A stretch of DNA of 64,000 nt from positions 1,178,001 to 1,242,000 of the forward strand of contig NZ_JACHJU010000002.1 in assembly GCF_014203795.1 (NCBI RefSeq), given 5' to 3'. The notes under the pieces were generated by a model. The model saw only the letters and a list, made by a program, of their open reading frames with translations. It was not told the DNA's origin and did not search any database. The stretch is from Streptosporangium album (lineage in GTDB: Bacteria > Actinomycetota > Actinomycetes > Streptosporangiales > Streptosporangiaceae). Both the position numbers and the translations under genes were made by a program. Below, piece after piece: positions 1 to 64,000 of the stretch. Position 1 is the stretch's first letter, and the number at the start of each line of letters is the position of its first letter.

Positions 1-40
1 AGCCGCTCCCGGCTGTTGAAACGATCTAACGGAGAGTGTG

Positions 41-190
41 ATGTCCGGGGTCGGCACACTGGTCACCATCGTCGTGGGGCCCGTCATTGGCCTGCTCGGC
101 GACACACCACCTCCCGGCTCGTTCCTGGTGGCGGGGGCGATCGCGATCGCCGGTGGTTTGACCGTACGGCTCATCCGGGGTGTACGGTGA
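41..190 (+). pseudogene. C-terminal remnant of a membrane transporter-like protein, or a small membrane protein
   Basis: A 49-residue open frame beginning MSGVGTLVTIVVG contains two hydrophobic stretches (about residues 5-20 and 28-41) and a basic end (RLIRGVR). The pattern resembles the last two helices of an MFS-type permease, and an in-frame stop at 17-19 separates it from anything upstream. A GGAG at 31-34 lies 6 bases before the ATG, so translation as a small membrane protein cannot be excluded. I favour a truncated permease because the next gene is also a remnant. The family assignment is weak. Confidence 0.35.
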
Positions 191-228
191 CGGCTACTAA
201 CACGTGTAAGCATGGAGGGTTCTCCCGC

Positions 229-1110
229 GTGATCGCCATCCGATTCGAGCACCTGCGTGAGCCGCTGGGCAACAGCACCGCGAGGCCCCGCCTGTCCTGG
301 ACCATCGAGACGGACACTCCCGGTTGGCGGCAGACGGCCTACGAGGTCGAGGCGCGTGGCGAGTGGGTGCGGGTCGAGTCCGCTGAGTCGATGCCGGCGC
401 CCTGGCCGTTCACACCCCTGGCCAGCCGGCAGCACGTGGCTGTCCGGGGGCGGGTGGAGGGCCAGGACGGCTGGTCGGCGTGGAGTGAGCCGACGGACGT
501 GGAAGCGGGATTGCTGGAGCCGAGGAACCGGTCGGCCCGGCCCGTCGGCCCCGGGGAGGGCTCGCTGGTGCGTGGGGAGTTCCAGGTGCGCGCGGCCCGT
601 CTGTACGCCACAGCGCTGGGCGTGTACGTGGAGTGGCGCGCCACCCCGAGCGGCGCGACGATCTACGACTTCGGGCAGAACCTGGTCGGCCAGCTCCGGA
701 TCACCGCCCGGGGAGAGGCGGGGGAGCAGACCATAGCGCCACGCCGAGGCGCTGCAGGACGGCGAGCTGAGCGTGGCTCCGCCGCGCACCGCCCGGGCCA
801 CCGACGTCTACACGCTGTGCGGCGGCGTGGAGGAGGGGGAGCCACGCTTCACCTTCCACGGCTTCCGCTATGCCGAGATCTCCGGCTCGGTGCACGAGGT
901 GACGGCGTCGTTCCTGTACAACTGCGCAGGGTTCCTGACGTCCTTGCTGGCCGACCTGGCCGACCTGGCCGACCTGGCCGACCTGGCCGCCGAGCAGGGC
1001 ACGGACGGCCTGGTGCTGTACATCGTGCCCAACATCCTGGGCGCTTCCGCACCGGTTCGGCGCCCGCCACCCACCCCCCCCCCGGGCCGCGAAGGCCGGG
1101 GTGCATGTCG
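229..1110 (+). pseudogene. Alpha-L-rhamnosidase (GH78) pseudogene
   Basis: The GTG at 229 has a good ribosome site (GGAGGG, 214-219). The first ~90 residues match the N-terminal Fn3-like domain of bacterial GH78 rhamnosidases (VIAIRFEHLREPLGN, PRLSWTIETD, GWSAWSEP). A later block, TIYDFGQNLVGQLRI, is the conserved DFGQN region of the same family. Near 740 the frame shifts by +1 and continues as ALQDGEL, then FTFHGFRYAEISG and LYNCAGFLTS. About 100 residues are missing between the first two blocks, and the whole (alpha/alpha)6 catalytic barrel is absent. The gene therefore carries internal deletions, a frameshift and a 9-bp repeat expansion, and it cannot make an active enzyme. Intact relatives release rhamnose from plant glycosides. 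Confidence 0.75.
950..985 (+). repeat. Four tandem copies of a 9-bp unit
   Basis: The unit GCCGACCTG occurs four times head to tail and encodes repeated ADL inside the GH78 pseudogene. It keeps frame, as expected for slippage within a gene no longer under selection. Confidence 0.9.
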
Positions 1111-1183
1111 AATCGCGTGGGTCGGCGCCGGTCTGTCCGGCGGGCCCATCTCCCTGTGATCCCTTATCGGAAAGGACTTGTCT

Positions 1184-3583
1184 GTGCCCTCATTCACTGA
1201 GGCGGATCTGTTGCGCCGCCTTGCCGCTATGACGTTGAAGGAGAAAGTGGCTCTGCTGACCGGAGCGGACACCTGGACGCTGACCCCGGTGGCTTCGGCG
1301 GGGCTGGCCGCGCTGGCCCTGTCTGACGGCCCTGTCGGGCCGCGCGGCACCTCCTTCGGCGGTGACACCCCTGCTTCGCTGCTGTTCCCGAGCCCGACGT
1401 CGCTGGCCGCGGCCTGGGACGAGGAGACCGCCCGCCAGACCGGGCGGCTTATGGGCGCCCGGGCCCGGGAGATGGGCATCCACGTGCTGCTCGCGCCGAC
1501 GGTCAACCTGCACCGCTCGCCCCTGGGCGGCCGCCACTTCGAGTGCTACTCCGAGGACCCGCTGCTCACATCCCGCATCGCCGTCGCCTTCGTCCAGGGC
1601 GTGCAGTCGGCGGGCGTGGGGGCGACCGTCAAGCACTTCGTGGGCAATGACTCCGAGACCGAGCGGATGACCTACGACGCCCGCATCGACGAGGCCACGC
1701 TGCGCGAGGTGTACCTGGCGCCGTTCGAGGCGGCGGTGCGCGAGGGCGGGGCGTGGGCGGTGATGGCCGCCTACAACCGCGTCAACGGCACCACCATGAC
1801 CGAGAACCGGCCGCTCCTGACCGACGTGCTCAAACAGGAGTGGGGGTTCGACGGCGTGGTGGTCTCCGACTGGACGGCCGCCCGCTCCACCGAGGCCACC
1901 GCCCTGGCCGGGCTCGACCTGGCCATGCCGGGACCGGACGGGCCGTGGGGGGAGGCGCTGGTCGCCGCGGTCGACGACGGTCATGTCCCGGTCGAGGTCG
2001 TGGACGACAAGGTGCTGCGCATCCTGCGGCTCGCGGCACGGACCGGCGCGCTCGACGGCGTCCCGGCCGTCCAGGCGCCCGCCGTGCCGGACGATGCCCG
2101 CGACCGACTGCGCGAGCTGGCGATCCGCGGCTCGGTGCTGCTGCGCAACGATGGCCTGCTGCCCCTGCGGCCCGAGCAGCTGCGCAGAGTGGCGCTGATC
2201 GGGCCGAACGCGGTCCGCTTCGCCGCGCAGGGCGGCGGCAGCGCGCACGTCCCCCCCGAGCACGTAGTCACGCCGCTGGAAGGGCTGCGCCGGGTGCTCG
2301 GCGAAGACGCCGAGATCACTGTGCATGCAGGCGTCTTTCCGCACGCCAAGCTGCTGCCCCTGCCAGCTGACCTGGCCGTGGACCCCGAGACGGGGCAGCC
2401 GGGCGTGCGGCTGGAGTACCGCGCGGCCGACGGCACCGTCGTGACAGCCGAGCACCGCACCCCGGCCTCCTGGTGGTTCCCGATCATCCTGGCCGACGAG
2501 GTGACCGAGCTGGCGGTACGCACCCGCCTCACCCTGACCGCCCCCGGCCTCCACCGGCTGTCGGTCCTGGGCACCGGGCGGCACACCCTGAGCGTCCCCG
2601 GCCAGGACGACCAGTTCCACGAGCAGCTCCAGGACGGCGACGACATCGGCGCCCTGCTGCTCAGCCCACCCTCGCACACCTTCGCCTTCACCGCCGACGC
2701 CGGGCAGGTGGACATCGAGGTGCTGCTCAGCCCGCAGCGCAACCTTCCCTACCCCGTCACCCTGCTCGGGCTCGGCTACGAGCCGCCACGCGGCACCGAC
2801 GAGGAGGAACTGGCCGCCGCCGTCGGGGCCGCGCGTGCCGCCGACGTGGCGATCGTGCTGGTCGGCAGCGACGCCGACACCGAGACCGAGGGCCTCGACC
2901 GGACCGGGCTGGCGTTGCCCGGCCGTCAGGACGAGCTGGTACGGCGGGTATGCGCGGCCAACCTGCGCACCGTGGTCGTGGTCAACGCCGGGGCGCCGTG
3001 GCTGATGCCCTGGGCCGAGGAGCCGGGCGCGCTGCTGTGGTCGTGGTTTCCCGGGCAGGAGGGCGCGGCCGCCGTCGCCGACATCCTGCTCGGCGCCGAA
3101 CCGGGTGGCCGCCTGCCCACGACCTTCCCCGCCGCCGAGGCCGACGTCCCGATCCGGTCGACTCAGCCGGACAACGGGATCCTGAACTATGCCGAAGGCG
3201 ACCGCATCGGCTACCGCGCCTACCGGCCGGAGGGGGTGCTGTTCCCGTTCGGCCACGGCCTGTCCTACACCACCTGGGACTACGTGGCCGCCGCCGTGGA
3301 AGGCGGTATTGAAGGCGGCATCGAGGTGACGGTGCGCAACTCCGGCGACCGCCCCGGCCGGGAGATCGTCCAGGCGTACCTGGAAACGGACGGCCTGCTT
3401 CGTCTGGTGGGTTTCGCCGCCGTCGAGGCCGGCCCCGGTCACAGCGCCACCGTCCGCATCGAGCCGGCCCCCCGCGCGCTGTCGCGCTGGATCGACGGTC
3501 GCTGGGCACCGTCCGGCGGCCCGCACTTGCTGCGCATCGGACGCTCCGCCGCGGACCTTCCCCTGACCTGCACCATCGACTGA
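1184..3583 (+). CDS. Glycoside hydrolase family 3 beta-glycosidase
   Basis: A protein of about 799 residues with the full GH3 layout. The N-terminal TIM barrel includes KHFVGNDSE and the catalytic nucleophile Asp in VVSDW (about residue 229). A PA14-like carbohydrate-binding insert lies around residues 400-540, inside the second alpha/beta domain (VGSDADTETEGLDRTGLALP). The C-terminal Fn3-like domain follows (GHGLSYTTW, VTVRNSGDRPGREIVQAY). No signal peptide is seen, so it probably acts on imported or small glycosides in the cytoplasm. The GTG at 1184 is preferred because AAAGGA (1171-1176) lies 7 bases upstream; a TTG at 1178 is also in frame. It follows the dead rhamnosidase and precedes an SDR, which suggests use of plant glycosides. 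Substrate specificity cannot be read from sequence. Confidence 0.93.
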   Translation: MPSFTEADLLRRLAAMTLKEKVALLTGADTWTLTPVASAGLAALALSDGPVGPRGTSFGGDTPASLLFPSPTSLAAAWDEETARQTGRLMGARAREMGIHVLLAPTVNLHRSPLGGRHFECYSEDPLLTSRIAVAFVQGVQSAGVGATVKHFVGNDSETERMTYDARIDEATLREVYLAPFEAAVREGGAWAVMAAYNRVNGTTMTENRPLLTDVLKQEWGFDGVVVSDWTAARSTEATALAGLDLAMPGPDGPWGEALVAAVDDGHVPVEVVDDKVLRILRLAARTGALDGVPAVQAPAVPDDARDRLRELAIRGSVLLRNDGLLPLRPEQLRRVALIGPNAVRFAAQGGGSAHVPPEHVVTPLEGLRRVLGEDAEITVHAGVFPHAKLLPLPADLAVDPETGQPGVRLEYRAADGTVVTAEHRTPASWWFPIILADEVTELAVRTRLTLTAPGLHRLSVLGTGRHTLSVPGQDDQFHEQLQDGDDIGALLLSPPSHTFAFTADAGQVDIEVLLSPQRNLPYPVTLLGLGYEPPRGTDEEELAAAVGAARAADVAIVLVGSDADTETEGLDRTGLALPGRQDELVRRVCAANLRTVVVVNAGAPWLMPWAEEPGALLWSWFPGQEGAAAVADILLGAEPGGRLPTTFPAAEADVPIRSTQPDNGILNYAEGDRIGYRAYRPEGVLFPFGHGLSYTTWDYVAAAVEGGIEGGIEVTVRNSGDRPGREIVQAYLETDGLLRLVGFAAVEAGPGHSATVRIEPAPRALSRWIDGRWAPSGGPHLLRIGRSAADLPLTCTID

Positions 3584-3601
3584 AACGGAGTGAACACCCC
3601 T

Positions 3602-4372
3602 ATGCTGAGACTCACCGACCGCCGCGTGCTGATCACCGGCGCGGCCTCCGGCATCGGCCAGGCCACCGCACTGCGGCTCCTGTCCGAGGGCGCCGGCGTG
3701 GTGGCCGCCGACATCGCCGAGGAGGGCCTGAAGGAAACGCTCGCCCTGGCCACCGAGCAGGGCACCGCCGACCGGCTCACCGTCACCTCCGTCGACATCG
3801 CCGACGAGATCTCCGTGAACGAGGTGGTCTCATCGGCGGTGGCTCGGCTGGGCGGCCTGGATGCCCTGGTCAACACGGCGGCCATCCTGCGCGGCGCGCA
3901 CACCCACGACTGCTCGCTGGAGCTGTGGAACCGGATCATCGGCGTCAACCTCACCGGCACCTTCCTGATGACCCGCGCCGCGCTGCCCGCCCTGCTCGAA
4001 TCCGGCCGCGGCGTCGTGGTGAACTTCAGCTCCACCGCCGCCTTCTTCGCTCACCCGTTCATGGCCGCCTACTCGGCCAGCAAGGGCGGCATCGCCTCCT
4101 TCACCCACAGTCTCGCCCTCGAATACGCCAAGCAGGGCCTGCGCGCAGTCAACATCGTGCCGGGCGGCATCAGCAGCGGGATCACCAACAACATCGGCTC
4201 GCTGGTGCCCGCCGACACCGACTGGAACCTGTTCGTCAAGCTGACCGCCGCCATCGGCGACGGCCTGCCCGGCCCGGAGAACGTCGCCGGCGTCGTCGCC
4301 ATGCTCGTCTCCGACGACGGCGCGTTCGTCACCGGCACCGAGATCCGCATCGACGGCGGCGCCCACATGTGA
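3602..4372 (+). CDS. SDR family oxidoreductase
   Basis: A classical short-chain dehydrogenase/reductase of about 256 residues. The cofactor motif is at the N-terminus (TGAASGIGQ), followed by the NTAAIL segment replacing NNAG, the Ser of NFSST, and the catalytic YSASK (Tyr/Lys). The C-terminus ends TGTEIRIDGGAHM as in family members. It lies 18 bases after the GH3 gene and is probably co-transcribed with it, so a role in oxidising a released sugar or aglycone is reasonable inference. The ATG at 3602 sits about 11 bases after CGGAG (3586-3590); a GTG at 3590 overlaps that site and is less likely. Confidence 0.88.
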   Translation: MLRLTDRRVLITGAASGIGQATALRLLSEGAGVVAADIAEEGLKETLALATEQGTADRLTVTSVDIADEISVNEVVSSAVARLGGLDALVNTAAILRGAHTHDCSLELWNRIIGVNLTGTFLMTRAALPALLESGRGVVVNFSSTAAFFAHPFMAAYSASKGGIASFTHSLALEYAKQGLRAVNIVPGGISSGITNNIGSLVPADTDWNLFVKLTAAIGDGLPGPENVAGVVAMLVSDDGAFVTGTEIRIDGGAHM

Positions 4373-4493
4373 GCGCAGGTCCGCGTTCTGTGACGAGGCC
4401 CGGGAACCGCGCGCCCGCCGATGACGGTGACGTGCACCCGGGCCGCGTCCGGCGGGCAGGCGCTACGGCCGCTGAGCTCGCCCCGCCTCGCTG

Positions 4494-4670
4494 CTAGGGC
4501 GGGACGCGGTTGCGCAGCTCCGGCTTTCGAAGCTTTCCCGAACCCGTTCTCGGCAGGTCGTCCACCACGTCGACGCCGATGATGACGTTGAAGGTGTTAC
4601 GGATGAGGTTGCCGTGGGTGAGCGTCGCGCCCTTGGGACGCCCCGTCGTGCCCGAGGTGTAGAGGACGAG
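4494..4670 (-). pseudogene. Fused remnants of an AMP-forming acyl-CoA synthetase
   Basis: On the minus strand the frame reads VLYTSGTTGRPKGATLTHG, the AMP-binding signature that normally sits near residue 170. About ten residues later comes DLPRTGSGKLRKPELR, the C-terminal lysine-containing motif normally found near residue 500. Some 300 residues have been deleted between them. The piece is fused in frame to an amidohydrolase fragment. Neither part can function. It is evidence of repeated deletion at this spot. Confidence 0.7.
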
Positions 4671-5171
4671 GGCGACGTCGTCGACCAGCATCGGGTTGGC
4701 GTACTTCAGCCGGATGCCGCCTCCGCCGGCGGCTCCTACGCCGATGCCGGTCTGGCCGGTGTGGAACAGCGCGGGGACGCCGAGCTCCTCGATGACCTCG
4801 TAGAGCGGATAGGCCGTCCGGCCGTTGGGCGCGATGCCCTGGATGCTCGGGGGGAACTTGAAGCCGCGCACGCTGTGCTCCTCGACAAGCCGGCGCGCCT
4901 CGCGGGCGCCCGCCCTGCCCTTCCAGGGGTCCACGCCGGCGAACGGGATCGGCACGTCGGCGTGCTCGGTGCAGCTTTCGGCCACCTCCTCGTTGGAGAT
5001 GCGCGGGTAGCCGGTGGCGTGCTCGGCGTCAACGGTGAACACCACCGCGGCCATCTTCCGCTCGCGGTAGTAGCCGGCCATCTCCGCGATGGTCGGCCTG
5101 CGGTGGCCGTGCGCCTTGAAGTACTCCTCGCGGCGGGCGTACCCGTGGTCTCGGATCGGCGGGCCCTGGCG
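4671..5171 (-). pseudogene. Amidohydrolase-family (amidohydrolase 2) internal fragment
   Basis: About 165 residues match the middle of metal-dependent amidohydrolases of the decarboxylase/hydratase type: MAGYYRERKMAAVVFTVDAE, IPFAGVDPWKGRAGARE, VRGFKFPPSIQG and ALFHTGQTG. The fragment stops at KYANPMLVDDVA, where it joins the AMP-ligase remnant, and it starts at about REEYFKAHGHRRP with no N-terminal metal-binding HxH. It is a truncated, non-functional copy. On the other strand its 5' end abuts a LacI fragment. Confidence 0.7.
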
Positions 5172-5780
5172 GAGGCTGGGAGCGGGGCACGGGAGATCGG
5201 CCGTTGGGTCGACTTCGATTACGACGGTGCCGCGCGCCAGGTTCTCGATCACCTGGAGGACGCCGGCGCGGAACGGATCGCGGTTGTCACGGCCACGGCC
5301 TGCTTCCACCAGAAGTCCGTCGGCGTCTACCCGGACTGGTGCGCCGAGCGGGGCCGTGAACCCCGAATCGTCTGCCTTCCCAGCCCCGGTGTCCAGCAGA
5401 CGCCCGACGCCGTGAAGGAACTGCTCGCCGCCCAGGTCCCGCCCGACGCGCTCGTCACCCTGGTCGAGGTCAGCCCGCCGCTCCTGCTGGACACGATCCG
5501 CAGGCTCGGCCGCTCCGTCCCCGACGACCTGCTGCTCGTCTGCGCCACAGAAGATCCGGCGGCCTCCTACACCGATCCGCCGATCAGCACGCTCGGCTTC
5601 CTGCCCGGCGAGACCGCCCAGGCGGCGGTGGAACTGCTCGTCGACCGCATCGAAGGCCGTGAAGGCGACCACGGCCGCCTCTTCTCTGCCGACCTCCATC
5701 TGCACGTCTTCGGCCTTTTCTGGCCGGCGGCCCGCGCGACGGCCGGTGGTGTCCCCCCGTCACCCTTGGGTGACGCTTAA
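5165..5780 (+). pseudogene. C-terminal ligand-binding half of a LacI-type regulator, truncated
   Basis: On the plus strand, VDFDYDGAARQVLDHLEDAG, RIAVVTATACFHQKSV, IRRLGRSVPDDLLLVC and ISTLGFLPGETAQAAVELL form the effector-binding domain of a LacI/GalR regulator. No helix-turn-helix precedes it. The frame upstream only runs antisense through the amidohydrolase fragment. The end (LHLHVF then an unrelated tail) also looks eroded. The stop at 5780 overlaps the stop of the intact, convergent LacI gene. It is probably a leftover second regulator of the glycoside region. Confidence 0.7.
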
Positions 5781-6811
5781 GTGGAATCGCGCTCGACCAG
5801 CGCGTGGGGCCACAGGGCGAGGAGGCGCTGCCCGGTCCCACCGGTCCTGACGATCTCGTCCAGGGTCTGAGCGAGCATGGCGGGAGCGGAGGTGACATCG
5901 AGACGGACAGTGGTCAGCCGGGGCCGCAGCAGCTTCGCCAGCGGCAGGTCGTCGCAGCCCACGACCGCCACGTCGCCGGGGACGGAGATCCCGTTGTCGG
6001 CGAGCACGGCCATCAGCAGCATGGCGTAGTCGTCGTTGTAGGTGAACACGCCGTGCTTGGTCCGCGCATGTCCGGTGGTGTCCGCGGCCTGCCACGCGTC
6101 CAGCCACGCGGCGGTCGCGGACTCGGAGAAGGCCAGGTCCACTTGGTTGTAGGGCACGCGGTGGGCGGCGGCCACCCGCTGCACGCCCGCCGCTCGGCGC
6201 AGGCCCATGTCGCGCAGGCCCTTCTCGGCCGGGACGATCGCGGTGAGGGTATGGCTGCCGCGCGCGAGGATGTGTTCGGCGGCGGTGGCCCCGATCCCTT
6301 CGTGGTCCATGGTCATGGTGGAGACGATCTCGGAGGGCCAGCCCGCGACGCCGATGCCGATCACCGCCTTGATCCCCGCCGAGTGCAGTACGTCCACGGC
6401 CTGCCGGGTCAGCCGCTCGGCCGGGGCGAGGACCGCGACCGGGCGCAGCTCGGCCCAGGCGCGGGCGGCGGCCACCCCTTTCAGGCGGCGTGCGCCGTAC
6501 TGGATCATGGTGTATCCCAGCCTGCCGAGCTCACTGTCCAGCTCCTCCATCAGGCCGACGGCGAGCGGGCCGTACGGGATGTTGACCAGCGGCACCAGCA
6601 CCAGTCTGCTGTGTCCGGTCCGGAGTGTCCGGGCTCCGGCGTGCGGCACGTACCCGAGCCTGTTGGCGGCCTCTTTGACGCGCGCCCGTGTCTCGTCGCT
6701 GACCCGCGCGTCCTCGCGGTTGTTGAGGACGTACGACACCGTCGCCTGAGAGACCCCTGCCTCACGGGCGACGTCGAGACTGGTGGGTGGCTTAGCGGAC
6801 ATCAGGTCCAT
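5777..6811 (-). CDS. LacI family transcriptional regulator
   Basis: A complete LacI/GalR repressor of 344 residues. Residues 8-35 form the N-terminal helix-turn-helix (TSLDVAREAGVSQATVSYVL), followed by the hinge region (RLGYVPHAGARTLRTG) and a periplasmic-binding-protein-like effector domain with VFTYNDDYAMLLM and DVAVVGCDDLPLA. The family binds palindromic operators and is released by a sugar or sugar derivative. A perfect 12-bp palindrome (6886-6897) lies in the divergent region upstream and may be its operator. The ATG at 6811 is listed; an ATG at 6802 (MSAKPPTS) is an alternative. It probably controls the divergent hydrolase and perhaps the GH3 genes. Confidence 0.9.
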   Translation of the reverse strand: MDLMSAKPPTSLDVAREAGVSQATVSYVLNNREDARVSDETRARVKEAANRLGYVPHAGARTLRTGHSRLVLVPLVNIPYGPLAVGLMEELDSELGRLGYTMIQYGARRLKGVAAARAWAELRPVAVLAPAERLTRQAVDVLHSAGIKAVIGIGVAGWPSEIVSTMTMDHEGIGATAAEHILARGSHTLTAIVPAEKGLRDMGLRRAAGVQRVAAAHRVPYNQVDLAFSESATAAWLDAWQAADTTGHARTKHGVFTYNDDYAMLLMAVLADNGISVPGDVAVVGCDDLPLAKLLRPRLTTVRLDVTSAPAMLAQTLDEIVRTGGTGQRLLALWPHALVERDST

Positions 6812-6885
6812 TCTGGATCATAGCGAGTCGATAAAGACCAGAGCCCTGTCCTTGTCGATCTTCTGGGGTTATGCTATCAACTGCT

Positions 6886-6897
6886 TATACGTATAAA
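6886..6897. promoter_or_regulatory. Palindromic operator candidate
   Basis: TTATACGTATAA is a perfect palindrome in an unusually AT-rich spot between the divergent LacI gene (start 6811) and the hydrolase gene (start 6989). The CG-centred shape is like LacI/GalR operators. Autoregulation and control of 6989-7681 are inferred. Confidence 0.45.
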
Positions 6898-6988
6898 CGA
6901 TCCGTCGGCCGCCGGAGCTGCCCGCGGGGGCGCCAGCTCTCGTCGGCGGGGTCGCCGTACCCGTCGATCACGTCTGTGAGGTAATTCG

Positions 6989-7681
6989 ATGCTGCACTAT
7001 CGCGAATGGGGCGCCGGTGACCGGGTCGCCGTGCTGATCCACGGCATCATGGCCGACTCCCGCTGTTGGTGGAGGGTCGGCCCGGCGCTGGCCGAGCGCG
7101 GTTACCGGGTCATCGCGGTGGACCTGCCCGGGCATGGCGACAGCCCCCGCGCGGAGGAGTACACCCCCGAGGTGTACGCGTCGAGCGTGCTGGAGTCGGT
7201 CCCGGCCGACCCCGACCTGGCCATCGGTCATTCACTTGGCGGCCTCACCTTGTCGGTCGCGGTCGAGCGGCTCAGGCCGGGCAGGGCGGTCTACGCCGAC
7301 CCGGCGTTTCGCATCCCCAAGATCGACGGACTTGATCTTGGCGGGATGATGGCCGTGGCCAAGGACCAGACCGTGGAAATGGTGCGGCAGGGCCACCCCG
7401 GCTGGTCCGCCGAGGAATGCGCGCTCGAGATCGAGATGCTGGCCAAGTGGGACCCGGCGACCGCGATGGCGCTGGACTCGGTTGCCGGCTCGGACTTCAC
7501 GCCGGAGCCGGTGGTGCCGTCATTGGTCCAACTGGCCGACCCGAGCGAGCTGGTCTCCGAGGAGTTCGCCGAAACCCTGGTCTACAGGGGCTTCGAGGTG
7601 CGCGTGGTGAAGGGCGCCGAGCACACGATCCATCGCCACTTGTTCGAGAATTTCATGGCCGGTCTCGAGGGCTGGATCTAG
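6989..7681 (+). CDS. Alpha/beta hydrolase
   Basis: A 230-residue alpha/beta-hydrolase-fold protein. It has the oxyanion-loop LIHGIMAD near the N-terminus, the nucleophile elbow GHSLGG with Ser82, and a C-terminal catalytic His in GAEHTIHRHL. A cap segment spans roughly residues 105-170. Length and motifs fit small esterases and lactonases. No signal peptide is present. GAGG about 8 bases upstream supports the ATG at 6989. Divergence from the LacI gene suggests control by that repressor. The substrate is unknown. Confidence 0.88.
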   Translation: MLHYREWGAGDRVAVLIHGIMADSRCWWRVGPALAERGYRVIAVDLPGHGDSPRAEEYTPEVYASSVLESVPADPDLAIGHSLGGLTLSVAVERLRPGRAVYADPAFRIPKIDGLDLGGMMAVAKDQTVEMVRQGHPGWSAEECALEIEMLAKWDPATAMALDSVAGSDFTPEPVVPSLVQLADPSELVSEEFAETLVYRGFEVRVVKGAEHTIHRHLFENFMAGLEGWI

Positions 7682-7720
7682 ATCTTCGCGATACGGCTTC
7701 TATTCGGGCTCCTGCGCAAG

Positions 7721-7921
7721 ATGGTTGAACTCCTCGACGCTGGCCGGACGGTTGAGGAGATCGCCGAGACCTTAAATCGGGAAGGTGTGATCCCGCCGGG
7801 TGAGCGGCGCTGGTCGCCGGCTGACCTTGCTGCGGCTATGGGTGTCGACCTTGCCGCGATTCACCGCAAGGTCGACGCTGCCGCGCTTCTCCGAATGGCG
7901 GACCAGGCCACGGGCTCATAA
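7721..7921 (+). CDS. Small helix-turn-helix-like protein, possibly a gene remnant
   Basis: A 66-residue frame, MVELLDAGRTVEEIAETLNR followed by PPGERRWSPADLAAAMG, resembles the small helical tail found near the end of recombinases and other HTH proteins (EIAxxLN plus a short wing). The start has no clear ribosome site and it lies 40 bases after the hydrolase stop. It may be a short remnant of a larger gene. No function is assigned. Confidence 0.3.
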   Translation: MVELLDAGRTVEEIAETLNREGVIPPGERRWSPADLAAAMGVDLAAIHRKVDAAALLRMADQATGS

Positions 7922-8003
7922 CGCCGTAGGGTGCAGCGTGGTTGTACGCCTACGTTGTGAGGATGACGCAGTCTTCTGACCCGTGAAGCGGAAGGAGAGC
8001 GTC

Positions 8004-8516
8004 TTGCTTGATGCTGAGCTTCGGGATGAGTTGCTATGTCGCATGGATCGTGACCAGGCTGTGCGAACTGTGGCACCCCTCGGCGTCCCGCTGCCTCGGG
8101 AGATCGACGAGGAGTGGGATGCCGTCGATACCGACAACACCGCATTCTTGAAGGGCGTGATCGCCGAGCGCGGTTGGCCGGGCAACGACATGGTCGGTGA
8201 AGAAGCCGCTCACGCTGCGTGGGTGCTGATCCAGCACGCTGACCTGGATCTGGAGTTTCAGCGCAGCTGCCTGCCGCTCCTCCGAGCTGCTGTTGACGCG
8301 GGTCAGGCCAAGCCGTCCAACTTGGCGTATCTCATCGACCGCGTCCGCGTGGCCGAAGGCCGACCCCAGGTGTACGGCACCCAGTACTGCATGCAGAACG
8401 GGGTGTTCGGGCCCCGGCCAACCGAGGATCCTGATCACCTCGACGAACGACGTGCCGAGGTCGGCTTGGCCCCGCGGGCGGACTACGACCGTACGATGCG
8501 TGATCTGTACGAGTGA
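8004..8516 (+). CDS. DUF6624 domain protein
   Basis: About 170 residues with the conserved features I associate with DUF6624 proteins: LRDELLCRMDRDQ at the start, GWPGNDMVGEEAAHAAWVL in the middle, then LIDRVRVAEGRPQVYGTQY. Members are common small cytoplasmic proteins of unknown function in actinobacteria. The TTG at 8004 is preferred because AAGGAG (7992-7997) lies 6 bases upstream and the family usually starts close to this point; an in-frame GTG at 7983 would add seven residues. It appears to be a lone gene. Confidence 0.75.
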   Translation: MLDAELRDELLCRMDRDQAVRTVAPLGVPLPREIDEEWDAVDTDNTAFLKGVIAERGWPGNDMVGEEAAHAAWVLIQHADLDLEFQRSCLPLLRAAVDAGQAKPSNLAYLIDRVRVAEGRPQVYGTQYCMQNGVFGPRPTEDPDHLDERRAEVGLAPRADYDRTMRDLYE

Positions 8517-8639
8517 CACTGCGGGGACACGCGGGACTCATGTCCGCCAGCCGAGCCCAAGCTGCAGGCCAAGCTTGAGCCCGATTTCAGGCGTTCCGGA
8601 TGCCGTAGGCGTAGCGGCTGTTGGCCCGGGAGCGGCATA

Positions 8640-9605
8640 TCAGGTAGGAGAGGGCAAGATGCCCAGGTAGGTGCGGAACTCCTCGGCCAGCGGCTCCCCC
8701 GCGGGTAGCCGCTGGGCGAAGGCATGGAGTTGGTCGGCGACGCGACTGGAGTCGACGCCGGTGACGAGTTCGACGGCGCGGCGCGCTGTGTAGACGGCAC
8801 CGTCCAGGTCGTCCTGGTCGAACTGGGCGTCGGCGATGGCGGTTAGGCCGAGCACGGTGTCGCGGGTGTAGTCGATGCCCCGCCCGGCCATGCCTTCCTC
8901 CAGCAGCCGCACCGCGATGTCCGGGCGGCCGAGCTGCACGAAGCCCGCGCCGACCTCGATCGTGTGGGACGGCTGACGCATCCAGTAGATCCACGGCGGA
9001 TCTTCGTCGGCGTCGCGGCGCCCCCAGTGGTCATCGGCGCGGAACAGCACGTCGACGGCCTGGCGGGACTCGCCGGCGACGGCGTGGGCGCGGACCTGCC
9101 ACGCGTCGAGCATGGCGTGCACGGTGCGGGACGCCCCAGAGCCGATGCGTTCCCGGGCGGCCTCCAGCAGGTTGATCGCGGTACGGCCGTCGCCGGCGTA
9201 GGTGTGCTGCATCGCCATGAGCGACAGGATGTAGGCGCCGGTCAGGGTGTCGCCTCCGGTGGCGGAGGTGCGCAGCCCGGCGTGCCAGTAGCGTCCCGCG
9301 GCGGCGTGCCGGTCACCGTCGAACGCGCACCGGCCAGCGAAGCGCAGCAGTTCGCCGGCCGCGCCGTACAGGCGCCGCTCGACCGCTGAATGGTAGCGGC
9401 CGCCCTGCAGCAGCCGGGATATCAGCTGCAGGTCGGCTTGGGCGAGGTTCAGGCAGTAGTCGCCGCCGACGGTGCCGCCGTCACTGGCATTGGTGATCTT
9501 CTCTGCGGGGACGGCCGCCCAGGCGCCGGCCAGCTCAGCGGTTTCGTTCCCGGACATCAGGAGGAAAGATCGCCGGTCGGTGTCTGCTCCCATGCACCCC
9601 GCCAT
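8640..9605 (-). pseudogene. TPR-type regulator-like protein, 5' side displaced by an insertion sequence
   Basis: A protein of about 321 residues, mostly helical. Segments such as LQGGRYHSAVERRLYGAAGE, AAGRYWHAGLRTSATGGD and IAVRLLEEGMAGRG resemble the TPR regions that follow a helix-turn-helix in Streptomyces-type regulators. No HTH is present here. The insertion sequence begins 20 bases upstream of the first ATG (left end 9626). Joining the two flanks across one CTCAG keeps an open frame to an ATG overlapping the end of the AlkZ-like gene, adding only about 25 residues, so the gene may already have lost its HTH. Expression is likely impaired. It is uncertain whether a functional shorter protein remains. 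Confidence 0.55.
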
Positions 9606-9625
9606 GATCTGTTTCGCCGTCTCAG

Positions 9626-9643
9626 AGAGTGTTGTGTAACTGG
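9626..9643 (+). repeat. Left terminal inverted repeat of the outer IS
   Basis: AGAGTGTTGTGTAACTGG here matches the complement of 16819-16836 at all but one base. The target copy CTCAG lies directly outside. Confidence 0.85.
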
Positions 9644-9657
9644 GTGACAGCGTTCGG

Positions 9658-9814
9658 TTATGCGGCTGCTTGTCGGATGTCGTGGTAGCGGGTTTGCTGA
9701 CCGGCCAGGCGGGCGGCCATGAGCCGGATCATCGCGATCTTGATGAGGTCTTCGGCGTGGGCGGTGGTGCGTTCGTAGTCCCGGCACAGTCGGCGGTAGC
9801 GGGCCAGCCAGGCG
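9658..9814 (-). pseudogene. IS5-family transposase, C-terminal exon
   Basis: After the restored AWLARYRRL the frame reads CRDYERTTAHAEDLIKIAM, then IRLMAARLAG, then a short tail and stop at 9658. This is the conserved C-terminus of IS5-group DDE transposases. The base at 9814 is the first after the group II intron. Joined to the other exon (ending at 16006) it gives WVVERTFAWLARYRRL in one frame, which marks the intron edges to the base. Confidence 0.85.
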
Positions 9815-9876
9815 GTTGGGTCGGCCGAGCGGCGAGGTTCCTGTTGAGCAGGCCCTTTTCCGCTCGGCCTCCCTCC

Positions 9877-9911
9877 GAACCGGACATGACGGTTTCCCGG
9901 TCATCCGGCTC
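9877..9911 (-). ncRNA. Domain V of the outer group II intron
   Basis: On the minus strand a 35-nt hairpin begins GAGCCGGATGACC, has a GGGAAACC turn and ends GTCCGGTTC. This is the typical catalytic domain V with AGC and GAAA-like tetraloop, about 60 bases before the intron 3' end. Confidence 0.85.
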
Positions 9912-9919
9912 TCCAGTGA

Positions 9920-10234
9920 CTACTGCGTGAGTGGTGCGGCGGACTGCCCGGCGTGGATGTGGGCGTGGCAGGCGTCGCAGACCACCAGGGATTTGCGGCG
10001 CCGCTTGGCCATGGCTCGCATCCAGACGGGCTGGTGCTGTCCGGGTCTGGCGAGATCGGCGAGCTTGCGGACGTGGTGCACTTGGATGTTGTCCGTTCGC
10101 TGGCAGAGTTCGCAGGTATCGGCCAGGAGTCGTTTGATCAGCTCCTTGCGCGGATAGTCCACCCGGACCGGCTGACGGTCGATGATGGCCGCCATTCTCT
10201 GCCGCTGGAGCGGAATCCCACCGAACCGCGCGAC
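9920..10234 (-). pseudogene. Outer intron reverse transcriptase, C-terminal HNH endonuclease part
   Basis: The frame LVARFGGIPLQRQ, DYPRKELIKRLLADTCELC, IQVHHVRKLADLARPG and LVVCDACHAHIHAG is the HNH domain of group II intron proteins. Two CxxC pairs and the central HHV are intact, and the stop is at 9920. Its natural upstream neighbour is the block ending ERDGRKPL near 12028. The 1.78-kb IS at 10240-12022 separates them, with CAGTG duplicated at both sides. Confidence 0.85.
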
Positions 10235-10239
10235 CAGTG
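10235..10239. repeat. Left target-site duplication of the inserted IS
   Basis: CAGTG here and at 12023-12027 flanks the IS. With one copy, the RT frame reads RKPLVARFGG without interruption. Confidence 0.8.
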
Positions 10240-10340
10240 AGATCGTTTCATCCTGAAGGTGCTGGTCAGGCGCCTGGTGTGATCGAGTGAGGGTGTACTC
10301 GCGCTGGTCGCGGGTGGTGATCATGCCGGGTGATCGTCTG

Positions 10341-11174
10341 TCATCGGGTGTGCTCGGTGGTGGCCAGGACCATCAGGGCGCGCAGCAGGGTGGTGGCGTG
10401 GGTGGCGCGCATGCGGACCTTGATCAGGATGCGCCGGTTCTTCAGGGCGGCGAAGCCGTGTTCGACGGGGGCGCGTTCGGCACTGATCAGCTGGTTGGCC
10501 TGCTTTTCGGCCGTGGTCAGGGGGCGGTTGCGGGCGGCTTTGCGGCCGGTGATGATGACCGGGTCGTCGGGGTTGTCGTCCAGGCCGACGAAGCCGAGAT
10601 CGGCGATGGCGCCCAGCCCGGCCCTGCGGAGCTGCTCGGTGAGCCGGTTGTGACGGGCGGTAGTGATCTCGCTGGAGCGGCCAGGCCGGGCGGCCGAGAT
10701 CCACAGCAGGTTGCCCTTGCGGTCGGTCAGGGCCAGCACCAACACCCCATGGACCTTGTGTTTCCCCGAGTAGTTCTTGCGGTTGTCGGCGCCGGTGCGG
10801 CGGCGGGTGCGCACCAGGGTGCCATCCAGCAGCACCACTTCACCCCCGGACTTGGCGAGCTTCTTCAGGACGCGGTCCAGGCGGGGCGCGCGGGTGGCCA
10901 GCAGGTCGATGACCTCCAGCATCCAGCGGCGCACGGTGGAGGCCGAGACGTGGTTGGCGCCGGCCAGGTCGGCCAGGCGGTGATCGTGGCGGAGGAAGGC
11001 GACCACGATGGTGGCGATCTGGCCCGGGGACAGTTTCCGCCACCGTGAGCCGATCACCTTCAGATGGCCGCGCAGCAGGTCGGCGACGAAGGTGAGGGTT
11101 CGGGTGGACAGCGGCAGCAGGCAGCGGTAGACAGGGGACGGCGCGTCCTCGGCCGTGGTGTTGGTTGTTGTCAC
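10341..11174 (-). CDS. IS5-type (DDE_Tnp_4-like) transposase
   Basis: A complete protein of 277 residues. An N-terminal helix-turn-helix region (LADLAGANHVSASTVRRWM) is followed by a DDE nuclease core: VVLLDGTLVR (first Asp), IADLGFVGLD (second Asp) and AERAPVEHGFAALKN (Glu). The KNYSGKHKVHG block is typical of transposases related to the eukaryotic Harbinger type. It moves the 10240-12022 element by cutting at its terminal repeats. It appears intact and may be active. Confidence 0.88.
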   Translation of the reverse strand: MTTTNTTAEDAPSPVYRCLLPLSTRTLTFVADLLRGHLKVIGSRWRKLSPGQIATIVVAFLRHDHRLADLAGANHVSASTVRRWMLEVIDLLATRAPRLDRVLKKLAKSGGEVVLLDGTLVRTRRRTGADNRKNYSGKHKVHGVLVLALTDRKGNLLWISAARPGRSSEITTARHNRLTEQLRRAGLGAIADLGFVGLDDNPDDPVIITGRKAARNRPLTTAEKQANQLISAERAPVEHGFAALKNRRILIKVRMRATHATTLLRALMVLATTEHTR

Positions 11175-11279
11175 AAACCGCCATGCCCCCGGCTGGGGGC
11201 GCGCTCAGGCTGTTCGCCCGGCGATGCCCTGGTCAGGGGCTGGTCAGGGATAGCGACCCCGGTATCGGGGCCGCGTTGG

Positions 11280-11804
11280 TCAGGACGACGGGGCGAACGC
11301 GCCGCTGGGGGTCTTGCGCAGCCGGCCTCGCTCGGCCAGCCGTTTCAGCTTGGCCCGGACCCCCTCCACCTGCCCTGAGGCGACCGGCAGTCCGAGCTGC
11401 TCGCAGATCGCCTTGCAGATCACCGGGCCGCCGGCGGCGTCTACCGCGGCCAGCAGCGCCTGATAGTCGGCGGGCAGGTCCCCGGCGTCATCGGCTTCGT
11501 GTCGGAAGGGGATCAACCGGCCGCCGGACAGAAACTCCACGCCCCGTTCTGCCTGGGCCGCGGCCCGGGCCGCCGTCAGTGCCACCCGGTACACCGGTGT
11601 CGGCATATCGGCCGGGTCTTGGCCGGCACCGCACGCCTGCTCCGCAGCGGGGACTTCGGCGAGGATCTCCTTGACGACCTGCTCGGCCACCCTCAGCCGG
11701 TCCAGGTCGTCTTCGGCTTCGGTCAGCTGGGTACGGAGCCGTTCGGCGTGCGCGGTCGTGGAGACCAGTCGCGCGGTGATCTCCTCCAGCAGCCTCTGCG
11801 ACAC
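11280..11804 (-). CDS. Coiled-coil/winged-helix passenger protein of the IS
   Basis: A 174-residue protein not recognised with confidence. Residues 1-50 form a heptad-like coiled coil (RLLEEITARLVSTTAHAERL, LTEAEDDLDRL). The C-terminal 75 residues look like a winged helix (LPADYQALLAAVDAAGG, ICEQLGLPVASGQVEGVRAK, LKRLAERGRLRKTPSGAFA). The gene lies inside the IS, 105 bases upstream of and parallel to the transposase gene. It could regulate transposition or act as a DNA-binding helper; this is inference from position only. It overlaps no other gene and its codon use is ordinary. Confidence 0.65.
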   Translation of the reverse strand: MSQRLLEEITARLVSTTAHAERLRTQLTEAEDDLDRLRVAEQVVKEILAEVPAAEQACGAGQDPADMPTPVYRVALTAARAAAQAERGVEFLSGGRLIPFRHEADDAGDLPADYQALLAAVDAAGGPVICKAICEQLGLPVASGQVEGVRAKLKRLAERGRLRKTPSGAFAPSS

Positions 11805-12022
11805 GGGCGTCCTCCGGCAGCGACACGTCTGTTACCTGGTGAAAGCATCCGGACACGGACGATAACGATCCGGGTCGTGTCGTCGCAGTCGAATCACGGA
11901 AGGTCCGCATTTGTCCGTGGCGGACGATCAACGGCGATGATCACCACCATCCACCAGCAGAGATCACGCCAATCCCAGCCAGGCCATCCGCTTCCACCTG
12001 CGGAAACAAGATGGAATTAGCT

Positions 12023-12027
12023 CAGTG
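12023..12027. repeat. Right target-site duplication of the inserted IS
   Basis: CAGTG, identical to 10235-10239, at the right edge of the 1.78-kb IS. Confidence 0.8.
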
Positions 12028-12591
12028 GTTTCCTGCCGTCTCGTTCGATACGGGCTTCGAAACAGGTCCGCAGCCCGTGAGGCGTCTCGATCTTGGCTTT
12101 ATGTTTGGCCGCCATCTTCGACACCGTCGAACGGTGCTTGCCTGCCAGGGTCTTGAGCATCGAGGTGCTCATGACCCAGTGCAGACGATGCAGCCGGTGA
12201 ACGTCCCCGGCCAGCAGGTAGTACTGGACGATCCCCCGATAGATGGCTCCAAACGTGGCGACGATGGTGTGGTCGTCGCTGTTGATCAGGGCCGCTTGCC
12301 GTTCGGGTTTGCCCCGGGCAAGGTAGGGGACGCATTTGGCCTTGACCACGTCCAGCGGCACGCGCAGCCCGATCCCTCCGTTGACCGCTCTGCGGCCCCG
12401 GGTGGCCTTGCTGCTGTTGTGCCGAACGTTGATCTCATAGCCGAGGAACCGTGCCGCCCGGGTACGGGCGTGGGTGATCGGCGTCTTGTCGTGGGACAGT
12501 TCCAGCTTGAGGTCCTCGCGCAGGAACGCCGCCAGACGCTGTTTGATCTCCTCGGCTTCGGCCTTGGGCCCGGTGAACCCGAGAAGGTGGA
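12023..12591 (-). pseudogene. Outer intron reverse transcriptase, middle part (end of RT, X/maturase domain)
   Basis: The frame continues HLLGFTGPKAEAEEIKQRL, DLKLELSHDKTPITHART, AARFLGYEI, SMLKTLAGKHRSTVSKMAAK and ends ERDGRKPL. These are RT block 5 through the thumb/X maturase domain of a group II intron protein. Its upstream partner ends at YADD (14535) and its downstream partner is the HNH part (10234). The inner intron and the IS mark its two edges. Confidence 0.85.
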
Positions 12592-12628
12592 GAGTAGGCC
12601 GGGGGAATCGCACCCCCGGCCTCTCGCA

Positions 12629-12662
12629 GAACCGGACTTAAACCTCTCGGCTTATCCGGCTC
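12629..12662 (-). ncRNA. Domain V of the inner group II intron
   Basis: A 34-nt hairpin on the minus strand begins GAGCCGGATAAGCC, has a GAGA turn and ends AAGTCCGGTTC. It matches domain V form. The RT stop codon (12652-12654) falls inside it. Confidence 0.85.
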
Positions 12663-13935
12663 CCATCGCCCAGCCGTCAGGACGAGCGCCGAGACGCCAG
12701 TGCGCGAACAGGCGGGGAGATCGCCGGGCGATCTCGGCCAGCCAGGCCATCGCGCGCCGTTCCCGGCGTTTGAGCCGTTTGTATTTCCGGCACGCCCAGC
12801 CCACCAGGAGCTTGTTGAGATGCCGGAGGAAGGAGAGCAACCGGGACCGGTAGAAGCGCCCGTAATAGTTGATCCACCCCTGCACGATGCTGTTGAACAT
12901 GCGGGCAAGGTCGTCCAGAGACTTGTCACTGCGCCGGGACAGATGCCAGGAGCGGATCACCGCTCCCATCGCCTTCATCGCCTGCGTGCTGACCGCGGGC
13001 AAGAACGACACGAAGTGCTTGCCGTGCTTGTTCTTGGCCAGCCGGGGCCGGAACTCATAGCCCAAGAACGTGAACCGGGTGTGCTCGTGCGAGCCCGTCC
13101 GGTCGGCGTCCTTGCAGTAGATGATGCATGTCTTGTCCGGATGCAACTCCAGGCCGACCTGCGCCAGACGCATTGCAATCGCGTCTCGCACGTATTCGGC
13201 CTGCCGGCGGCTGCCGCAGTGCACCACCGCGTCATCGCAGTAACGCTCGAACCCAAGCGCCGGAAATTCCCGGGCCAGCCAGGCGTCGAACGCGTAATGC
13301 ATGAACAGGTTAGCCAGCAAAGGTGAAATCGCCGACCCCTGCGGGGTCCCGCGATCTCGGGCGACCAGGGTGCCATCCTGCCGTTGCATCGGAGCGGTCA
13401 ACCACCGCTGGACATACAACAGGATCCACCGCTGATCCGGTGAAAGGTGCTTGGCGACGGCCTTGAGCACCAGGTCATGCGGCACGGTGTCGAAGAAGGC
13501 CCGGATGTCCATGTCGATCACCCAATCCTTCCGCCAGCACCGCACCCGGCACGCCCCAACCGCATCCAGCGCCGACTTGCCCGGCCGATAGCCGTAGGAA
13601 TCCGGATGGAAGATCGGTTCGACCTTCGGCTCCAGATACATCCGCACCACCGTCTGGGCCACCCGGTCGGCCACGGTCGGCACGCCCAGCACCCGCACCC
13701 CTCGCCCTTGCGGCTTGGGGATCTCCACCGCTTTCACCGGCGGCGGGAAGTACGAGCCTGAGGACAACCGGTTCCAGATCCGATACAGATTCCGGTCCCG
13801 ATCGGCCTCGAACTGCGCGATCGACTCCTCATCGACCCCCGCCGCCCCCTTGTTGGCCTTGACTCTCTGAAACGCTTCCCAGACCTTCCACTTGTCGATC
13901 TGAAACGGCTTGTCCTGCTGCCTGAGTTCGCTCAC
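12652..13935 (-). CDS. ltrA: Group II intron reverse transcriptase/maturase (inner intron)
   Basis: A complete protein of 427 residues. RT blocks run in order: VKANKGAAGVDEESIAQFE, VRVLGVPTVADRVAQ, PIFHPDSYGYRPGKSALDAV, DIRAFFDTVPHDLV, GTPQGSAISPLLANLFMH, the active-site variant YCDDAVVH in place of YADD, and FTFLGYEFRPR. A maturase domain follows (FNSIVQGWINYYGRFYRS, LNKLLVGWACRKYKRLKR). No HNH endonuclease domain is present. It should assist splicing and retrotransposition of its own intron. The start ATG has GAGGCC-type weak upstream pairing. The gene end overlaps domain V. Confidence 0.92.
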   Translation of the reverse strand: MSELRQQDKPFQIDKWKVWEAFQRVKANKGAAGVDEESIAQFEADRDRNLYRIWNRLSSGSYFPPPVKAVEIPKPQGRGVRVLGVPTVADRVAQTVVRMYLEPKVEPIFHPDSYGYRPGKSALDAVGACRVRCWRKDWVIDMDIRAFFDTVPHDLVLKAVAKHLSPDQRWILLYVQRWLTAPMQRQDGTLVARDRGTPQGSAISPLLANLFMHYAFDAWLAREFPALGFERYCDDAVVHCGSRRQAEYVRDAIAMRLAQVGLELHPDKTCIIYCKDADRTGSHEHTRFTFLGYEFRPRLAKNKHGKHFVSFLPAVSTQAMKAMGAVIRSWHLSRRSDKSLDDLARMFNSIVQGWINYYGRFYRSRLLSFLRHLNKLLVGWACRKYKRLKRRERRAMAWLAEIARRSPRLFAHWRLGARPDGWAMGAG

Positions 13936-14534
13936 CTGGCTCCTCCCGGCCCGATCGGATGACCAGCCGGTTGACCACCAAGCGACTCCGGGCGACCCGG
14001 CCCCTTCGCTCCACGCCCATTACGGCGCTTCTGCACTACTACGAGCCGGTCCGTCCCTCCGCCTCGCCCCGGTACTCGGCCCCTTGCAGTGTCCGCTGCT
14101 TGGGGTACTCCCTTCGGCCGGACGCTCCAACACGCGCCCGACACCGCTGAGACGGCAGGTTCCCACGTTCCGTACTGGCGCCCAAGCCGAACTCGCGCCA
14201 CCTTGACGCCGGTCACCACCTGGCCAGCAAGCAGGCACCCGCCAGGCTCATCCCGGGGCAACAACTGGACCCCGGTTTCGATGACGCCGCTACGCTTTCG
14301 ACGTTTCATCAGTGGTTCACTCTCGTTCGCCTTCTCGGCTCACACCTGACGCATCTCGTGCGCCTTTTCCGCGACGCTCACCACCACGGCCATTGAGCCG
14401 CAGCAACTCGCGGTGGTTTGGGACCTCCCCCTGCGTGAGCGATCCCGGAGGACCTACCTCCATCACCAGCACAGCACCGCATCCGAAGCTCGCGATCTTC
14501 TACATCACAACCTCCATCAGCGTTCGTGGCGCAC
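13936..14534 (-). ncRNA. 5' structural part (domains I-IV) of the inner intron
   Basis: This 599-base stretch has no convincing gene. It begins with the intron 5' consensus and leads to the RT start, so it is read as the ribozyme domains I-III and the start of IV. Short open frames here are not supported. Confidence 0.6.
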
Positions 14535-15390
14535 AGTCGTCCGCGTAACGGCAGAGCCGATAGTTGGGCAGACCTTGACGGCGTCGCTTGGCCCGTTCAT
14601 ATGGGCTGGCTCCCGGTCCTCCCGGACCCTGGGCGATGAACTCGTCCAGGACCGACAGGGCCACGTTGCTCAGCAACGGGGAGAGAATCGACCCTTGCGG
14701 GGAACCAGCGTTGGTATCCGCCAGCGTGCCATTCTCGGTGAGAATGCCCGCCTTAAGGAACGCCTTCACCAAGGCCAAGACACGTTTGTCTCCAACGCGA
14801 TCGCGCACCCGATCCATGAGCGCCGAATGCGAAATTTCGTCGAAGCAGGCTTTGATGTCCCCTTCCACGATCCACTCATAAGAACGGGAAGTGAAATGGT
14901 GCACCTCAGCCACCGCGTCATGAGCCCGACGGTTCGGACGGAACCCGTAGGAGCACGGGAGGAAATCCGCCTCGAAAATCGGCTCCAACACCAGTTTTAA
15001 AGAAGCCTGGACCACCCGGTCCCGGATCGTCGCGATCCCCAGGTAGCGGACCTTACCGCCCGCCTTGGGAATCGCTCGCTGCCGGACCGGCAGAGGACGG
15101 AACGTACGGGCTTTGAGATCATCCCGTAGCTCCGCGAGAAACCCCTCCAGCCCGCGCACAGCCTGAATATAGTGGGCGGTCTCGCCGTCCACCCCGGCCG
15201 TACGAGCTCCTTTGTTACCCCGCACCCGAACCCACGCGACCAGCAAGAACGCGGGATCGGTGACGAGATTGAACAGATCATCGAACCGGCGATGAGGATC
15301 ATCACTGGCCCAGCGGTGCAGCTTGGTTTGGATCCCCAGTACCCGGCGCTCCGCCATATGCATGGCGTATTCCAGTTCGTCGGTATTCAC
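14535..15390 (-). pseudogene. Outer intron reverse transcriptase, N-terminal part up to YADD
   Basis: The GTG at 15390 has AGGAGG about 6 bases upstream. RT blocks are clear: RVRGNKGARTAGVDG, KVRYLGIATIRDRVVQASL, EADFLPCSYGFRPNRRAHD, GDIKACFDEISHSALMDRV, GSPQGSILSPLLSNVALS and RYADD. The next base starts the inner intron. With the two downstream parts joined, the original protein would be about 579 residues with RT, X and HNH domains. Confidence 0.88.
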
Positions 15391-16005
15391 CGGCGACCTC
15401 CTGACATTCCCTGACGTCCACTGCTGACTTGCTGGCCCCCTTCGCCATGTGCACGCCTCTCGCGTGCTCGAACTACTACGGGGCCTCCGCCCCGTTCCGC
15501 GCCTTCGACCGACGACGGGCCTATCCCGCCGACCCAGATGGGTTCCAGACGGCGGGAACGATGCGGAACGGTTCCCGTGTTCACTGCGAATCGATCGATC
15601 AGCTTGGCATCCAGCTTTGCCCCGGCAGCATCGCCATGGTTACGCCGCAGGCCTTCACCATGGCCTCCCCACCGGCACGCTAAGCCGGCTTCGGAGTCGG
15701 CCCTCCAACGGAAAGCCGTGCACTGCATCCCGGCCCATATCCACCAGATTTGAGCCGGTGCCACGCTTACGGAGCTTTGTCACTGATTCCTGTTCGTATA
15801 CCGTCTGATCTCGCTCGCCGGACCCGGCCCGTCTGGCAGTGCCGAACCGCCCCGGCTTTGTCAGCGCTGCTTCCCGCCCTCCCCGGCGTCTCCCGGATCG
15901 GACTGCGCTCAGCTCCCACCAGGCTGCTGCGACAGCCCAGCGAGGAGGTCTCACACCTCCTTCGATTCCCAGCGCCTCACGGCGCACGAGCGCCTCGTGG
16001 CGCAC
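15391..16005 (-). ncRNA. 5' structural part of the outer intron
   Basis: These 615 bases lie between the intron 5' end and the RT start and hold no supported gene. They should fold as domains I-III with exon-binding sites. The motif GTGCGCC occurs twice within the first 35 bases, at the 5' splice site and again 18 bases downstream. Confidence 0.6.
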
Positions 16006-16706
16006 AAGGTCCTCTCCACGACCCATCTGCGCGGCAGTAGTTGGAAGCCTTTGATGTCGTCGTTGCGTTTGACGACTTCCAGCTTGATGCCCAGTTCGTG
16101 GTCGGCCCAGTCGATGAGGCTGGCGTCGACGCTGTTGGCGTACCCGCCGTCGACCCAGATCAGCCCGATGGTGGGGTACTGCTGGTCGATGGAGTGCAGC
16201 ACCAGCCTGGCCCCGGCGCGGTCCTGCACCGAGGCGGAGTGCACCATGCAGACCAGCAGCAGCCCGTTCGTGTCGACCAGCAGATGCCGCTTGCGGCCTC
16301 GCACTCTCTTTCCCGCGTCGTATCCGATCTGCTCGCCGCCGCAGGCGGATTTGGCCGACTGAGAGTCCAGCACCGCCGCGGTGGGGGCCGGGTCGCGGCC
16401 GTCGGCCTGGCGCACCTGGTCACGTAACACGTCGTGGATGTCGTCCCACACCCCCAACGCGCTCCAGTACCGGAACCACCGGTAGACGGCGTGCCACGGG
16501 GCCAGATCGTGCGGGACCAGACGCCAGGCGCAGCCGGAGACCAGTACGTACAGAATTGTGTCGATGATAAGCCGGTGGCCGTGCTTCAACGGTCGTCCAC
16601 CCTTGGTCGTATCCCGTACCGGCAGGTGAGCGGATACGACCTGCCACATCGCGTCGGTCAGTGCGCACGGGTAGGCTCGGCGGGCGTCATCCCCGCCAGT
16701 ATTCAT
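16006..16706 (-). pseudogene. IS5-family transposase, N-terminal exon
   Basis: The protein starts MNTGGDDARRAYPCALTDAM. It has the IS5 DDE features AAVLDSQSAKSA (first Asp), RKRHLLVDTNGLLL, LIWVDGGYANSVD (second Asp) and the RRWVVERT Glu motif, where it is cut by the intron. Exon 1 is 701 bases and exon 2 is 157 bases, together 286 codons including stop. The intron lies right behind the catalytic Glu, so no active protein is made without splicing. Confidence 0.88.
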
Positions 16707-16818
16707 GTTGTCCACAAACACGCGATCTTGGCGGGGATGACCCTTTCCCTGCACGATCGACACGCTGAATTCCCTTGACACGCAAGGCTTCCAGGGCCGG
16801 GCAACCTCAGGTAGTCAA

Positions 16819-16836
16819 CCAGTTACACAACACTCG
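16819..16836 (-). repeat. Right terminal inverted repeat of the outer IS
   Basis: The complement reads CGAGTGTTGTGTAACTGG and pairs with the left end; CTCAG lies directly outside at 16837-16841. Confidence 0.85.
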
Positions 16837-16879
16837 CTCAGGTATGGCGGTCGCGAGGCGGAATGCTCTGCTGAATGAC

Positions 16880-18052
16880 CTATGCATGGCCCCCAACGGT
16901 CACCGTGCCGATGGTCAACCGCGGTTCTCCCTCCAGGATCTCTCCGATGCGCCCCACTTGGTCGTCGAGGTCCCGACGTTGGGAGGGGGTGAGCAGGGTC
17001 AACGGCTCGACCGTGATGTCCAGCTTGCGTCCGGAGCGGCGCTGATGCCAGACGCCTGCGACCATGCCGTCGATCAGCAGTACTGGAAAGTTGCCGGCCT
17101 GGCCGCCGGCGAGCGCGCGTCGTGCGGCTGGTCCCGGGAAGAGCAGCTCCCGGGGATGGCTGCCAACGGTGTAGTGGTCGAAGTACGGCAGCAGCCGCAC
17201 GCCGCACGGTGGCAGGGATGCCGCGGCAGTGTCACCGGAGGCAACCCATGCGCGGGCGCCACCGACCTCGACCTGTTCCAGTTCACCCGCGAGGGAGTCG
17301 AACAGTTTGGTCGCCCAACCGCGCGGGGCGGACAGCCATTGCGCGAAGTGCTGCGGCGTGGCCGGGCCGTAGGCGTGCAGGTAGCGGCGGACAAGGCCGG
17401 CGAGCGCGTCGGATGCCGCGGCCGGCTGGAATCCGTGCAGCCACCGCTGCGGGCTGGTAAAGGTGACGTTTCGCCCGCGGTTCGGGCCGAAACACAGCGC
17501 GCCGCGGTGTGCGGCGAGGTGCATGGCTTGCCGCCAGCGTGGCCACATGCCCTGGAATGCGGGCACCACCGGGTCAGTGGCCCAGGGCCCGGTACGGACG
17601 GCCACCTCCGCGCCGAGTTCGTCGATGGTGAGTTCGGCGTCGGCTAGTGTCGCCGCGATCGCCGCGACGACCTCGTCGGTCTGTTCGGGGGTCAGTCGCA
17701 CGTTGGCGGGCATGGGGTTCGTCGCCGGGGGTACCGCGCTGAGCGCGCCGGTCCACAGTGGCAGGTCAACTGTCGGCAGCAGGTGTACGGTGCCGCGCGG
17801 CCCGTACGTCTTCACCAAACTGCGTTCGCTCCACAGCGCGTCCCGGACAGTGGTCCGCGTGGCACCGGCGACGCGGAGCCCGATGGACACTTCGGCGGCG
17901 GACAGTACCTGGGCATGCGCGCCGCACATGGCGGCGACGGCGTCGGCTGGTCGGCCGTCGCGCACCGGGGCGAACAGTCCGTGCCGGTCGAGCCGCCGGC
18001 CACATACGTCGGCCCAGGACAGCCGCGGCACGGCGGCGGAACGGTTGGTCAT
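16880..18052 (-). CDS. Winged-helix DNA-binding protein of the AlkZ-like family
   Basis: A protein of about 390 residues. The N-terminal DNA-binding helices (RRLDRHGLFAP, VLSAAEVSIGLR) and the central VKTYGPRGTVHLLPTVDLP, FQGMWPRWRQAM and LLPYFDHYTVGSHPR are typical of HTH_42/AlkZ-like proteins, some of which are glycosylases for bulky or cross-linked bases. I cannot confirm the catalytic QxQ/QxD motif, so repair activity is unproven. The ATG at 18052 is preferred: GGGAG lies 9 bases upstream, whereas the ATG at 18061 touches it. The gene ends 44 bases from the outer IS. Confidence 0.8.
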   Translation of the reverse strand: MTNRSAAVPRLSWADVCGRRLDRHGLFAPVRDGRPADAVAAMCGAHAQVLSAAEVSIGLRVAGATRTTVRDALWSERSLVKTYGPRGTVHLLPTVDLPLWTGALSAVPPATNPMPANVRLTPEQTDEVVAAIAATLADAELTIDELGAEVAVRTGPWATDPVVPAFQGMWPRWRQAMHLAAHRGALCFGPNRGRNVTFTSPQRWLHGFQPAAASDALAGLVRRYLHAYGPATPQHFAQWLSAPRGWATKLFDSLAGELEQVEVGGARAWVASGDTAAASLPPCGVRLLPYFDHYTVGSHPRELLFPGPAARRALAGGQAGNFPVLLIDGMVAGVWHQRRSGRKLDITVEPLTLLTPSQRRDLDDQVGRIGEILEGEPRLTIGTVTVGGHA

Positions 18053-18095
18053 CGGGCACATCTCCCGGTATGTCGTCGATCGGAGTCTGGTGATG

Positions 18096-18111
18096 CCGGT
18101 GCCGGCACCGG
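18096..18111. promoter_or_regulatory. Perfect 16-bp palindrome upstream of the AlkZ-like gene
   Basis: CCGGTGCCGGCACCGG is fully self-complementary and lies about 45 bases upstream of the start at 18052, between that gene and an epoxide-hydrolase remnant. It could be an operator or a hairpin. No protein is assigned to it. Confidence 0.35.
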
Positions 18112-18129
18112 AACAGAAGGCAGTCCGCG

Positions 18130-18336
18130 TCAGCGGAGCTTGACGAAGAACGCGCGCAGGTCGGCGGCTATCGCATCGACGACCTCCATCGCGACGAAGT
18201 AGCCGCTGGGTTGTTCTCCGGCCAGTGGATGATCTTGTCGTGCTGCTCGGCGAACCGGCGGATGCCGGGCGGCGCGGAGTAGACCCCGGTCGGCATCAGG
18301 CTCATGTTCGTCAGCCTGGTGGAGATGAAGTAGACC
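18130..18336 (-). pseudogene. C-terminal remnant of an epoxide hydrolase
   Basis: The minus strand reads FISTRLTNMSLMPTGVYSAP, then RRFAEQHDKIIHWPE, then after a frameshift GYFVAMEVVDAIAADLRAFF and a KLR stop. This is the C-terminal end of an EHN-type epoxide hydrolase. Its last residues resemble the FFSKLR end of the intact gene 440 bases away, so it is probably a decayed paralogue. The catalytic parts are absent. Confidence 0.6.
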
Positions 18337-18339
18337 GGA

Positions 18340-18513
18340 TTCGGCCTTGCCGTCGCGGTCCTGCTGGACGCGGTGGTCATCCGGATCATGATCCTGCCAG
18401 AGCTGATGACCCTGCTTGGCGACAAGAGCTGGTGGCCGTCACGGGCGGTGCTGCGGGCCAGGGCCGCCGCGGCCCAGGAGCCGCTGACCATGTCGATCCT
18501 GGTCGTTCGCTGA
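18340..18513 (+). pseudogene. C-terminal remnant of an MMPL/RND-type transporter
   Basis: The plus strand encodes FGLAVAVLLDAVVIRIM, ILPELMTLLGDKSWWPS and a basic tail to the stop at 18511. This is the last transmembrane helix and WW motif of actinobacterial MMPL transporters. Only 57 codons remain and there is no start. It butts directly against the epoxide hydrolase remnant, marking a deletion junction at about 18338. Confidence 0.65.
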
Positions 18514-18572
18514 GCCCGAGCGCCGAACACCACCGCGGCGCCAACCTGATCGAGGTCGGCGCCGCGGTGGTT

Positions 18573-19727
18573 TCAGCGCAGCTTGCTGAAGAACTCCCGG
18601 ACGTCACCGACGAGAAGGTCGGGGGCCTCCATGGCGGCGAAGTGGCCGCCGCGGCCGAATTCGGACCAGTGCACGACAGTGTGTTCGAGCTCGACAGTGC
18701 GCCGGATCGACACATCCATGGGGAACACCGCGACCCCGGTCGGCACCGTGGAACGCTCACTCGCGCCCCAGGCTCCGGCATGCGCGGTCTCGTAGTAGCT
18801 GTTGGCCGAGGACCCGGCGGTGCCGGTCAGCCAATACAGCATCACGTTGGTGAGCAACAGATCCCGGTCCACCGCGTCCTCGGGCAGTTCGGCGGCCGGA
18901 TCGGTCCACTCCTTGAACTTCTCCACGATCCAGGCCAACTGCCCGACCGGGGAGTCGTGCAGCCCGTGCGCCAGGGTCTGCGGCCGGGTGATCTGGATCA
19001 TCATGTAGCCGGACTGCTCAGTCTTCAGGTACTGCAGGCGCTCCAGCCGCGCCCGCTCGGCCTCGGTCAGCTCCCCCACCTCGTCCCGGTTGACCTCGGT
19101 GAACGCGGAGAGCCCGTTCGCGTGCACGCCGACGACCTTGTCAGGGTTGAGCCGGCCGAGCCCCGGGGAGATGACCGCGCCGGTGTCGCCGCCCTGCGCG
19201 CCGTAGCGGTCGTAGCCGAGCCGGTTCATCAGCTCAGCGAACGCCCTGGTCACCCGGTTGGTGTCCCAGCCGGCCTCGCCGGTCGGCCCGGAGAACCCGC
19301 TGCCGGGGATCGACGGGATCACCAGGTGGAACGCGTCCGCCGGGTCTCCGCCATGTGCCCTGGGGTCGGTCAGCGGGCCGATGACGTTCAGGAACTCCAC
19401 GATCGAGCCGGGCCAGCCGTGGGTCAGGATCAGCGGCAGCGCGTCCGGTTCGGGCGAGCGCACGTGCAGGAAGTGGATGTTCTGCCCGTCGATCTCGGTG
19501 GTGAACTGCGGGTACTTGTTCAGCTCCCGCTCGTAGACGCGCCAGTCGTAGCCATCACGCCAGTACTCGGCCAGCCCCTTGAGGTAGCTCACCGGCACCC
19601 CGCGGCTCCAGCCGGCATCAGGCAGGTCCGCGGCCCACCGGGTCCTAGCGAGCCGGTCCCGCAGGTCGTCCAGGTCAGCCTGGGGAATGTCGATGGTGAA
19701 GGGCCGGATTTCGCTGTTGTTCTCCAT
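18573..19727 (-). CDS. Epoxide hydrolase (EHN-domain alpha/beta hydrolase)
   Basis: A 384-residue protein with the N-terminal EHN lid domain ([37 protein letters not shown]) and an alpha/beta fold. It has HGWPGS (oxyanion), the nucleophile Asp in AQGGDTG, and a C-terminal catalytic His in [11 protein letters not shown]. This is the usual size and layout for microsomal-type epoxide hydrolases, which open epoxides to diols. It is divergent from the WYL regulator, with only 63 bases between, so the two are likely co-regulated. Confidence 0.92.
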
Positions 19728-19748
19728 GCCGATAACTCTAGGAGCCGG

Positions 19749-19773
19749 TTAGGTCAGACTCGGTCCTAGGTCA
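19749..19773. promoter_or_regulatory. Direct repeat in the epoxide hydrolase/WYL divergent promoter
   Basis: TTAGGTCA (19749-19756) and CTAGGTCA (19766-19773) are spaced 17 bases start to start between the two divergent genes. They are a reasonable binding-site pair for the WYL regulator. No ribosome site precedes the ATG at 19791, so its mRNA may be leaderless. Confidence 0.4.
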
Positions 19774-19790
19774 ATGGCAGACTTCGAACC

Positions 19791-20741
19791 ATGTGGGAAA
19801 CCTCGACACGGCTGCTGCGACTGCTCTCGCTCCTGCAGACCCGACGCGACTGGTCCGGCGCCGAACTGGCCGAGCGACTGGAGATCACTCCACGAACCGT
19901 GCGCCGCGACATCGACCGGCTGCGCGGCCTGGGCTACCCCGTGCTGGCCACCGCGGGCACCGCCGGCTACCGGCTGGGCGCCGGCGCGGACCTGCCGCCG
20001 CTGCTGCTCGACGACGACGAAGCCGTCGCGGTCGCGATGGGCCTGCGCACGGCCGCTGGCGGTTCGATCACCGGCATCGAGGAGACCTCAGTGCGGGCCC
20101 TGGCCAAGGTCGAACAGGTACTGCCGTCCCGGCTGCGCCACCGGATCAACGCCCTGCAGTCGGTGACGGTGCCGATGGCCAACACCGGCCCCACCGTCGA
20201 CCCGAGCACCCTCACCGCCATCGCCGCCGCCTGCCGCGACTCGCTGCGCCTGCGCTTCGACTACCGCACCCACGACGGAACCAGCAGCATCCGCACGACC
20301 GAGCCGCACCGGCTGGTGCACGCGGGCCGGCGCTGGTACCTCATCGGCTGGGACGTCGACCGCCAGGACTGGCGCACCTACCGCGTGGACCGCCTCGACC
20401 CGCGCACGCCCACCGGCCCCCGGTTCACCCCGCGCACCCCACCAGACCCCGATATCAGCGGCTACACCTCGCGGGCGATCTCCACATCGGCCTACCGCTA
20501 CCAGGCCCGGTTCACCCTGCACGTCAGCGCCGAGACCGCGGCGGAGCGGATCGCCCCCACCACCGGAGCGCTGGAGCCGATCGACGAGCACAGCTGCACC
20601 CTGCGGGCCGGGTCCAACTCGCTGGACGAGTTGGCCATCTACGTGACAACCAAAGGGTTCGACTTCCAGGTGCACGAACCCCCGGAGCTTGTCGAGCACG
20701 TCAGGACGCTGGCAGCCCGGCTCGCCAGCGCGACGGATTAG
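19791..20741 (+). CDS. WYL domain-containing transcriptional regulator
   Basis: A 316-residue regulator. Residues 1-60 form a DeoR-like winged helix (LSLLQTRRDWSGAELAERL, ITPRTVRRDIDRLRGLGYPV). A WYL ligand-binding domain follows, around the RRWYLIGWDVDRQDWRTYR segment. The C-terminal WCX-like part ends ELVEHVRTLAARLAS. The family senses nucleotides or small effectors. Its position next to the divergent epoxide hydrolase suggests that gene is the target. Confidence 0.92.
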   Translation: MWETSTRLLRLLSLLQTRRDWSGAELAERLEITPRTVRRDIDRLRGLGYPVLATAGTAGYRLGAGADLPPLLLDDDEAVAVAMGLRTAAGGSITGIEETSVRALAKVEQVLPSRLRHRINALQSVTVPMANTGPTVDPSTLTAIAAACRDSLRLRFDYRTHDGTSSIRTTEPHRLVHAGRRWYLIGWDVDRQDWRTYRVDRLDPRTPTGPRFTPRTPPDPDISGYTSRAISTSAYRYQARFTLHVSAETAAERIAPTTGALEPIDEHSCTLRAGSNSLDELAIYVTTKGFDFQVHEPPELVEHVRTLAARLASATD

Positions 20742-21265
20742 TACCGCGGTCGGGTCGGGGCAGCAGGAGTGGGGTGATCAGGATGAGCGGGCCGGCGATC
20801 GCGACCGCGGTGCGGGGGCTGGTGATGCTGGCCAGCAGGCCCCACAGGGCGGTCAGCACGGCGACGGTGGCCTTGCTGGTGACCGACCACGCGGGCAGGG
20901 TGCGGGCGACTCGGTCCGTCGGGACCTGGTCGAGCCGGCAGGACAGCCGCGAGCCGAGGAGGCCTCCGACACACGGTACTTGCGAACGCGAGGCCGTACC
21001 GCCATGGCGCGAACCCCAGCCAGGACGGCCAAGGATGATTCAACACCGTCTGCTCGTCGATGCCGACCTCTTCGGCAATGGCGAGTTGTGCTTTGAGTTC
21101 GGGCACGGCCTTGCCGTGCTCCCACCTGTAGACCTTCTGCCGGTGGCCGGCCATGTTCAAACCCGAACGGCGTTGCACCAGCTTGGCGACGTCGGTGTGG
21201 GTCCAGCCGTGTTGATCCCGTATGTAGGCCAGCGGGTGGTGGAACAGAGGCTGATCGCTGCTCAT
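20738..21265 (-). pseudogene. Helix-turn-helix protein with a frameshifted membrane C-terminus
   Basis: The first ~90 residues give a helix-turn-helix domain (HPLAYIRDQHGWTHTDVAKL, HRQKVYRWEHGKAVPELKAQ, LAIAEEVGIDEQTVLNHPWP). After about 20970 the same frame becomes low-complexity Arg/Pro. Another minus frame reads TKATVAVLTALWGLLASITS and AIAGPLILITPLLLP, hydrophobic enough for one or two membrane helices. The most likely original is a membrane-anchored HTH protein broken by a frameshift. If the sequence is right, the made protein would have a junk tail. Confidence 0.5.
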
Positions 21266-21441
21266 GTCGTGCCCCTTAGGGGGAGGGGAGACTACCGCGA
21301 GGCTACGGCGATGTTCTGTCCCTCGCTCCTGACACCCGGTTCTCTGAGATCAGACCGTAACCAGGTGGGTGCGAGGTGCGACAGGAGCGGTTGATGGTGG
21401 CCGTGCCTCTTCCCTCGCACCAGGCGAAGAAGGAGTTTCCC

Positions 21442-21495
21442 GTGACGAAACGTCAGGTCAGTGGCCTCGTCTTGCGGTTGGGGGTGGGCGCGTGA
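21442..21495 (+). CDS. 17-residue leader or precursor peptide
   Basis: A GTG at 21442 with AGGAG (21431-21435) 6 bases upstream opens the peptide MTKRQVSGLVLRLGVGA. Its stop codon TGA (21493-21495) overlaps the ATG of the kinase gene by one base, which suggests translational coupling. It is either a regulatory upstream ORF or a very short modified-peptide precursor. HPr-kinase homologues do act on some ribosomal peptides. There is no Cys and only one Ser. The peptide role is inference. Confidence 0.5.
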   Translation: MTKRQVSGLVLRLGVGA

Positions 21496-22601
21496 TGGCA
21501 TCGGAGGTTGGGAGCAGCGGAGCCGGGCCGGAGCGGGCGGCGGATCTCGTGCTGGACTCGTGGCGGTTGCGCGTGTCCGGAGATCCGGATCTGCTGGCGG
21601 GTGTCCTGGCGGTGATGGCGCCGCCGTGCACGGTCGACGCGGTCGCCGTGGGCGCCGGCTGGACGGTGCGCGTCCAGCGGGATGAGCAGGACGAGCTTCC
21701 CTGCGCGGATGACGTCGACGCGTTGTTCACCGACCGGCCTGTCCTGGTTTCCCCTTGCGGGGGGCCTCAGCTCGCGGTGGTCGACGCGTCGGACGGGCTG
21801 CTTCGCCTGCTGGGCCGCTACCGGTCGGGCAGTGCGGCCGCGCTGCTGGAAGTCGACCGGGCGTGGCGTACGACCCGGGTCGTTGTCCCCGAGGCTGGGC
21901 CGGGCCGGAGCTGGCTGGACTGGGTGGCCCGGCTGTTCTTCTCCTCCCGCATGCTCGCCGGAGGCTGGCGGCTGTTGCACGCGTCCGCGGTCGTGGTCGA
22001 CGGTGCGGCGGTGCTGTTCATCGCCGGTCAGGGAGGCGGTAAGTCGACGCTGGCGTACCGGGCGTGCGCGCAGTTCATGGCCGATGACCTGGTGATGGTC
22101 GGGCCGGGCGGGATCGTGGCGGGCTGGCCGACGCGGGCCGCGCCCCCCGTGGGGCTGACCGCCCCGGAGGGGGCCGGGCCGGAGCGGGAGCAGTCGGTGG
22201 AGGGGACACGGCAGCGGGTCCTGTTCACCCCGCATGAGCACCGCGCCGTCTTGGGGTGCGCGCCGCCCACACCGCTGGGCGTCGTCGTGCACGTGACAGC
22301 CGACCTCGACCCGGGCGGTGCGGCGGGCCGGGTGGCGTGGGCTACCCCGCTGGAGGCGGCCGAGGTGGACGCTGTGATGACGAGGGCGGCGGACGTTCCG
22401 GCGCAGCGGCTGTACTCCACCGACCTGCTCGGCCTGACCGGCGGCCCGTCGCTGGTCCGCGTCGACCGGCCGGACCTCGGCTGGGACACGATGTTGGGCG
22501 GTGCTGCTGGCGCACGGCTGACCCTGGACGACCTGCGGGCACTGCCTCAGGCTCCGGTGTGGGAGGCGCTGTCGGTGTGGCTGCCGGGGGTGAAGCGGTG
22601 A
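21495..22601 (+). CDS. HPr kinase-like P-loop protein
   Basis: A 368-residue protein. The second half has the HprK/P-serine kinase pattern: WRLLHASAVVVDGAAVLFIA just before the P-loop GQGGGKSTLA (from residue 178), then a MADDLVMVG motif at the place of the kinase SDD/EDD segment. The N-terminal ~130 residues are a variable domain with no clear relative. No PTS HPr protein is nearby, so it probably phosphorylates another substrate, as HprK homologues do in some peptide pathways. Start ATG 21495 overlaps the upstream peptide stop; an in-frame GTG sits at 21492. It is the first enzyme of a seven-gene operon. Confidence 0.7.
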   Translation: MASEVGSSGAGPERAADLVLDSWRLRVSGDPDLLAGVLAVMAPPCTVDAVAVGAGWTVRVQRDEQDELPCADDVDALFTDRPVLVSPCGGPQLAVVDASDGLLRLLGRYRSGSAAALLEVDRAWRTTRVVVPEAGPGRSWLDWVARLFFSSRMLAGGWRLLHASAVVVDGAAVLFIAGQGGGKSTLAYRACAQFMADDLVMVGPGGIVAGWPTRAAPPVGLTAPEGAGPEREQSVEGTRQRVLFTPHEHRAVLGCAPPTPLGVVVHVTADLDPGGAAGRVAWATPLEAAEVDAVMTRAADVPAQRLYSTDLLGLTGGPSLVRVDRPDLGWDTMLGGAAGARLTLDDLRALPQAPVWEALSVWLPGVKR

Positions 22602-23252
22602 CGGGGACTACAGCGGACACCCGGCGGATCGTGGCGGTGCGCAGCGCTGGCCGCGTCCTGGCGGTCGTCTCCGGCGACGGCCTGATCGCGGCGTGGCCGC
22701 AGGTCGCGCCGCATGTCCCCGGCGCCTGCGGCGACCCGCTGCAGGAGGGCGGTCATTCCACCGTTGCGGGGGTGGTCGTGCGGGACGACGCTGGAGGACC
22801 CGGCGGCTGCCGCCCGGGCGGTGTTCACCGCCGTCCCGGACGCTGAGATCGACGCGCGGGCCGCGCAGACGCTGCGGGAACTGCACGACAGCGGGCTGGT
22901 GTGCGTGCTGGCGTGCGACACCCAGCGCCCGGAGAGTGTGCGCCGCCGTACGCTGCGGGACTCGGGCATCGCCGACTGCTTCGACGCTCTGGTGCTGTCC
23001 AGCACGGTGGGCGTCCGTAAACCTGCCGCGCGGTTCTACGCCGCCGTGATCGAAGCCGCTGGCCGCCCCGCGGCGGAGATCCTGTTCGTCGGGGACACCC
23101 CGGCGAAGGACGCCGTCGGCCCGCGCACCCATGGTATGCGTGCCGCGCTGATCAGCGCTGAAGGCCGCCCGGCCGGGTTGGACCCGGCTATCGGTGTGAT
23201 CTCCCACCTGGCTGAGCTGCCCGCCTACCTGGAGGGCCTCCATGAGCGTTGA
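22598..23252 (+). pseudogene. HAD-family phosphatase, frameshifted near the first motif
   Basis: The GTG at 22598 overlaps the kinase stop. The first ~66 codons end VAGVVVRDD. A shift of +1 near 22783 is then needed to continue as TTLEDPAAAARAVFTAV. The rest is HAD-like: LACDTQRPESVRRRTLRDSG, VGVRKPAARFYAAV (motif III Lys) and LFVGDTPAKDAVGPR (motif IV Asp). The nucleophile motif DxDxT/L spans the break, so as written no active protein is made. A sequencing error at this one site would restore a normal enzyme of about 217 residues. It overlaps the next gene by 11 bases. Confidence 0.65.
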
Positions 23253-24150
23253 GGCTGCTCGCCCGCTGGCGTGCCGGTATGCGGGGCCGCGGATCCGCCT
23301 GACCGGCGGGCAAGCCCACCTGCAGCCCGCCTCAGCGGTCCCGGCGGGCATGTTGCGGGCACGGTTCAGCGTGCTCAGCCCCGGCACTGAGCGCCGCCAC
23401 CTGCACGCCACCGAAGGCCCTGATGGTTCCCGCGACGCCGGCTACATGACGCTCGGCGGTGACCATTCCGCCGGGTGGGTGCTGGCTGCGGTTCCGCGCG
23501 GCGCGTCGTTCGACGTCTCCAGCGGCGGCACGGTCACCGCGCCGCCCGGCACCCGCGTGCAGGCGGCGGCGGTGGCGCGTTTCCAGCAGATGGCGGTCCT
23601 GGGTCTGGACCGGTTGCCTGTCCGCGCCTCGCTGGATGACGTCGTGGTGGTCGGCTCCGGGCCTGTCGCGTTGGGCTGCGCCCTGGAGTTGCGCCGCCGA
23701 GGCGCCTGCCGGGTGCGGGTGTTGACGTCCCGGCCGCAGGCGCCGATCAGCCTTGTACCCGGAGTGGAGTGCGTCACGACGGTGGAGCGGGGCAGCGCCG
23801 GCCTGGTCGTGGACGCGGTCGGCGCTCCGCGGCAAGCCGCGCGGCTCCTCACGCTGGGCGGCCTGCTCGGCCTGCTCGGCACACCCGACCCGGGGTCGGT
23901 CCTGCCGCCGCTGTCGCTGCACCGGGCCGGATGGACGGTCGTCGGCATACATGAGCTCATCGCGGTGGCGACCCCCCGATACCGGGACGCCTACACCGCG
24001 TCGGCGGCCTGGCTGAACCGCCTCGCCCCGGACCTGGTCGACGCCTGGTGCCGGATCGTGCCCGGTGAGCTCGCAACGGGCCTGTACGCGTGCCTGGGCG
24101 GGCCTCGCCCCGCCGAACCTGTTGTGATCTTCTCGTGGGAGTCGTCGTGA
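23242..24150 (+). CDS. Zinc-less MDR-type dehydrogenase
   Basis: A 302-residue medium-chain dehydrogenase-like protein. The N-terminal part has FSVLSPGTERRHL, which resembles the GroES-like half of threonine/sorbitol-type dehydrogenases but lacks their zinc cysteines. The Rossmann half carries VVVVGSGPVALGCALELRR as nucleotide-binding motif, then DAVGAPRQAARLL and GLLGLLGTP. It is short for the family. Its start overlaps the HAD gene and its stop overlaps the next start, so it belongs to the same operon. It probably oxidises an alcohol on a sugar- or cyclitol-like intermediate; this is inference. Confidence 0.7.
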   Translation: MSVEAARPLACRYAGPRIRLTGGQAHLQPASAVPAGMLRARFSVLSPGTERRHLHATEGPDGSRDAGYMTLGGDHSAGWVLAAVPRGASFDVSSGGTVTAPPGTRVQAAAVARFQQMAVLGLDRLPVRASLDDVVVVGSGPVALGCALELRRRGACRVRVLTSRPQAPISLVPGVECVTTVERGSAGLVVDAVGAPRQAARLLTLGGLLGLLGTPDPGSVLPPLSLHRAGWTVVGIHELIAVATPRYRDAYTASAAWLNRLAPDLVDAWCRIVPGELATGLYACLGGPRPAEPVVIFSWESS

Positions 24151-25836
24151 TCACCCCGATCGGTTTGTACAGCATCTCGGTGCGTGGCCTGGAGGTGCCG
24201 GGCCTGCTGGGCTGGGCCGCGTCGTACGGTGTGCCGTTCGTGCACCTGCGCGGCGGGCCTCGCGGCGTCGACCTGGCTGCCCAGTCCACGAAGGTCGTGT
24301 GGCAGTGGCGCAAAGCGGCTGTGGACACGGGGGTGCCGATCACCGGGGTCACCGCGGACGCGGACCTCGCGGACCTGCTGACCGACGATGTCTCCGCCCG
24401 CGCCCGGGCAGCCCAGAAGGTGGTTCGCCTCGCTGAGTCCGCGGCTCTCCTCGGCGCCGAATGGGTGCGGCTGCTGGCCCGCACCCCTTTGACCGGGCGG
24501 GAACCGGCCGGCGCGGCACGTCTGCCCGTGCTGGCGAACAGCGCGGTGCCGCTGCTGGTGGAACTGCACCACCCAGGGTGGATGGAGCCGGACGCCTTCG
24601 TGCCGCTGGTCGAGTTGGTCGACGCCTGCCCGGCGGTGTGGCTGCTGGCTGATACGGCGCAGCTCGCCGCCGCCATCCCCGCAGGCTCCAGGGCCCCCGC
24701 CTGGTTGGGGTGCGTCCTCGACCAGGCCAAAGCGGTGCACCTGTCCGACACGGGCGCCGGACTGGACACGGCCGGGCATGCCCTGGTCGCCTCGCCGGCT
24801 GCCGCCCGGATCGACGCCGGGCAGCGCCTGGAGGTCGCCCTGGAGTGGACCGGAGCCGACCGTAGCCCGTCCGCGTGTCTGGCCCGCCCCACCCAACCGG
24901 GGGTGATCAACGTACACCGGCTGAAGCGCCTGTACCGGGGCCCGGACGGGGAACGCACGCTCACCGCCGCGAAAAACCTGGTGGAGCGGCTGGCAGGGTT
25001 GCGCGACGGCGGGTGGCGGATCGTGTGGACGGTGCATAACCTGCTGCCCATCGATGGCGGGCCGCCCAGTAGCGCCGACTGGCATGCCGCGCTCGGCGTG
25101 CTCGGCGTGGCCGACACGGTCCTGACACACACCTGCTCCGACGCCGTCTACCTGTCCCGGCTGACGAAGGCGCCCGTCATCGTGGCCGGTTGGTCAGGGC
25201 TGAGCGCCCCCACCACCTTCGGCCCGGAGCCGGAGGCGGTGGGCGACCTGACCGGCTGGTTGCGCGCCGCGCCCTACACGGTGCTGGTCGTGGGGAACCT
25301 CACCGCCTACAAAGACCTGCCCGCCGTGGTGGGCGCGTTCACCGGCCACACCCGGCACGCACGGCTGCTGGTCGCCGGACCGTGCCGCGACGAAACGCTG
25401 GCCGCTGAACTCGAAGCCGCAGCGCAACCGGGCGGCGGCAGGGCGCGGGTGTATCCGCACCGGATCCCGCCCGAGCACGTGTACGGTCTGTACCGGGCAG
25501 CCGATGCCGCGCTGTGCCCGTACCGGGTCGACGGGCCGTGGGAGTTCTTCACCCAGGTTCTGTACCCGGGCTCGGTCGGTACCGCGCTGGCGTTCGGCCC
25601 CCCCGGTCATCGCCCCGGACCTGCCCGCCATCGATGAGATGACCGCCGGGCACCCGGCGCTGCTCTACCCCGCCGGGGACGGCCCCGGCCAGGTGCTGGC
25701 CGTCGCCGAAGCCGTACCCCGGCCTCGCACCCGCCGGGCGGCGGTGGATGGTGCAGCCCGCTGGCGGGCCATCGCTGCGACCTACCGGCGCATGTTCGAC
25801 CAACTCACCGAAAGCAAGGAGACCCAACGTGCCTGA
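24147..25836 (+). pseudogene. Sugar isomerase-like/GT-B glycosyltransferase fusion, frameshifted near its end
   Basis: The GTG at 24147 overlaps the previous stop. Residues 1-~245 look like a TIM-barrel sugar-phosphate isomerase/epimerase (VPLLVELHHPGWM, VWLLADTAQLAAAI, KAVHLSDTGAG, LEVALEWTGAD). From about residue 250 the sequence turns into a GT-B glycosyltransferase: PGVINVHRLKRLYRG, RIVWTVHNLLP, VLVVGNLTAYKDL, LLVAGPCRDE and WEFFTQVLYPGSVG. A +1 shift at the run of seven C near 25598 moves the frame to PVIAPDLPAIDEMTAG and the natural end SKETQRA. The two domains are joined with little linker, so a deletion fusion is possible. Confidence 0.65.
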
Positions 25837-26905
25837 CATCACAACCAACCGGTCGGCCGCCGAGCGGGGCGACCGGGTCGCCGCCATCCTGGCCGGCCGC
25901 TACGGGCTGACGGCGCGAACCATCGAGCAGCTGCCCATCGGGCAGGGCACCGTCAACTACCGGGCCGTCTGCGACGACGGGCAGGAGGCGTTCGTCAAGA
26001 ACTACCCGGCCGGCACTGACCTGCAGGCCGAGGAGGCAGCCATCGCATTGTCGGCCCGCGCGGTGGAGGCGGGCATCCCCGGGCCGCAAGTGCTGCCCAA
26101 CCAGGACGGGGACGTCATCGACGCCGGCACTCCGCTGGCTGTGTCGGTGTGGGAGTGGAGGCCCGGCGGTGTCGTCACCCTGCTGTCGCAGCCCCAGCTC
26201 GCCGAGGCCGGTACCGAACTGGGCCGCATCCACGCCCTGTTCGCCGGCCTGCCCGCGACCCCCCTGGCGCAGGAGTCAGCGACGCAGCGGTGGCGCGACA
26301 TCGACGTGGAAGACCTCACCGCGACGATCGACCAGCTCCTGGAGATCATCGCCGGGCGCATCAGCGCCGGTGCCGGTGCCGGTGACGCGTTCGACGTCGA
26401 GGCGCAGCGCACCCTGCTGGAGCGCCGCGACCAGCTGACCCTGGTTCCCGAACTGCTGGCCGGCCTGCCCGCGGAGCTGACCGTGCAGGTCCTGCACGGC
26501 GACTACTCCCCGGTGAACCTGCTCTTCACGGGGGAGACCCTGTCGGCGGTGCTGGACTTCCGGCCCCCGGACCCGTTCCTGGTGGCCTATGACCTGGGCC
26601 GGATGGCGTTCTACCCCAACACGGTGACCGGTGATGCGGACTGGCTCGGCGCCGCCGCCACCCTGATCCGCGCCTACCGGCAAGCGCACCCCGACGTCGC
26701 TGCCGTCGACGTGCGCGCCTGCGGGCGGGTCGCCCTGCTGCAGATGCTGAAAAGCCTGTACGGCGTCCGGCAGCACTACCTCAAGCCGGGCCTGTTCCAA
26801 GACGACCTGGACGAGTTCTGGCTGATACGGCACCGCACCGTGTGCGTCCTGCTGGCCAAGCTCACCGCGACCGACACGCTGCTGACCGGGCTGGCCAACG
26901 CCTGA
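25829..26905 (+). CDS. APH-type phosphotransferase (small-molecule kinase)
   Basis: A 358-residue aminoglycoside-phosphotransferase-fold kinase. The N-lobe contains IGQGTVNYRAVCDDGQEAFV with a Lys in FVKNYPAG. The catalytic loop is LHGDYSPVNLLF (Asp about residue 225), and the metal-binding LDFRPPDPFLVAYDLGR follows. Relatives phosphorylate homoserine, choline, sugars or aminoglycosides. The GTG at 25829 has AAGGAG 7 bases upstream and overlaps the glycosyltransferase end. It is one of three intact enzymes in the operon. No resistance role is implied, since the pathway context suggests a metabolite substrate. Confidence 0.82.
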   Translation: MPDITTNRSAAERGDRVAAILAGRYGLTARTIEQLPIGQGTVNYRAVCDDGQEAFVKNYPAGTDLQAEEAAIALSARAVEAGIPGPQVLPNQDGDVIDAGTPLAVSVWEWRPGGVVTLLSQPQLAEAGTELGRIHALFAGLPATPLAQESATQRWRDIDVEDLTATIDQLLEIIAGRISAGAGAGDAFDVEAQRTLLERRDQLTLVPELLAGLPAELTVQVLHGDYSPVNLLFTGETLSAVLDFRPPDPFLVAYDLGRMAFYPNTVTGDADWLGAAATLIRAYRQAHPDVAAVDVRACGRVALLQMLKSLYGVRQHYLKPGLFQDDLDEFWLIRHRTVCVLLAKLTATDTLLTGLANA

Positions 26906-26972
26906 CCCGGCCGGCTCAACCACCCGCCCCCGACAACCCCCCGCCCCCCGACACTCTTCAAGGGAGATTCCC

Positions 26973-28845
26973 GTGACCGTGGACACCGTCCTCTCGCATA
27001 CCCGTGCGCTGGCACCCCTACGCCCCGGAACGCCCCGACACCCTCAGCCACGTGCTGCCCGAGGAGTGTTCGGAGATCCTCCTCGACGTGTGGTCCGGCG
27101 GGGAGGAGGCCGCCGGGGACCTGCAGGCGTGGCTGCACGCGCGGATGCGCTGCTACGACTCGGCTGAGCTGGCGCAGATCACCGCGTCCATGCCGTTGCT
27201 GGCCCGCCACGCCACCCCGGACGGGCACCTCGCCAGATGGGCGGTGATCTTCCGTGATCATTACGTGGAGAACAGCCTCGCCTTCCTCATGGCACTGCAG
27301 GAGGCAGGTGTCCCCCCGCAGTGGATCTACGTCCCTGGCGAAGGGCGACCGCACCCGCAACCGTGACCGCGTCCACGCGACGCTGCTCGCCCAGGGGTGC
27401 GCCAGCGGACTGCTGGACAACACCACGATCAACGCGCCCGAGACGTACGCCGACGACCTCGCCCATGCCATGGCCGGGGTGGACGCGTTCATCGACGCCG
27501 CCCACGAGGCCGAACGGCCCGTGCTGGTCATCGACGACGGCGGCCTGCTCGCCCTGATCGCCGCCGCTGAGGCCGGCTACCCCACCTACCGCGCCGCCGC
27601 TGACGCGCTGCAGGCGGTGCGGCCCTTCGTGGTGGTCGGCACCACCGGCAAGGACGCCCTCACCGCGGAGACGGTGCCGCTGCTGCCCGACGGTGTCGTG
27701 CTGGCCCCGTACGCCACCCGCGACTTCGCGCTCCTCGCATCCGATCCGGAGCTCGCCGACACGGTGGAGGAGATTCCCGGCGTCGGCCGCCGCTACCGCC
27801 TGCGGGGCGGCGCCCAGGTGACGATCCTCGGCGACGGCCGCTCCCTGAACCTGTTCGAGTCCGACGCCATCCCCAACCAGGGCTACGACGCCTACCGGGC
27901 CGGGACGCTCATCGCGGCGAAAGCCTTCTGCGCCCAAGCCGACACCACCCCGGCCGGTGTGCACGCCGACCTCGTCGACGACGTCATCGCCGCGTCCGGC
28001 CTGTACGACGACTACCACGACACCTACCTGGCCGCCGGTGTGCCCGCCCGGGCCGCCTCGACCGGACCCACGGGTCTGGCAGGCATGGCGGCGTGCGTGG
28101 TCGGATACGGCGCCGCCGGCCGCCTGCACGCCCAGCTCCTCACCGACGCCGGCGCCCAGCTGACGATTCTGGACCCCAAGCACCAGGACCTGCCGAAGAC
28201 GTACCGGAGTTTCCGCCACGGCGTCGACGACCTGCCCGCAGCGGTCGCGGCCGGCATCGGACTGTGGTCGGTGTGCTGCCCCACCGCTGACCACCTGCCG
28301 GTACTGCAGTCGATTCTCACTCAGGACCCGGCCGAGCGGGTCCTGCTGGAGAAGCCCGCCTGTCAAGGGCATGAGATCGACGCGTTCACCCGCCTGCTCG
28401 ATGAGCACCCGAACGCCCGCGTCATGAGCACCCGAACGCCCGCGTCATGATCACCGACCAGTATCGGCATGCCCGTGCCCTCACCGTCCACGCCGGCCGC
28501 ACCCACGTCACCGTGCACCTCGCCCCAGTCACCACTGCGGGCGGGTGGCAGTTGGACCGCAACCACCACCGCATCACCGTCGAACACGACGGCCATGTCC
28601 TGCACGACGAGGTCATGGAGGACTCCCCGCTGCAGACGGCCATCTGCGCCGCCGCCAGCACCCTGACCGGCTCCCAGCCGCTGCCGCCGCTGGACCTGGG
28701 CCCGCTGCGGCGGATCACCGCGCTCGCCGAGAACCTGCACGCCCAACAGCCTGAACAGCCGCAGACGTTTTCGACCGGCGGTCTCGTCCCGGCGCAGCCT
28801 GCCGCTCCGACGGTCCGCGGCGGCGCCCGGATCGCAACCGGGTGA
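26973..28845 (+). pseudogene. AHCY-like/Gfo-Idh-type NAD-dependent oxidoreductase, three frame breaks
   Basis: The GTG at 26973 (AGGGAG upstream) gives MTVDTVLSHT. A +1 shift at CCC (27001-27003) leads into RWHPYAPERPDTLSHVLPEE, and a second +1 shift near 27331 leads into AKGDRTRNRDRVHATLL. The middle resembles S-adenosylhomocysteine-hydrolase NAD domains (NTTINAPETYADD, VLVIDDGGLLALI, LLPDGVVLAPYATRD). A second Rossmann domain follows (VVGYGAAGRLHAQLL, LLEKPACQGHEI), as in Gfo/Idh/MocA enzymes. The frame then breaks at a 23-bp tandem duplication and resumes as ITDQYRHARALTVHAGRTHV to 28845. Corrected, it is one ~616-residue protein. Confidence 0.6.
28403..28448 (+). repeat. 23-bp perfect tandem duplication
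   Basis: Two identical 23-base units, 28403-28425 and 28426-28448, each begin GAGCACCCGAACG and end GCGTCAT. Because 23 is not a multiple of three, the duplication breaks the oxidoreductase frame. Removing one unit gives EHPNARVMITDQYRHARAL without a stop. Confidence 0.92.
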
Positions 28846-29037
28846 GCGAACCACCCACCGGGACACTGTGAGTGGTCCGGCACCAGCACGGCCTCAACGG
28901 GCCCGGTCTCATGCCGTGTCAGCAAGCTGCGCGGACACTTCGCCGCTACGTTGCCTTCGTAGCCGGAGACATGACGCATGGCGGCCGGCTGACCGGCCGG
29001 AAGCCGGGGAGCCGGACCGCTTCTGCGTGGGCCGTGG

Positions 29038-29973
29038 TCACTCCCACAGGGGGAGTGGCTGACCGGCACCGTTCTTGACCGCGGCGGCGTAGAGCGCCTG
29101 TGCGGCGGTCACGTCCTGGATCGCGGTGCCCGTGGAGTCGTAGACCACGATCTCGTCGGCGTTCCTGCGGCCCGGCGTGGCGCCGAGCACGATCTCGCCG
29201 AGTTCGGCTCTGACCGGGGTCTCGGGGCGGTGGTGCAACTCGCCGACCTCGGCGCACTGATGGGTCACGTCGGTGATCAGGGCAGCGCCCGCCAGCAGGT
29301 CGTCGTGGAGTTCGCGTTTGGCGGGGGCATCCGAGCCGACGGCTGCCACCAGGGTGCCCGGCTGTACGTCCCGCAGGCCCAGGTAGGGCTGAGTGGCGGG
29401 GGTCAGAGTGACGACGATGCCGGCCTGCCGCGCGGCCTCCGCGGGCGTCGTGGCGAGGTGCGCTCCGTGATCGGCCGCGAAACGTCCGGCTTTGGCCTGG
29501 TCGCGTCCCCATACGATGACCCGCTCGATCGGGCGGACCGCGCGGATCGCCTCGATGTGGCTGGCGGCCTGAGCACCGGTGCCGAGTACGGCCAGCGTGG
29601 ATGCATGGGGGAGCGCCAGATGGCGTACGGCCACCGCGGTCGCCGCGGCCGTACGCAGCCGGGTGACCGTGGCCGATTCGAGGAACAGCAGTGGCTGGCC
29701 GTTCGAGCCGTCGAACAGGGCGATGACACCGACGATGCTCGGCAGGCCCAGCGTGGCGGGCCGGTCGTAGAAGCAGGCGCCGATCTTGACGCCGACCACG
29801 CCGCCGAGCCCGCTGGCCTTGATGTGGAACTCGCCGGGCGGGCTGTCCAGGTGCGCCAGGCGGCTGGGCAGGGTGTCGCCACGGGCGTAGGCGGCGAAGG
29901 CGTCCTCGATGAGGTCGATGTAGTCGGCCGGAGTGAGCAGCCGCTCGATGTCCGACTGTGTGATCATGAGCAT
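29038..29973 (-). CDS. Ornithine cyclodeaminase/mu-crystallin family protein
   Basis: A 311-residue protein with the family's N-terminal substrate segment (SRLAHLDSPPGEFHIKASGL, GVKIGACFYDRP) and a Rossmann domain (TLAVLGTGAQAASHIEAIRA) followed by VIVWGRDQAKAGRFAADHG. The Asp in ITDVTHQC and the VYDSTGTAIQD motif match family members. They include ornithine cyclodeaminase, alanine dehydrogenase and ketimine reductases, and the exact activity is not evident. The ATG at 29973 is listed; 29967 (MITQSDIE) is possible. It appears monocistronic and is convergent with the degenerate operon. Confidence 0.88.
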   Translation of the reverse strand: MLMITQSDIERLLTPADYIDLIEDAFAAYARGDTLPSRLAHLDSPPGEFHIKASGLGGVVGVKIGACFYDRPATLGLPSIVGVIALFDGSNGQPLLFLESATVTRLRTAAATAVAVRHLALPHASTLAVLGTGAQAASHIEAIRAVRPIERVIVWGRDQAKAGRFAADHGAHLATTPAEAARQAGIVVTLTPATQPYLGLRDVQPGTLVAAVGSDAPAKRELHDDLLAGAALITDVTHQCAEVGELHHRPETPVRAELGEIVLGATPGRRNADEIVVYDSTGTAIQDVTAAQALYAAAVKNGAGQPLPLWE

Positions 29974-30117
29974 GCTCGAAGAGCTTTCCTAATTTTTCCT
30001 ACTAAGTCCATGGGATGTGGGAAGGGAAACGTGTCCTTGCCGGTGAGGTTCGATGGGAGCCGGAACCGCATGCCGCGCTGAAGGTGTGGTGGCCGGAGAA
30101 GGCGAGAGGATCGCTGA

Positions 30118-30225
30118 ATGGAGCAGCGGCAGGTGACGTTGATGGACGGGCCATGGGACGGGATGGCGTTCCTGGCGGCCGCTGAGGACGATGAGGGCGG
30201 CGCCTACATGAAAAGACACACCTAA
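30118..30225 (+). CDS. Small ORF of 35 residues, probably a truncated gene
   Basis: The ATG at 30118, preceded by GAGAGGA, opens MEQRQVTLMDGPWDGMAFLA, then AEDDEGGAYMKRHT and stop. The LMDGPWDG stretch looks like the start of a normal small protein family. The frame ends just where a transposase remnant begins, so its 3' part was probably lost to that insertion. Not recognised further. Confidence 0.3.
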   Translation: MEQRQVTLMDGPWDGMAFLAAAEDDEGGAYMKRHT

Positions 30226-30262
30226 GAAGTCCTAACAGAATGAATTCTGTCGTGTACGCGTT

Positions 30263-30699
30263 GTGCGTTGTATGAGGAAGGGCGAACAACTGCCCTGGAT
30301 CGTTTCGGACGAGCTGTGGGAGCGGATCGAGCCGTTGCTGCCGAAGGTGGGGCGCCGTTACCGGCACCCCGGGCGTAAGCGGCTCGATGACCGCAAGGCG
30401 CTGTGCGGGATCTTGTTCGTGCTCTACACCGCGATCCCGTGGGAGTTCCTGCCACAGGAACTCGGGTTCGGTTCGGGCATGACGTGCTGGCGCCGGTTAC
30501 GCGACTGGCACCAGGCCGGGGTCTGGGACCGGCTGCACCAGATGTTGCTGGCCGAGTTGCACACCGCCGATCAGCTGGACTGGTCCAAGGCGGTGATCGA
30601 CAGCTCCCGTGTGCGGGCGCTCAAGGGCGGCCCAAAACCGGTCCGAGCCCGGTCGACCGCGCCAATACGGGCTCGAAACACCACCTGATCACCGACGGC
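30263..30699 (+). pseudogene. IS5-family transposase remnant
   Basis: The N-terminal part of a transposase: LPWIVSDELWERIEPLLPKV, RKALCGILFVLYTAIPWEFL, GMTCWRRLRDWHQAGVW and AVIDSSRVRA with the first catalytic Asp. Near 30633 a base is missing (GGPK then frame change), and another frame continues [20 protein letters not shown]. It stops at about 30699, where an asparaginase fragment begins on the other strand. The remaining DDE core and right end are absent. Confidence 0.75.
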
Positions 30700-30701
30700 G
30701 T

Positions 30702-30815
30702 CTGCCCGGCATGGAGAAGGTCGAGCAGATACGCGGTCTCCTCGATGGTGTCGGTCCCCTGGGTGACCACGACGCCGTCCGCCCCGCAGGTGCGGACGGC
30801 GTCCGCGAGATAACC
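30702..30815 (-). pseudogene. L-asparaginase internal fragment
   Basis: The minus strand reads [19 protein letters not shown], then [14 protein letters not shown]. This is the second Thr motif ([13 protein letters not shown]) of bacterial L-asparaginases. Only about 38 codons remain. One side is cut by the IS remnant and the other runs into the end of the aldehyde dehydrogenase gene. Confidence 0.65.
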
Positions 30816-30837
30816 GTGGGCCGGAGCCTAACGCGGC

Positions 30838-32379
30838 TCAGCCGGTAGGCGAGATCGCCGTCCCGGCGAGGACTCCGTCCACGCGGCGGGGAACGCCGAG
30901 GGGGTTGTCGTCGCGCAACTCGGGCGGGAGCAGACGCTGCGGGGTGTCCTGGTAGGCGATCGGGCGCAGGAACCGCTGTACGGCGGCGGCGCCGACCGAG
31001 GTGTGCGCGGAGTCGGTCGCCGCCGGGTACGGTCCCGAATGGTTCATCGCCCAGCTCACCGCGACCCCGGTCGGATAACCGTCGCACACCACCCGTCCGG
31101 TGCGCCGGGTGACGACGTCGATCACACGACGCGGGAGATCCTCCTCGCCCTCTCCCATGTGCAGCGTCGCGGTGAGGCTTCCGGGGAGACGGTCGAGCAG
31201 GGCGAGGAGTTCCTCTTCCGTGGCGTACTCCACCAGCACGGTCACCGGGCCGAAGCACTCCTCGGTCAGCGCCTCGCTGAACATCGCGCCGGGCACCCAC
31301 AGCACGGTGGGCGTCGCCCTGCCGGCGAGGTCTCGTGGCTCGGCTCCGGCCAGGACCCGTATGCCCGGCTGCGCGGCGAGCTCCCGCACGCCTTCGGCGT
31401 ACGCCGCCAGGATGTTCCTGGTGAGCAGCGTGCCGGCCGGCGCGTCGGTGCCGCGTGCGGCGAGCGCCTCCTGCAGCGCCGTCCCGTGCTCACCGGCGGG
31501 AACGAACGCGAGTCCCGGTTTGGTGCAGAACTGGCCCATCCCGAGCGTGAAGGAGCCCAGCAGCCCTTCAGCGATCGACGCACCGCGTTCCGCGGCCGCG
31601 GTCGGGGTGACGACCAGCGGATTGACGCTGCCGAGCTCTCCGAAGAACGGGATGGGCTCCGGGCGGGCGGCGGCCAGGTCGAACAGTGCCCGCCCGCCGC
31701 GCACCGAGCCGGTGAAGGCGACGGCCGCGATGTGCTGGTCGGTGACCAGCGCCACTCCGGCGGCCCGCCCGTGCACCAGGCTCACCGCGTCGGGAACCCC
31801 GGCGAGGACGGCGGCCCTGCGCAGCGCGCCGTAGGTCGCCAGCGAGGTCGCCGGGTGGGCCGGGTGGGCCTTCACCACGACGGGGCAGCCAGCCGCCAGC
31901 GCGGAGGCGGTGTCGCCGCCCGGAACACTGAAGGCGAGCGGGAAGTTGCTGGCGCCGAAAACGGCGACCGGGCCGCGCGGGACCGTCATCCGCCGCAGGT
32001 CCGGGCGCGGCGGTACGGCAGCCGGGTCGGGATGGTCGATCACGACCCCGAGGTGGCTTCCTTCAGTGACGACGTCGGCGAGGAACCTGAGCTGGGCGCA
32101 GGTGCGGGCGAGCTCCCCGGTGAGCCGTGGCAGGCCCAGCGCGCTCTCCCGGTCGGCGAGCGCCAGGATCGTCTCGCCGTCCTTCTCCAGCTCAGCGGCC
32201 ATGTCGCGCAACAGCGCCGCCCGGCCCGCGACGCCCAGAGCGGCCAGCGCCGGTACGGCCGAGTCGGCGGCCGCGCAGCGCGCCGCCACCTCGGCCGGCG
32301 TGGACTCGGCGCCGACCACCTCGACGGCCTCACCGGTGCGTGGGTCGACGGAGACGACGTCTGGGGTGGCGTGGTTCAT
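30838..32379 (-). CDS. 2-oxoglutarate semialdehyde dehydrogenase (NADP-type aldehyde dehydrogenase)
   Basis: A 513-residue aldehyde dehydrogenase of the ketoglutarate-semialdehyde group. It has VAVFGASNFPLAFSVPGGDT, VVKAHPAHPATS, IAAVAFTGSVRGGRALFDLA, FFGELGSVNPLVV and the catalytic Cys in MGQFCTKPG. The final reaction of oxidative pentose or sugar-acid pathways, 2-oxoglutarate semialdehyde to 2-oxoglutarate, fits both sequence and neighbours. Its start overlaps the FAH gene stop (ATGA). It is last in an eight-gene operon on the minus strand. Confidence 0.88.
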   Translation of the reverse strand: MNHATPDVVSVDPRTGEAVEVVGAESTPAEVAARCAAADSAVPALAALGVAGRAALLRDMAAELEKDGETILALADRESALGLPRLTGELARTCAQLRFLADVVTEGSHLGVVIDHPDPAAVPPRPDLRRMTVPRGPVAVFGASNFPLAFSVPGGDTASALAAGCPVVVKAHPAHPATSLATYGALRRAAVLAGVPDAVSLVHGRAAGVALVTDQHIAAVAFTGSVRGGRALFDLAAARPEPIPFFGELGSVNPLVVTPTAAAERGASIAEGLLGSFTLGMGQFCTKPGLAFVPAGEHGTALQEALAARGTDAPAGTLLTRNILAAYAEGVRELAAQPGIRVLAGAEPRDLAGRATPTVLWVPGAMFSEALTEECFGPVTVLVEYATEEELLALLDRLPGSLTATLHMGEGEEDLPRRVIDVVTRRTGRVVCDGYPTGVAVSWAMNHSGPYPAATDSAHTSVGAAAVQRFLRPIAYQDTPQRLLPPELRDDNPLGVPRRVDGVLAGTAISPTG

Positions 32380-33257
32380 CGCAGCGTTCCTTTCAGCGAC
32401 TCCAGCATGGGCGCCAGGCCGCGGACCACGCTGTTGGTCAGGGTTCCGATCTCACCGATCTCGATCTCTACGACGTCTCCTCCGGCGAGCGTGAAGGGAA
32501 GGTCCGGCACCAGGCAGGTGCCGGTCGCCAGCACGGCGCCGTCCGGGAAGACGTCGGCGGCGAACAGATATCCGGCCAGGTCGTCGAGCCGCCGGTTCAG
32601 CTGCGAGGTCTCGGTCTCACCGGACCAGGCGACGGCGCCATCGCGACGGATCGTCATGCGGATCGGCAGCGCGTAGGGGTCGGCGACCTCCCACACCGGG
32701 CGGATGGCCGGGCCGACTGCGCAGCCGCCGAGATAGATCTTGGCCTGGGGAAGGTACAGCGGGTTCTCGCCCTCGATGGTGCGTGAGCTCATGTCGTCGC
32801 ACACCGTGTACCCGACGATCTCGCCGTGCGTGTTGAGCACCAGGGCCAGCTCGGGCTCGGGCACGTCGACCGTGGAGTCGGCCCGTACCGCGACCGTGCC
32901 GCCGTCGCCGACGACCCGCCAGGCGACGGACTTGAAGAACAGCTCGGGCCGTGGCGCGTCGTACACCCGCTCGTAGACGTCCGCGGCGGCGGCGCTCTCG
33001 GCCATCCGCGCCTGGCGGGAGCGACGGTAGGTGACGCCGGCGGCCCATACCTCCATCCGGCCCTCGACCGGCGCGAGCGGCTCGGCCGGGCCTTCCGGGG
33101 GTTCGTTCACGGCCCGCTCGACGAGCTCACGCAGGTCGGACAGGCTCAGGCGCAACAGCTCGGCCAGTGGCAGCGGCAGCGGATGGACCAGGCCGTCGTC
33201 CGCCCGCACCCCCGCCCGGATCTCGCCGTCTCTTGCGTAGCGCACGATATGCGTCAT
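32376..33257 (-). CDS. FAH-family protein, likely 2-keto-3-deoxy sugar acid dehydratase
   Basis: A 293-residue fumarylacetoacetate-hydrolase-fold protein. The metal-binding pattern is visible in VPEPELALVLNTHGEIVGYT and DDMSSRTIEGENP, and the N-terminal core starts at VWAAGVTYRRSR. RPELFFKS is typical of XylX-like members. Those members dehydrate 2-keto-3-deoxy-pentonate to 2-oxoglutarate semialdehyde, the substrate of the next enzyme. The alternative, a diketo acid hydrolase, fits less well given the KGSA dehydrogenase. ATGA overlaps join it to both neighbours. Confidence 0.82.
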   Translation of the reverse strand: MTHIVRYARDGEIRAGVRADDGLVHPLPLPLAELLRLSLSDLRELVERAVNEPPEGPAEPLAPVEGRMEVWAAGVTYRRSRQARMAESAAAADVYERVYDAPRPELFFKSVAWRVVGDGGTVAVRADSTVDVPEPELALVLNTHGEIVGYTVCDDMSSRTIEGENPLYLPQAKIYLGGCAVGPAIRPVWEVADPYALPIRMTIRRDGAVAWSGETETSQLNRRLDDLAGYLFAADVFPDGAVLATGTCLVPDLPFTLAGGDVVEIEIGEIGTLTNSVVRGLAPMLESLKGTLR

Positions 33258-34138
33258 CGGTCAGCTCCATGGAAGGGTGTGGCGGGACGGCCGGTGGTTC
33301 CGGGCTCGACTGCGAAGATCGACCCGGCCAGCGGCTGGGCGGCCAGCTCACCGGGGGTGAGCCGGTAGGCGGCGGAGGTCACGTACAGCACGTCACCGCC
33401 GGGGCCGCCGAACGCGCAGCTGGTCACCTGGGTGACGGGGAGGCGGACGATCCGGTCCAGGACGCCGTCGGGGGTGTAGCGGCGGACCATGCCGCCGCCC
33501 CACATCGCCACCCACAGGCAGCCGTCGTCGTCGACCGTCATGCCGTCCGGCATCCCCTCGGCGGGGTCGGCGGTCACGACCACGCGGCGCGAACCCAACT
33601 CGCCCGTCGCGGGGTCGAAGTCGTAGGCGTCGACCCGCTGGGTTCCGCTGTCGATGTGGTACATCACGGTCCCGTCGGGGCTCCACCCCAGACCGTTGGA
33701 CAGCGTGACCCCGGTCAGGACGCGCACGACGCTCCGGCCGTCGTAGCGGTAGAGGGCGGCGGCGCCAGGTTCGGCCTCGTACGGCATGGTGCCCGCCCAG
33801 AGTCGCCCGGACGGGTCGCATTTGGCGTCGTTCATCCGGTTGCCCGGACGGTCGGCCTCCACCTCGGCGACCATGCGGACGTCGCCGGCGGGTGACAGCA
33901 TCGCCAGCCCGTCGCGTACCGCGAGAATCAGGCCGTCGTCGCCCGCGGGCACCGCCGCGCCGACGTGCACGCCCACGTCCACGACCTGGTCCACACCGCC
34001 GACGGGGTCGAACGTGTGGACCGCGCATCCGGTGACGTCCACCCAGACGAGCCGCCGTCGAGCGGCGTCCCAGGCCGGCCCCTCCCCCACGTCCGCACTG
34101 CTCCGCAGCACGAGTTCGCCGTCGAGTTCGCTGACCAT
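33254..34138 (-). CDS. SMP-30/gluconolactonase family lactonase
   Basis: A 294-residue six-bladed propeller. It has the calcium-site Glu in DVGEGPAWDAARRRLVWVD, then NRMNDAKCDPSGRLWAGTM, TLSNGLGWSPDGTVMYHIDS and DGMTVDDDGCLWVAMWGGG, all SMP-30 motifs. It hydrolyses a sugar lactone to the free acid. AGGAGG lies just before the ATG at 34138. A longer open frame up to 34465 is antisense-like filler overlapping the dehydrogenase and is not used. It overlaps the upstream stop by TGATG and is translationally coupled. Confidence 0.9.
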   Translation of the reverse strand: MVSELDGELVLRSSADVGEGPAWDAARRRLVWVDVTGCAVHTFDPVGGVDQVVDVGVHVGAAVPAGDDGLILAVRDGLAMLSPAGDVRMVAEVEADRPGNRMNDAKCDPSGRLWAGTMPYEAEPGAAALYRYDGRSVVRVLTGVTLSNGLGWSPDGTVMYHIDSGTQRVDAYDFDPATGELGSRRVVVTADPAEGMPDGMTVDDDGCLWVAMWGGGMVRRYTPDGVLDRIVRLPVTQVTSCAFGGPGGDVLYVTSAAYRLTPGELAAQPLAGSIFAVEPGTTGRPATPFHGADR

Positions 34139-35196
34139 CAGACCTCCTCCTGGCCGCGCGGATCGATCGCGACCTTCACGACACCCTGATCGGGTACGGC
34201 GAGCAGCGCGGGCACCTCGTCCAGCGACGCCACGCGCACCGGTACGAGGGCCGGGTCGATCACCCCGGACGCGAGCAGCCGTACTCCAGCGGTGACATCC
34301 TCGTCCCAAAGGTGCGCTGCCGTACCGACCAGGCGCTTCTCCTTGAGCACCACGTCGGCGAGCGGCACCGCGGCGTCCCGGCCGGAGAACCCGACGATCA
34401 CCACGGTGCCGCGGGCCCGGCAGTGCCGGATCGCTTCCGGCAGCAGGGCCGGCAGGCCGGTGCACTCGAACACCACATCCGCACCCCTACCCTCGGTCAG
34501 ACGGTCGATCGCGGCGGCCGTCTCCTCCGGCCGGACCGCCACCGCCCCGGCGTGGCGAGCCGCCGCCCGGCGGAAATCGGCGGTCTCGCTCGTCACGACC
34601 TGGATCCCGGCGGCCACCGCCACCCGGGTCAGCAGCAGTCCGATGGCGCCCGCGCCTAGCACCAGCGCGGTGCCGCCGGTCACGTCACCGGCCTTGCGCA
34701 GCGCGCGTACCGCGACGGCGGCGGGCTCGGCGAGCACCGCCAGCCGCGGCGGGACGTGGTCGGGGACGGGTACGCAGGTGGCCGCGTCGGCGACCATGTA
34801 CTCGGCCAGCCCTCCGTCGAGGTTGAGGCCTCGTACCGCCTGCCGCGCGCACACCCCCTCCTGGTGCCTGCGGCACCACCAGCACGTGCCGCAGCCGAGT
34901 ACGACGTCGGGGATGACCCGGGTGCCGACGGGCAGCCGGGTCGCGTCGGTTCCCGGACCGTGCCCGGCGATGACGCCGACCACCTCGTGTCCGAGTGCCA
35001 ACGGCACCCGGGTGCCGGTCAGCGGGTGGGGCCTGTCCACGTCGATGGCGAGCGGCCCCCCCCGGTACTCCTCCACGTCGGTGCCGCAGATTCCGCACAG
35101 CTCGACGCGGACCAGCACCTCCCCGGCCGCCGGAACGGGGTCGGGCACCTCCTCCACGCGCACGTCTCGGCGCGCGTGCCAGCGGGCCGCTCTCAC
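34138..35196 (-). CDS. Zinc-dependent MDR alcohol/polyol dehydrogenase
   Basis: A 352-residue medium-chain dehydrogenase. The catalytic Zn site is at CGICGTDVEEY and GHEVVGVIAGHG. The structural Zn cysteines are in GCGTCWWCRRHQEGVC, and the Rossmann motif is ALVLGAGAIGLLL. It resembles sorbitol/threonine/galactitol dehydrogenases. In this operon it likely oxidises the sugar or a later hydroxy intermediate. The GTG at 35196 overlaps the dehydratase stop (GTGA), and ARWHARRDVRVEEVP is the typical start of the fold. Confidence 0.9.
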   Translation of the reverse strand: MRAARWHARRDVRVEEVPDPVPAAGEVLVRVELCGICGTDVEEYRGGPLAIDVDRPHPLTGTRVPLALGHEVVGVIAGHGPGTDATRLPVGTRVIPDVVLGCGTCWWCRRHQEGVCARQAVRGLNLDGGLAEYMVADAATCVPVPDHVPPRLAVLAEPAAVAVRALRKAGDVTGGTALVLGAGAIGLLLTRVAVAAGIQVVTSETADFRRAAARHAGAVAVRPEETAAAIDRLTEGRGADVVFECTGLPALLPEAIRHCRARGTVVIVGFSGRDAAVPLADVVLKEKRLVGTAAHLWDEDVTAGVRLLASGVIDPALVPVRVASLDEVPALLAVPDQGVVKVAIDPRGQEEV

Positions 35197-36386
35197 AGCC
35201 GGGACACCCGCCGTTCCACGTCGTCCCGCTCGGCGACCCCGTCGCGCAGGGTGACCCCGTGCCCGGGAGCCCTGCCCGGCCGTACCTGCCCGTCCTGGAT
35301 CTCCGGCAGGCCGGTGACCAGCTCGTCGTACCAGGTACGCAGGAACGCCCTGACCGTCTCCTGGATGAGCCCGTTCGGCTGGCTGCATGCGAAGTGCACG
35401 CAGCTCGCCAGGGTGGCCGGGCCGGTGCAGTCGTGCGGGGCGACGGGCACGCCGTAGGCGTCGGCCAGCGAGGCGACCTTGCGCGCCTCGGTCAGCCCGC
35501 CGGTCCACTGGACGTCCAGGGTCAGGATGTCGACGCCGCCGGAGTCGAGCAGCGGCTTGAAGCCGCGCCGTCCCACGCAGGTCTCTCCCGTGGCGATCGG
35601 CACGCCGTCGACCTTGGCCAGTTTGCCGAACGCGTCGGCCGCGTCCGAGCGCAGCGGGTCCTCCACCCAGTACGGCCGGTACGGCGCGAGCGCCGAGATG
35701 ATCTTTTCGGCGGCGGGCCTGTTCCACAGGCCGTGCAGCTCGATCATCAGTTTCATGTCCAGGCCGACCTCGTCGCGGACCGCGGCGACCGTCGAGAGAG
35801 CCCGGTCCAGCTCGGCCGGGGAGATGTCGGTGCCGCCGGTCCGCTCGGCGGCGGTGTCGAAGGGCCAGATCTTCATGCCCCGGATGCCCTCGTCCCACAA
35901 CTCGCGGGCCAGCCGCGCGGGCTCATTGAGGAAGGCGTGCAGGTCCTCGTAGCGCTCGGCGGCGCTCACCCCCCAGTTGCCGGACTCCTGCCGGGTGGAC
36001 GTGCCGACGTAACCGGGTCCGGCGCACGTGTTGTAGATGCCGATCGTGTCACGTACGGCTCCGCCGAGCAGGCTGACCAGCGGCAGCCCCGAGACGTGCC
36101 CCAGCAGATCCCACAGGGCGATGTCGATCGCACCGTTGCCGCGCGTCTCGGCCCCCGCTCCCTGGAATCCGACGTAGGTGGCCAGCGCTCGCGCGGCCCG
36201 CTCCGGCGTGGGATCGGTCATCCCGAGCAGGACGGGAGCGACGCTTTCGTGCAGGTAGGCCTCCACCGTACGGGCGCCGAAGAACGCCTCGCCCAGGCCG
36301 ACCAGTCCCGCATCGGTGTGCAGGCGGACGAACAGCAGGTTGGGCTGGATGGCCGGACGGATTGTCTCAAGAGCAGTGATCTTCAT
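35193..36386 (-). CDS. Enolase-superfamily sugar acid dehydratase (mandelate racemase/MLE family)
   Basis: A 397-residue enolase-superfamily protein. It has an N-terminal cap with LHTDAGLVGLGEAFFG and IDIALWDLLGHVSGLPLVSL, then the barrel with metal ligands in MIELHGLWN, YWVEDPLRS and IATGETCVG. A catalytic His lies in VAPHDCTGPATL. Members dehydrate aldonic acids (arabinonate, xylonate, galactonate, rhamnonate) to 2-keto-3-deoxy acids. The KGSA branch downstream favours a pentonate, but the sugar is not proven. It follows the ABC importer by 59 bases. Confidence 0.87.
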   Translation of the reverse strand: MKITALETIRPAIQPNLLFVRLHTDAGLVGLGEAFFGARTVEAYLHESVAPVLLGMTDPTPERAARALATYVGFQGAGAETRGNGAIDIALWDLLGHVSGLPLVSLLGGAVRDTIGIYNTCAGPGYVGTSTRQESGNWGVSAAERYEDLHAFLNEPARLARELWDEGIRGMKIWPFDTAAERTGGTDISPAELDRALSTVAAVRDEVGLDMKLMIELHGLWNRPAAEKIISALAPYRPYWVEDPLRSDAADAFGKLAKVDGVPIATGETCVGRRGFKPLLDSGGVDILTLDVQWTGGLTEARKVASLADAYGVPVAPHDCTGPATLASCVHFACSQPNGLIQETVRAFLRTWYDELVTGLPEIQDGQVRPGRAPGHGVTLRDGVAERDDVERRVSRL

Positions 36387-36445
36387 CCAGATCTTCCGAA
36401 GGGTTGCTGAACTACGGGGGACACGGGACGCGCGGGCGTACGGGG

Positions 36446-37489
36446 TCAGGCGAAACGGGCCTCACGCGCGGCGACCGCGTCGACGTTGGCGGCGTTGACG
36501 ACCTCCGCGCCGGTGTCGTACATCCTGGCCGGGTAGCCGGGGTCGAACTCCTCGGCGAGCAGGGCCGCGGCGATCCAGCCCTGCGCATACGGGTTCTGCC
36601 CCAGGGAGAAGTCGATCGACTTGTCCTTGATGCCGTCCAGGACCGGCTGGATCAGGTCGAAGCCTCCGACGGCGAACTTGCCGACGAGGTTCTTGCTCTT
36701 CGCCCAGGTGGACACGTACTGGTGGTCGAAGGCCGCCATCGCCCAGCCGACGATCTCGCCCTTCTTCGAGGCGTACTTGGCGTCGATGGCGGCGACGGCC
36801 TTGGACTCATCGGTGCTGGTGATGAGGACCTCGGCGGTGAAGGAGGTGCCGTTCTCCTTGTTGTACGCCTCGATCCCCTGCTTGATCCCCTGGATACGCT
36901 GCTCGAGGGCGGTGCTGCCGGGCCCGAAGTTGCCGCACACGATGACGCCACCGGACTTGCCGGTGCGCTCCTTGGCGGACTTGGCGATCTCTCGGCCGCA
37001 TGCGTCGCCCGCGTTGACGAAGTTCTGGCCGACGAAGCCGACGCCGAGCTTCTCGTAGCCGTCGCTGGCCACGTTGGACAGGATCACCTTCACCCCGGAG
37101 GAGGTCGCCCGCTTGATGTTGGCGTCGAAGGAGGTCTCGTCGATCCGGGTGAAGATCACACCGTCGGGCTTGGCGCTCAGCGCGCTCGCCTGGAGCTCGA
37201 CGGTCTTCTGTACGTCCTGCGCGGGCGGGCCGATGAACTGGGTCTGCCATCCCATGATCGCGCCGAAGTCCTCGAAGCCGCGCTGCACCGGGGCGAAGAA
37301 GGGGTTCTTGTCGTGCACGACGAAGATCACCTTCTTGCCCTTCTGCGGGCCGTCGGCGGCGCGGCCACCGGACGAGGCGGCGGCGGACGGCTCCTTCTCG
37401 CTGCTGCACCCGGCGGCCAGGATGCCGGCGGTGGCCAGGGAGCCGCTGAGCAGCAGGCCCCTGCGCGACATCGGGCTGTTCGTTGCCAT
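36446..37489 (-). CDS. Sugar ABC transporter substrate-binding lipoprotein
   Basis: A 347-residue protein with an N-terminal signal of twin-arginine-like form (SRRGLLLSGSLATAG) and a lipobox ILAAGC that would make Cys28 the lipidated residue. The mature part is a periplasmic-binding-protein type 1 fold (VIFVVHDKNPFFAPVQRGFE, QASALSAKPDGVIFTRID). This is the RbsB/sugar-binding class. It belongs with the permease and ATPase upstream. Confidence 0.9.
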   Translation of the reverse strand: MATNSPMSRRGLLLSGSLATAGILAAGCSSEKEPSAAASSGGRAADGPQKGKKVIFVVHDKNPFFAPVQRGFEDFGAIMGWQTQFIGPPAQDVQKTVELQASALSAKPDGVIFTRIDETSFDANIKRATSSGVKVILSNVASDGYEKLGVGFVGQNFVNAGDACGREIAKSAKERTGKSGGVIVCGNFGPGSTALEQRIQGIKQGIEAYNKENGTSFTAEVLITSTDESKAVAAIDAKYASKKGEIVGWAMAAFDHQYVSTWAKSKNLVGKFAVGGFDLIQPVLDGIKDKSIDFSLGQNPYAQGWIAAALLAEEFDPGYPARMYDTGAEVVNAANVDAVAAREARFA

Positions 37490-37513
37490 GTTCTCTCCTG
37501 TTCGGATGGGGGG

Positions 37514-38533
37514 TCAGGCGTTCAGGCCGTGTGCCGAACGCCTGGCGACGAGGTGGTTGAGCATGACGGCCCCCAGGATCAGCAGGCCGGTGGCGACCTG
37601 CTGCCAGTTGCCGTCCACACCGAAGAGGACGAGCGCGTTGGTGATCACACCGGTGATCACCGCGCCGAGGAAGGTGCCGAGGACGCTGCCCGTACCGCCG
37701 GCCAGACCGGCGCCGCCCACGACGACCGCGGCGATGACGCCGAGCTCGAAGCCGTTGCCGGTGAGGGGGTTGGCGCTGCCCAGCCAGGCGACCAGGATGA
37801 CCGAGGCCAGGCCGGCCAGCCCTCCGGTGAGGGCGAAGCACATGACCTTGACGCGGTCGCTGGCGATGCCCGCCCCGGCGGCGGCGGACGGGTTGCCGCC
37901 CACGCTGTAGACGTCGTAGCCGAACTTGGTCCTGGTCATGACGGAGGCTCCGATGGCGACCACGGCGGCCATCCACAGCGTCTGCGCGGCGAGGTTGGGC
38001 AGCGGGCTGCCCGCGAACAGATCGGTGAACGCCTCGTTGCGCGAGCCACGGATCGGCACGCCGTCGGACAGCAGCAGCGCGGCGCCGCGCAGTGCCGCCA
38101 GCGCGGCCAGCGTGACCACGAACGAGGGAATCTTGAACCGGGTGGTGATCAGACCGTTGATCACACCGATCGTCACACCAGTGAGGATGGCCAGCGGGGC
38201 CGCGGCCCCGACGGGCACGCCCACCTTCGTCACCAGCCAGGCCAGCTCCACCGCGAGGAATCCGTGCAGCGACCCCACCGACAGGTCGATCTCGCCGACG
38301 ACGATCAGGAAGGTCATGCCGGTGGCGACGATGCCGAGGATGGCGATCTGCTGGGCGACGGACAGCAGGTTGTCGGCGGCGAGGAAGCCCTCGGCTCCCA
38401 CGGCGCAGACCAGGAAGATCACCACGGTGGCAGCCAGCACGCCGAACTCCCTGGCACCGAGCAGCCTGCGGACCAGGCTTCCCCCGGAGTCGTCCACCCG
38501 GTAGGCGTTCGCGATCTGCTGCTGGATGGTCAT
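37514..38533 (-). CDS. Sugar ABC transporter permease
   Basis: A 339-residue, strongly hydrophobic RbsC-type permease with about eight to ten membrane helices. It carries GEIDLSVGSLHGFLAVELAW and the conserved segment PSFVVTLAALAALRGAALLL. Near the end is VLGTFLGAVITGVITNALVL. Its start overlaps the ATPase stop by four bases. Confidence 0.92.
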   Translation of the reverse strand: MTIQQQIANAYRVDDSGGSLVRRLLGAREFGVLAATVVIFLVCAVGAEGFLAADNLLSVAQQIAILGIVATGMTFLIVVGEIDLSVGSLHGFLAVELAWLVTKVGVPVGAAAPLAILTGVTIGVINGLITTRFKIPSFVVTLAALAALRGAALLLSDGVPIRGSRNEAFTDLFAGSPLPNLAAQTLWMAAVVAIGASVMTRTKFGYDVYSVGGNPSAAAGAGIASDRVKVMCFALTGGLAGLASVILVAWLGSANPLTGNGFELGVIAAVVVGGAGLAGGTGSVLGTFLGAVITGVITNALVLFGVDGNWQQVATGLLILGAVMLNHLVARRSAHGLNA

Positions 38534-39300
38534 GCGAGTTCTCCGGAGGGGTGAGGGGCGCCGTCGTGAGCAGCCGCGGGCGCGTTGCCGAGGATGAGTC
38601 CGACGACCTCGGCCGCCGTGGTGGTCGCGACATCGCGCATGCCCGACACCAGGCCGCCGCGCATCACCACGACCCGGTCGGCGACCTCCAGGACGTGGTC
38701 GACGTTGTGCGAGACGACGACGACGGCCTTGCCCCGTTCCCGCAGGTCACGGATGAGCGAGAGCACGTTCTGCTGCTGCTCGGGTCCGAGCGCCGCGGTC
38801 GGCTCGTCCAGCAGTACGAGCTCACCGCCCTGGTGCACGGCTCTGGCGATGGCGATGCACTGGCGCTGCCCTCCGGACAGCCCGGCCACGGGCATCCGTA
38901 CGGACGGGATGCGGATGCGCAGGGTGGTGAGCACCTCTCGCGCCTCGGCCCGCATCCTGCGGGTGTCGACCAGGCCGAACCTGCGCGGCTCCTGCCCGAG
39001 GAACACGTTGGCGGCGACGCTACGCTGGTCGACCAGGCCGAGGTTCTGGTAGACGACCGCGATGCCGCAGGCCGCGGCGTCACGGGGGCTACGGAAGACC
39101 TGCGGACGGCCGGCCATCCGGATCTCTCCCTCGTCGGGCCGGTACGCACCGCAGATCACCTTCATCAGCGTCGACTTACCGGCGCCGTTGTCGCCCATGA
39201 GGCCGACCACCTCGCCGGGTTCGACGCTGAAGTCGACGCCGCGCAGGGCCTCGACCCCGCCGAAGCGTTTGCGTACGCCTACGGCCTCGAACAGTGGCAT
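38530..39300 (-). CDS. Sugar ABC transporter ATP-binding protein
   Basis: A 256-residue single-domain ABC ATPase. It has Walker A GDNGAGKST, the signature LSGGQRQ, Walker B LVLLDEPTAALG and switch His in VVVVSHNVDH. Many sugar transporters of this class have two fused ATPase domains; here only one is present. The ATG at 39300 follows GGGAGAG closely. An upstream extension to 39402 would run through the operator-bearing promoter and is rejected. It is the first gene of the catabolic operon. Confidence 0.92.
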   Translation of the reverse strand: MPLFEAVGVRKRFGGVEALRGVDFSVEPGEVVGLMGDNGAGKSTLMKVICGAYRPDEGEIRMAGRPQVFRSPRDAAACGIAVVYQNLGLVDQRSVAANVFLGQEPRRFGLVDTRRMRAEAREVLTTLRIRIPSVRMPVAGLSGGQRQCIAIARAVHQGGELVLLDEPTAALGPEQQQNVLSLIRDLRERGKAVVVVSHNVDHVLEVADRVVVMRGGLVSGMRDVATTTAAEVVGLILGNAPAAAHDGAPHPSGELA

Positions 39301-39334
39301 GCTCTCTCCCTTCCGAACCCGCGGGTTGGCTTGA

Positions 39335-39348
39335 CTGGTAAGACCGGT
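39335..39348. promoter_or_regulatory. GntR/FadR-type operator candidate, site 1
   Basis: CTGGTAAGACCGGT lies 35 bases before the ATPase start. It has the GGTnnnACC core of FadR-subfamily operators and recurs as site 2 in opposite orientation. Confidence 0.6.
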
Positions 39349-39459
39349 TATGCCAAGCGAGATTTGTACTTCGAAGGGTAATTCGTCAACCCTTTCCCGC
39401 ATCTCGAATCGGCAACGGTCACTCGGGTCGCGGCGGCGAAGCCCACGCAGTAGGGTGTC

Positions 39460-39473
39460 ACTGGTCTTACCGG
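39460..39473. promoter_or_regulatory. GntR/FadR-type operator candidate, site 2
   Basis: The complement reads CCGGTAAGACCAGT, sharing GGTAAGACC with site 1. It lies 27 bases before the SDR start. Together the sites could let the downstream GntR protein control both divergent promoters. Confidence 0.6.
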
Positions 39474-39499
39474 CCTAACCGCATCTGAGGGGGATCTCC

Positions 39500-40255
39500 A
39501 TGCCGGACCTGGAGGGAAGAAACGCACTGGTCACAGGCGGTGCCGGCGACATCGGCGCCGCCATGGCCGCTGAGCTGACCCGCCGGGGCGCCCATGTCAC
39601 GCTGCTCGACGTGAAGTCCCCGGACGAGGCACAGGAGTGGATCACCACGGCCTCCGCGTACGGCGAGGTGGGCTACGTGCGAGCCGACGTACGGGACCGG
39701 CCGGCTCTGGACGCGGCGCTGGAGCGACTCGGCAAGCTGGACATCGCGATCGCCAACGCGGGGATCGTCGAATCCGCCCCCTTCCTGGAGATCACCGCCG
39801 AGCAGTGGGATCGCCACCTGGGCATCAACCTCACCGGCACCTTCCACACCGCCCAGGCCGCCGCCCGGCGCATGGTCACCCAGGGCGGCGGGGGCCGCAT
39901 CGTCCTGACCGGGTCCTGGGTGGGCACGGTCCCATGGCCGGAGATCGCGGCCTACAGCGCGTCCAAGGCAGGGGTGGCGATGCTGGCCCGTTCGATGGCC
40001 AAGGAGCTGGCGCCGCACGGCATCCTGGTCAACGCTCTCGCACCCGGGATCGTGGCCGCGGGCATGGCCAAGTGGCAGTTCGAGAACGAGCCGGCCTACG
40101 CCGCGCGGGCGAGCACGGCGATCCCCCTCAGGGCGCCGCAGACCGCGCAGCAGGTGGCCAAGGCGGCGGCGTTCCTGTGTTCGCCGGACTCCGACTACAT
40201 CACCGGCACAACGCTGCTGGCCGACGGTGGCTGTTCGTTGTTCAACCAGGAATGA
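39500..40255 (+). CDS. SDR family oxidoreductase (sugar dehydrogenase-like)
   Basis: A 251-residue classical SDR. It has TGGAGDIGAAMA for cofactor binding, DVK at the end of beta-2 (favouring NAD), IANAGI, the catalytic Ser in VLTGSWVG and Tyr/Lys in YSASKAG. It is divergent from the sugar importer operon and shares the operator region, so it is probably the entry sugar or keto-deoxy acid dehydrogenase. GAGGGGGA at 39487-39494 precedes the ATG closely. Confidence 0.9.
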   Translation: MPDLEGRNALVTGGAGDIGAAMAAELTRRGAHVTLLDVKSPDEAQEWITTASAYGEVGYVRADVRDRPALDAALERLGKLDIAIANAGIVESAPFLEITAEQWDRHLGINLTGTFHTAQAAARRMVTQGGGGRIVLTGSWVGTVPWPEIAAYSASKAGVAMLARSMAKELAPHGILVNALAPGIVAAGMAKWQFENEPAYAARASTAIPLRAPQTAQQVAKAAAFLCSPDSDYITGTTLLADGGCSLFNQE

Positions 40256-40300
40256 TCGGATTTCACCGGAGGGTGTCGGTCCCTCGATCTTGAAGGTAGC

Positions 40301-41077
40301 GTGGCAGGGATGATGGCAAGCGAAGACGCCTCCGCGCGCGACAGGCGTCCCCCAACCAAGGAGGCCGTGGCCAGGCGGCTCGAGCTGGAACTCCTGTCCG
40401 GGCAGTACCCGGCCGGATCGAAGCTGGAGTCGGAACGGGTGCTCTCCCAGCGGTTCGGCGTGAGCCGCCCGATGATCAGGGAGGTGCTCCGGGGGCTGGA
40501 GCAGCAGGGCGTCATCGAGGTCGTCCCGGGCCGGGGCAGCTTCGTCCGCGACGTGCGGATCACCGACGCGGTCCGCCCGCTCGACGCGCTGTACCGGCAG
40601 CGCAAGCCGACCTCACGTGACGTGATCAGCGCCCGGATGATGCTTGAGCGCGAGACCGCCGCACTCGCCGCCCAGCACGCGACCCCCGAGGACCTGCGTG
40701 TCATCGAGGAGATGCTGCTGCGCTTCGACGAGGCTCGCGACCTGGTCTCCCGAGCCAGAGCCGACGTCGCCTTCCACGCCGCGGTCGCGGCGGCGTCGCG
40801 CAACCCGGTGATCGAGGCCATGTTCGGCTCGATCGCCACGCTCACCTTCGAGCTCATGCTCCGCAGCCTGGGCGATCCTTCGGTCTCCCGCGAGGGCGTG
40901 CCGTACCACCAGGAGATCCTCGACGCGATTACGGCCCGCGACCCGAAGGCCGCGGGCGACGCCATGGCCGCTCACCTCGAGGTGGCCCTGCGTACCTATG
41001 GTGACGACCTCGACCAGAGTCTCGACCTGGTCGCCCAGCGAAAGATCGAGCAGCTCATGGACCTGTCCGCAGACTGA
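40301..41077 (+). CDS. GntR family regulator with FCD domain (FadR type)
   Basis: A 258-residue regulator. Its winged helix is at residues 20-90 (RRLELELLSGQYPAGSKLES, FGVSRPMIREVLRGLEQQGV, VVPGRGSFVRD). The all-helical FCD effector domain carries the metal-ligand His-type pattern in DVAFHAAVAAAS and YHQEILDAI. It lies 45 bases after the SDR and likely represses the locus until an acid intermediate binds. A GAAGG 4 bases before the GTG at 40301 supports that start; ATGs at 40310 and 40313 are possible. Confidence 0.9.
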   Translation: MAGMMASEDASARDRRPPTKEAVARRLELELLSGQYPAGSKLESERVLSQRFGVSRPMIREVLRGLEQQGVIEVVPGRGSFVRDVRITDAVRPLDALYRQRKPTSRDVISARMMLERETAALAAQHATPEDLRVIEEMLLRFDEARDLVSRARADVAFHAAVAAASRNPVIEAMFGSIATLTFELMLRSLGDPSVSREGVPYHQEILDAITARDPKAAGDAMAAHLEVALRTYGDDLDQSLDLVAQRKIEQLMDLSAD

Positions 41078-41284
41078 CCCCGGCATCCCACGCTCGACCC
41101 CGCGGGCGTCGTGTTCGGGCTGATCAAGCTCACCCCGACCGATCCGGTGACGCAGATCCTCGGAGACGGCGCCGGCGAGGAGGCGAAGGCCTGTGCCGCT
41201 CGAAAACACGATCTCGCTGGTGATGGGCTGTCGGGTAAGGACAGGCTTCCTGTCCAGGGATCATAGGTAGATGATCTTTTCGAC
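41078..41284. other. Intergenic tract with an unrecognised coding remnant
   Basis: The plus strand from 41088 keeps an open, codon-biased frame (GVVFGLIKLTPTDPVTQILG, then GAGEEAKA) without a start codon. It may be the end of a lost gene. I could not place it in a family. Confidence 0.3.
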
Positions 41285-41570
41285 TGTGGATTGGTGCTGC
41301 GGTTGGCCGAGGAGAATCCGCGCTGGGGGCACCGCAGGATTCAGGAGGAGCTGTCTCGACTGGGCTACCGTGACCCCGCCTCGAGCACCGAAGGCGAATT
41401 CGATCTGCGAGCGGGTCATCGGGACACTGCGGCGGGAACTCCTCGATCACGTGCTCGTCTACAACGAGGCACACGCGCTTGCGCTCCTGTCCGACTACCG
41501 CGATCACTACAACGAGCACCGCCCGCATCAAGCCCGACAGCACCTACCACCGGGCGGTATGACCAAGCCA
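41285..41570 (+). pseudogene. IS3-type (rve) transposase remnant
   Basis: Two frames together give VLRLAEENPRWGHRRIQEEL followed, after a deletion, by ICERVIGTLRRELLDHVLV and YRDHYNEHRPHQARQHLPPG. The first block precedes the integrase core in IS3/IS481-like transposases. The second is its C-terminal end with the Glu motif. The DD part of the core is gone. It is a fossil insertion after the GntR gene. Confidence 0.75.
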
Positions 41571-42075
41571 GCCACAAGCGATGATCGAGATGCCCTCCAC
41601 GTACGCCGCAGGCCCGCTTCGGTTCCCGCCGTAGGCGGGCGTACGGACCGTAGCGTGTGCGAGGCCGCCGGCGGCTGCCCAGGTGCTGGAGGCACCGTGA
41701 GCCTTTCGACCATCGGCGGAGCCTCTGTCCTGCGGGTACAGAGCGGGGCCACGATCCGGCGTTGGCCGTGCCGGTGCCTGCCACGCCGGACGAGCGGGGG
41801 GAGGGGCTCGGCCTGGTGCGGTCGCGGGTGGCGGGGTGCGTTGGGGTTCGGCCGCTTCTGGTCGCCGGTGGGCCGAGGTGTCTGGAGTGTGGGCGGAAAC
41901 GCTGGCACCGAGGGCCGATCCCTGGGCACGGTCAAGATCAGTCAGGGGAGAAAACGGCGACGTCCGGGACTCGGATTCATGAGTCCCGGACGTCGCCGTT
42001 TTCAGTCGCCGTTATCGGCCGCTCGGGTAGCCGAGCTTATCGAGACTGGGCTGCTGCCGGCCGGTCCGCGGGATG
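41571..42075. other. Non-coding stretch between the IS remnant and the proline operon
   Basis: No supported gene in 505 bases. It contains a short arm-like pair around 41610-41645 (CCGCAGGC and GTAGGCGGGC) and the long hairpin listed separately. Open frames here lack codon bias and homology. Confidence 0.5.
41950..42003. terminator. Long perfect hairpin, probable transcription terminator
   Basis: A 23-bp perfect stem (arms 41950-41972 and 41981-42003) with an 8-base loop. The arm begins GAAAACGGCGACGTCC and the distal arm ends CGTTTTC. It lies 73 bases after the stop of the P5C dehydrogenase gene on the minus strand and could stop transcription from either side. Confidence 0.75.
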
Positions 42076-43700
<1,625 letters not shown>

Positions 43701-43701
<1 letters not shown>

Positions 43702-44627
43702 CACTTGCCTCCAAGGGCACGAAGAAAGAAGGCGATGTTGGCCGGGCGCTCGGCGAGGCGGCGCATGAAGTAGCCGTACCAGTCGTCGCCGTAAGGGACG
43801 TAGATCCGCATGGTGTGACCGGCGCCGACCAGGGCCTGCTGCTTGTCGGTGCGGATCCCGTAGAGCATCTGGTATTCGTAGTCGCCCCGGGAGCGGCCGA
43901 AACGGTCGGCGAGGAGCTCGGTGATCGAGATCAGCCGGTCGTCGTGCGTCCCCAGCATGGGGTAACCCTTGCCCGCCATGAGGATCCGCAGGCAACGGAC
44001 GTAGGCCCGGTCGACCTCGGCCTTGTTCTGGTGGGCCACCGAGGCGGGCTCGGCGTAGGCGCCCTTGACCAGGCGGACCCGTGAACCCTCGTGTGACAGG
44101 TCGCGGCAGTCCGCCTCGGTGCGGAACAGGTAGGCCTGGAGTGCCACGCCGGTGGACGGGAAGTCCTCGCGCACCGCCCGCAGGATGCCGAGCGTGGAGT
44201 CGACCGTCGTGTGGTCCTCCATGTCGAAGGTCACGTTCGCCCCACAGTCGTGGGCGGCCTCGGAGATCTGCCGGGCGTTCTCCAGGGCGATCTTGTCGCC
44301 CTCCTCGCCGAGCGCCTGGCCGACCGCTGAGAGCTTCACCGACACCTCGGCACGGTCGCCGAGCCCCAGCTCGCGCAGCGCGCCGAGCAGCGTGACGTAG
44401 GCCTCGGCCGTCTGGGCGGCCGCGTGGGCGTCCTTGGTCTCCTCGCCCAGATGGTCGATGGTGACGGCGAGACCGGCGTCGGTCAGCCGGCGGATGGCCT
44501 CGACCGCGTCCCGGGTGCTCTCGCCCGCGACGAAGCGGTCGACGACCTTGCGCGTCAGCGGGACACCGGACACCGTACGCCGTACCAGCGGCACCCGTGA
44601 GCCGGCGAGAAGAAGAGAACCGAGCAT
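43701..44627 (-). CDS. putB: Proline dehydrogenase
   Basis: A 308-residue FAD-dependent proline dehydrogenase with the TIM-barrel motifs VSVKLSAVGQ, VTFDMEDHTTVDSTL, VALQAYLFRTEADC, RVRLVKGAYAEP and the substrate-binding MLYGIR region. The stand-alone short form is typical of actinobacteria. It converts proline to P5C, passing electrons to quinone, and feeds the coupled P5C dehydrogenase. It is divergent from the PucR regulator with 37 bases between starts. Confidence 0.94.
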
Positions 44628-44664
44628 GTACTCAGATTAAATCCCCAGTTCAGGTAGGTCTCAT

Positions 44665-45789
44665 ATGCATCTGCCACGATCGTTGACCCTCGCGTTCATA
44701 CAGATGCACAACAATGGGAGGGTGCTACAGGAGACAGTCGATGAGATCGCCGCCAGACTCGGCGCCTCCGCCACGCTGGAGGATCGGTCGTTCCAGCTCC
44801 TGGCCTATGCCGCGCAGAGCGGTGACATCGACGTGGTGCGCCGGGAGTCGATCCTGCGCCGCCGTGCGACGGAGGAGGTACGGGCCTACTTCGAGGGCTA
44901 CGGCATCGCGACCGCGCGCGGCCCGGTCCGCATCCCCGCGGACGCCGAGCTGGGGGTGCTCGCCCGCGTGTGCGTGCCGCTGCGGCATCAGGAGGTGACC
45001 TACGGCTACCTGTGGCTGCTGGATGACGGCACCCTCACCGCCGGCGCGCTCGCCTCGGTGGCGGATCTGGTCTCCCGGGCCGCCGCGGCGCTCGCCCAGG
45101 AGGCCCGCCGCCGCCAGGACCTGGGCAGGAACCTGCGAGAGCTGTTCTCCTCCGACGCCGACGAGCGCTCCTGGGCGGTCTCCCAGCTCGACGTGCGCGG
45201 CCCGGTGACGGCGATCGCCGTCCGGAGCTCGCTGGACCGGGTGGCCGCGCTCTGGACGCTCCCGCGCGGCGTGCTCGCCGACCCCGGCCTCCTGGTCCGG
45301 GGGGAGCCCTTGGTGGCGCTGCTCGTCCCGGCGGGCCAGGCCGACGAGATGGCCGGCCGTATCCAGGCGATGTACGGCACGGCCGCCGGGATCGGTGACG
45401 CCCGAGCCGATCCCGCGCAGGCCTGGCGGAGCTGGCGGGAGGCCGTGCAGGCACTCAGGGTGGCCGGTAAGGTGCCTGCGCTCGCGCCCGTCGCGGCCTG
45501 GTCAGGCCTGGGCGTCTACCGGACGCTCGCCCGGCTGCCGGCGGCCGACCTGCGCGAGCTGGCCGGGGAGACCGGGCGGCTGGCCGAGGACACGGAACTG
45601 GTCAGGACCGTGGAGGGCTACCTCGACCACGCCGGCCACGTTCAGGAGGCCGCGGCGGCGCTCGGCGTGCACCGTCAGACGCTCTACTACCGGCTGGGCA
45701 AGGCCGAGCGGCTCACCGGCCGTGATCTGGCCGACGGTGAGGACCGGTTGCTGGTCCACCTCAGCCTCAAGGCGGCCCGCCTGCTTTAG
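44665..45789 (+). CDS. PucR/CdaR-type regulator of the proline operon
   Basis: A 374-residue regulator. The N-terminal GAF-like sensor region (VDEIAARLGASATLEDRSFQ, VRVCVPLRHQEVTYGYLWLL-like) is followed by a GGDEF-like middle and a C-terminal PucR helix-turn-helix (YLDHAGHVQEAAAALGVHRQ, TLYYRLGKAERLTGRDL). Such proteins activate proline catabolism in actinobacteria. Divergence from putB-pruA supports that role. The ATG at 44665 is used; the ATG at 44704 (MHNNGRVLQ) is an alternative. Confidence 0.88.
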   Translation: MHLPRSLTLAFIQMHNNGRVLQETVDEIAARLGASATLEDRSFQLLAYAAQSGDIDVVRRESILRRRATEEVRAYFEGYGIATARGPVRIPADAELGVLARVCVPLRHQEVTYGYLWLLDDGTLTAGALASVADLVSRAAAALAQEARRRQDLGRNLRELFSSDADERSWAVSQLDVRGPVTAIAVRSSLDRVAALWTLPRGVLADPGLLVRGEPLVALLVPAGQADEMAGRIQAMYGTAAGIGDARADPAQAWRSWREAVQALRVAGKVPALAPVAAWSGLGVYRTLARLPAADLRELAGETGRLAEDTELVRTVEGYLDHAGHVQEAAAALGVHRQTLYYRLGKAERLTGRDLADGEDRLLVHLSLKAARLL

Positions 45790-45879
45790 GGACTCGCGAC
45801 CGCACAGTGCCCCGGCCGTCCTCATGCCTTCCTGGGGGTGTCTCACGGGCCGGAACTCCGGCCTGCGGGCTGCCAGGAG

Positions 45880-46497
45880 TCACCCGTCGAGCGCGCGCAG
45901 GAGGTGCCGCCGGGCGGCGGCGTCGCCGGGACCTCCGCGTTCGGCCAGTTGCCCGGCGATGTGCCGCCGGTGCGGCTCGTCGGCGTTGCCGCCGTACTTG
46001 AACTTGCCGCTGACCCGCTCAATCCTCAGGCGGAGGCCCTGGATGCCGGGCAGGAGCCGTGCGTGCTCGGCCGGATCCGCCAGATCGCCGTCGACCTCCA
46101 GGCGGGCGATCTGCGCCCGGAGGATCTCCGCCTTTCCGTCGGGGTCGGTGACCACCTCGGCGCGGCAGACGAGCTGGACCGCGGCGTAGTAGGTGGTCGG
46201 GACACCCATGCGGGGATCCTCCACACCGGGCAGGGCCTTCCACGCTCCGGGGACGTATGCCCAGTCTCCCGCGAGGGAGAGCAGCACGGTGGGGTTCTCC
46301 TTCATGGCGGTCCAGATCGGGTTGGGCCTGGCCAGGTGGAGCAGGATCGTGCGGTCGTCGGCCAGCACGAACTGGGTGGGCACCACGACGGGGATCTCGC
46401 GGTCTCTTCCGGCGGCGATCAGGTGACCGAACTCGTTCGCCCGGACGAAGTCCAGTGCCTCGTCCTCGGTCGTGGAATCCCACGGATGAATCAACAT
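45880..46497 (-). CDS. PaiB-type FMN-binding protein
   Basis: A 205-residue protein of the FMN-binding split-barrel family. It has LIHPWDSTTEDEALDFVRAN, FGHLIAAGRDREIPVVVPTQ, LLHLARPNPIWTAMKENPTV and WKALPGVEDPRMGVPTTYYA. The LRIERVSGKFKYGGNADEPH end is typical of PaiB-like proteins, once linked to sporulation control and possibly flavin redox enzymes. It faces the PucR gene end to end. Confidence 0.85.
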   Translation of the reverse strand: MLIHPWDSTTEDEALDFVRANEFGHLIAAGRDREIPVVVPTQFVLADDRTILLHLARPNPIWTAMKENPTVLLSLAGDWAYVPGAWKALPGVEDPRMGVPTTYYAAVQLVCRAEVVTDPDGKAEILRAQIARLEVDGDLADPAEHARLLPGIQGLRLRIERVSGKFKYGGNADEPHRRHIAGQLAERGGPGDAAARRHLLRALDG

Positions 46498-46603
46498 GCG
46501 GTTAAATGTATGTGTATTCGATCGCTGTCATCAAGCCGATTTCCGCCCGGGGGCCAGACGGAGACCGGGGCCCCGAATGGGGGCCCCGGTAGGCGATGTC
46601 AGG

Positions 46604-47755
46604 TCAGTGCTGCGTGGCGAGCGCGTGCTCGTAGACCTGGACGAACTCCTGACCGATCCGCTCCCAGGAGTAGCGAGACCGGGCGCGGTCGGCGCCGGCG
46701 AAGCCGATCGAGGTGCGCCGGGTCGGGTCGGCGAGCAGCTCGCGGATGAGCCGGGAGGTCTGCGCGGGGCGGTCGGCCGGCACCAGCAGGCCGGTTACCC
46801 CGTCCACGATGGAGTCGAGGTGCGCGCCCACCGCCGAGGCGATGACGGGCACGCCGCACGCCATGGCCTCCAGCGCGACGACGCCGGTCGCGGCCTCGTG
46901 GGGCAGCGAGAGGACCAGGTCGGCGCTGCGCATCAGCTTGGCCACCGAGGTGTGGGGGATCTGGCCGAGCATGGTGATCCGGTCCTCCACACCGACTTCC
47001 TTGGCCAGCAGCATGACGCGGTGCGCCTCGGCGTCGTGGGCGAGGTCTCCTGTCTCCGGTCCGCCGGCGATGAACAGCTCGGCGTCGGGAATGCCCTCCA
47101 GCGCGCGGACGGCGGTGTGGACGCCCCTGTCCTGGGTCAGCGGTCCGACGTGGAGCAGTCGCGGCCGCGTGCCGCGCGCCGCGGCCGGCCCCTGGCGCCG
47201 GAAACGCTCGATGTCGATGCCGCACGGGATCACGGAGATGTTGCGGCGCGGCACGCCCAGCCGGATCAGCGAGGACTCCTCGTCCCCGCACCCGGCGATC
47301 ACCGCGCTGGCGCGGCGGCCGATCGCGCGCTGCACCCGGACCTTCTTGGCGTCGCGGCTCTGCCCGCTGCCGAAGCTCTGGGTGACCGGCACGCCGAGGC
47401 CGTCGGCCCCCGCGATGGCGGCCAGCCCGCCGGTCCAGGAGTGGGCGTGGATGACGTCGGGCCGGTCCTGCCTCCAGCGGTGCATCAGCTGGTCGCCGAG
47501 GGCGGAGATGTAGGGGAGCACGCTCTCCTCCGGAAGGTCGCGCGCGGGGCCGACGGGCAGATTCTCCAGGGTGACACCCTGGGACACCCGGACCCGCGGC
47601 TTGTCCGAGTCGGAGTGCCTGCGGGCGTAGATGGTGACCTTGTGCTCCCGGCCCAGCTCGCGGGCGATGGCGAGAAGGTGGGCCCGCTGGGCGGCGATGT
47701 CAGACACGCTCTGCGAGAAGGACAGAGTGTCAGAAGAGACGAATGCAATGTTCAC
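46604..47755 (-). CDS. Glycosyltransferase family 4 protein
   Basis: A 383-residue GT-B glycosyltransferase. The N-terminal half contains FSQSVSDIAAQRAHLLAIAR and DVIHAHSWTGGLAAI. The C-terminal half has LLHVGPLTQDRGVHTAVRAL, ITMLGQIPHTSVAKLMRSAD and LPHEAATGVVALEAMACGVP with the ExxxxxxxE donor-binding motif. No membrane segment is seen. The gene stands alone, so the acceptor is unknown. Confidence 0.9.
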   Translation of the reverse strand: MNIAFVSSDTLSFSQSVSDIAAQRAHLLAIARELGREHKVTIYARRHSDSDKPRVRVSQGVTLENLPVGPARDLPEESVLPYISALGDQLMHRWRQDRPDVIHAHSWTGGLAAIAGADGLGVPVTQSFGSGQSRDAKKVRVQRAIGRRASAVIAGCGDEESSLIRLGVPRRNISVIPCGIDIERFRRQGPAAARGTRPRLLHVGPLTQDRGVHTAVRALEGIPDAELFIAGGPETGDLAHDAEAHRVMLLAKEVGVEDRITMLGQIPHTSVAKLMRSADLVLSLPHEAATGVVALEAMACGVPVIASAVGAHLDSIVDGVTGLLVPADRPAQTSRLIRELLADPTRRTSIGFAGADRARSRYSWERIGQEFVQVYEHALATQH

Positions 47756-47872
47756 GGCACACCTCTGGGAGGAGATAGGCTAAGAAGCCTGTGATTCCTT
47801 CAGGGGTGCCTGCGTCTTAGGCACACATCTGTATGAGCAAAACCATACCCGGATTCCCCGCGAAGGTAAACT

Positions 47873-48856
47873 TCAGTATTTGCGGCTCTGCCGCATCTCC
47901 TCCGCGCGTGCGCTGGGCACATGGAGCTGGACCGCGCATCCGTCCAGGTCATGGTGGATGTCCAGCCGGTCGCACAGCTGCCGGGCGATCCACAGCTCGT
48001 CGCCCGGCCCCGCCATGGAGCCCGGCGGGAGGAAACCGGCGACGGGGTTGGCGATGCCGCCGCCCCGGCGGTGGAGGTGGCAGGTGATCGCGCCCAACCG
48101 TGCCCACACCTGGACGGTGACGGGCAGCTCCAGCAGCTCGGCGACCTTGCCCGCGGCGACTGAGAGCAGGGTCGCCCGATCCTGGCTGAGCCCCAGCAGG
48201 GAAGCCTGGCCGGTGACGAACTGGCGCAGCGCCGGAAAGGTCTCCGCCAAGGCGCTCCGCACGTCCTGCGGGGGCGCGAGGAGCGGAGCGGAGTCGCACT
48301 CGCGGATGAAGTCCACCGGATCGGTGTACTCCGCGCTGGCCACCGCGGTACGGCCGTCCGCCGACGTCGTCGGGTGGGTCCGCCGTGCGGCCGTCACCAC
48401 ATCCGGATTAAGGATCCGTGCGTCGTAGGGGCAGATCATCCACACGTTGGTCTCGCTGAGCAGCAGGTTCAGGCTTGACTCCATGCGCTGCCAGGCCCGG
48501 GTCTCGTGAACCGCCCGGCCGGTCCACACCGGCTCGGCGATGACCCGGACATGCCCGTCGCCCCGCGTCTCCAGGCCGCGTCGCCGCCAGTAGCGGTGGA
48601 AGGCGGTGGTACGTTCCACCGTCCGGCGGCCCAGAAAGCCACTCTCCGCGTAGTCCACCTGAAGGCCGTCCCGGCCCAGGGCGCCCCCGAGGAGATCGAG
48701 GTTGGCCGAGGTCGTCGCGACCATCACCGGGTCGCCCTTGGCGAGCCCGTCCCGGACGAACGGCAGTGCCATCGCCAGAAACCGCTGATCGGAGTCGTAG
48801 ACCGCCGCCTGGTGAAGGGAGGTCGCGGAGGAGCGCCGATTCAGGGCCACTGTCAT
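47873..48856 (-). CDS. MEDS-domain anti-sigma factor-like sensor
   Basis: About 327 residues. The N-terminal ~170 residues form a MEDS domain (HQAAVYDSDQRFLAMALPFV, KGDPVMVATTSANLDLLGGA), a RecA-like sensory domain found with stress regulators. The C-terminal ~110 residues are a HATPase-like RsbA-type region (LRQFVTGQASLLGLSQDRAT, PGDELWIARQLCDRLDIHHD). It probably modulates the partner-switching system encoded beside it. The start at 48856 directly follows AAGG; an upstream frame to 48910 exists. Confidence 0.8.
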   Translation of the reverse strand: MTVALNRRSSATSLHQAAVYDSDQRFLAMALPFVRDGLAKGDPVMVATTSANLDLLGGALGRDGLQVDYAESGFLGRRTVERTTAFHRYWRRRGLETRGDGHVRVIAEPVWTGRAVHETRAWQRMESSLNLLLSETNVWMICPYDARILNPDVVTAARRTHPTTSADGRTAVASAEYTDPVDFIRECDSAPLLAPPQDVRSALAETFPALRQFVTGQASLLGLSQDRATLLSVAAGKVAELLELPVTVQVWARLGAITCHLHRRGGGIANPVAGFLPPGSMAGPGDELWIARQLCDRLDIHHDLDGCAVQLHVPSARAEEMRQSRKY

Positions 48857-48952
48857 CCTTCGTCCTGTTCCGCTGGACACGAGCACACGCCCTCGCCGGA
48901 CACGGCACACGTAGCGTGACAGGGCCGCGAGGGCGGCGGCACGACCGCCAAG

Positions 48953-50812
48953 CTATACGACATGCAGAGCGAGTATCACGATCTCGTCCCATACTCGTCC
49001 ACCGGAAAACGCGTGCCGGTCCTCCTCCACGGTTTTGACCACCGTCGCGGGCGACTGCGCCACGCAGCGTGCCAGCACGTCCGCCAGACGGTTCTCGCCG
49101 TACGGCTCGCCCTGCTCGTTCTGCGAGGCGACCAGCCCGTCCGAGTAGAAGACCAGGGTCTGGCCCGAGGTCAGCGTGAGCTCCTCGGTGAACATCTCGG
49201 CCTCGGAGGCGATGCCGAGCGGCACGCCGCCGCCGGCGGTGAACCTCACCCTGCCGTCGGGCTGCAGGAGCGCCGCGGGATGGTGCCCCGCGCTGGCCAG
49301 CCTGATCTTGCGTCCCCGGACGAATCCGGCCACCGCCATCACGAACATGCCGCTGTTCTGCGCGGTCAGCGCGTGATTCAGCTTGCGCAGCGCCTCGCCC
49401 GGATCGGACTCCCAGACGCTGATGACGCGCAGCCCGTTGCGGACCATGGCGCTGATCGAGGCGGCCTCCTCGCCCTTGCCCGCGGCACCCCCGAGGGCGA
49501 ATCCCCACCCGTCCCGCACGGGGAAGACGTCGTAGAACTCGGCTCCGACCGGGCTGGAACCCGCGTGGTAGATCGCCGCCGCCTCGAACCCGGGGATGTC
49601 GGGCAGGCTCCGCGGCACCACGCTGGTGCGCAGCGCGTCAGCGGCCTGGGAACGCGTCTGGAAGCCGCGCCGGGCACGCAGGGCGAGCCCGAGGTGGGCG
49701 CCGATCTCCTCCATCAGGCCGAGGTCGGCGAGGGAGAACGGCTTGCGGTCGCGTAGCCGCACGAGAGTGAGGGCGCCCAGCGCGCCCGACTCACCCTGGA
49801 TCGGCACGATCAGCACCGAGGCGGCGCCCATGACCCGGAGCAGCGGCGGCCCGCCGGGAACCTCGCCGAGCAGCGTCTCCTCCTCCAGCATCTCGTGGAG
49901 CACGCCCGACCCGCCGGTCAGCACGCGGGCGACGGCCGGTGCGGCCAGGGGGGTCATCTCCTCGATCACACGGACCAGATTGGTCACCGGCTTGTCACCC
50001 GGGCCCAGCACGCAGGCCCGCCGGGGCACGCCGTCCCGGATCACGTCGGCGATCACCCAGTCGGCGCTCTCGGCCGCCAGCAGCCGGGCGGCCCGGGTGA
50101 CGGTCACCGGCTGGCGCAAACTCTCCTCGTCCAGCAGCAGGCGGGTCATGCGGGCCAGCAGTTCCTGGCGCCGCGCCGCGGCCATGACCAGGGAGGCGTC
50201 CGACCGGTCGACCGGTCCTGAGCTCGCCCCGGCCACCTGAGCCTCCAGCGGGAGGATCACGATGGCCGTCATCTCCTGCGGCTCGCCCGGCATCGTCAGC
50301 CGGGTGACCGCGAGCTGCACCGTGTGGGCACGGCCCTGGTGGGCCAGCCGAGTCTGGAACGTCGTGGTCTGGCCGCCCTGCTGCACGGCCGTCAGGTGTG
50401 AGCGGAACGCCGCGCGCCGGGAGACGTCGACGAGCAGCGGGAACGAGCGGCCGATCAGGTAGCCGGCCGGGCTGCCCAGCATCTGGGAGGTCTCCAGGCT
50501 GATACGCCTGACCACACCGGAGGCGTCCAGCACCACAACGGGGACGGGAAAGGTCCGGAACACCTGCCGCAGGAGTTTGAGCTCCCGCTGCGAACCGCTC
50601 TCCCGCTCACCGGACCGCTTGGGCGTCTTACGCAGCTCACGCAGGGACGCGTCGAGCAGTTCGCGGGCGGTGTCGAGCTCTGCCAGCGCCGCGTCGAGTG
50701 TGGACCGGGGGTCCGCGGGGTAGGCGGACCTCGCCTCGCACAGGGAGGAGACCCTGGTCGTGAGCGCGTCCAGCGCTTGCTCCAGGGCCTGGAGGCCAAT
50801 GGCGTCGGTCAA
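48953..50812 (-). CDS. PP2C (SpoIIE-type) phosphatase with PAS and GAF domains
   Basis: A 619-residue signalling phosphatase. An N-terminal coiled coil is followed by a PAS domain (FRTFPVPVVVLDASGVVRRI), a GAF domain (residues ~225-390, VLIVPIQGESGALGALTLVR) and a PP2C core with SSPVGAEFYDVF, GWGFALGGAAGKGEEAASIS and LVFYSDGLVASQNEQGEPYG. It should dephosphorylate STAS antagonists such as the one at 51716. The start is TTG at 50812 with GAGGA upstream. Confidence 0.9.
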   Translation of the reverse strand: MTDAIGLQALEQALDALTTRVSSLCEARSAYPADPRSTLDAALAELDTARELLDASLRELRKTPKRSGERESGSQRELKLLRQVFRTFPVPVVVLDASGVVRRISLETSQMLGSPAGYLIGRSFPLLVDVSRRAAFRSHLTAVQQGGQTTTFQTRLAHQGRAHTVQLAVTRLTMPGEPQEMTAIVILPLEAQVAGASSGPVDRSDASLVMAAARRQELLARMTRLLLDEESLRQPVTVTRAARLLAAESADWVIADVIRDGVPRRACVLGPGDKPVTNLVRVIEEMTPLAAPAVARVLTGGSGVLHEMLEEETLLGEVPGGPPLLRVMGAASVLIVPIQGESGALGALTLVRLRDRKPFSLADLGLMEEIGAHLGLALRARRGFQTRSQAADALRTSVVPRSLPDIPGFEAAAIYHAGSSPVGAEFYDVFPVRDGWGFALGGAAGKGEEAASISAMVRNGLRVISVWESDPGEALRKLNHALTAQNSGMFVMAVAGFVRGRKIRLASAGHHPAALLQPDGRVRFTAGGGVPLGIASEAEMFTEELTLTSGQTLVFYSDGLVASQNEQGEPYGENRLADVLARCVAQSPATVVKTVEEDRHAFSGGRVWDEIVILALHVV

Positions 50813-50938
50813 TGTCCGTCCTCGTCAGCGGCCGGGGTAAGGCTGGTCCCGCCGTAGACGGTACGCCACCCGGTGGATCGAATCGATGCGTGGTCAGATA
50901 GTGATTAAGTTAGCGAAATCAGAAAGGGGTTTCCTGAC

Positions 50939-51655
50939 ATGGAGATGGTCACTCCCGTTCTCGCCCGGGATCTCGCGGCGCTCGGCAGGGTCGGCGAGGA
51001 GACATCGAGCGAGAGCGTGCTGCGTGACCTCACCACCACGCTCGCGGGCGACGTGCCAGGCTGTGCGGGCGGCTCCGCCGAGCTCTGGCGCGATGAGCGG
51101 CTGGTCGTCTCCGCCTCGCACAGCGAGCTCATCGTGCTCGTCGACAGCGAGGGCGACCTGGGGGAGGGGCCCTCCACCGAGGCCCGTGCCACCGGCCACC
51201 CCGTGATCGTCCAGGATGTGCTGCACGAGTCCCGCTGGCCGGGCTATATCGGTATGGCGGTCCGCTGCGGGATCCGCTCGGTCCTGGCCATGCCGATCAC
51301 CGTCGAGCGCGCCGTCCTGGTCCTCGGGCTGTACGGCGTGCGTCCCGGCGCATTCGCGGCCCGGAACGTCCCCCCGCTGGCCGACATGCTGGCCGAGCAG
51401 GTGACCGTGGCACTGGCCAACATGTGGGACTACGACGAGGTCAGGACCGACGCCGCCCAGATGCAGGAGGCGCTGGCCGGCAGGGCGATCATCGACCAGG
51501 CCAAGGGCATCATCATGAAGTCCAGCGGCTGCTCGGCCGAGGCCGCCTTCGACGAGCTGCGCAGGGTTTCCCAGCATCATCAGGTGAAGGTAGCCGATCT
51601 GGCCCGGCTGCTGGTGGACGAACACCAGCGCAACCAGGGCGGGAAAACCGGCTGA
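50939..51655 (+). CDS. GAF-ANTAR domain RNA-binding regulator
   Basis: A 238-residue protein. A GAF domain (VIVQDVLHESRWPGYIGMAV, CGIRSVLAMPITVERAVLVL) is followed by the ANTAR RNA-binding domain (AGRAIIDQAKGIIMKSSGCS, AEAAFDELRRVSQHHQ). ANTAR proteins act as antiterminators on paired hairpins. It is divergent from the phosphatase gene, so it may sense the same signal. Confidence 0.9.
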   Translation: MEMVTPVLARDLAALGRVGEETSSESVLRDLTTTLAGDVPGCAGGSAELWRDERLVVSASHSELIVLVDSEGDLGEGPSTEARATGHPVIVQDVLHESRWPGYIGMAVRCGIRSVLAMPITVERAVLVLGLYGVRPGAFAARNVPPLADMLAEQVTVALANMWDYDEVRTDAAQMQEALAGRAIIDQAKGIIMKSSGCSAEAAFDELRRVSQHHQVKVADLARLLVDEHQRNQGGKTG

Positions 51656-51715
51656 GGGCGCGTCGCCGAGCCCGTGGAACCGTGCCCGGGGGCTGTGACG
51701 CGGGAGAGGGGCCGG

Positions 51716-52087
51716 CTAGCCGAAGGCGGCGAGGGCGTCTTCGATCGTGTCGTAGAGCGGCAACCGCTGGGCGAGGCCGGTGATCCACATCACCTTGGTC
51801 TTGGCGTATTCCACCCCGATGAGGGCGAACTTCGCGTCGGCGTTGGCGCTGAGCTGCCAGTGATGGACGATGAGCCCCAGCGCGCGGGAGTCCATGAAGG
51901 CCACCCCGCCCAGGTCCAGTGCCATGTCGGGGCCGTGCTCGTCCATCTCGGCCGCCAGGTAGTCGGCGAACTGGTCCCTGGTCGTCGCGTCCAGCAGGCC
52001 CGTCACCCGGACCACGTTGATCCCACCCACCAGCGCCGACGTCAGAGTCAGCGCCGCCGCTCTCTCGCCGTTCTCCGACACCGTCAC
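51716..52087 (-). CDS. STAS-domain anti-sigma factor antagonist
   Basis: A 123-residue STAS protein. VVRVTGLLDATTRDQFADYL and MALDLGGVAFMDSRALGLIV hold the fold and the phosphorylatable Ser in the DSRALG segment. It binds anti-sigma factors to free sigma. It is next to the sigma and HATPase genes, divergent from the sigma. Confidence 0.9.
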   Translation of the reverse strand: MTVSENGERAAALTLTSALVGGINVVRVTGLLDATTRDQFADYLAAEMDEHGPDMALDLGGVAFMDSRALGLIVHHWQLSANADAKFALIGVEYAKTKVMWITGLAQRLPLYDTIEDALAAFG

Positions 52088-52280
52088 CCAGGTCCTCCTC
52101 GACGTCTGATTAGCAACCCTACTGTTACCTGGGGGCGAGCAATACTCCCGGAATCGGGGTAGTACTAGAACCGAGGTCCAGCAGAGGGCCTCGCCTCGAA
52201 AATTGGTCGAGGCGATGCCGTCTGCCCGGATGCTGTTCCATGCTGGCGGCGCCGTCCGACAGTCATACCAGGGAGCAGCA

Positions 52281-53057
52281 ATGTCTGTTCAGGCCCTCGA
52301 ACTCGCCGACATGACCGCCGAGGAACTCCTCGCCGAGATGGTTCTGCCCGAGGTCTCCGATTACCGCGCCGAGCGTCTGCGCGAGCGGATCGTCGAGATG
52401 CACCGGACCCTCGCCATGGAGATCGCCCGTCGCTACCGCTACCGGGGCGAGCCGCTGGAGGACCTCCTCCAGGCAGCCTATGTCGGGCTGATGAAAGCCA
52501 TCAACGGATTCGACCCCACCCTCGGCCACGCATTCCGGGGCTATGCCGTGGTCACCATGACCGGTGAGGTCAAGCGTCACTTCCGTGACCGCACCTGGGC
52601 CATCCGGGTCCCCCGCGTCTACCAGGAGCGCAGGGCCGAGCTGAACCGGCTGGTCGCCGATCTCAGCCAGGACCTCGGCCGCGCGCCGACGGTCGCCGAG
52701 CTCGCCGTCAAGATGAACATCTCCGAAGAGGACGTCCTGCTCACCCTCGACGCCTCGGCCGCCTACAGTGCGCTCTCGCTCGACGCGCCGCTCGGCGCCG
52801 ACGACGACGCGGCCGCGCTGGGCGACGTCATCCCCGACGAGGACGACGCCCTGGGCGTGCTCGTGGACCGCGAGGCGGTCAAGCCGCTGATCGACAAGCT
52901 GCCGGCGCGCGAGAAGAACATCCTGCTCCTGCGTTTCTTCGGCAACATGACCCAGGCCGAGATCGCAGCCGAGTTCGGAATCTCACAGATGCACGTATCC
53001 CGTATCCTGCGGAAGGTGCTGGACCGGCTCCGTGCGGAACTCGTGGCCGAATGCTGA
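52281..53057 (+). CDS. SigB/SigF-family RNA polymerase sigma factor
   Basis: A 258-residue sigma factor with regions 2 (YRGEPLEDLLQAAYVGLMKA, FRGYAVVTMTGEVKRHFRDR), 3 (LGRAPTVAELAVKMNISEED) and 4 (MTQAEIAAEFGISQMHVSRI). The SigB/F/G group directs general stress or sporulation genes and is controlled by HATPase anti-sigma factors. GGGAG lies 8 bases before the ATG at 52281; the longer frame from 52203 lacks a site. Stop overlaps the HATPase open frame. Confidence 0.93.
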   Translation: MSVQALELADMTAEELLAEMVLPEVSDYRAERLRERIVEMHRTLAMEIARRYRYRGEPLEDLLQAAYVGLMKAINGFDPTLGHAFRGYAVVTMTGEVKRHFRDRTWAIRVPRVYQERRAELNRLVADLSQDLGRAPTVAELAVKMNISEEDVLLTLDASAAYSALSLDAPLGADDDAAALGDVIPDEDDALGVLVDREAVKPLIDKLPAREKNILLLRFFGNMTQAEIAAEFGISQMHVSRILRKVLDRLRAELVAEC

Positions 53058-53176
53058 ATACACCGGTCCTCACTGGGCACCCCAGTCGGCGACGGCAGGA
53101 GGGGCAGAGGGCGCGTTTGAATGACCTCCAGACGCCGAGGGCGGCGGTGCGATGGGACATAGGAGGCGGATCTCGC

Positions 53177-53632
53177 GTGAACGAGGACGGTGTTCGTCCG
53201 GCTCGTTTCCTGGCGAGCGGCGACCGTTCTCTGCCGATCCCCGCCGGAGCGGCCGTGGCGGAGCTCGCCTTCTGCCTCCCCGACCTGCCCGACGTACGTG
53301 ATTTCGCCGCCGTCTGGGCCGTGCGAGGCGGGATGGCCCCCGAGAGCCTGACCGACTTCCTGGTGGCGGTGAACGAGGTCGCCACCAACGCCGTCACCCA
53401 CGGCCACACCAGCGCCAAGGCCGTGTTACGGATATGGGCCGTCGGCCGCAACCTGGTCGTGGAGATCCATGACCAGGGACGGTGGACCCCCGCCGAGATC
53501 CCCGGCCAGACGCCGCCCGCGCCCTATGCCACCAGCGGCATGGGGCTCTGGGTGGCCCGGATGATCAGTTCGGACATCACGGTCGAGACCGGGGCCGCGG
53601 GAACGTTCATCACCATGTTCTTCAAAGTCTGA
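53177..53632 (+). CDS. HATPase anti-sigma factor (RsbW-like)
   Basis: A protein of about 151 residues with the GHKL/HATPase_c_2 fold: FLVAVNEVATNAVTHGH (N-box Glu/Asn), VVEIHDQGRW (G1 Asp) and GMGLWVARMI (G2). It binds and phosphorylates antagonists in partner switching and sits right behind the sigma gene. AGGAGG (53161-53166) favours GTG at 53177. The open frame extends to an ATG at 53051 overlapping the sigma stop, which is the alternative. Confidence 0.88.
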   Translation: MNEDGVRPARFLASGDRSLPIPAGAAVAELAFCLPDLPDVRDFAAVWAVRGGMAPESLTDFLVAVNEVATNAVTHGHTSAKAVLRIWAVGRNLVVEIHDQGRWTPAEIPGQTPPAPYATSGMGLWVARMISSDITVETGAAGTFITMFFKV

Positions 53633-53654
53633 ACCAGCTTCTTCGGACATAGCG

Positions 53655-53684
53655 CCCATAAAGGTCCTATCTGCCTTTTATGGG
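53655..53684. terminator. Hairpin between the HATPase and NADH dehydrogenase genes
   Basis: CCCATAAAGG (53655-53664) pairs with CCTTTTATGGG (53674-53684). It may stop transcription of the anti-sigma gene. It also covers an in-frame ATG at 53680, favouring the ATG at 53698 as start. Confidence 0.5.
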
Positions 53685-53697
53685 TACGAGCCGGTTT

Positions 53698-55023
53698 ATG
53701 ACTACATCTGCCCGCATATTGATCGTCGGCGGCGGCTACGTCGGCATGTATGTCGCCCTGCGGCTTCAGCGCAAGCTCCGGCGTGACGAGGCCCGCATCA
53801 CCGTCGTCAACGTCGACTCCTACATGACCTACCAGCCGTTCCTTCCCGAGGCGGCGGCGGGCAGTGTCGAAGCCAGGCACGTCGTCGTGTCCCTGCGCCG
53901 GGTGCTGAACAAGTGCGCGATCCTCAACGGCTGGGTGGTCGGCGTCAACCCCGTCGCGCGGACCGTCGATCTCTGCCCGCACGAGGGCCCCGGCCGCACC
54001 CTGGCATACGACCTCCTGGTCTTCGCGCCCGGCTCCATCTCCCGGACCCTGCCCATCCCGGGCCTGGCCGAGCGCGGCATCGGTTTCAAGAGCGTCGAGG
54101 AGGCCATCCACCTCCGCGACCACGTGCTGGGCCAGTTCGACCTGGCCGAGTCCACCACCGACAGGACCGTCCGCGCCAGGGCGCTGACCTTCGTGTTCGT
54201 CGGCGCGGGCTACGCCGGTGTCGAGGCGATGGCCGAACTGGAGGACATGGCCCGCGACGTGTGCCGCTACTACCCGACTGTGGACCCCGGTGACATGCGC
54301 TGGTTCCTGATCGAGGCCACCGATCGCATCCTTCCCGAGGTCGGCCCCGAGATGGGCCGCTGGACGGTGGCACAGCTCCGCAGACGGGGGATCGACGTGC
54401 GGCTGGGCACCCGGCTGAACTCCGCCGTGGAGGGCCACATCGTGCTCGACGACGGCACCGAGTTCGACGCCGACACCCTGGTGTGGACCGCCGGAGTCAA
54501 GCCAAGCCCGCTCGTGCACGCCAGCGGTCTCCCCCTGGACGGCAAGAGCCGGGTGAGGGCGACCGCAGAACTGGCCGTCGAGGGCTTCCCCAACGTCTTC
54601 ACCGCGGGGGACTGCGCCGCCGTACCCGATCTCACCAAGCCGGGGGAGATGTGCGCGCCCAACGCCCAGAACGCCGTACGGCAGGCCCGCAAACTGGCCG
54701 ACAACCTGGTCGCCACGCTCCGGGGCGGGAAGCTCAGCCCGTACCGGCACGCCTACGCCGGCTCTGTGGCCACCCTGGGACTGCACAAGGGCGTCGCACA
54801 TATCTATGGTCGCAAGCTCCGCGGCCTGCCGGCCTGGTTCATGCACCGGACCTACCACCTGTCGCGGGTGCCGACCTTCAACAAGAAGATGCGGGTGCTG
54901 ACCGACTGGACCTTCGCCCTGTTCTTCCGCAGGGAGATCATCTCGCTCGGGGCGGTAACCCGTCCCCGTGAGGAGTTCGAGATCGCCGTCCGGACAGATT
55001 CCACCTTCGCCTCCACTCGGTGA
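53698..55023 (+). CDS. ndh: Type II NADH dehydrogenase (NAD(P)/FAD-dependent oxidoreductase)
   Basis: About 441 residues with FAD motif ILIVGGGYVGMYVALRL near the start, NADH motif LTFVFVGAGYAGVEAMAELE, DTLVWTAGVKPSPLV and NVFTAGDCAAVPDL, as in bacterial NDH-2 enzymes. It passes electrons from NADH to quinone at the membrane without proton pumping. The C-terminal helix RVLTDWTFALFFRREIISLG would anchor it. A start six codons earlier (53680) lies in a hairpin. Confidence 0.9.
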   Translation: MTTSARILIVGGGYVGMYVALRLQRKLRRDEARITVVNVDSYMTYQPFLPEAAAGSVEARHVVVSLRRVLNKCAILNGWVVGVNPVARTVDLCPHEGPGRTLAYDLLVFAPGSISRTLPIPGLAERGIGFKSVEEAIHLRDHVLGQFDLAESTTDRTVRARALTFVFVGAGYAGVEAMAELEDMARDVCRYYPTVDPGDMRWFLIEATDRILPEVGPEMGRWTVAQLRRRGIDVRLGTRLNSAVEGHIVLDDGTEFDADTLVWTAGVKPSPLVHASGLPLDGKSRVRATAELAVEGFPNVFTAGDCAAVPDLTKPGEMCAPNAQNAVRQARKLADNLVATLRGGKLSPYRHAYAGSVATLGLHKGVAHIYGRKLRGLPAWFMHRTYHLSRVPTFNKKMRVLTDWTFALFFRREIISLGAVTRPREEFEIAVRTDSTFASTR

Positions 55024-55092
55024 TCCGGGCCGTGCCTCTCACGGATGGAGGTTCCCGCTCCTTCCGGACACTCCAGCTGTCACGCGCCCGAA

Positions 55093-55126
55093 AAGGGGGC
55101 GCCGTCCCCGCGGGCGGCGCCCCCTT
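55093..55126. terminator. GC-rich intrinsic terminator
   Basis: AAGGGGGCGCCG and CGGCGCCCCCTT form a 12-bp stem with a 10-base loop, 70 bases after the ndh stop and convergent with the small membrane gene. Bidirectional use is likely. Confidence 0.8.
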
Positions 55127-55155
55127 CTCCGTTCGCATCCGGCTCCGTGAAAGCC

Positions 55156-55350
55156 TCAGCGCCTACGGCGCCAGTTGCCTCCTCCGCCTCCGCTCCGGAC
55201 CCCCGCCGTGCCGACTCCGGCCTGGTGCAGCGCCAGGAGGAGCAGGCCGAGGAGCAGGAAGGTCGTGCCGGTGATGCCGCCGATCCGGGTGTTGATGAGG
55301 TCAAGCAGAAGACCGAGGCCGAAGACGACTGCGGCAGCGATCGCGAGCAT
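55156..55350 (-). CDS. Small two-helix membrane protein
   Basis: A 64-residue protein with a hydrophobic N-terminal helix (MLAIAAAVVFGLGLLLDLIN), a short GGITG turn and a second helix (TTFLLLGLLLLALHQAG). A Gly/Arg-rich tail follows. GAGGTGACC precedes the ATG. It is third in a small minus-strand operon after two coupled soluble or anchored proteins. Function unknown. Confidence 0.75.
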   Translation of the reverse strand: MLAIAAAVVFGLGLLLDLINTRIGGITGTTFLLLGLLLLALHQAGVGTAGVRSGGGGGNWRRRR

Positions 55351-55353
55351 GGG

Positions 55354-55518
55354 TCACCTCGTCCCGTTAGACGGGTCCAGGAGCTGCTCCAGCATCGCCC
55401 GGTAGTCGCGCAGGGCCGTACGGAGCTGCTCGGTGTCGTGGTCGAAAAGGGATCCGTCGGTGGCGGGCACGCCCGTGGCGTGCGTCGGGCCGGGCCGGTC
55501 GTCGTTCCGGTCAGTCAT
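55354..55518 (-). CDS. 54-residue protein related to the C-terminal part of its upstream neighbour
   Basis: Start ATG at 55518 overlaps the stop of the 211-residue gene (ATGA) and the frame reads MTDRNDDRPGPTHATGV to LFDHDTEQLRTALRDYRAML, EQLLDPSNGTR, stop. The segment LRTALRDYRAMLEQLL resembles LRQAMVHYRVLFEELL in the neighbour, so the two probably share a helix motif by duplication. Function unknown. Confidence 0.65.
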   Translation of the reverse strand: MTDRNDDRPGPTHATGVPATDGSLFDHDTEQLRTALRDYRAMLEQLLDPSNGTR

Positions 55519-56150
55519 ATCGGGTCACCGTCCTCGGGGGTCGTGGGGGCCGGTCCGCTCGTCTCCTCGTAGCGCGGACCGGTGTGCCGCGAAGGGTGGT
55601 CGCCGTTGGCCGTGCCCTGGTTACCCGTCAGCAGCTCCTCGAACAGGACGCGGTAGTGGACCATGGCCTGCCGGAGCTCCTCGGTGGAGGCCTCCTTGTG
55701 CGCGGCGCGGCTGCTGATCTCGTGAGCCTGGCGGTAGTGGTCGAGCGTGCGGCCGTGCACGACAGACAGGTCCGAGACACGCTGCTCGAAGTTCTCGGTC
55801 GGATAGCCTCGCTCCGCCATCACGGAGGTCACCAGGTGGTCCGCCTCGGTCACCGCGAAGCCGGGGGCGTCGACGAAACGCTCCTGAACCTCCAGCCACT
55901 TCTTGGCATAGGTGTCACGCGTCTCGGGATCGAGCGAGCGGATGTCGAGAGAATTGACACGTTCCTCACGGGCGAGGAGCTCCTGCTCGGCTTCCTGCCG
56001 TGTTTCGCGTTCTTGCAGAGTGCGTTCGTACTCGGGGCCGAATCGATCGCGGAGCCGGTGCCGGCGTTGCTGTTGCAGTACGGCGTAGCCGACTGCGATG
56101 ATCGCCACCACCGCGACCGCAACGACGACCACCCAGATCACGGTGGACAT
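55515..56150 (-). CDS. Membrane-anchored coiled-coil protein of unknown function
   Basis: A 211-residue protein. A single N-terminal membrane helix (VIWVVVVAVAVVAIIAVGYA) is followed by a charged coiled coil (RRHRLRDRFGPEYERTLQER) and a helical domain (RDTYAKKWLEVQERFVDAPG, ADHLVTSVMAERGYPTENFE). The C-terminal LRQAMVHYRVLFEELL is shared with the next gene, and the tail is Pro/Thr-rich. The helical domain resembles uncharacterised actinobacterial secreted or membrane proteins often placed near stress genes. Confidence 0.75.
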   Translation of the reverse strand: MSTVIWVVVVAVAVVAIIAVGYAVLQQQRRHRLRDRFGPEYERTLQERETRQEAEQELLAREERVNSLDIRSLDPETRDTYAKKWLEVQERFVDAPGFAVTEADHLVTSVMAERGYPTENFEQRVSDLSVVHGRTLDHYRQAHEISSRAAHKEASTEELRQAMVHYRVLFEELLTGNQGTANGDHPSRHTGPRYEETSGPAPTTPEDGDPI

Positions 56151-56282
56151 GTCTGCCTCCGGTTGTATAAGCGGTTGTTCCCGTGCGCTGCCCTGGGAAC
56201 AAGCCTCGAAACCGGTTACGCATGTCAGTGATCCACCATTGAAAAAAACTGGATCGGCGTTTTGTTAATCTTTATCAGGTAA

Positions 56283-56744
56283 TCACTGGCCTTCGGTTTG
56301 ATCCCCCGGACGGCTCGTCGCACCCAGCGCTCTACGGGCTTCGAGCAGGACCGCCTCGACGAGCGACTGCCCGGCGGAGACCGGGACCTCCCGGAACCCC
56401 CGGCCCGGTTCGTAGGCGATGTCCAACCCGCCGGAGACCAGCCGGTCGGCCCAGCGGAGCGCGGTGTTGAGCTTCTCCGCGGGGATCGAGCGCCCCTGCG
56501 CGACAGAGGACAGATTGCGTAGATTCGTCGCCGGGCCGGACTGGCCGTGCGAGCGGTCCAGCTTCCACGGGAGCGCCCGTGAGTGATCGAGCATCGGCTT
56601 GGAGAGCCCCGCGGCCCTCTTGGCCTGAAGGATTCCGGACTCGCTCACCCCGAACCGCATGGCCAGTTCGGCGTTGGACAGTCCTTCCCGGACAAGTCGT
56701 CGCAGCTCATCCTGGTCGATCAACGCTTTACGTCCCACGTGCAC
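56283..56744 (-). CDS. Small helix-turn-helix protein
   Basis: A 153-residue protein. The first ~50 residues are a short HTH (ELRRLVREGLSNAELAMRFG, VSESGILQAKRAAGL). The rest is helical with LRNLSSVAQGRSIPAEKLNT and an acidic end. No known family name is recalled. GTG at 56744 with AAGGACAG upstream; GTG 56738 is an alternative. It sits just left of the tRNA-Pro and is probably host chromosome, not part of the element. Confidence 0.65.
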   Translation of the reverse strand: MHVGRKALIDQDELRRLVREGLSNAELAMRFGVSESGILQAKRAAGLSKPMLDHSRALPWKLDRSHGQSGPATNLRNLSSVAQGRSIPAEKLNTALRWADRLVSGGLDIAYEPGRGFREVPVSAGQSLVEAVLLEARRALGATSRPGDQTEGQ

Positions 56745-56850
56745 CCTGTCCTTCGATGATCACATATGCCCGGCGAACGTCCTGGCGTGCACAGGCCCGT
56801 TCGATCTGCGCTAAGGTTATGACGTCCCGCCCGAGAGGGCGCCGGACAAC

Positions 56851-56927
<77 letters not shown>

Positions 56928-57014
56928 GGTTTTCGCTGGTCGGCAAGGGTGTCACCCGAAAGGGAGACGCCCTTTCTGCATTCTGAGTGACTAACTGAGT
57001 GACTATCGCTCCCG

Positions 57015-58157
57015 TCACGTAAAGATCCGGTCCATTGCTTCCGCGCCGCCGAGCAGGACCGGGCGGATCTGTTTGCGGTAGACCGCCTCCGTCACCGCCG
57101 TCCCACTGTGGCCGACGAGTCGCGCGATGTCCTCCAGGGGCACGCCGGAGTCGGACAGCAGCGAGACGAAGCTGTGCCGCATCTCCCGAGGTGTCCAGTC
57201 CTTCGCGGGCAGCCCGGCGTCTTTCACAATCTTCCGGAACGCCCGCCGTACGTTGTGGGAGTCCAGGGGAGTGCCGACCAGGGAGGCGAAGACGAGATCG
57301 TTCTCCTTCCACCTCGCGCCCGCCGTCTCCCGCTCCTTGGCCTGTTGCGCCCGGTGCTCCCGGAGGGCTTCGACGCAGCGACGAGGCAGCGCGAGAGATC
57401 TCCGTGACTTCCGGGTCTTGGTGTCGCCGCCTTCCCGCACGGAGCGCCACACGGCGATCCACGGGGGACTGTCGGTGCCCGGCTTGCCGTCGAGATCCAC
57501 CTCTGACCAGACGAGCGCCCGCAGTTCCTCCGTCCGGGCACCGATGAGGAGGGAGAGCACCACGTAGGCGTACATCCGCGTGTCGCTCGCGGCCTTGAGG
57601 ATGGCTTCCGCCTGGTCGAGAGTGAGCGCCTTGGACGGTCGCCCTTCCTTCCCCTCGGGGACCTCACAGAGGCCCACCACGTTGCGCTTGACCTTGTCCC
57701 GAGACTGGGCGAACCTCACCGACCGGTTCAGGCACGAGTGGAGGAGACGGACCGTCCGGGCGCTGAGCGTCCTAGCCTTCCCCATGAGCCACCGGTCCAC
57801 GTCCTCCGCGCTCAACTCCCGCAGCTTGCGGGCGCCCAGGCCGGGGATGATGTGCTTGTCGCAGAGGGTTCGATAGTTGGCCACGGTGTTCGGGTCGCGT
57901 CCGTGTAAGCCGTAGGTGAGCCAGCCCGTCACGGCGTCGGCGACGGTGTAGTTGGCCGGACCGCTTGCCAGCCCGTCGTCATAGTCGCGGATGATCTCTT
58001 TGAGTTTGGCCTTGGCTTCGGTCTTGGTCTTGCCACTGGCCTTCTTGACGATGCGCTTTCCGGCGGGGGTGTAGCCGACCGTCACCGAGGCGATCCAGCG
58101 CTCTCGCTGTTCGTCCCAGTGCAGGCCGCCGTCTCCCCGGCTGCGTCGTGTGGTCAT
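57015..58157 (-). CDS. int: Tyrosine site-specific integrase of an AICE-like element
   Basis: A 380-residue tyrosine recombinase. The SAM-like N-terminal arm domain (HGRDPNTVANYRTLCDKHII) is followed by the catalytic domain with Arg in LIGARTEELRAL, RxxR-type PREMRHSF (usually HxxR), GHSG and Tyr in EAVYRKQIRP. It should recombine attP with the tRNA-Pro 3' end next door. The ATG at 58157 overlaps the xis stop. A longer frame to 58559 is antisense of xis/rep. Confidence 0.93.
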   Translation of the reverse strand: MTTRRSRGDGGLHWDEQRERWIASVTVGYTPAGKRIVKKASGKTKTEAKAKLKEIIRDYDDGLASGPANYTVADAVTGWLTYGLHGRDPNTVANYRTLCDKHIIPGLGARKLRELSAEDVDRWLMGKARTLSARTVRLLHSCLNRSVRFAQSRDKVKRNVVGLCEVPEGKEGRPSKALTLDQAEAILKAASDTRMYAYVVLSLLIGARTEELRALVWSEVDLDGKPGTDSPPWIAVWRSVREGGDTKTRKSRRSLALPRRCVEALREHRAQQAKERETAGARWKENDLVFASLVGTPLDSHNVRRAFRKIVKDAGLPAKDWTPREMRHSFVSLLSDSGVPLEDIARLVGHSGTAVTEAVYRKQIRPVLLGGAEAMDRIFT

Positions 58158-58360
58158 GATGCCCTCGCTTCCTGTTCGAGTAGTGCGACGTAGTCGGAGA
58201 TGGCCGAGGCCGGGATCAGCCGGGTACGGCCCTGGGTGACCGAGCGCAGACGGCCCGATCGGATCTGTTCGTAGATCACGCTGCGGCTCATGCTGAGCAG
58301 GTACATGGCTTCGCAGACGCGATACAGTCGCCGTTCGCCGGGGGATCCGGCTGCTGTCAT
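58154..58360 (-). CDS. xis: Excisionase-type helix-turn-helix protein
   Basis: A 68-residue winged-helix protein (LYRVCEAMYLLSMSRSVIYE, QIRSGRLRSVTQGRTRLIPA), typical of AICE and phage excisionases of the MerR-like fold. It overlaps both int and rep by four bases, so the three genes are translated together. It should direct excision of the element. Confidence 0.85.
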   Translation of the reverse strand: MTAAGSPGERRLYRVCEAMYLLSMSRSVIYEQIRSGRLRSVTQGRTRLIPASAISDYVALLEQEARAS

Positions 58361-59859
58361 CCGTCCTCCCGTTCGGCCTGTTCCGCCGCGATGGCACGGG
58401 CCAGGGCGACGCGTCGCCGGACGTCTTCGGCCAAGATCGCCTCACCGGGGGTGTAGCCGGATCCGGCGAAGCGCCAGTGGCCGAGCACGAGGGTCGTCTC
58501 GTCGCCGAGGGCGGGCAGGCCGTACCGCTCGCGTGCCTCAGTGGCTCGGTGTACGGCACGCACGCCGCGCAGGTCGCCGAGGGTGGTGGAGTAGTGGCGG
58601 GACTTGCTGGAGAAGTGGCCCCGGAAGCCGAGCATGTGCGCCCAGGGCCGCAGCCGCAGTGCTTGGAACTCTCGGCGTGCGCCCAGTTCCCAGCAGGTGC
58701 GGATCATCCGCCGCGCGTGCTCGGTGACCGGGAGCGCGTCCAGGTGAAGGCCCGGCTTCAGGCCCGTTCCGTGGCAGCGTCCGCACGAGGCCGTCAGGCT
58801 CAACCGACCACGACCCTTGCAGGCTGGGCAGGACAGGCGGTGGTCGACGGTGCCGGAGGCTTCCGCGCCCTTGGTGGCGTACTTGGCGATGTAGCCCGCC
58901 ACCGCCCGCTCGCTGAGCCCTTCGGCCGACTCGTCGAGCAGGATCGGCCGGATGTCGAGCTGATCGCCCCAGACCAGCTCCCACCGGCCGAGATCGCTGA
59001 TCGGTGAGGGCAGGCTGACCCGCCGGACCGCTTGCGGGATGGCCCAGGTGAGCAGGTGGTGATCGGCCCAGGCCGGAGGGGGTTCGCTGCCGCCACCGGG
59101 ACCGTCGAGGCGGATCACGGTGTGGAAGTGCACCAGGCCCCGCCGCTGGTACTCGGCGACCTTGGCGAAGGAGACCCGAACCTGCTTGCCGAACCCCGTA
59201 CGGCTCAGCCCCGTCTCACTGGCCAGGGTGCGCCGCACTTCGAGGGTGAAGCGGTGCCAGAGCGCGCCCGCGTGGGCCTGCCACAGCACCGCGCCCGTGT
59301 AGTCGTAGCAGCCGGAGCAGATGGGTTGGCCGAGCCGCTCGTCCCCCGTCTCGTGGCGGGCATGGCAGCCGACCGGCCGACCGTGCTCGCAGACCTTGTC
59401 ACGGTTACGGGGACGGCAGGCCCGCACGGCGCCGCTGTTCTCCCTTCTGGTGTGCACTGGCCCGAACGATGGCGCGGTGAGGGTGACGAACACCCGGGGA
59501 TGGGTGCTGACCGTCTCCGGGACGCCCTTGCCGCCGGACAGGCCCGCCCGGATCAGGTGGAAGGTGTCGGCCCGGTAGACCTCCGAGCAGGCCGGGCAGA
59601 CTGAGGCCCGCCGGTTGCCGCAGGCCACCAGTAGATGGCCGGACGGTTCGTCGGCGGTGCGGTAGGCGTGCAGGATCTCGCCCGTGGACGCGTCGACGAT
59701 GGCCGACTCTCCGGTGAGATGGATCGGGTGGGAGCAGCCGCCGGTTCCCGCGACCATCGCCCGCCATCGCTCGTAACCCGGAGCGTTGATCACCTGGGCC
59801 AGGTCGATCATCCATTCCGGGTGCCGTTCTCGCTTGTCGTGCTCGCTTGGCTCGCTCAT
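58357..59859 (-). CDS. Replication initiator of the AICE (RepSA-like)
   Basis: A 500-residue protein. Several zinc-type Cys pairs (VCPACSEVYRADTFHL, ICSGCYDY, CPACKGRGRL, CGRCHGTG) surround a rolling-circle initiator core with the metal motif VHFHTVIRLDG and a Tyr/Lys motif in GYIAKYATKG. pSAM2-type elements encode such proteins between xis and the transfer genes. The ATG at 59859 follows GGGGG. Earlier frame to 60036 would run into the operator region and is rejected. Confidence 0.88.
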   Translation of the reverse strand: MSEPSEHDKRERHPEWMIDLAQVINAPGYERWRAMVAGTGGCSHPIHLTGESAIVDASTGEILHAYRTADEPSGHLLVACGNRRASVCPACSEVYRADTFHLIRAGLSGGKGVPETVSTHPRVFVTLTAPSFGPVHTRRENSGAVRACRPRNRDKVCEHGRPVGCHARHETGDERLGQPICSGCYDYTGAVLWQAHAGALWHRFTLEVRRTLASETGLSRTGFGKQVRVSFAKVAEYQRRGLVHFHTVIRLDGPGGGSEPPPAWADHHLLTWAIPQAVRRVSLPSPISDLGRWELVWGDQLDIRPILLDESAEGLSERAVAGYIAKYATKGAEASGTVDHRLSCPACKGRGRLSLTASCGRCHGTGLKPGLHLDALPVTEHARRMIRTCWELGARREFQALRLRPWAHMLGFRGHFSSKSRHYSTTLGDLRGVRAVHRATEARERYGLPALGDETTLVLGHWRFAGSGYTPGEAILAEDVRRRVALARAIAAEQAEREDG

Positions 59860-59878
59860 GATCACCACCCCCTTCAGC

Positions 59879-59939
59879 GTAGTACTACCTGTAGTACATG
59901 TTGCCTTGCGTTGAAGCGTCATGCAACCTGTAGTACAAG
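59879..59939. promoter_or_regulatory. GntR-type operator cluster upstream of rep
   Basis: The perfect palindrome GTAGTACTAC (59879-59888) overlaps CTGTAGTACATG. CTGTAGTACAAG (59928-59939) repeats the half site. In between are GTTGC and GCAAC arms. The spacing between rep (minus) and the GntR gene (plus) fits autoregulation by that protein. Confidence 0.6.
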
Positions 59940-59971
59940 TGGTTATAGAAAACTCGCGAGAGGGAGAGGCC

Positions 59972-60844
59972 ATGGAGACCACCGAGGACAAGGATGTCCG
60001 CTGGCGCACCATCGCCAACGACCTGCGCGCCGCCATCCTGGACGGCCGCTACCCACCAGGCGGAGCCCTGCCCAGCGAACCCGAACTCGTCCGCCGCTAC
60101 GACGTCTCCCGCCCCACCGTCCGCAAGGCCATCGACACCCTGGTCTCCGAAGGACTGGCCTACGTCATGCGCGGACGCGGCTCGTTCGTCCGCCCCATGC
60201 CCGAACGACAGACCATCCTCATCAGCCACCAGAACCGGCCCGACCTGGCCGCCCCCGGCAACCACCCTGACATCCAAGCCTTCGGCTGGGACCTGGCCCT
60301 TCGCGACGTCGATCCCGAGGCTCCGCTGTTCACCAGCGAGAAGATCACCGCCAACCGCGACATCGCCATCATGCTCGGCGTCCGCACCGGACACCCCGTC
60401 ATCCACCGCCGCAGCATGTTCCACCGAGGCCACACCGCGACCATCCACGGAGCATCGGCCCGCCTGGAGATCAACTCCTACGCCAACGCCGACATGCTCC
60501 CCGACTTCGACGACCCCAAGCGCTTCCACCAGTACCGCAAGCGCCCCGCGTTCTTCTACCAGTCGCTCATCCGCGAACATGGCCCCGTCCGCTGGATGAC
60601 CCTGACCACCTCCCGCATCGCCTACGAAGACGAACGCGCTCACCTGGGCATGGACTACGCCGAGGCCCTCCTGATCATCCGCCGCACCATGGCCCACGCC
60701 AACGGCCACCCGATCGAGGTCACCGAGGTCAAGGCCCCCGCCAACCGCTACGAGATCGGCTACAGCGCCGAACTGGCCGACGACCCCAGCGCGGTCTTCA
60801 CCCCCGAAGAACTCGCCGACAACGGCATCACTCTCGTGATCTAG
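59972..60844 (+). CDS. GntR/UTRA-family regulator of the AICE (KorSA-like)
   Basis: A 290-residue regulator. The winged helix (RTIANDLRAAILDGRYPPGG, YDVSRPTVRKAIDTLVSEGL, YVMRGRGSFVRP) is followed by a UTRA/chorismate-lyase-like effector domain (GVRTGHPVIHRRSMFHRGHT, ALLIIRRTMAHANGHPIEVT). In pSAM2-like elements the GntR protein KorSA represses replication and transfer genes. The ATG at 59972 has AGGGAGAGG just upstream. Divergent from rep. Confidence 0.9.
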   Translation: METTEDKDVRWRTIANDLRAAILDGRYPPGGALPSEPELVRRYDVSRPTVRKAIDTLVSEGLAYVMRGRGSFVRPMPERQTILISHQNRPDLAAPGNHPDIQAFGWDLALRDVDPEAPLFTSEKITANRDIAIMLGVRTGHPVIHRRSMFHRGHTATIHGASARLEINSYANADMLPDFDDPKRFHQYRKRPAFFYQSLIREHGPVRWMTLTTSRIAYEDERAHLGMDYAEALLIIRRTMAHANGHPIEVTEVKAPANRYEIGYSAELADDPSAVFTPEELADNGITLVI

Positions 60845-60915
60845 ACGCCAGGAAGCATCCAACTCGGCCGCACGTCGCGACCCCGACCAATTGTGGGTCC
60901 CACCACGCCACTGAC

Positions 60916-61007
60916 ATGATCCGCCGTATGCACGCACGAACATGGCTGAACACCGACGAGCAATTCCCGCCGGGCGCCGAGCTCTTCCGTTCGGACCGTG
61001 CCTTCAC
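60916..61007 (+). pseudogene. 5' fragment of an unknown gene, cut by an IS
   Basis: The ATG at 60916 (or 60928) opens MHARTWLNTDEQFPPGAEL followed by FRSDRAFTEPFS, where the inverted repeat of the IS begins. The following codons come from the IS. Not recognised; probably an AICE cargo gene. Confidence 0.4.
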
Positions 61008-61935
61008 TGAACCCTTTTCACCCTCACGCGACCTGCGCGGCGCGGTGGTTTTGAAGGACGGCGATGGCCTTGCAGAGGTGGCCGGCCTTGCTGGGGCTGC
61101 AGCGTAGCCTGCGGAGGATCTTCCAGCTCTTCAGCTGGGCGTTCGCGCGTTCGCCGGGGCCGCGAAGCTTGGCGTGGGAGCGGTTGGCCCGCTTCTGGGA
61201 CTCGGGCTTGTCCTTGCCCTTGTACGGGGTGATGAGCGGACCCTCGGCCCCCTGATACGCCTTGTCGGCGAGGATGATGATTCCGGCCTTCTCCAGCGCG
61301 CGCAGGATGCCCCAGATGCGGGCGGCGCTCAGGTCGTGCATCTTGCCGGGCAGTGCTCCGGAGGTCCACAGGACGGCCCCATCCGGTGAGGCGATGACCT
61401 GCACGTTCATGCCGTGCACCCGATGCTTGCCGGAGAAGTAGGGCCGGTCGGCCTTGATCCGGTCGATGCGGATCAGCGTGCCGTCCAGCACCAGGTAATG
61501 CAGCCCGTCCCGCTTGGCCTTCCGCAGTGCCTGACCGAGCTTGGGCGAGCGCGCCGACAACAACGCCACCGTCTCCTCCACATACCGCCACGCGGTGGCC
61601 GTCGAGATGCCGAAACCGGCCCCGAGCTCGGCGTAAGTCTCGCCTTTGCGCAGGTAGACCAGCACCAGCAAAGCCTGCTGGCCAGGGTTGAGCAGCCGCC
61701 AGACCGATCGGATCGCCTGACGATGCCGCCGGATCACTCCAGCGACGTAGTTCAGGGTCTGACGCGACAAATCGACGGCAGCACGATAAAACAGCATCCA
61801 GAGCTCCTGGTTGTGACGGGCATGGTTGTGGTGATCAACCCATCTACCAGGGGCTTTCTCACGTCACCGACCGAACACCGGCATCGCGATCATGCTGTGA
61901 CCAGGGCACCCGCCGGGGAGGGCGAAAAACGTTCA
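61008..61935 (-). mobile_element. IS5-type insertion sequence, about 0.93 kb
   Basis: Imperfect inverted ends: left TGAACCCTTTTCACCCTC, complement of right TGAACGTTTTTCGCCCTC (15 of 18 bases agree). One DDE transposase gene fills it. No clear target duplication is visible. It splits the AICE region between the GntR gene and later genes. Confidence 0.7.
61024..61797 (-). CDS. IS5-type (DDE_Tnp_4-like) transposase
   Basis: A 257-residue transposase. The HTH part (ETYAELGAGFGISTATAWRY) is followed by DDE motifs in HYLVLDGTLIRIDRI, IIILADKAYQGAEG and GPGERANAQLKSWKILRRL. Size and order match Harbinger-like bacterial IS. It appears intact. It differs clearly from the transposases at 10341 and 16006-16706, so this is a third IS lineage. 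Confidence 0.9.
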   Translation of the reverse strand: MLFYRAAVDLSRQTLNYVAGVIRRHRQAIRSVWRLLNPGQQALLVLVYLRKGETYAELGAGFGISTATAWRYVEETVALLSARSPKLGQALRKAKRDGLHYLVLDGTLIRIDRIKADRPYFSGKHRVHGMNVQVIASPDGAVLWTSGALPGKMHDLSAARIWGILRALEKAGIIILADKAYQGAEGPLITPYKGKDKPESQKRANRSHAKLRGPGERANAQLKSWKILRRLRCSPSKAGHLCKAIAVLQNHRAAQVA

Positions 61936-62031
61936 CGCAAAGTGAGGCCAGAGACACGGTGCAGAAACCCTGGACAAAGCGGCTGACTTCAGGCCACCTG
62001 CACCATCCGAGGCGCGTGAAACCATACGACT

Positions 62032-63117
62032 GTGCCAAACGATGCTATCCACAGGGGTTCCAACCAGTTCGCCGCTCGTCTCGTGGCCACCGCCACCGCT
62101 CCGCTCGACCTCGCGTCGGCGGACGGTCCACAGGTGCTGCACTGGCCTGGGCGTAGGCTGCTGGTGCAGCGCGGAGACACCGAGCTGGCCGTCCGCAACC
62201 TGGACGGGGATGGGATGGAGGTCCGCTTCCCCGCGCCCTGGCCCCGCCGGTATGGCTCGGTGGCGGTCTCTCCCGCGGGTGATCTCGCCGTGTTCGCCGG
62301 CGTTCACGCGCTGCGAGCCGTGGATTCGACCGGCGCCGTGCGGTGGGAGATCCGGCACGGTTGTTGGTCCGCCGTCGTGTGCACCAAGGCCCATGCCTCG
62401 TTCTCCGAGTACGCCGACGACTACCACCACAGCCATGCGGACAGCGGCTCGGCGGCCTTCTCCTCGGACGGCCAGCTCCTCTGGGCCCACATCCGCAACC
62501 ACGCGGGGCGCGACACCAAGGAGGAATGGCTGATCCTCGACCCCGCCGACGGCACGGTGCTGACCCGGGCCGAGACGATGACCGTCGGATCGGGCTCCAC
62601 CCACTTCCCCCACCCGAACCCGGCGTACATGGGGCTGACTGTCGGCGAGGGCGAGGAGAACTCGCCCGTGCTGTGGGGACACTGGGATGGCGCAAGGCTC
62701 ACTGTCCAGCGGTTCATCGAGGAGGTCCTCCTCGCCGTGAGCCCGTCCGGGGAGTACTTCCTGACCACGGATCTGGGGCAGTGGTCCCTCTACCTGCACC
62801 GGGCGGAGGATGGCATGGAACTGCGGCATCTGGACGCCGAGGAAGCCGTGCCCCCTCCCGCAAACGAGGACGACCGCGTTCGGTGGGACTACGAGGCGGC
62901 GTTCCCATACGACGACACCGCCGTGGTCGGCACCGAGTACCACTCGGACGACCCCCGCCACTGGCTTGTCGACCCACGCACGATGGCCCTGCGCGGCCGG
63001 ATTGCCTACCCCTTCTCCGTCGCGGGATCTCCCCGATCAGCGGGGCAGGCCGCCTGGTACACGGTCGCCAAGAACCAGACCACCCTCCACTTGTGGAACC
63101 TGCCGCACCGGGGATGA
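62032..63117 (+). CDS. Beta-propeller-like protein of unknown function
   Basis: A 361-residue protein without a signal peptide. Repeating blocks ending in D-G/W patterns (GPQVLHWPGRRLLVQRGDTE, GSVAVSPAGDLAVFAGVHAL, SAAFSSDGQLLWAHIRNHAG, LAVSPSGEYFLTTDLGQWSL) suggest a WD40/YVTN-like propeller. Similar proteins occur in Streptomyces as lone cytoplasmic proteins. GTG at 62032 is the chosen start, without a strong ribosome site. It lies between two IS. Confidence 0.65.
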   Translation: MPNDAIHRGSNQFAARLVATATAPLDLASADGPQVLHWPGRRLLVQRGDTELAVRNLDGDGMEVRFPAPWPRRYGSVAVSPAGDLAVFAGVHALRAVDSTGAVRWEIRHGCWSAVVCTKAHASFSEYADDYHHSHADSGSAAFSSDGQLLWAHIRNHAGRDTKEEWLILDPADGTVLTRAETMTVGSGSTHFPHPNPAYMGLTVGEGEENSPVLWGHWDGARLTVQRFIEEVLLAVSPSGEYFLTTDLGQWSLYLHRAEDGMELRHLDAEEAVPPPANEDDRVRWDYEAAFPYDDTAVVGTEYHSDDPRHWLVDPRTMALRGRIAYPFSVAGSPRSAGQAAWYTVAKNQTTLHLWNLPHRG

Positions 63118-63120
63118 GTC

Positions 63121-63285
63121 AATGGGCTCCACGCCAAGGCCCTGGCACTCGGCGAACGCGCCGTCGCCACCCTCAAGGCCGGGAAGATATTGACCAAGCA
63201 GCGCTGCTGCCCTCGCCGCATGACCGCGATCGTGCAGGCCATCCTCGTCCTGCACTACACCGAGACCGCCCGTCAGCCACGATGA
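63121..63285 (+). pseudogene. C-terminal remnant of a DDE_Tnp_4-like transposase
   Basis: The frame NGLHAKALALGERAVATLKA, GKILTKQRCCPRRMTAIVQA, then ILVLHYTETARQPR and stop matches the end of transposases like the one at 61024 but is clearly divergent. It begins just after the propeller stop with no start codon. A fossil of another IS. Confidence 0.7.
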
Positions 63286-63408
63286 AAATGGCTCACTGTC
63301 TGGGCCTACACCGTCAGTCACAGCCAGCTCTTGCTACGAACACGAACGACCGTGCGCGGCGGCGAATACCAGTCCCGCATTGACATCGTCTTCAAGCCCG
63401 TCGAAGCG

Positions 63409-63651
63409 ATGAAACTCAGAATCGATTACCACGGACTTGTGATCCGATGCGCAACGCAGGCGGAGACCGAGCGGATCCACTCGGAAGTCAACGGCATCGA
63501 TCCTGAAGCACGTTGCCTGATCCTGGAGACGGCCGAGGGTCAGGACTATGTCGTGACCTACGCCATCGGTTGGGAAGAGGACATGGAAACCGACCGGGAC
63601 CCTAGTAGTACTTCGTTAAGTTACGAAGTGTTATGGGGCGCGTACATTTGA
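63409..63651 (+). CDS. Small acidic protein of unknown function
   Basis: The ATG at 63409 opens MKLRIDYHGLVIRCATQAE, then ILETAEGQDYVVTYAIGWEE, ending in SSTSLSYEVLWGAYI. The frame extends upstream to 63331 without stop. The last ~15 residues come from the left end of the next IS, so the native C-terminus may be lost. Not recognised. Confidence 0.4.
   Translation: MKLRIDYHGLVIRCATQAETERIHSEVNGIDPEARCLILETAEGQDYVVTYAIGWEEDMETDRDPSSTSLSYEVLWGAYI
63610..63629. repeat. Short hairpin at the left end of an IS701-like element
   Basis: ACTTCGT and ACGAAGT form a 7-bp stem with a TAAGTT loop, about 90 bases outside the transposase stop. It may belong to the terminal repeat of the IS. Confidence 0.45.
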
Positions 63652-63721
63652 TGGCATACGTGGCAAGCGCCGGTCCAGGTGGCGAGTAAAGCCTGGAGTT
63701 CGCCGAGAACCTCATACAAGG

Positions 63722-64000
63722 TCAGGCCGGCGCAGGGACTTTTGGGTCTAGCCGTAGTTCGGTACAGAATGCCTGCGCTAATGCGGCCAGGGTGACGTGG
63801 CGGTGCCAGCCGAAGAAGCTCCGCCCCTCAAAATGCTTGAGGCCAAGACCGGTATTGAGCTCCCGGTAGTCATGCTCGATCCGCCAGCGGATCTTGGCGA
63901 GCCGGACGAGTTCGCGCAGCGGAGTCTCGGCGGGGAGATTGGTGATCCAGTAATCGGTGGGTTCGGATTCGCCTGCCGGCCATTCCACCAGCAGCAAACG
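63722..64000 (-). CDS. IS701-family transposase, C-terminal part (continues past window)
   Basis: The minus strand reads LLVEWPAGESEPTDYWITN, LRELVRLAKIRWRIEHDYRE, LNTGLGLKHFEGRSFFGWHR and HVTLAALAQAFCTELR, the C-terminal Glu region (RIEHDYRELN) of IS701/IS4-like transposases. The stop is at 63722; the rest lies beyond position 64000. Confidence 0.85.
   Translation of the reverse strand, partial: RLLLVEWPAGESEPTDYWITNLPAETPLRELVRLAKIRWRIEHDYRELNTGLGLKHFEGRSFFGWHRHVTLAALAQAFCTELRLDPKVPAPA

Follow-up and report, generated by a model that had tools for sequence, protein, structure and literature searches.

The source study for the nested group II introns of Methanosarcina is reportedly that of Dai and Zimmerly (2003). 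In the literature on these archaea, group II introns lie inside other group II introns, tend to occupy their reverse transcriptase (RT) genes and form nested arrays, and copies are lost through homologous recombination (PMC4424553, PMC2882425, PMC1712230). The locus reported here is similar to that description in its intron-into-intron insertion tending to RT genes, its nesting and its probable recombinational loss. However, the Methanosarcina introns are archaeal, whereas in the present case one intron occupies four RT lineages of a bacterium at one codon boundary. In addition, the present inner intron has covariation-backed pairing with the YADD codons, and an in-frame chimeric RT seems to be the product of a deletion.

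In Thermosynechococcus elongatus, identical TeI3 introns lie within diverged TeI4 introns, which resembles the present arrangement, and the authors infer that the inner introns entered scattered outer introns recently and independently (PMC2882425). However, TeI3 is described as ORF-less and located between a pair of start codons in a single outer family (PMC2882425), whereas the present inner intron encodes an RT and is found in several lineages at the catalytic motif. Tery_4732 of Trichodesmium is likewise a bacterial twintron in a protein-coding gene, with two distantly related introns that each have an IEP (PMC4649490). It is one locus for which sequential splicing was shown in vivo, and its description mentions no repeated intron-to-intron homing (PMC4649490); in contrast, the present case is recurrent, with nine copies, and its splicing is predicted from sequence. 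As far as these sources describe it, homing into the RT genes of other introns already has precedents in Methanosarcina and Thermosynechococcus. A literature search on nested introns together with transposase genes found no paper.

The window is a 64,000-nt stretch of the Streptosporangium album genome, and the features of the nested locus are listed in Table 1.

Table 1. Features of the nested locus in the window (positions are those of the window)
Feature	Position	Strand	Evidence or content
Outer IS5-family element with its insertions	9621..16841	-	CTCAG repeats included; inverted arms I1; NF033580 and Pfam on transposase N-part
Transposase 5' part (5' exon)	16006..16781	-	End ...RRWVVERT + TT; ATG at 16706; NF033580 166 bits
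18-nt segment GTGCGCCACGAGGCGCTC, taken as e-type intron 5' end	15988..16005	-	Starts of e-type introns
b-type intron 5' half, own start GTGCGCCGTGAGGCGC	14535..15987	-	RT N-half from GTG at 15390 to YADD + T
Proposed EBS1 of b part, TAGCGT	15677..15682	-	Covariation scan, one outstanding column
Inner group II intron, 1,946 nt	12589..14534	-	GTGCGCC...CTACTCTCC; RF01999 102.7 bits, RF00029 52.3 bits
Proposed EBS2 of inner intron, GCGUAG	14290..14295	-	Pairs (C/U)UACGC; relatives' homologous segments pair own exons
Proposed EBS1 of inner intron, AGUUGUU	14260..14266	-	Pairs GACGACU, 2 G-U; relatives' homologous segments pair own exons
Inner intron RT/maturase, 427 aa, motif YCDD	12652..13935	-	RVT_1 and GIIM
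e-type 3' half, first part: RT C-part and maturase domain	12023..12588	-	84.2% nt to Rhodococcus introns; PF01348 60.6 bits
Inner IS, 1,783 bp	10240..12022	-	DDE transposase ORF 10341-11174; second ORF, unassigned, 11280-11804; CAGTG duplication
e-type 3' half, second part: HNH domain and domains V-VI	9815..10239	-	Stop codon 9920-9922; PF21368 50.5 bits; RF00029 49.9 bits
Transposase 3' part (3' exon)	9658..9814	-	AWLARYRRLCRDYER...QAAA + stop; NF033580

The outermost layer fits the IS5 family in its transposase, inverted repeats and short direct repeats, all of which are present. In a profile search, the N-part of the transposase exceeded the NF033580 cut-off (110 bits) and also matched PF13340 and PF01609. 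The direct repeats CTCAG lie at 9621-9625 and 16837-16841, and the 17-bp inverted repeats already recognized in the initial annotation turned out to be the core of imperfect inverted arms of 46 nt. The transposase is split after 16006, and its homologues (L231, L232, L225, and L226) are continuous through RRWVVERTF.W. When the flanks were joined computationally, the frame read ...RRWVVERTFAWLARYRR... across the junction and comprised 310 codons from GTG, or 285 codons from the ATG. The 3' part matched NF033580 positions 226-257 with 22 bits, alone below the model cut-off. Thus, a transposase split by a group II intron and restored by its removal, as first proposed, still stands, and the 286 codons given for it include the stop. 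The IS of 1.78 kb that had been placed before the HNH domain was also confirmed, with its 5-bp CAGTG duplication at 10235-10239 and 12023-12027. A second copy of it, L008, is present in the same genome (C1:917754-919546, 99.9% identity). The transposase of the inner IS in the window was above the Pfam cut-offs of both DDE_Tnp_4 and DDE_Tnp_1, and it scored 70.9 bits with the NCBIfam IS5 model NF033581, under the cut-off of 140.

The inner intron has RNA domains matching RF01999 at 14344-14461 and RF00029 at 12589-12664 on the minus strand, above the Rfam gathering scores. Its protein exceeded the cut-offs of PF00078 (126 bits), PF08388 (60.6 bits), and TIGR04416 (391 bits), and no HNH match was found for it in the domain profile search. 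The 5' end, GTGCGCC at 14534, fits GUGYG in this copy and in all the other copies of the genome. The 3' end CTACTCTCC (TCTCC) is not the usual AY, and this boundary was fixed by an empty allele; relatives of the intron end in CTCACC, CCGACC, and similar sequences. The outer RT gene is interrupted after TACGCGGACGACT, at 14535|14534. The split at YADD was therefore placed correctly in the earlier reading, but the other end, put at about 12592, is at 12589 according to the filled/empty comparison of other copies.

Including the window, there are nine copies of the inner intron in the 9.0-Mb genome, which are 99.9-100% identical. All nine lie at the same codon boundary in group II RT genes of four outer lineages, one nucleotide past [YF]ADD (the host intron is of RF02003 type in L026 and L028). 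Each copy, in the window and in the eight further places, sits within another group II intron on the same strand, which is a twintron arrangement. For one lineage, the empty alleles in L031 are 100% identical to the filled locus L025 for 1,450 nt on the upstream side and for 694-696 nt on the downstream side. This identity on both sides of the junction shows that the inner intron inserted exactly and without target duplication.

Covariation among relatives supports base pairing between the proposed exon-binding sites of the inner intron (EBS1 and EBS2) and the codons for Y-A-D-D. In 41 distinct rows, pairing with the own exons reached 9.8 for EBS1, versus 3.6 in shuffled sets (sd 0.5; 0 of 5000 shuffles as high), and 7.6 for EBS2, versus 5.3 (sd 0.3; 0 of 2000); the shuffles are non-independent trials because the rows are related. 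Because its exon-binding sites fit the YADD codons, the RT genes of other group II introns are the likely targets of the inner intron, and it looks like a specialist for them. Filled RT sites pair at 13, 12, 13, and 10 of 13 positions, and empty ones at 13 (L031), 12 (L067, L068, and L082), and 10 of 13. Pairing strength was thus rejected as the cause of filled versus empty sites. The RT of the inner intron itself has YCDD at the corresponding place, uninterrupted in the copies seen. Weak pairing as a protection of this site was also rejected, since 10 of its 13 positions are paired, the same as in one filled lineage. Because the own YCDD is uninterrupted, self-avoidance is a testable question; pair counts alone do not explain it. 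Two close relatives, L160 (84%) and L169 (79%), are located off YADD.

Removing the layers leaves an open frame for the outer RT, as had been claimed, but it has 578 codons plus the stop instead of 580. Judged by similarity, the outer intron is chimeric, with e-like sequence in the opening 18 nt and in the 3' half, and with b-type sequence in the rest of the 5' half. The b part has about 85% nucleotide identity to the Streptomyces intron L230 and 82.7% to L229. The outer RT N-half has 88% amino acid identity to b and 36% to e (L234), and the C-part 83.5% to e (L234) and 38%, over 52 aa, to b, with L229 alone as the b-family reference; a separate comparison gave 88.1% for the record of L230. 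The HNH part is 70% identical to e in amino acids, and the second part of the e-type 3' half has 80% nucleotide identity to Rhodococcus introns. In searches of plasmid records, the two halves also have different closest relatives in DNA (85% versus 84%/80%). The RF00029 match of the outer intron, at 9815-9913 on the minus strand, is above the Rfam gathering score.

The seam between b and e coincides exactly with the inner intron, between its -1 and +1 positions. The codon at the seam, TAC (Tyr), consists of the T of b (TGG, Trp in L230) and the last two letters of an e-like His codon; this codon is CAT in L234-L237, and CAC would be the form at the seam. At the left end, e-type introns start with GTGCGCC(A/G)CGAGGCGCTC, and relatives of the outer 5' half within the own genome begin to match only at its nt 13-19. 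With L229 and L230 the match already begins at nt 1-2, because each of them is also preceded by such an 18-nt intron-like 5' end. Downstream of these two b-type introns there is again intron sequence, with an RF02012 match at L229 and b-like at about 70% at L230. Meanwhile, the e-type introns L234 and L237 lie within annotated IS5 transposases at the same motif as here, and L235 and L236 follow a similar motif. The proposed EBS1 of the b part, from a scan of 20 other b-type rows that include some near-duplicates, pairs at 5 of 6 positions with GCGCTC, the last letters of the 18-nt segment, and at 3 of 6 with GACCTT of the IS exon. Since the former fit is better, a nested history is favored.

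This history is probably as follows: nesting of IS5, e, and b, with the inner intron at both YADD sites, and then a deletion between the inner copies. An e-type intron would have homed into the IS5 transposase at VVERTF|AW, and a b-type intron into nucleotide 18 of that e intron. The inner element, presumably a retrohoming group II intron, inserts in sense orientation behind the first base of the codon that follows YADD, and the host RT would be restored if it splices. The recurrent insertion site, the precise junctions, and the chimera with its seam are visible in the sequence itself; from these we infer that inner copies were once present at the YADD codon of both the b and e RTs in one locus, and that homologous recombination between these identical copies removed the b 3' half and the e 5' half. 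The remnant would be a chimeric ribozyme with a chimeric RT that joins the b N-half to the e C-part and HNH domain, in frame because both inner copies had the same codon phase, and possibly still active. The inner IS landed before the HNH domain at some point. A locus with both inner introns in one stack, or a reciprocal product, was not seen. Homologues lacking each layer do exist, as had been suggested for a check, and together with the further copies of the inner IS and the inner intron they indicate more than a chance pattern. The initial annotation holds for the nesting, for the frames, and for almost every boundary. However, its order of events (outer IS, outer intron, and lastly the inner intron and inner IS) is too simple, because the outer intron comes from two families, and at least one further intron insertion and at least one deletion are needed on the present reading.

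Three other explanations should be considered. First, a full stack could have collapsed during assembly at two identical 1,946-nt copies, or two loci could have been joined there; the seam coincides with a repeat that has nine near-identical copies, and the structure was read from assembled sequence. However, the window is inside a 1.26-Mb contig of a genome with 14 contigs and 99.98% completeness, CTCAG is found at both IS ends, and both e ends are at a single locus. Furthermore, the missing halves were not found among the own-genome loci compared (the best candidate for an e-like 5' half reached 36% aa, and a close b-like 3' half was absent), and we regard an assembly effect as improbable. 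Second, the chimera could have formed before the inner intron arrived, by crossover between b and e RTs at the YADD codons, a stretch well conserved in both, or by template switching, of which RTs are capable. Such an origin seems highly improbable against a seam that falls precisely at the -1/+1 boundary of the inner insertion and an e-like 18-nt remnant at the left end, which fits nested insertion of b. Third, the initial annotation had one intron (9815-16005) entering the IS and then receiving the inner intron and inner IS, in agreement with the in-frame transposase and RT junctions, GTGCG at the outer 5' end, and RF00029 at the outer 3' end, but this can hardly be correct, because the outer halves resemble different families with separate best relatives in plasmid records, the 5' end has 18 extra nt, the b-part EBS1 fits the IS exon poorly, and the seam codon mixes both families.

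More general than the local nest is the recurrence of the inner intron at the YADD codon in RT genes of other introns. It is a clear example from bacteria of a mobile intron that recurs at active-site codons in RT genes belonging to other mobile introns, and both filled and empty alleles of its site occur within one genome. Because the copies share one codon phase in different RTs, recombination between them can give in-frame RT chimeras. This would be a testable route for the shuffling of ribozyme and protein modules in group II introns, relevant to intron and retroelement evolution. A wider and rather unlikely proposal is that actinomycetes carry at least two intron-specialized group II lineages (one for YADD codons and one for nucleotide 18 of the 5' end), whose parasite copies swap host halves in frame and create new mobile ribozyme-RT combinations. 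If true, intron parasitism itself would make these combinations, with the identical copies of the parasite serving as handles for recombination.

A pattern search for GTGYGYC introns immediately behind [YF]ADD covered 394 genomes of the class and 338 of the family, which are overlapping sets; the pattern misses other intron 5' ends. Outside the own genome there were nine distinct places, and none read as an RT gene; a backward control pattern matched twice in the class list and nowhere in the own genome. In the uncultured Clostridium locus L101, TATGCAGACGACA precedes the intron, yet the interrupted frame is unlike RT, and this locus was excluded from the count. In an RT tree of 76 rows (five labelled YADD, three of them own-genome copies, and rows without a determined 5' exon set to "other" by default), a single origin is neither shown nor excluded. 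The window lineage grouped with a Pseudonocardia MAG (support 100/99), and a Streptomyces plasmid row was near this group. In addition, folding of the 599-nt 5' part of the inner intron gave an uninformative z of -1.5.

The initial annotation had described a four-layer nest of mobile elements, and this structure was borne out with small corrections by minus-strand Rfam matches to group II intron RNA, by the CTCAG and CAGTG repeats, and by the open frames obtained when interrupted genes were joined computationally. The inverted ends of the outer element share a common GAGTGTTGTGTAACTGG core, and its transposase belongs to the IS5 family; joining the transposase flanks gave an open frame of 310 codons from GTG or 285 from ATG. 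In addition, the outer reverse transcriptase (RT) frame was indeed restored on removing the layers, with 578 codons instead of 580, and the inner intron was present, with its end at 12589 instead of about 12592.

Coordinates of the nested elements and adjoining features in the window
Feature	Position	Strand	Remark
Outer IS5-family element	9621-16841	-	CTCAG at both flanks
Outer group II intron	9815-16005	-	
Inner IS	10240-12022	-	CAGTG repeats at both sides
Inner group II intron	12589-14534	-	
Rfam group II intron RNA matches	9815-9913, 12589-12664, 14344-14461		
ORF beside one IS end	8640-9605		NsdA-family-like
Other IS end to AlkZ-like gene	16842-16880		

The ORF beside one IS end matched the NsdA-family regulator model (NF053720) from profile position 163 only, and the AlkZ-like gene is only about 38 bp from the other IS end; thus, the N-terminal part of this ORF seems to be missing. 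The inner IS occurs again in the same assembly (L008, C1:917754-919546), at 99.9% identity and between CAATG and CAGTG, which suggests CANTG as the target.

A search of the S. album genome (9.02 Mb, 14 contigs) found nine copies of the inner intron, with a full-length RT match in seven and a match in two pieces in two. They show at most two mismatches to the window copy in the aligned pieces, and all nine lie directly 3' of YADD or FADD codons plus one base. The outer RTs that carry them form four lineages (the window; L021-L023; L024, L025, and L027; L026 and L028). Thus, at least four insertions are needed; the number rises only if members of one lineage acquired the intron independently. 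Later insertions, about 1.0-2.0 kb long and overlapping by 5-8 nt at the ends, interrupt three copies (L026, L027, and L028) at the DNA level; the one in L026 lies outside the RT gene.

Filled and empty sites can be compared directly, because L031 on contig C2 holds two uninterrupted tandem copies of the L024/L025/L027 lineage. Upstream of the junction, identity of L031 is 100% with L024 and L025 across 1,450 nt and with L027 across its 188 aligned nt; downstream, it is 100% with L025 and L027 (694-700 nt) and 99.3% with L024, for which only 135 nt align. The tandem c-type introns of L031 (about 2930-7283, minus strand) are 2,177 bp apart, and the start of the second is the end of the domain V-VI match of the first. 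No RT was seen at the sites of other introns of this genome (L032-L034, 56% protein identity to the inner intron). The inner intron appears to be specialised for group II RT genes at YADD/FADD codons. In the second lineage, the outer introns carrying it begin within a frame LFVGDDWAE (L021 at 2998, L022 at 3040), which we take to be that of an IS110-type transposase, and the nest of IS, intron, and intron seems to recur there.

The proposed exon-binding segments (EBS) were tested in an alignment of the 5' parts of inner-intron relatives, in which homologues of AGUUGUU (EBS1, intron nt 269-275) and GCGUAG (EBS2, nt 240-245) were compared with their own 5' exons. It comprised 49 rows (41 distinct), 5 at YADD of RTs, 1 at a YADD-like site outside an RT, and 43 others. 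Own-exon pairing scored 9.8 versus 3.6 shuffled for EBS1 (0/5000 shuffles as high) and 7.6 versus 5.3 for EBS2 (0/2000), the shuffles not being independent trials because the rows are related. EBS2 of the inner intron pairs with (C/T)TACGC and EBS1 with GACGACT, that is, the Y-A-D-D codons. Opposite the third base of both Asp codons, EBS1 has a G, which should allow either GAC or GAT to pair. Pairing strength, counted out of 13 positions, failed to tell filled from empty RT sites: the filled lineages paired at 13, 12, 13, and 10 positions, and the empty sites at 13 (L031), 12 (L067, L068, and L082), or 10 (L071, L079, and L096). The YCDD site of the inner intron itself pairs at 10 and was empty in the copies looked at.

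Judging from its matches, the outer intron is a chimera of a b-type 5' half and an e-type 3' half. Up to YADD, it is 85% identical to L230 and 82.7% to L229 (b family, Streptomyces), and its 3' half matches neither. The 3' half matches introns of Rhodococcus and other Streptomyces (e family, L234-L237), the pieces flanking the inner IS being 84% and 80% identical to L234 in nucleotides; the 5' halves of these introns are unmatched in the window except for one 40-nt stretch (L236). The outer RT N-half shows 88% amino acid identity to b and 36% to e; identity to e is 83.5% in the C-part and 70% in the HNH part. The seam is the position of the inner intron. Immediately before it stands T, as in the b codon TGG (Trp), and the two bases just after it agree with a His codon as in e (all four e copies have CAT); TAC, the codon formed by the join, corresponds to neither.

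The outer intron starts with 18 nt like the e 5' end, followed by a new b-like start, GTGCGCC. The e introns L234 and L237 split annotated IS5 transposases at the window's motif, (V/I)ERT(F/I)|.W, and L235 and L236 are preceded by a similar one. Furthermore, a scan for b-type EBS1 covariation in 20 other b-type rows, some of them near-duplicates, gave one outstanding column (difference 10.2, next best 2.4), at which 5/6 positions of the window segment pair with the last bases of the 18-nt stretch, against 3/6 with the IS exon. L229 and L230 are likewise preceded by 18 nt of intron-like 5' end, with further intron sequence downstream of both (an RF02012 match and b-like sequence, respectively).

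We propose that the IS5 transposase was first invaded by an e intron, which in turn took up a b intron at its nt 18; the inner intron would then have homed to YADD codons in each of the two RTs, and recombination between its two copies would have deleted the intervening DNA. The RT frame would be kept because both copies were in the same codon phase. The intermediate would have held two inner introns nested in one locus. Among the own-genome loci compared, there was no e-like 5' half and no close b-like 3' half. An assembly collapse between two identical inner-intron copies would look the same as this recombination. Splicing of the proposed chimera from the b 5' site to the e 3' site would leave 18 nt, six in-frame codons, in the transposase. 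Since these are close to a Glu that is presumably the last residue of the DDE triad, an active transposase is doubtful.

Insertion of introns into RT genes of other introns is a kind of event already known. As here, group II introns in the RT genes of other group II introns are described in Methanosarcina, together with loss by homologous recombination, in three reports (PMC4424553, PMC2882425, PMC1712230). Diverged outer introns of T. elongatus contain identical inner introns, again as here (PMC2882425), and sequential splicing is described for a bacterial twintron within a coding gene (PMC4649490). To the extent of the literature searches, the new points are a target defined at codon level in several RT lineages, the support from covariation, and a chimera whose RT stays in frame.

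The closest relatives of the inner intron seen outside S. album were in Acrocarpospora macrocephala (95.7% over 516 nt, split), followed by a Pseudonocardia MAG (82%) and a plasmid of Streptomyces sp. NBC_01454 (75.8%). Group II RT sequence was matched 3' of the intron in the first (57% over 37 aa) and the second (59% over 17 aa), and 5' of it in the plasmid (58% over 251 aa, YADD at the end). The relatives L160 (84%) and L169 (79%) are not located at YADD, and a junction-pattern search of 394 class and 338 family genomes found no additional RT case. Near the 3' end of the YADD-inserted plasmid intron lies sequence beginning GTGCGACACG (L187, about 5411-7967), which matches RF02012 and holds an RT gene, a further nesting. 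In an uncultured Clostridium MAG, a distant intron stands after TATGCAGACGACA in a long non-RT frame (L101, about 4451-4464), and its EBS segments are similar to those of the window inner intron.
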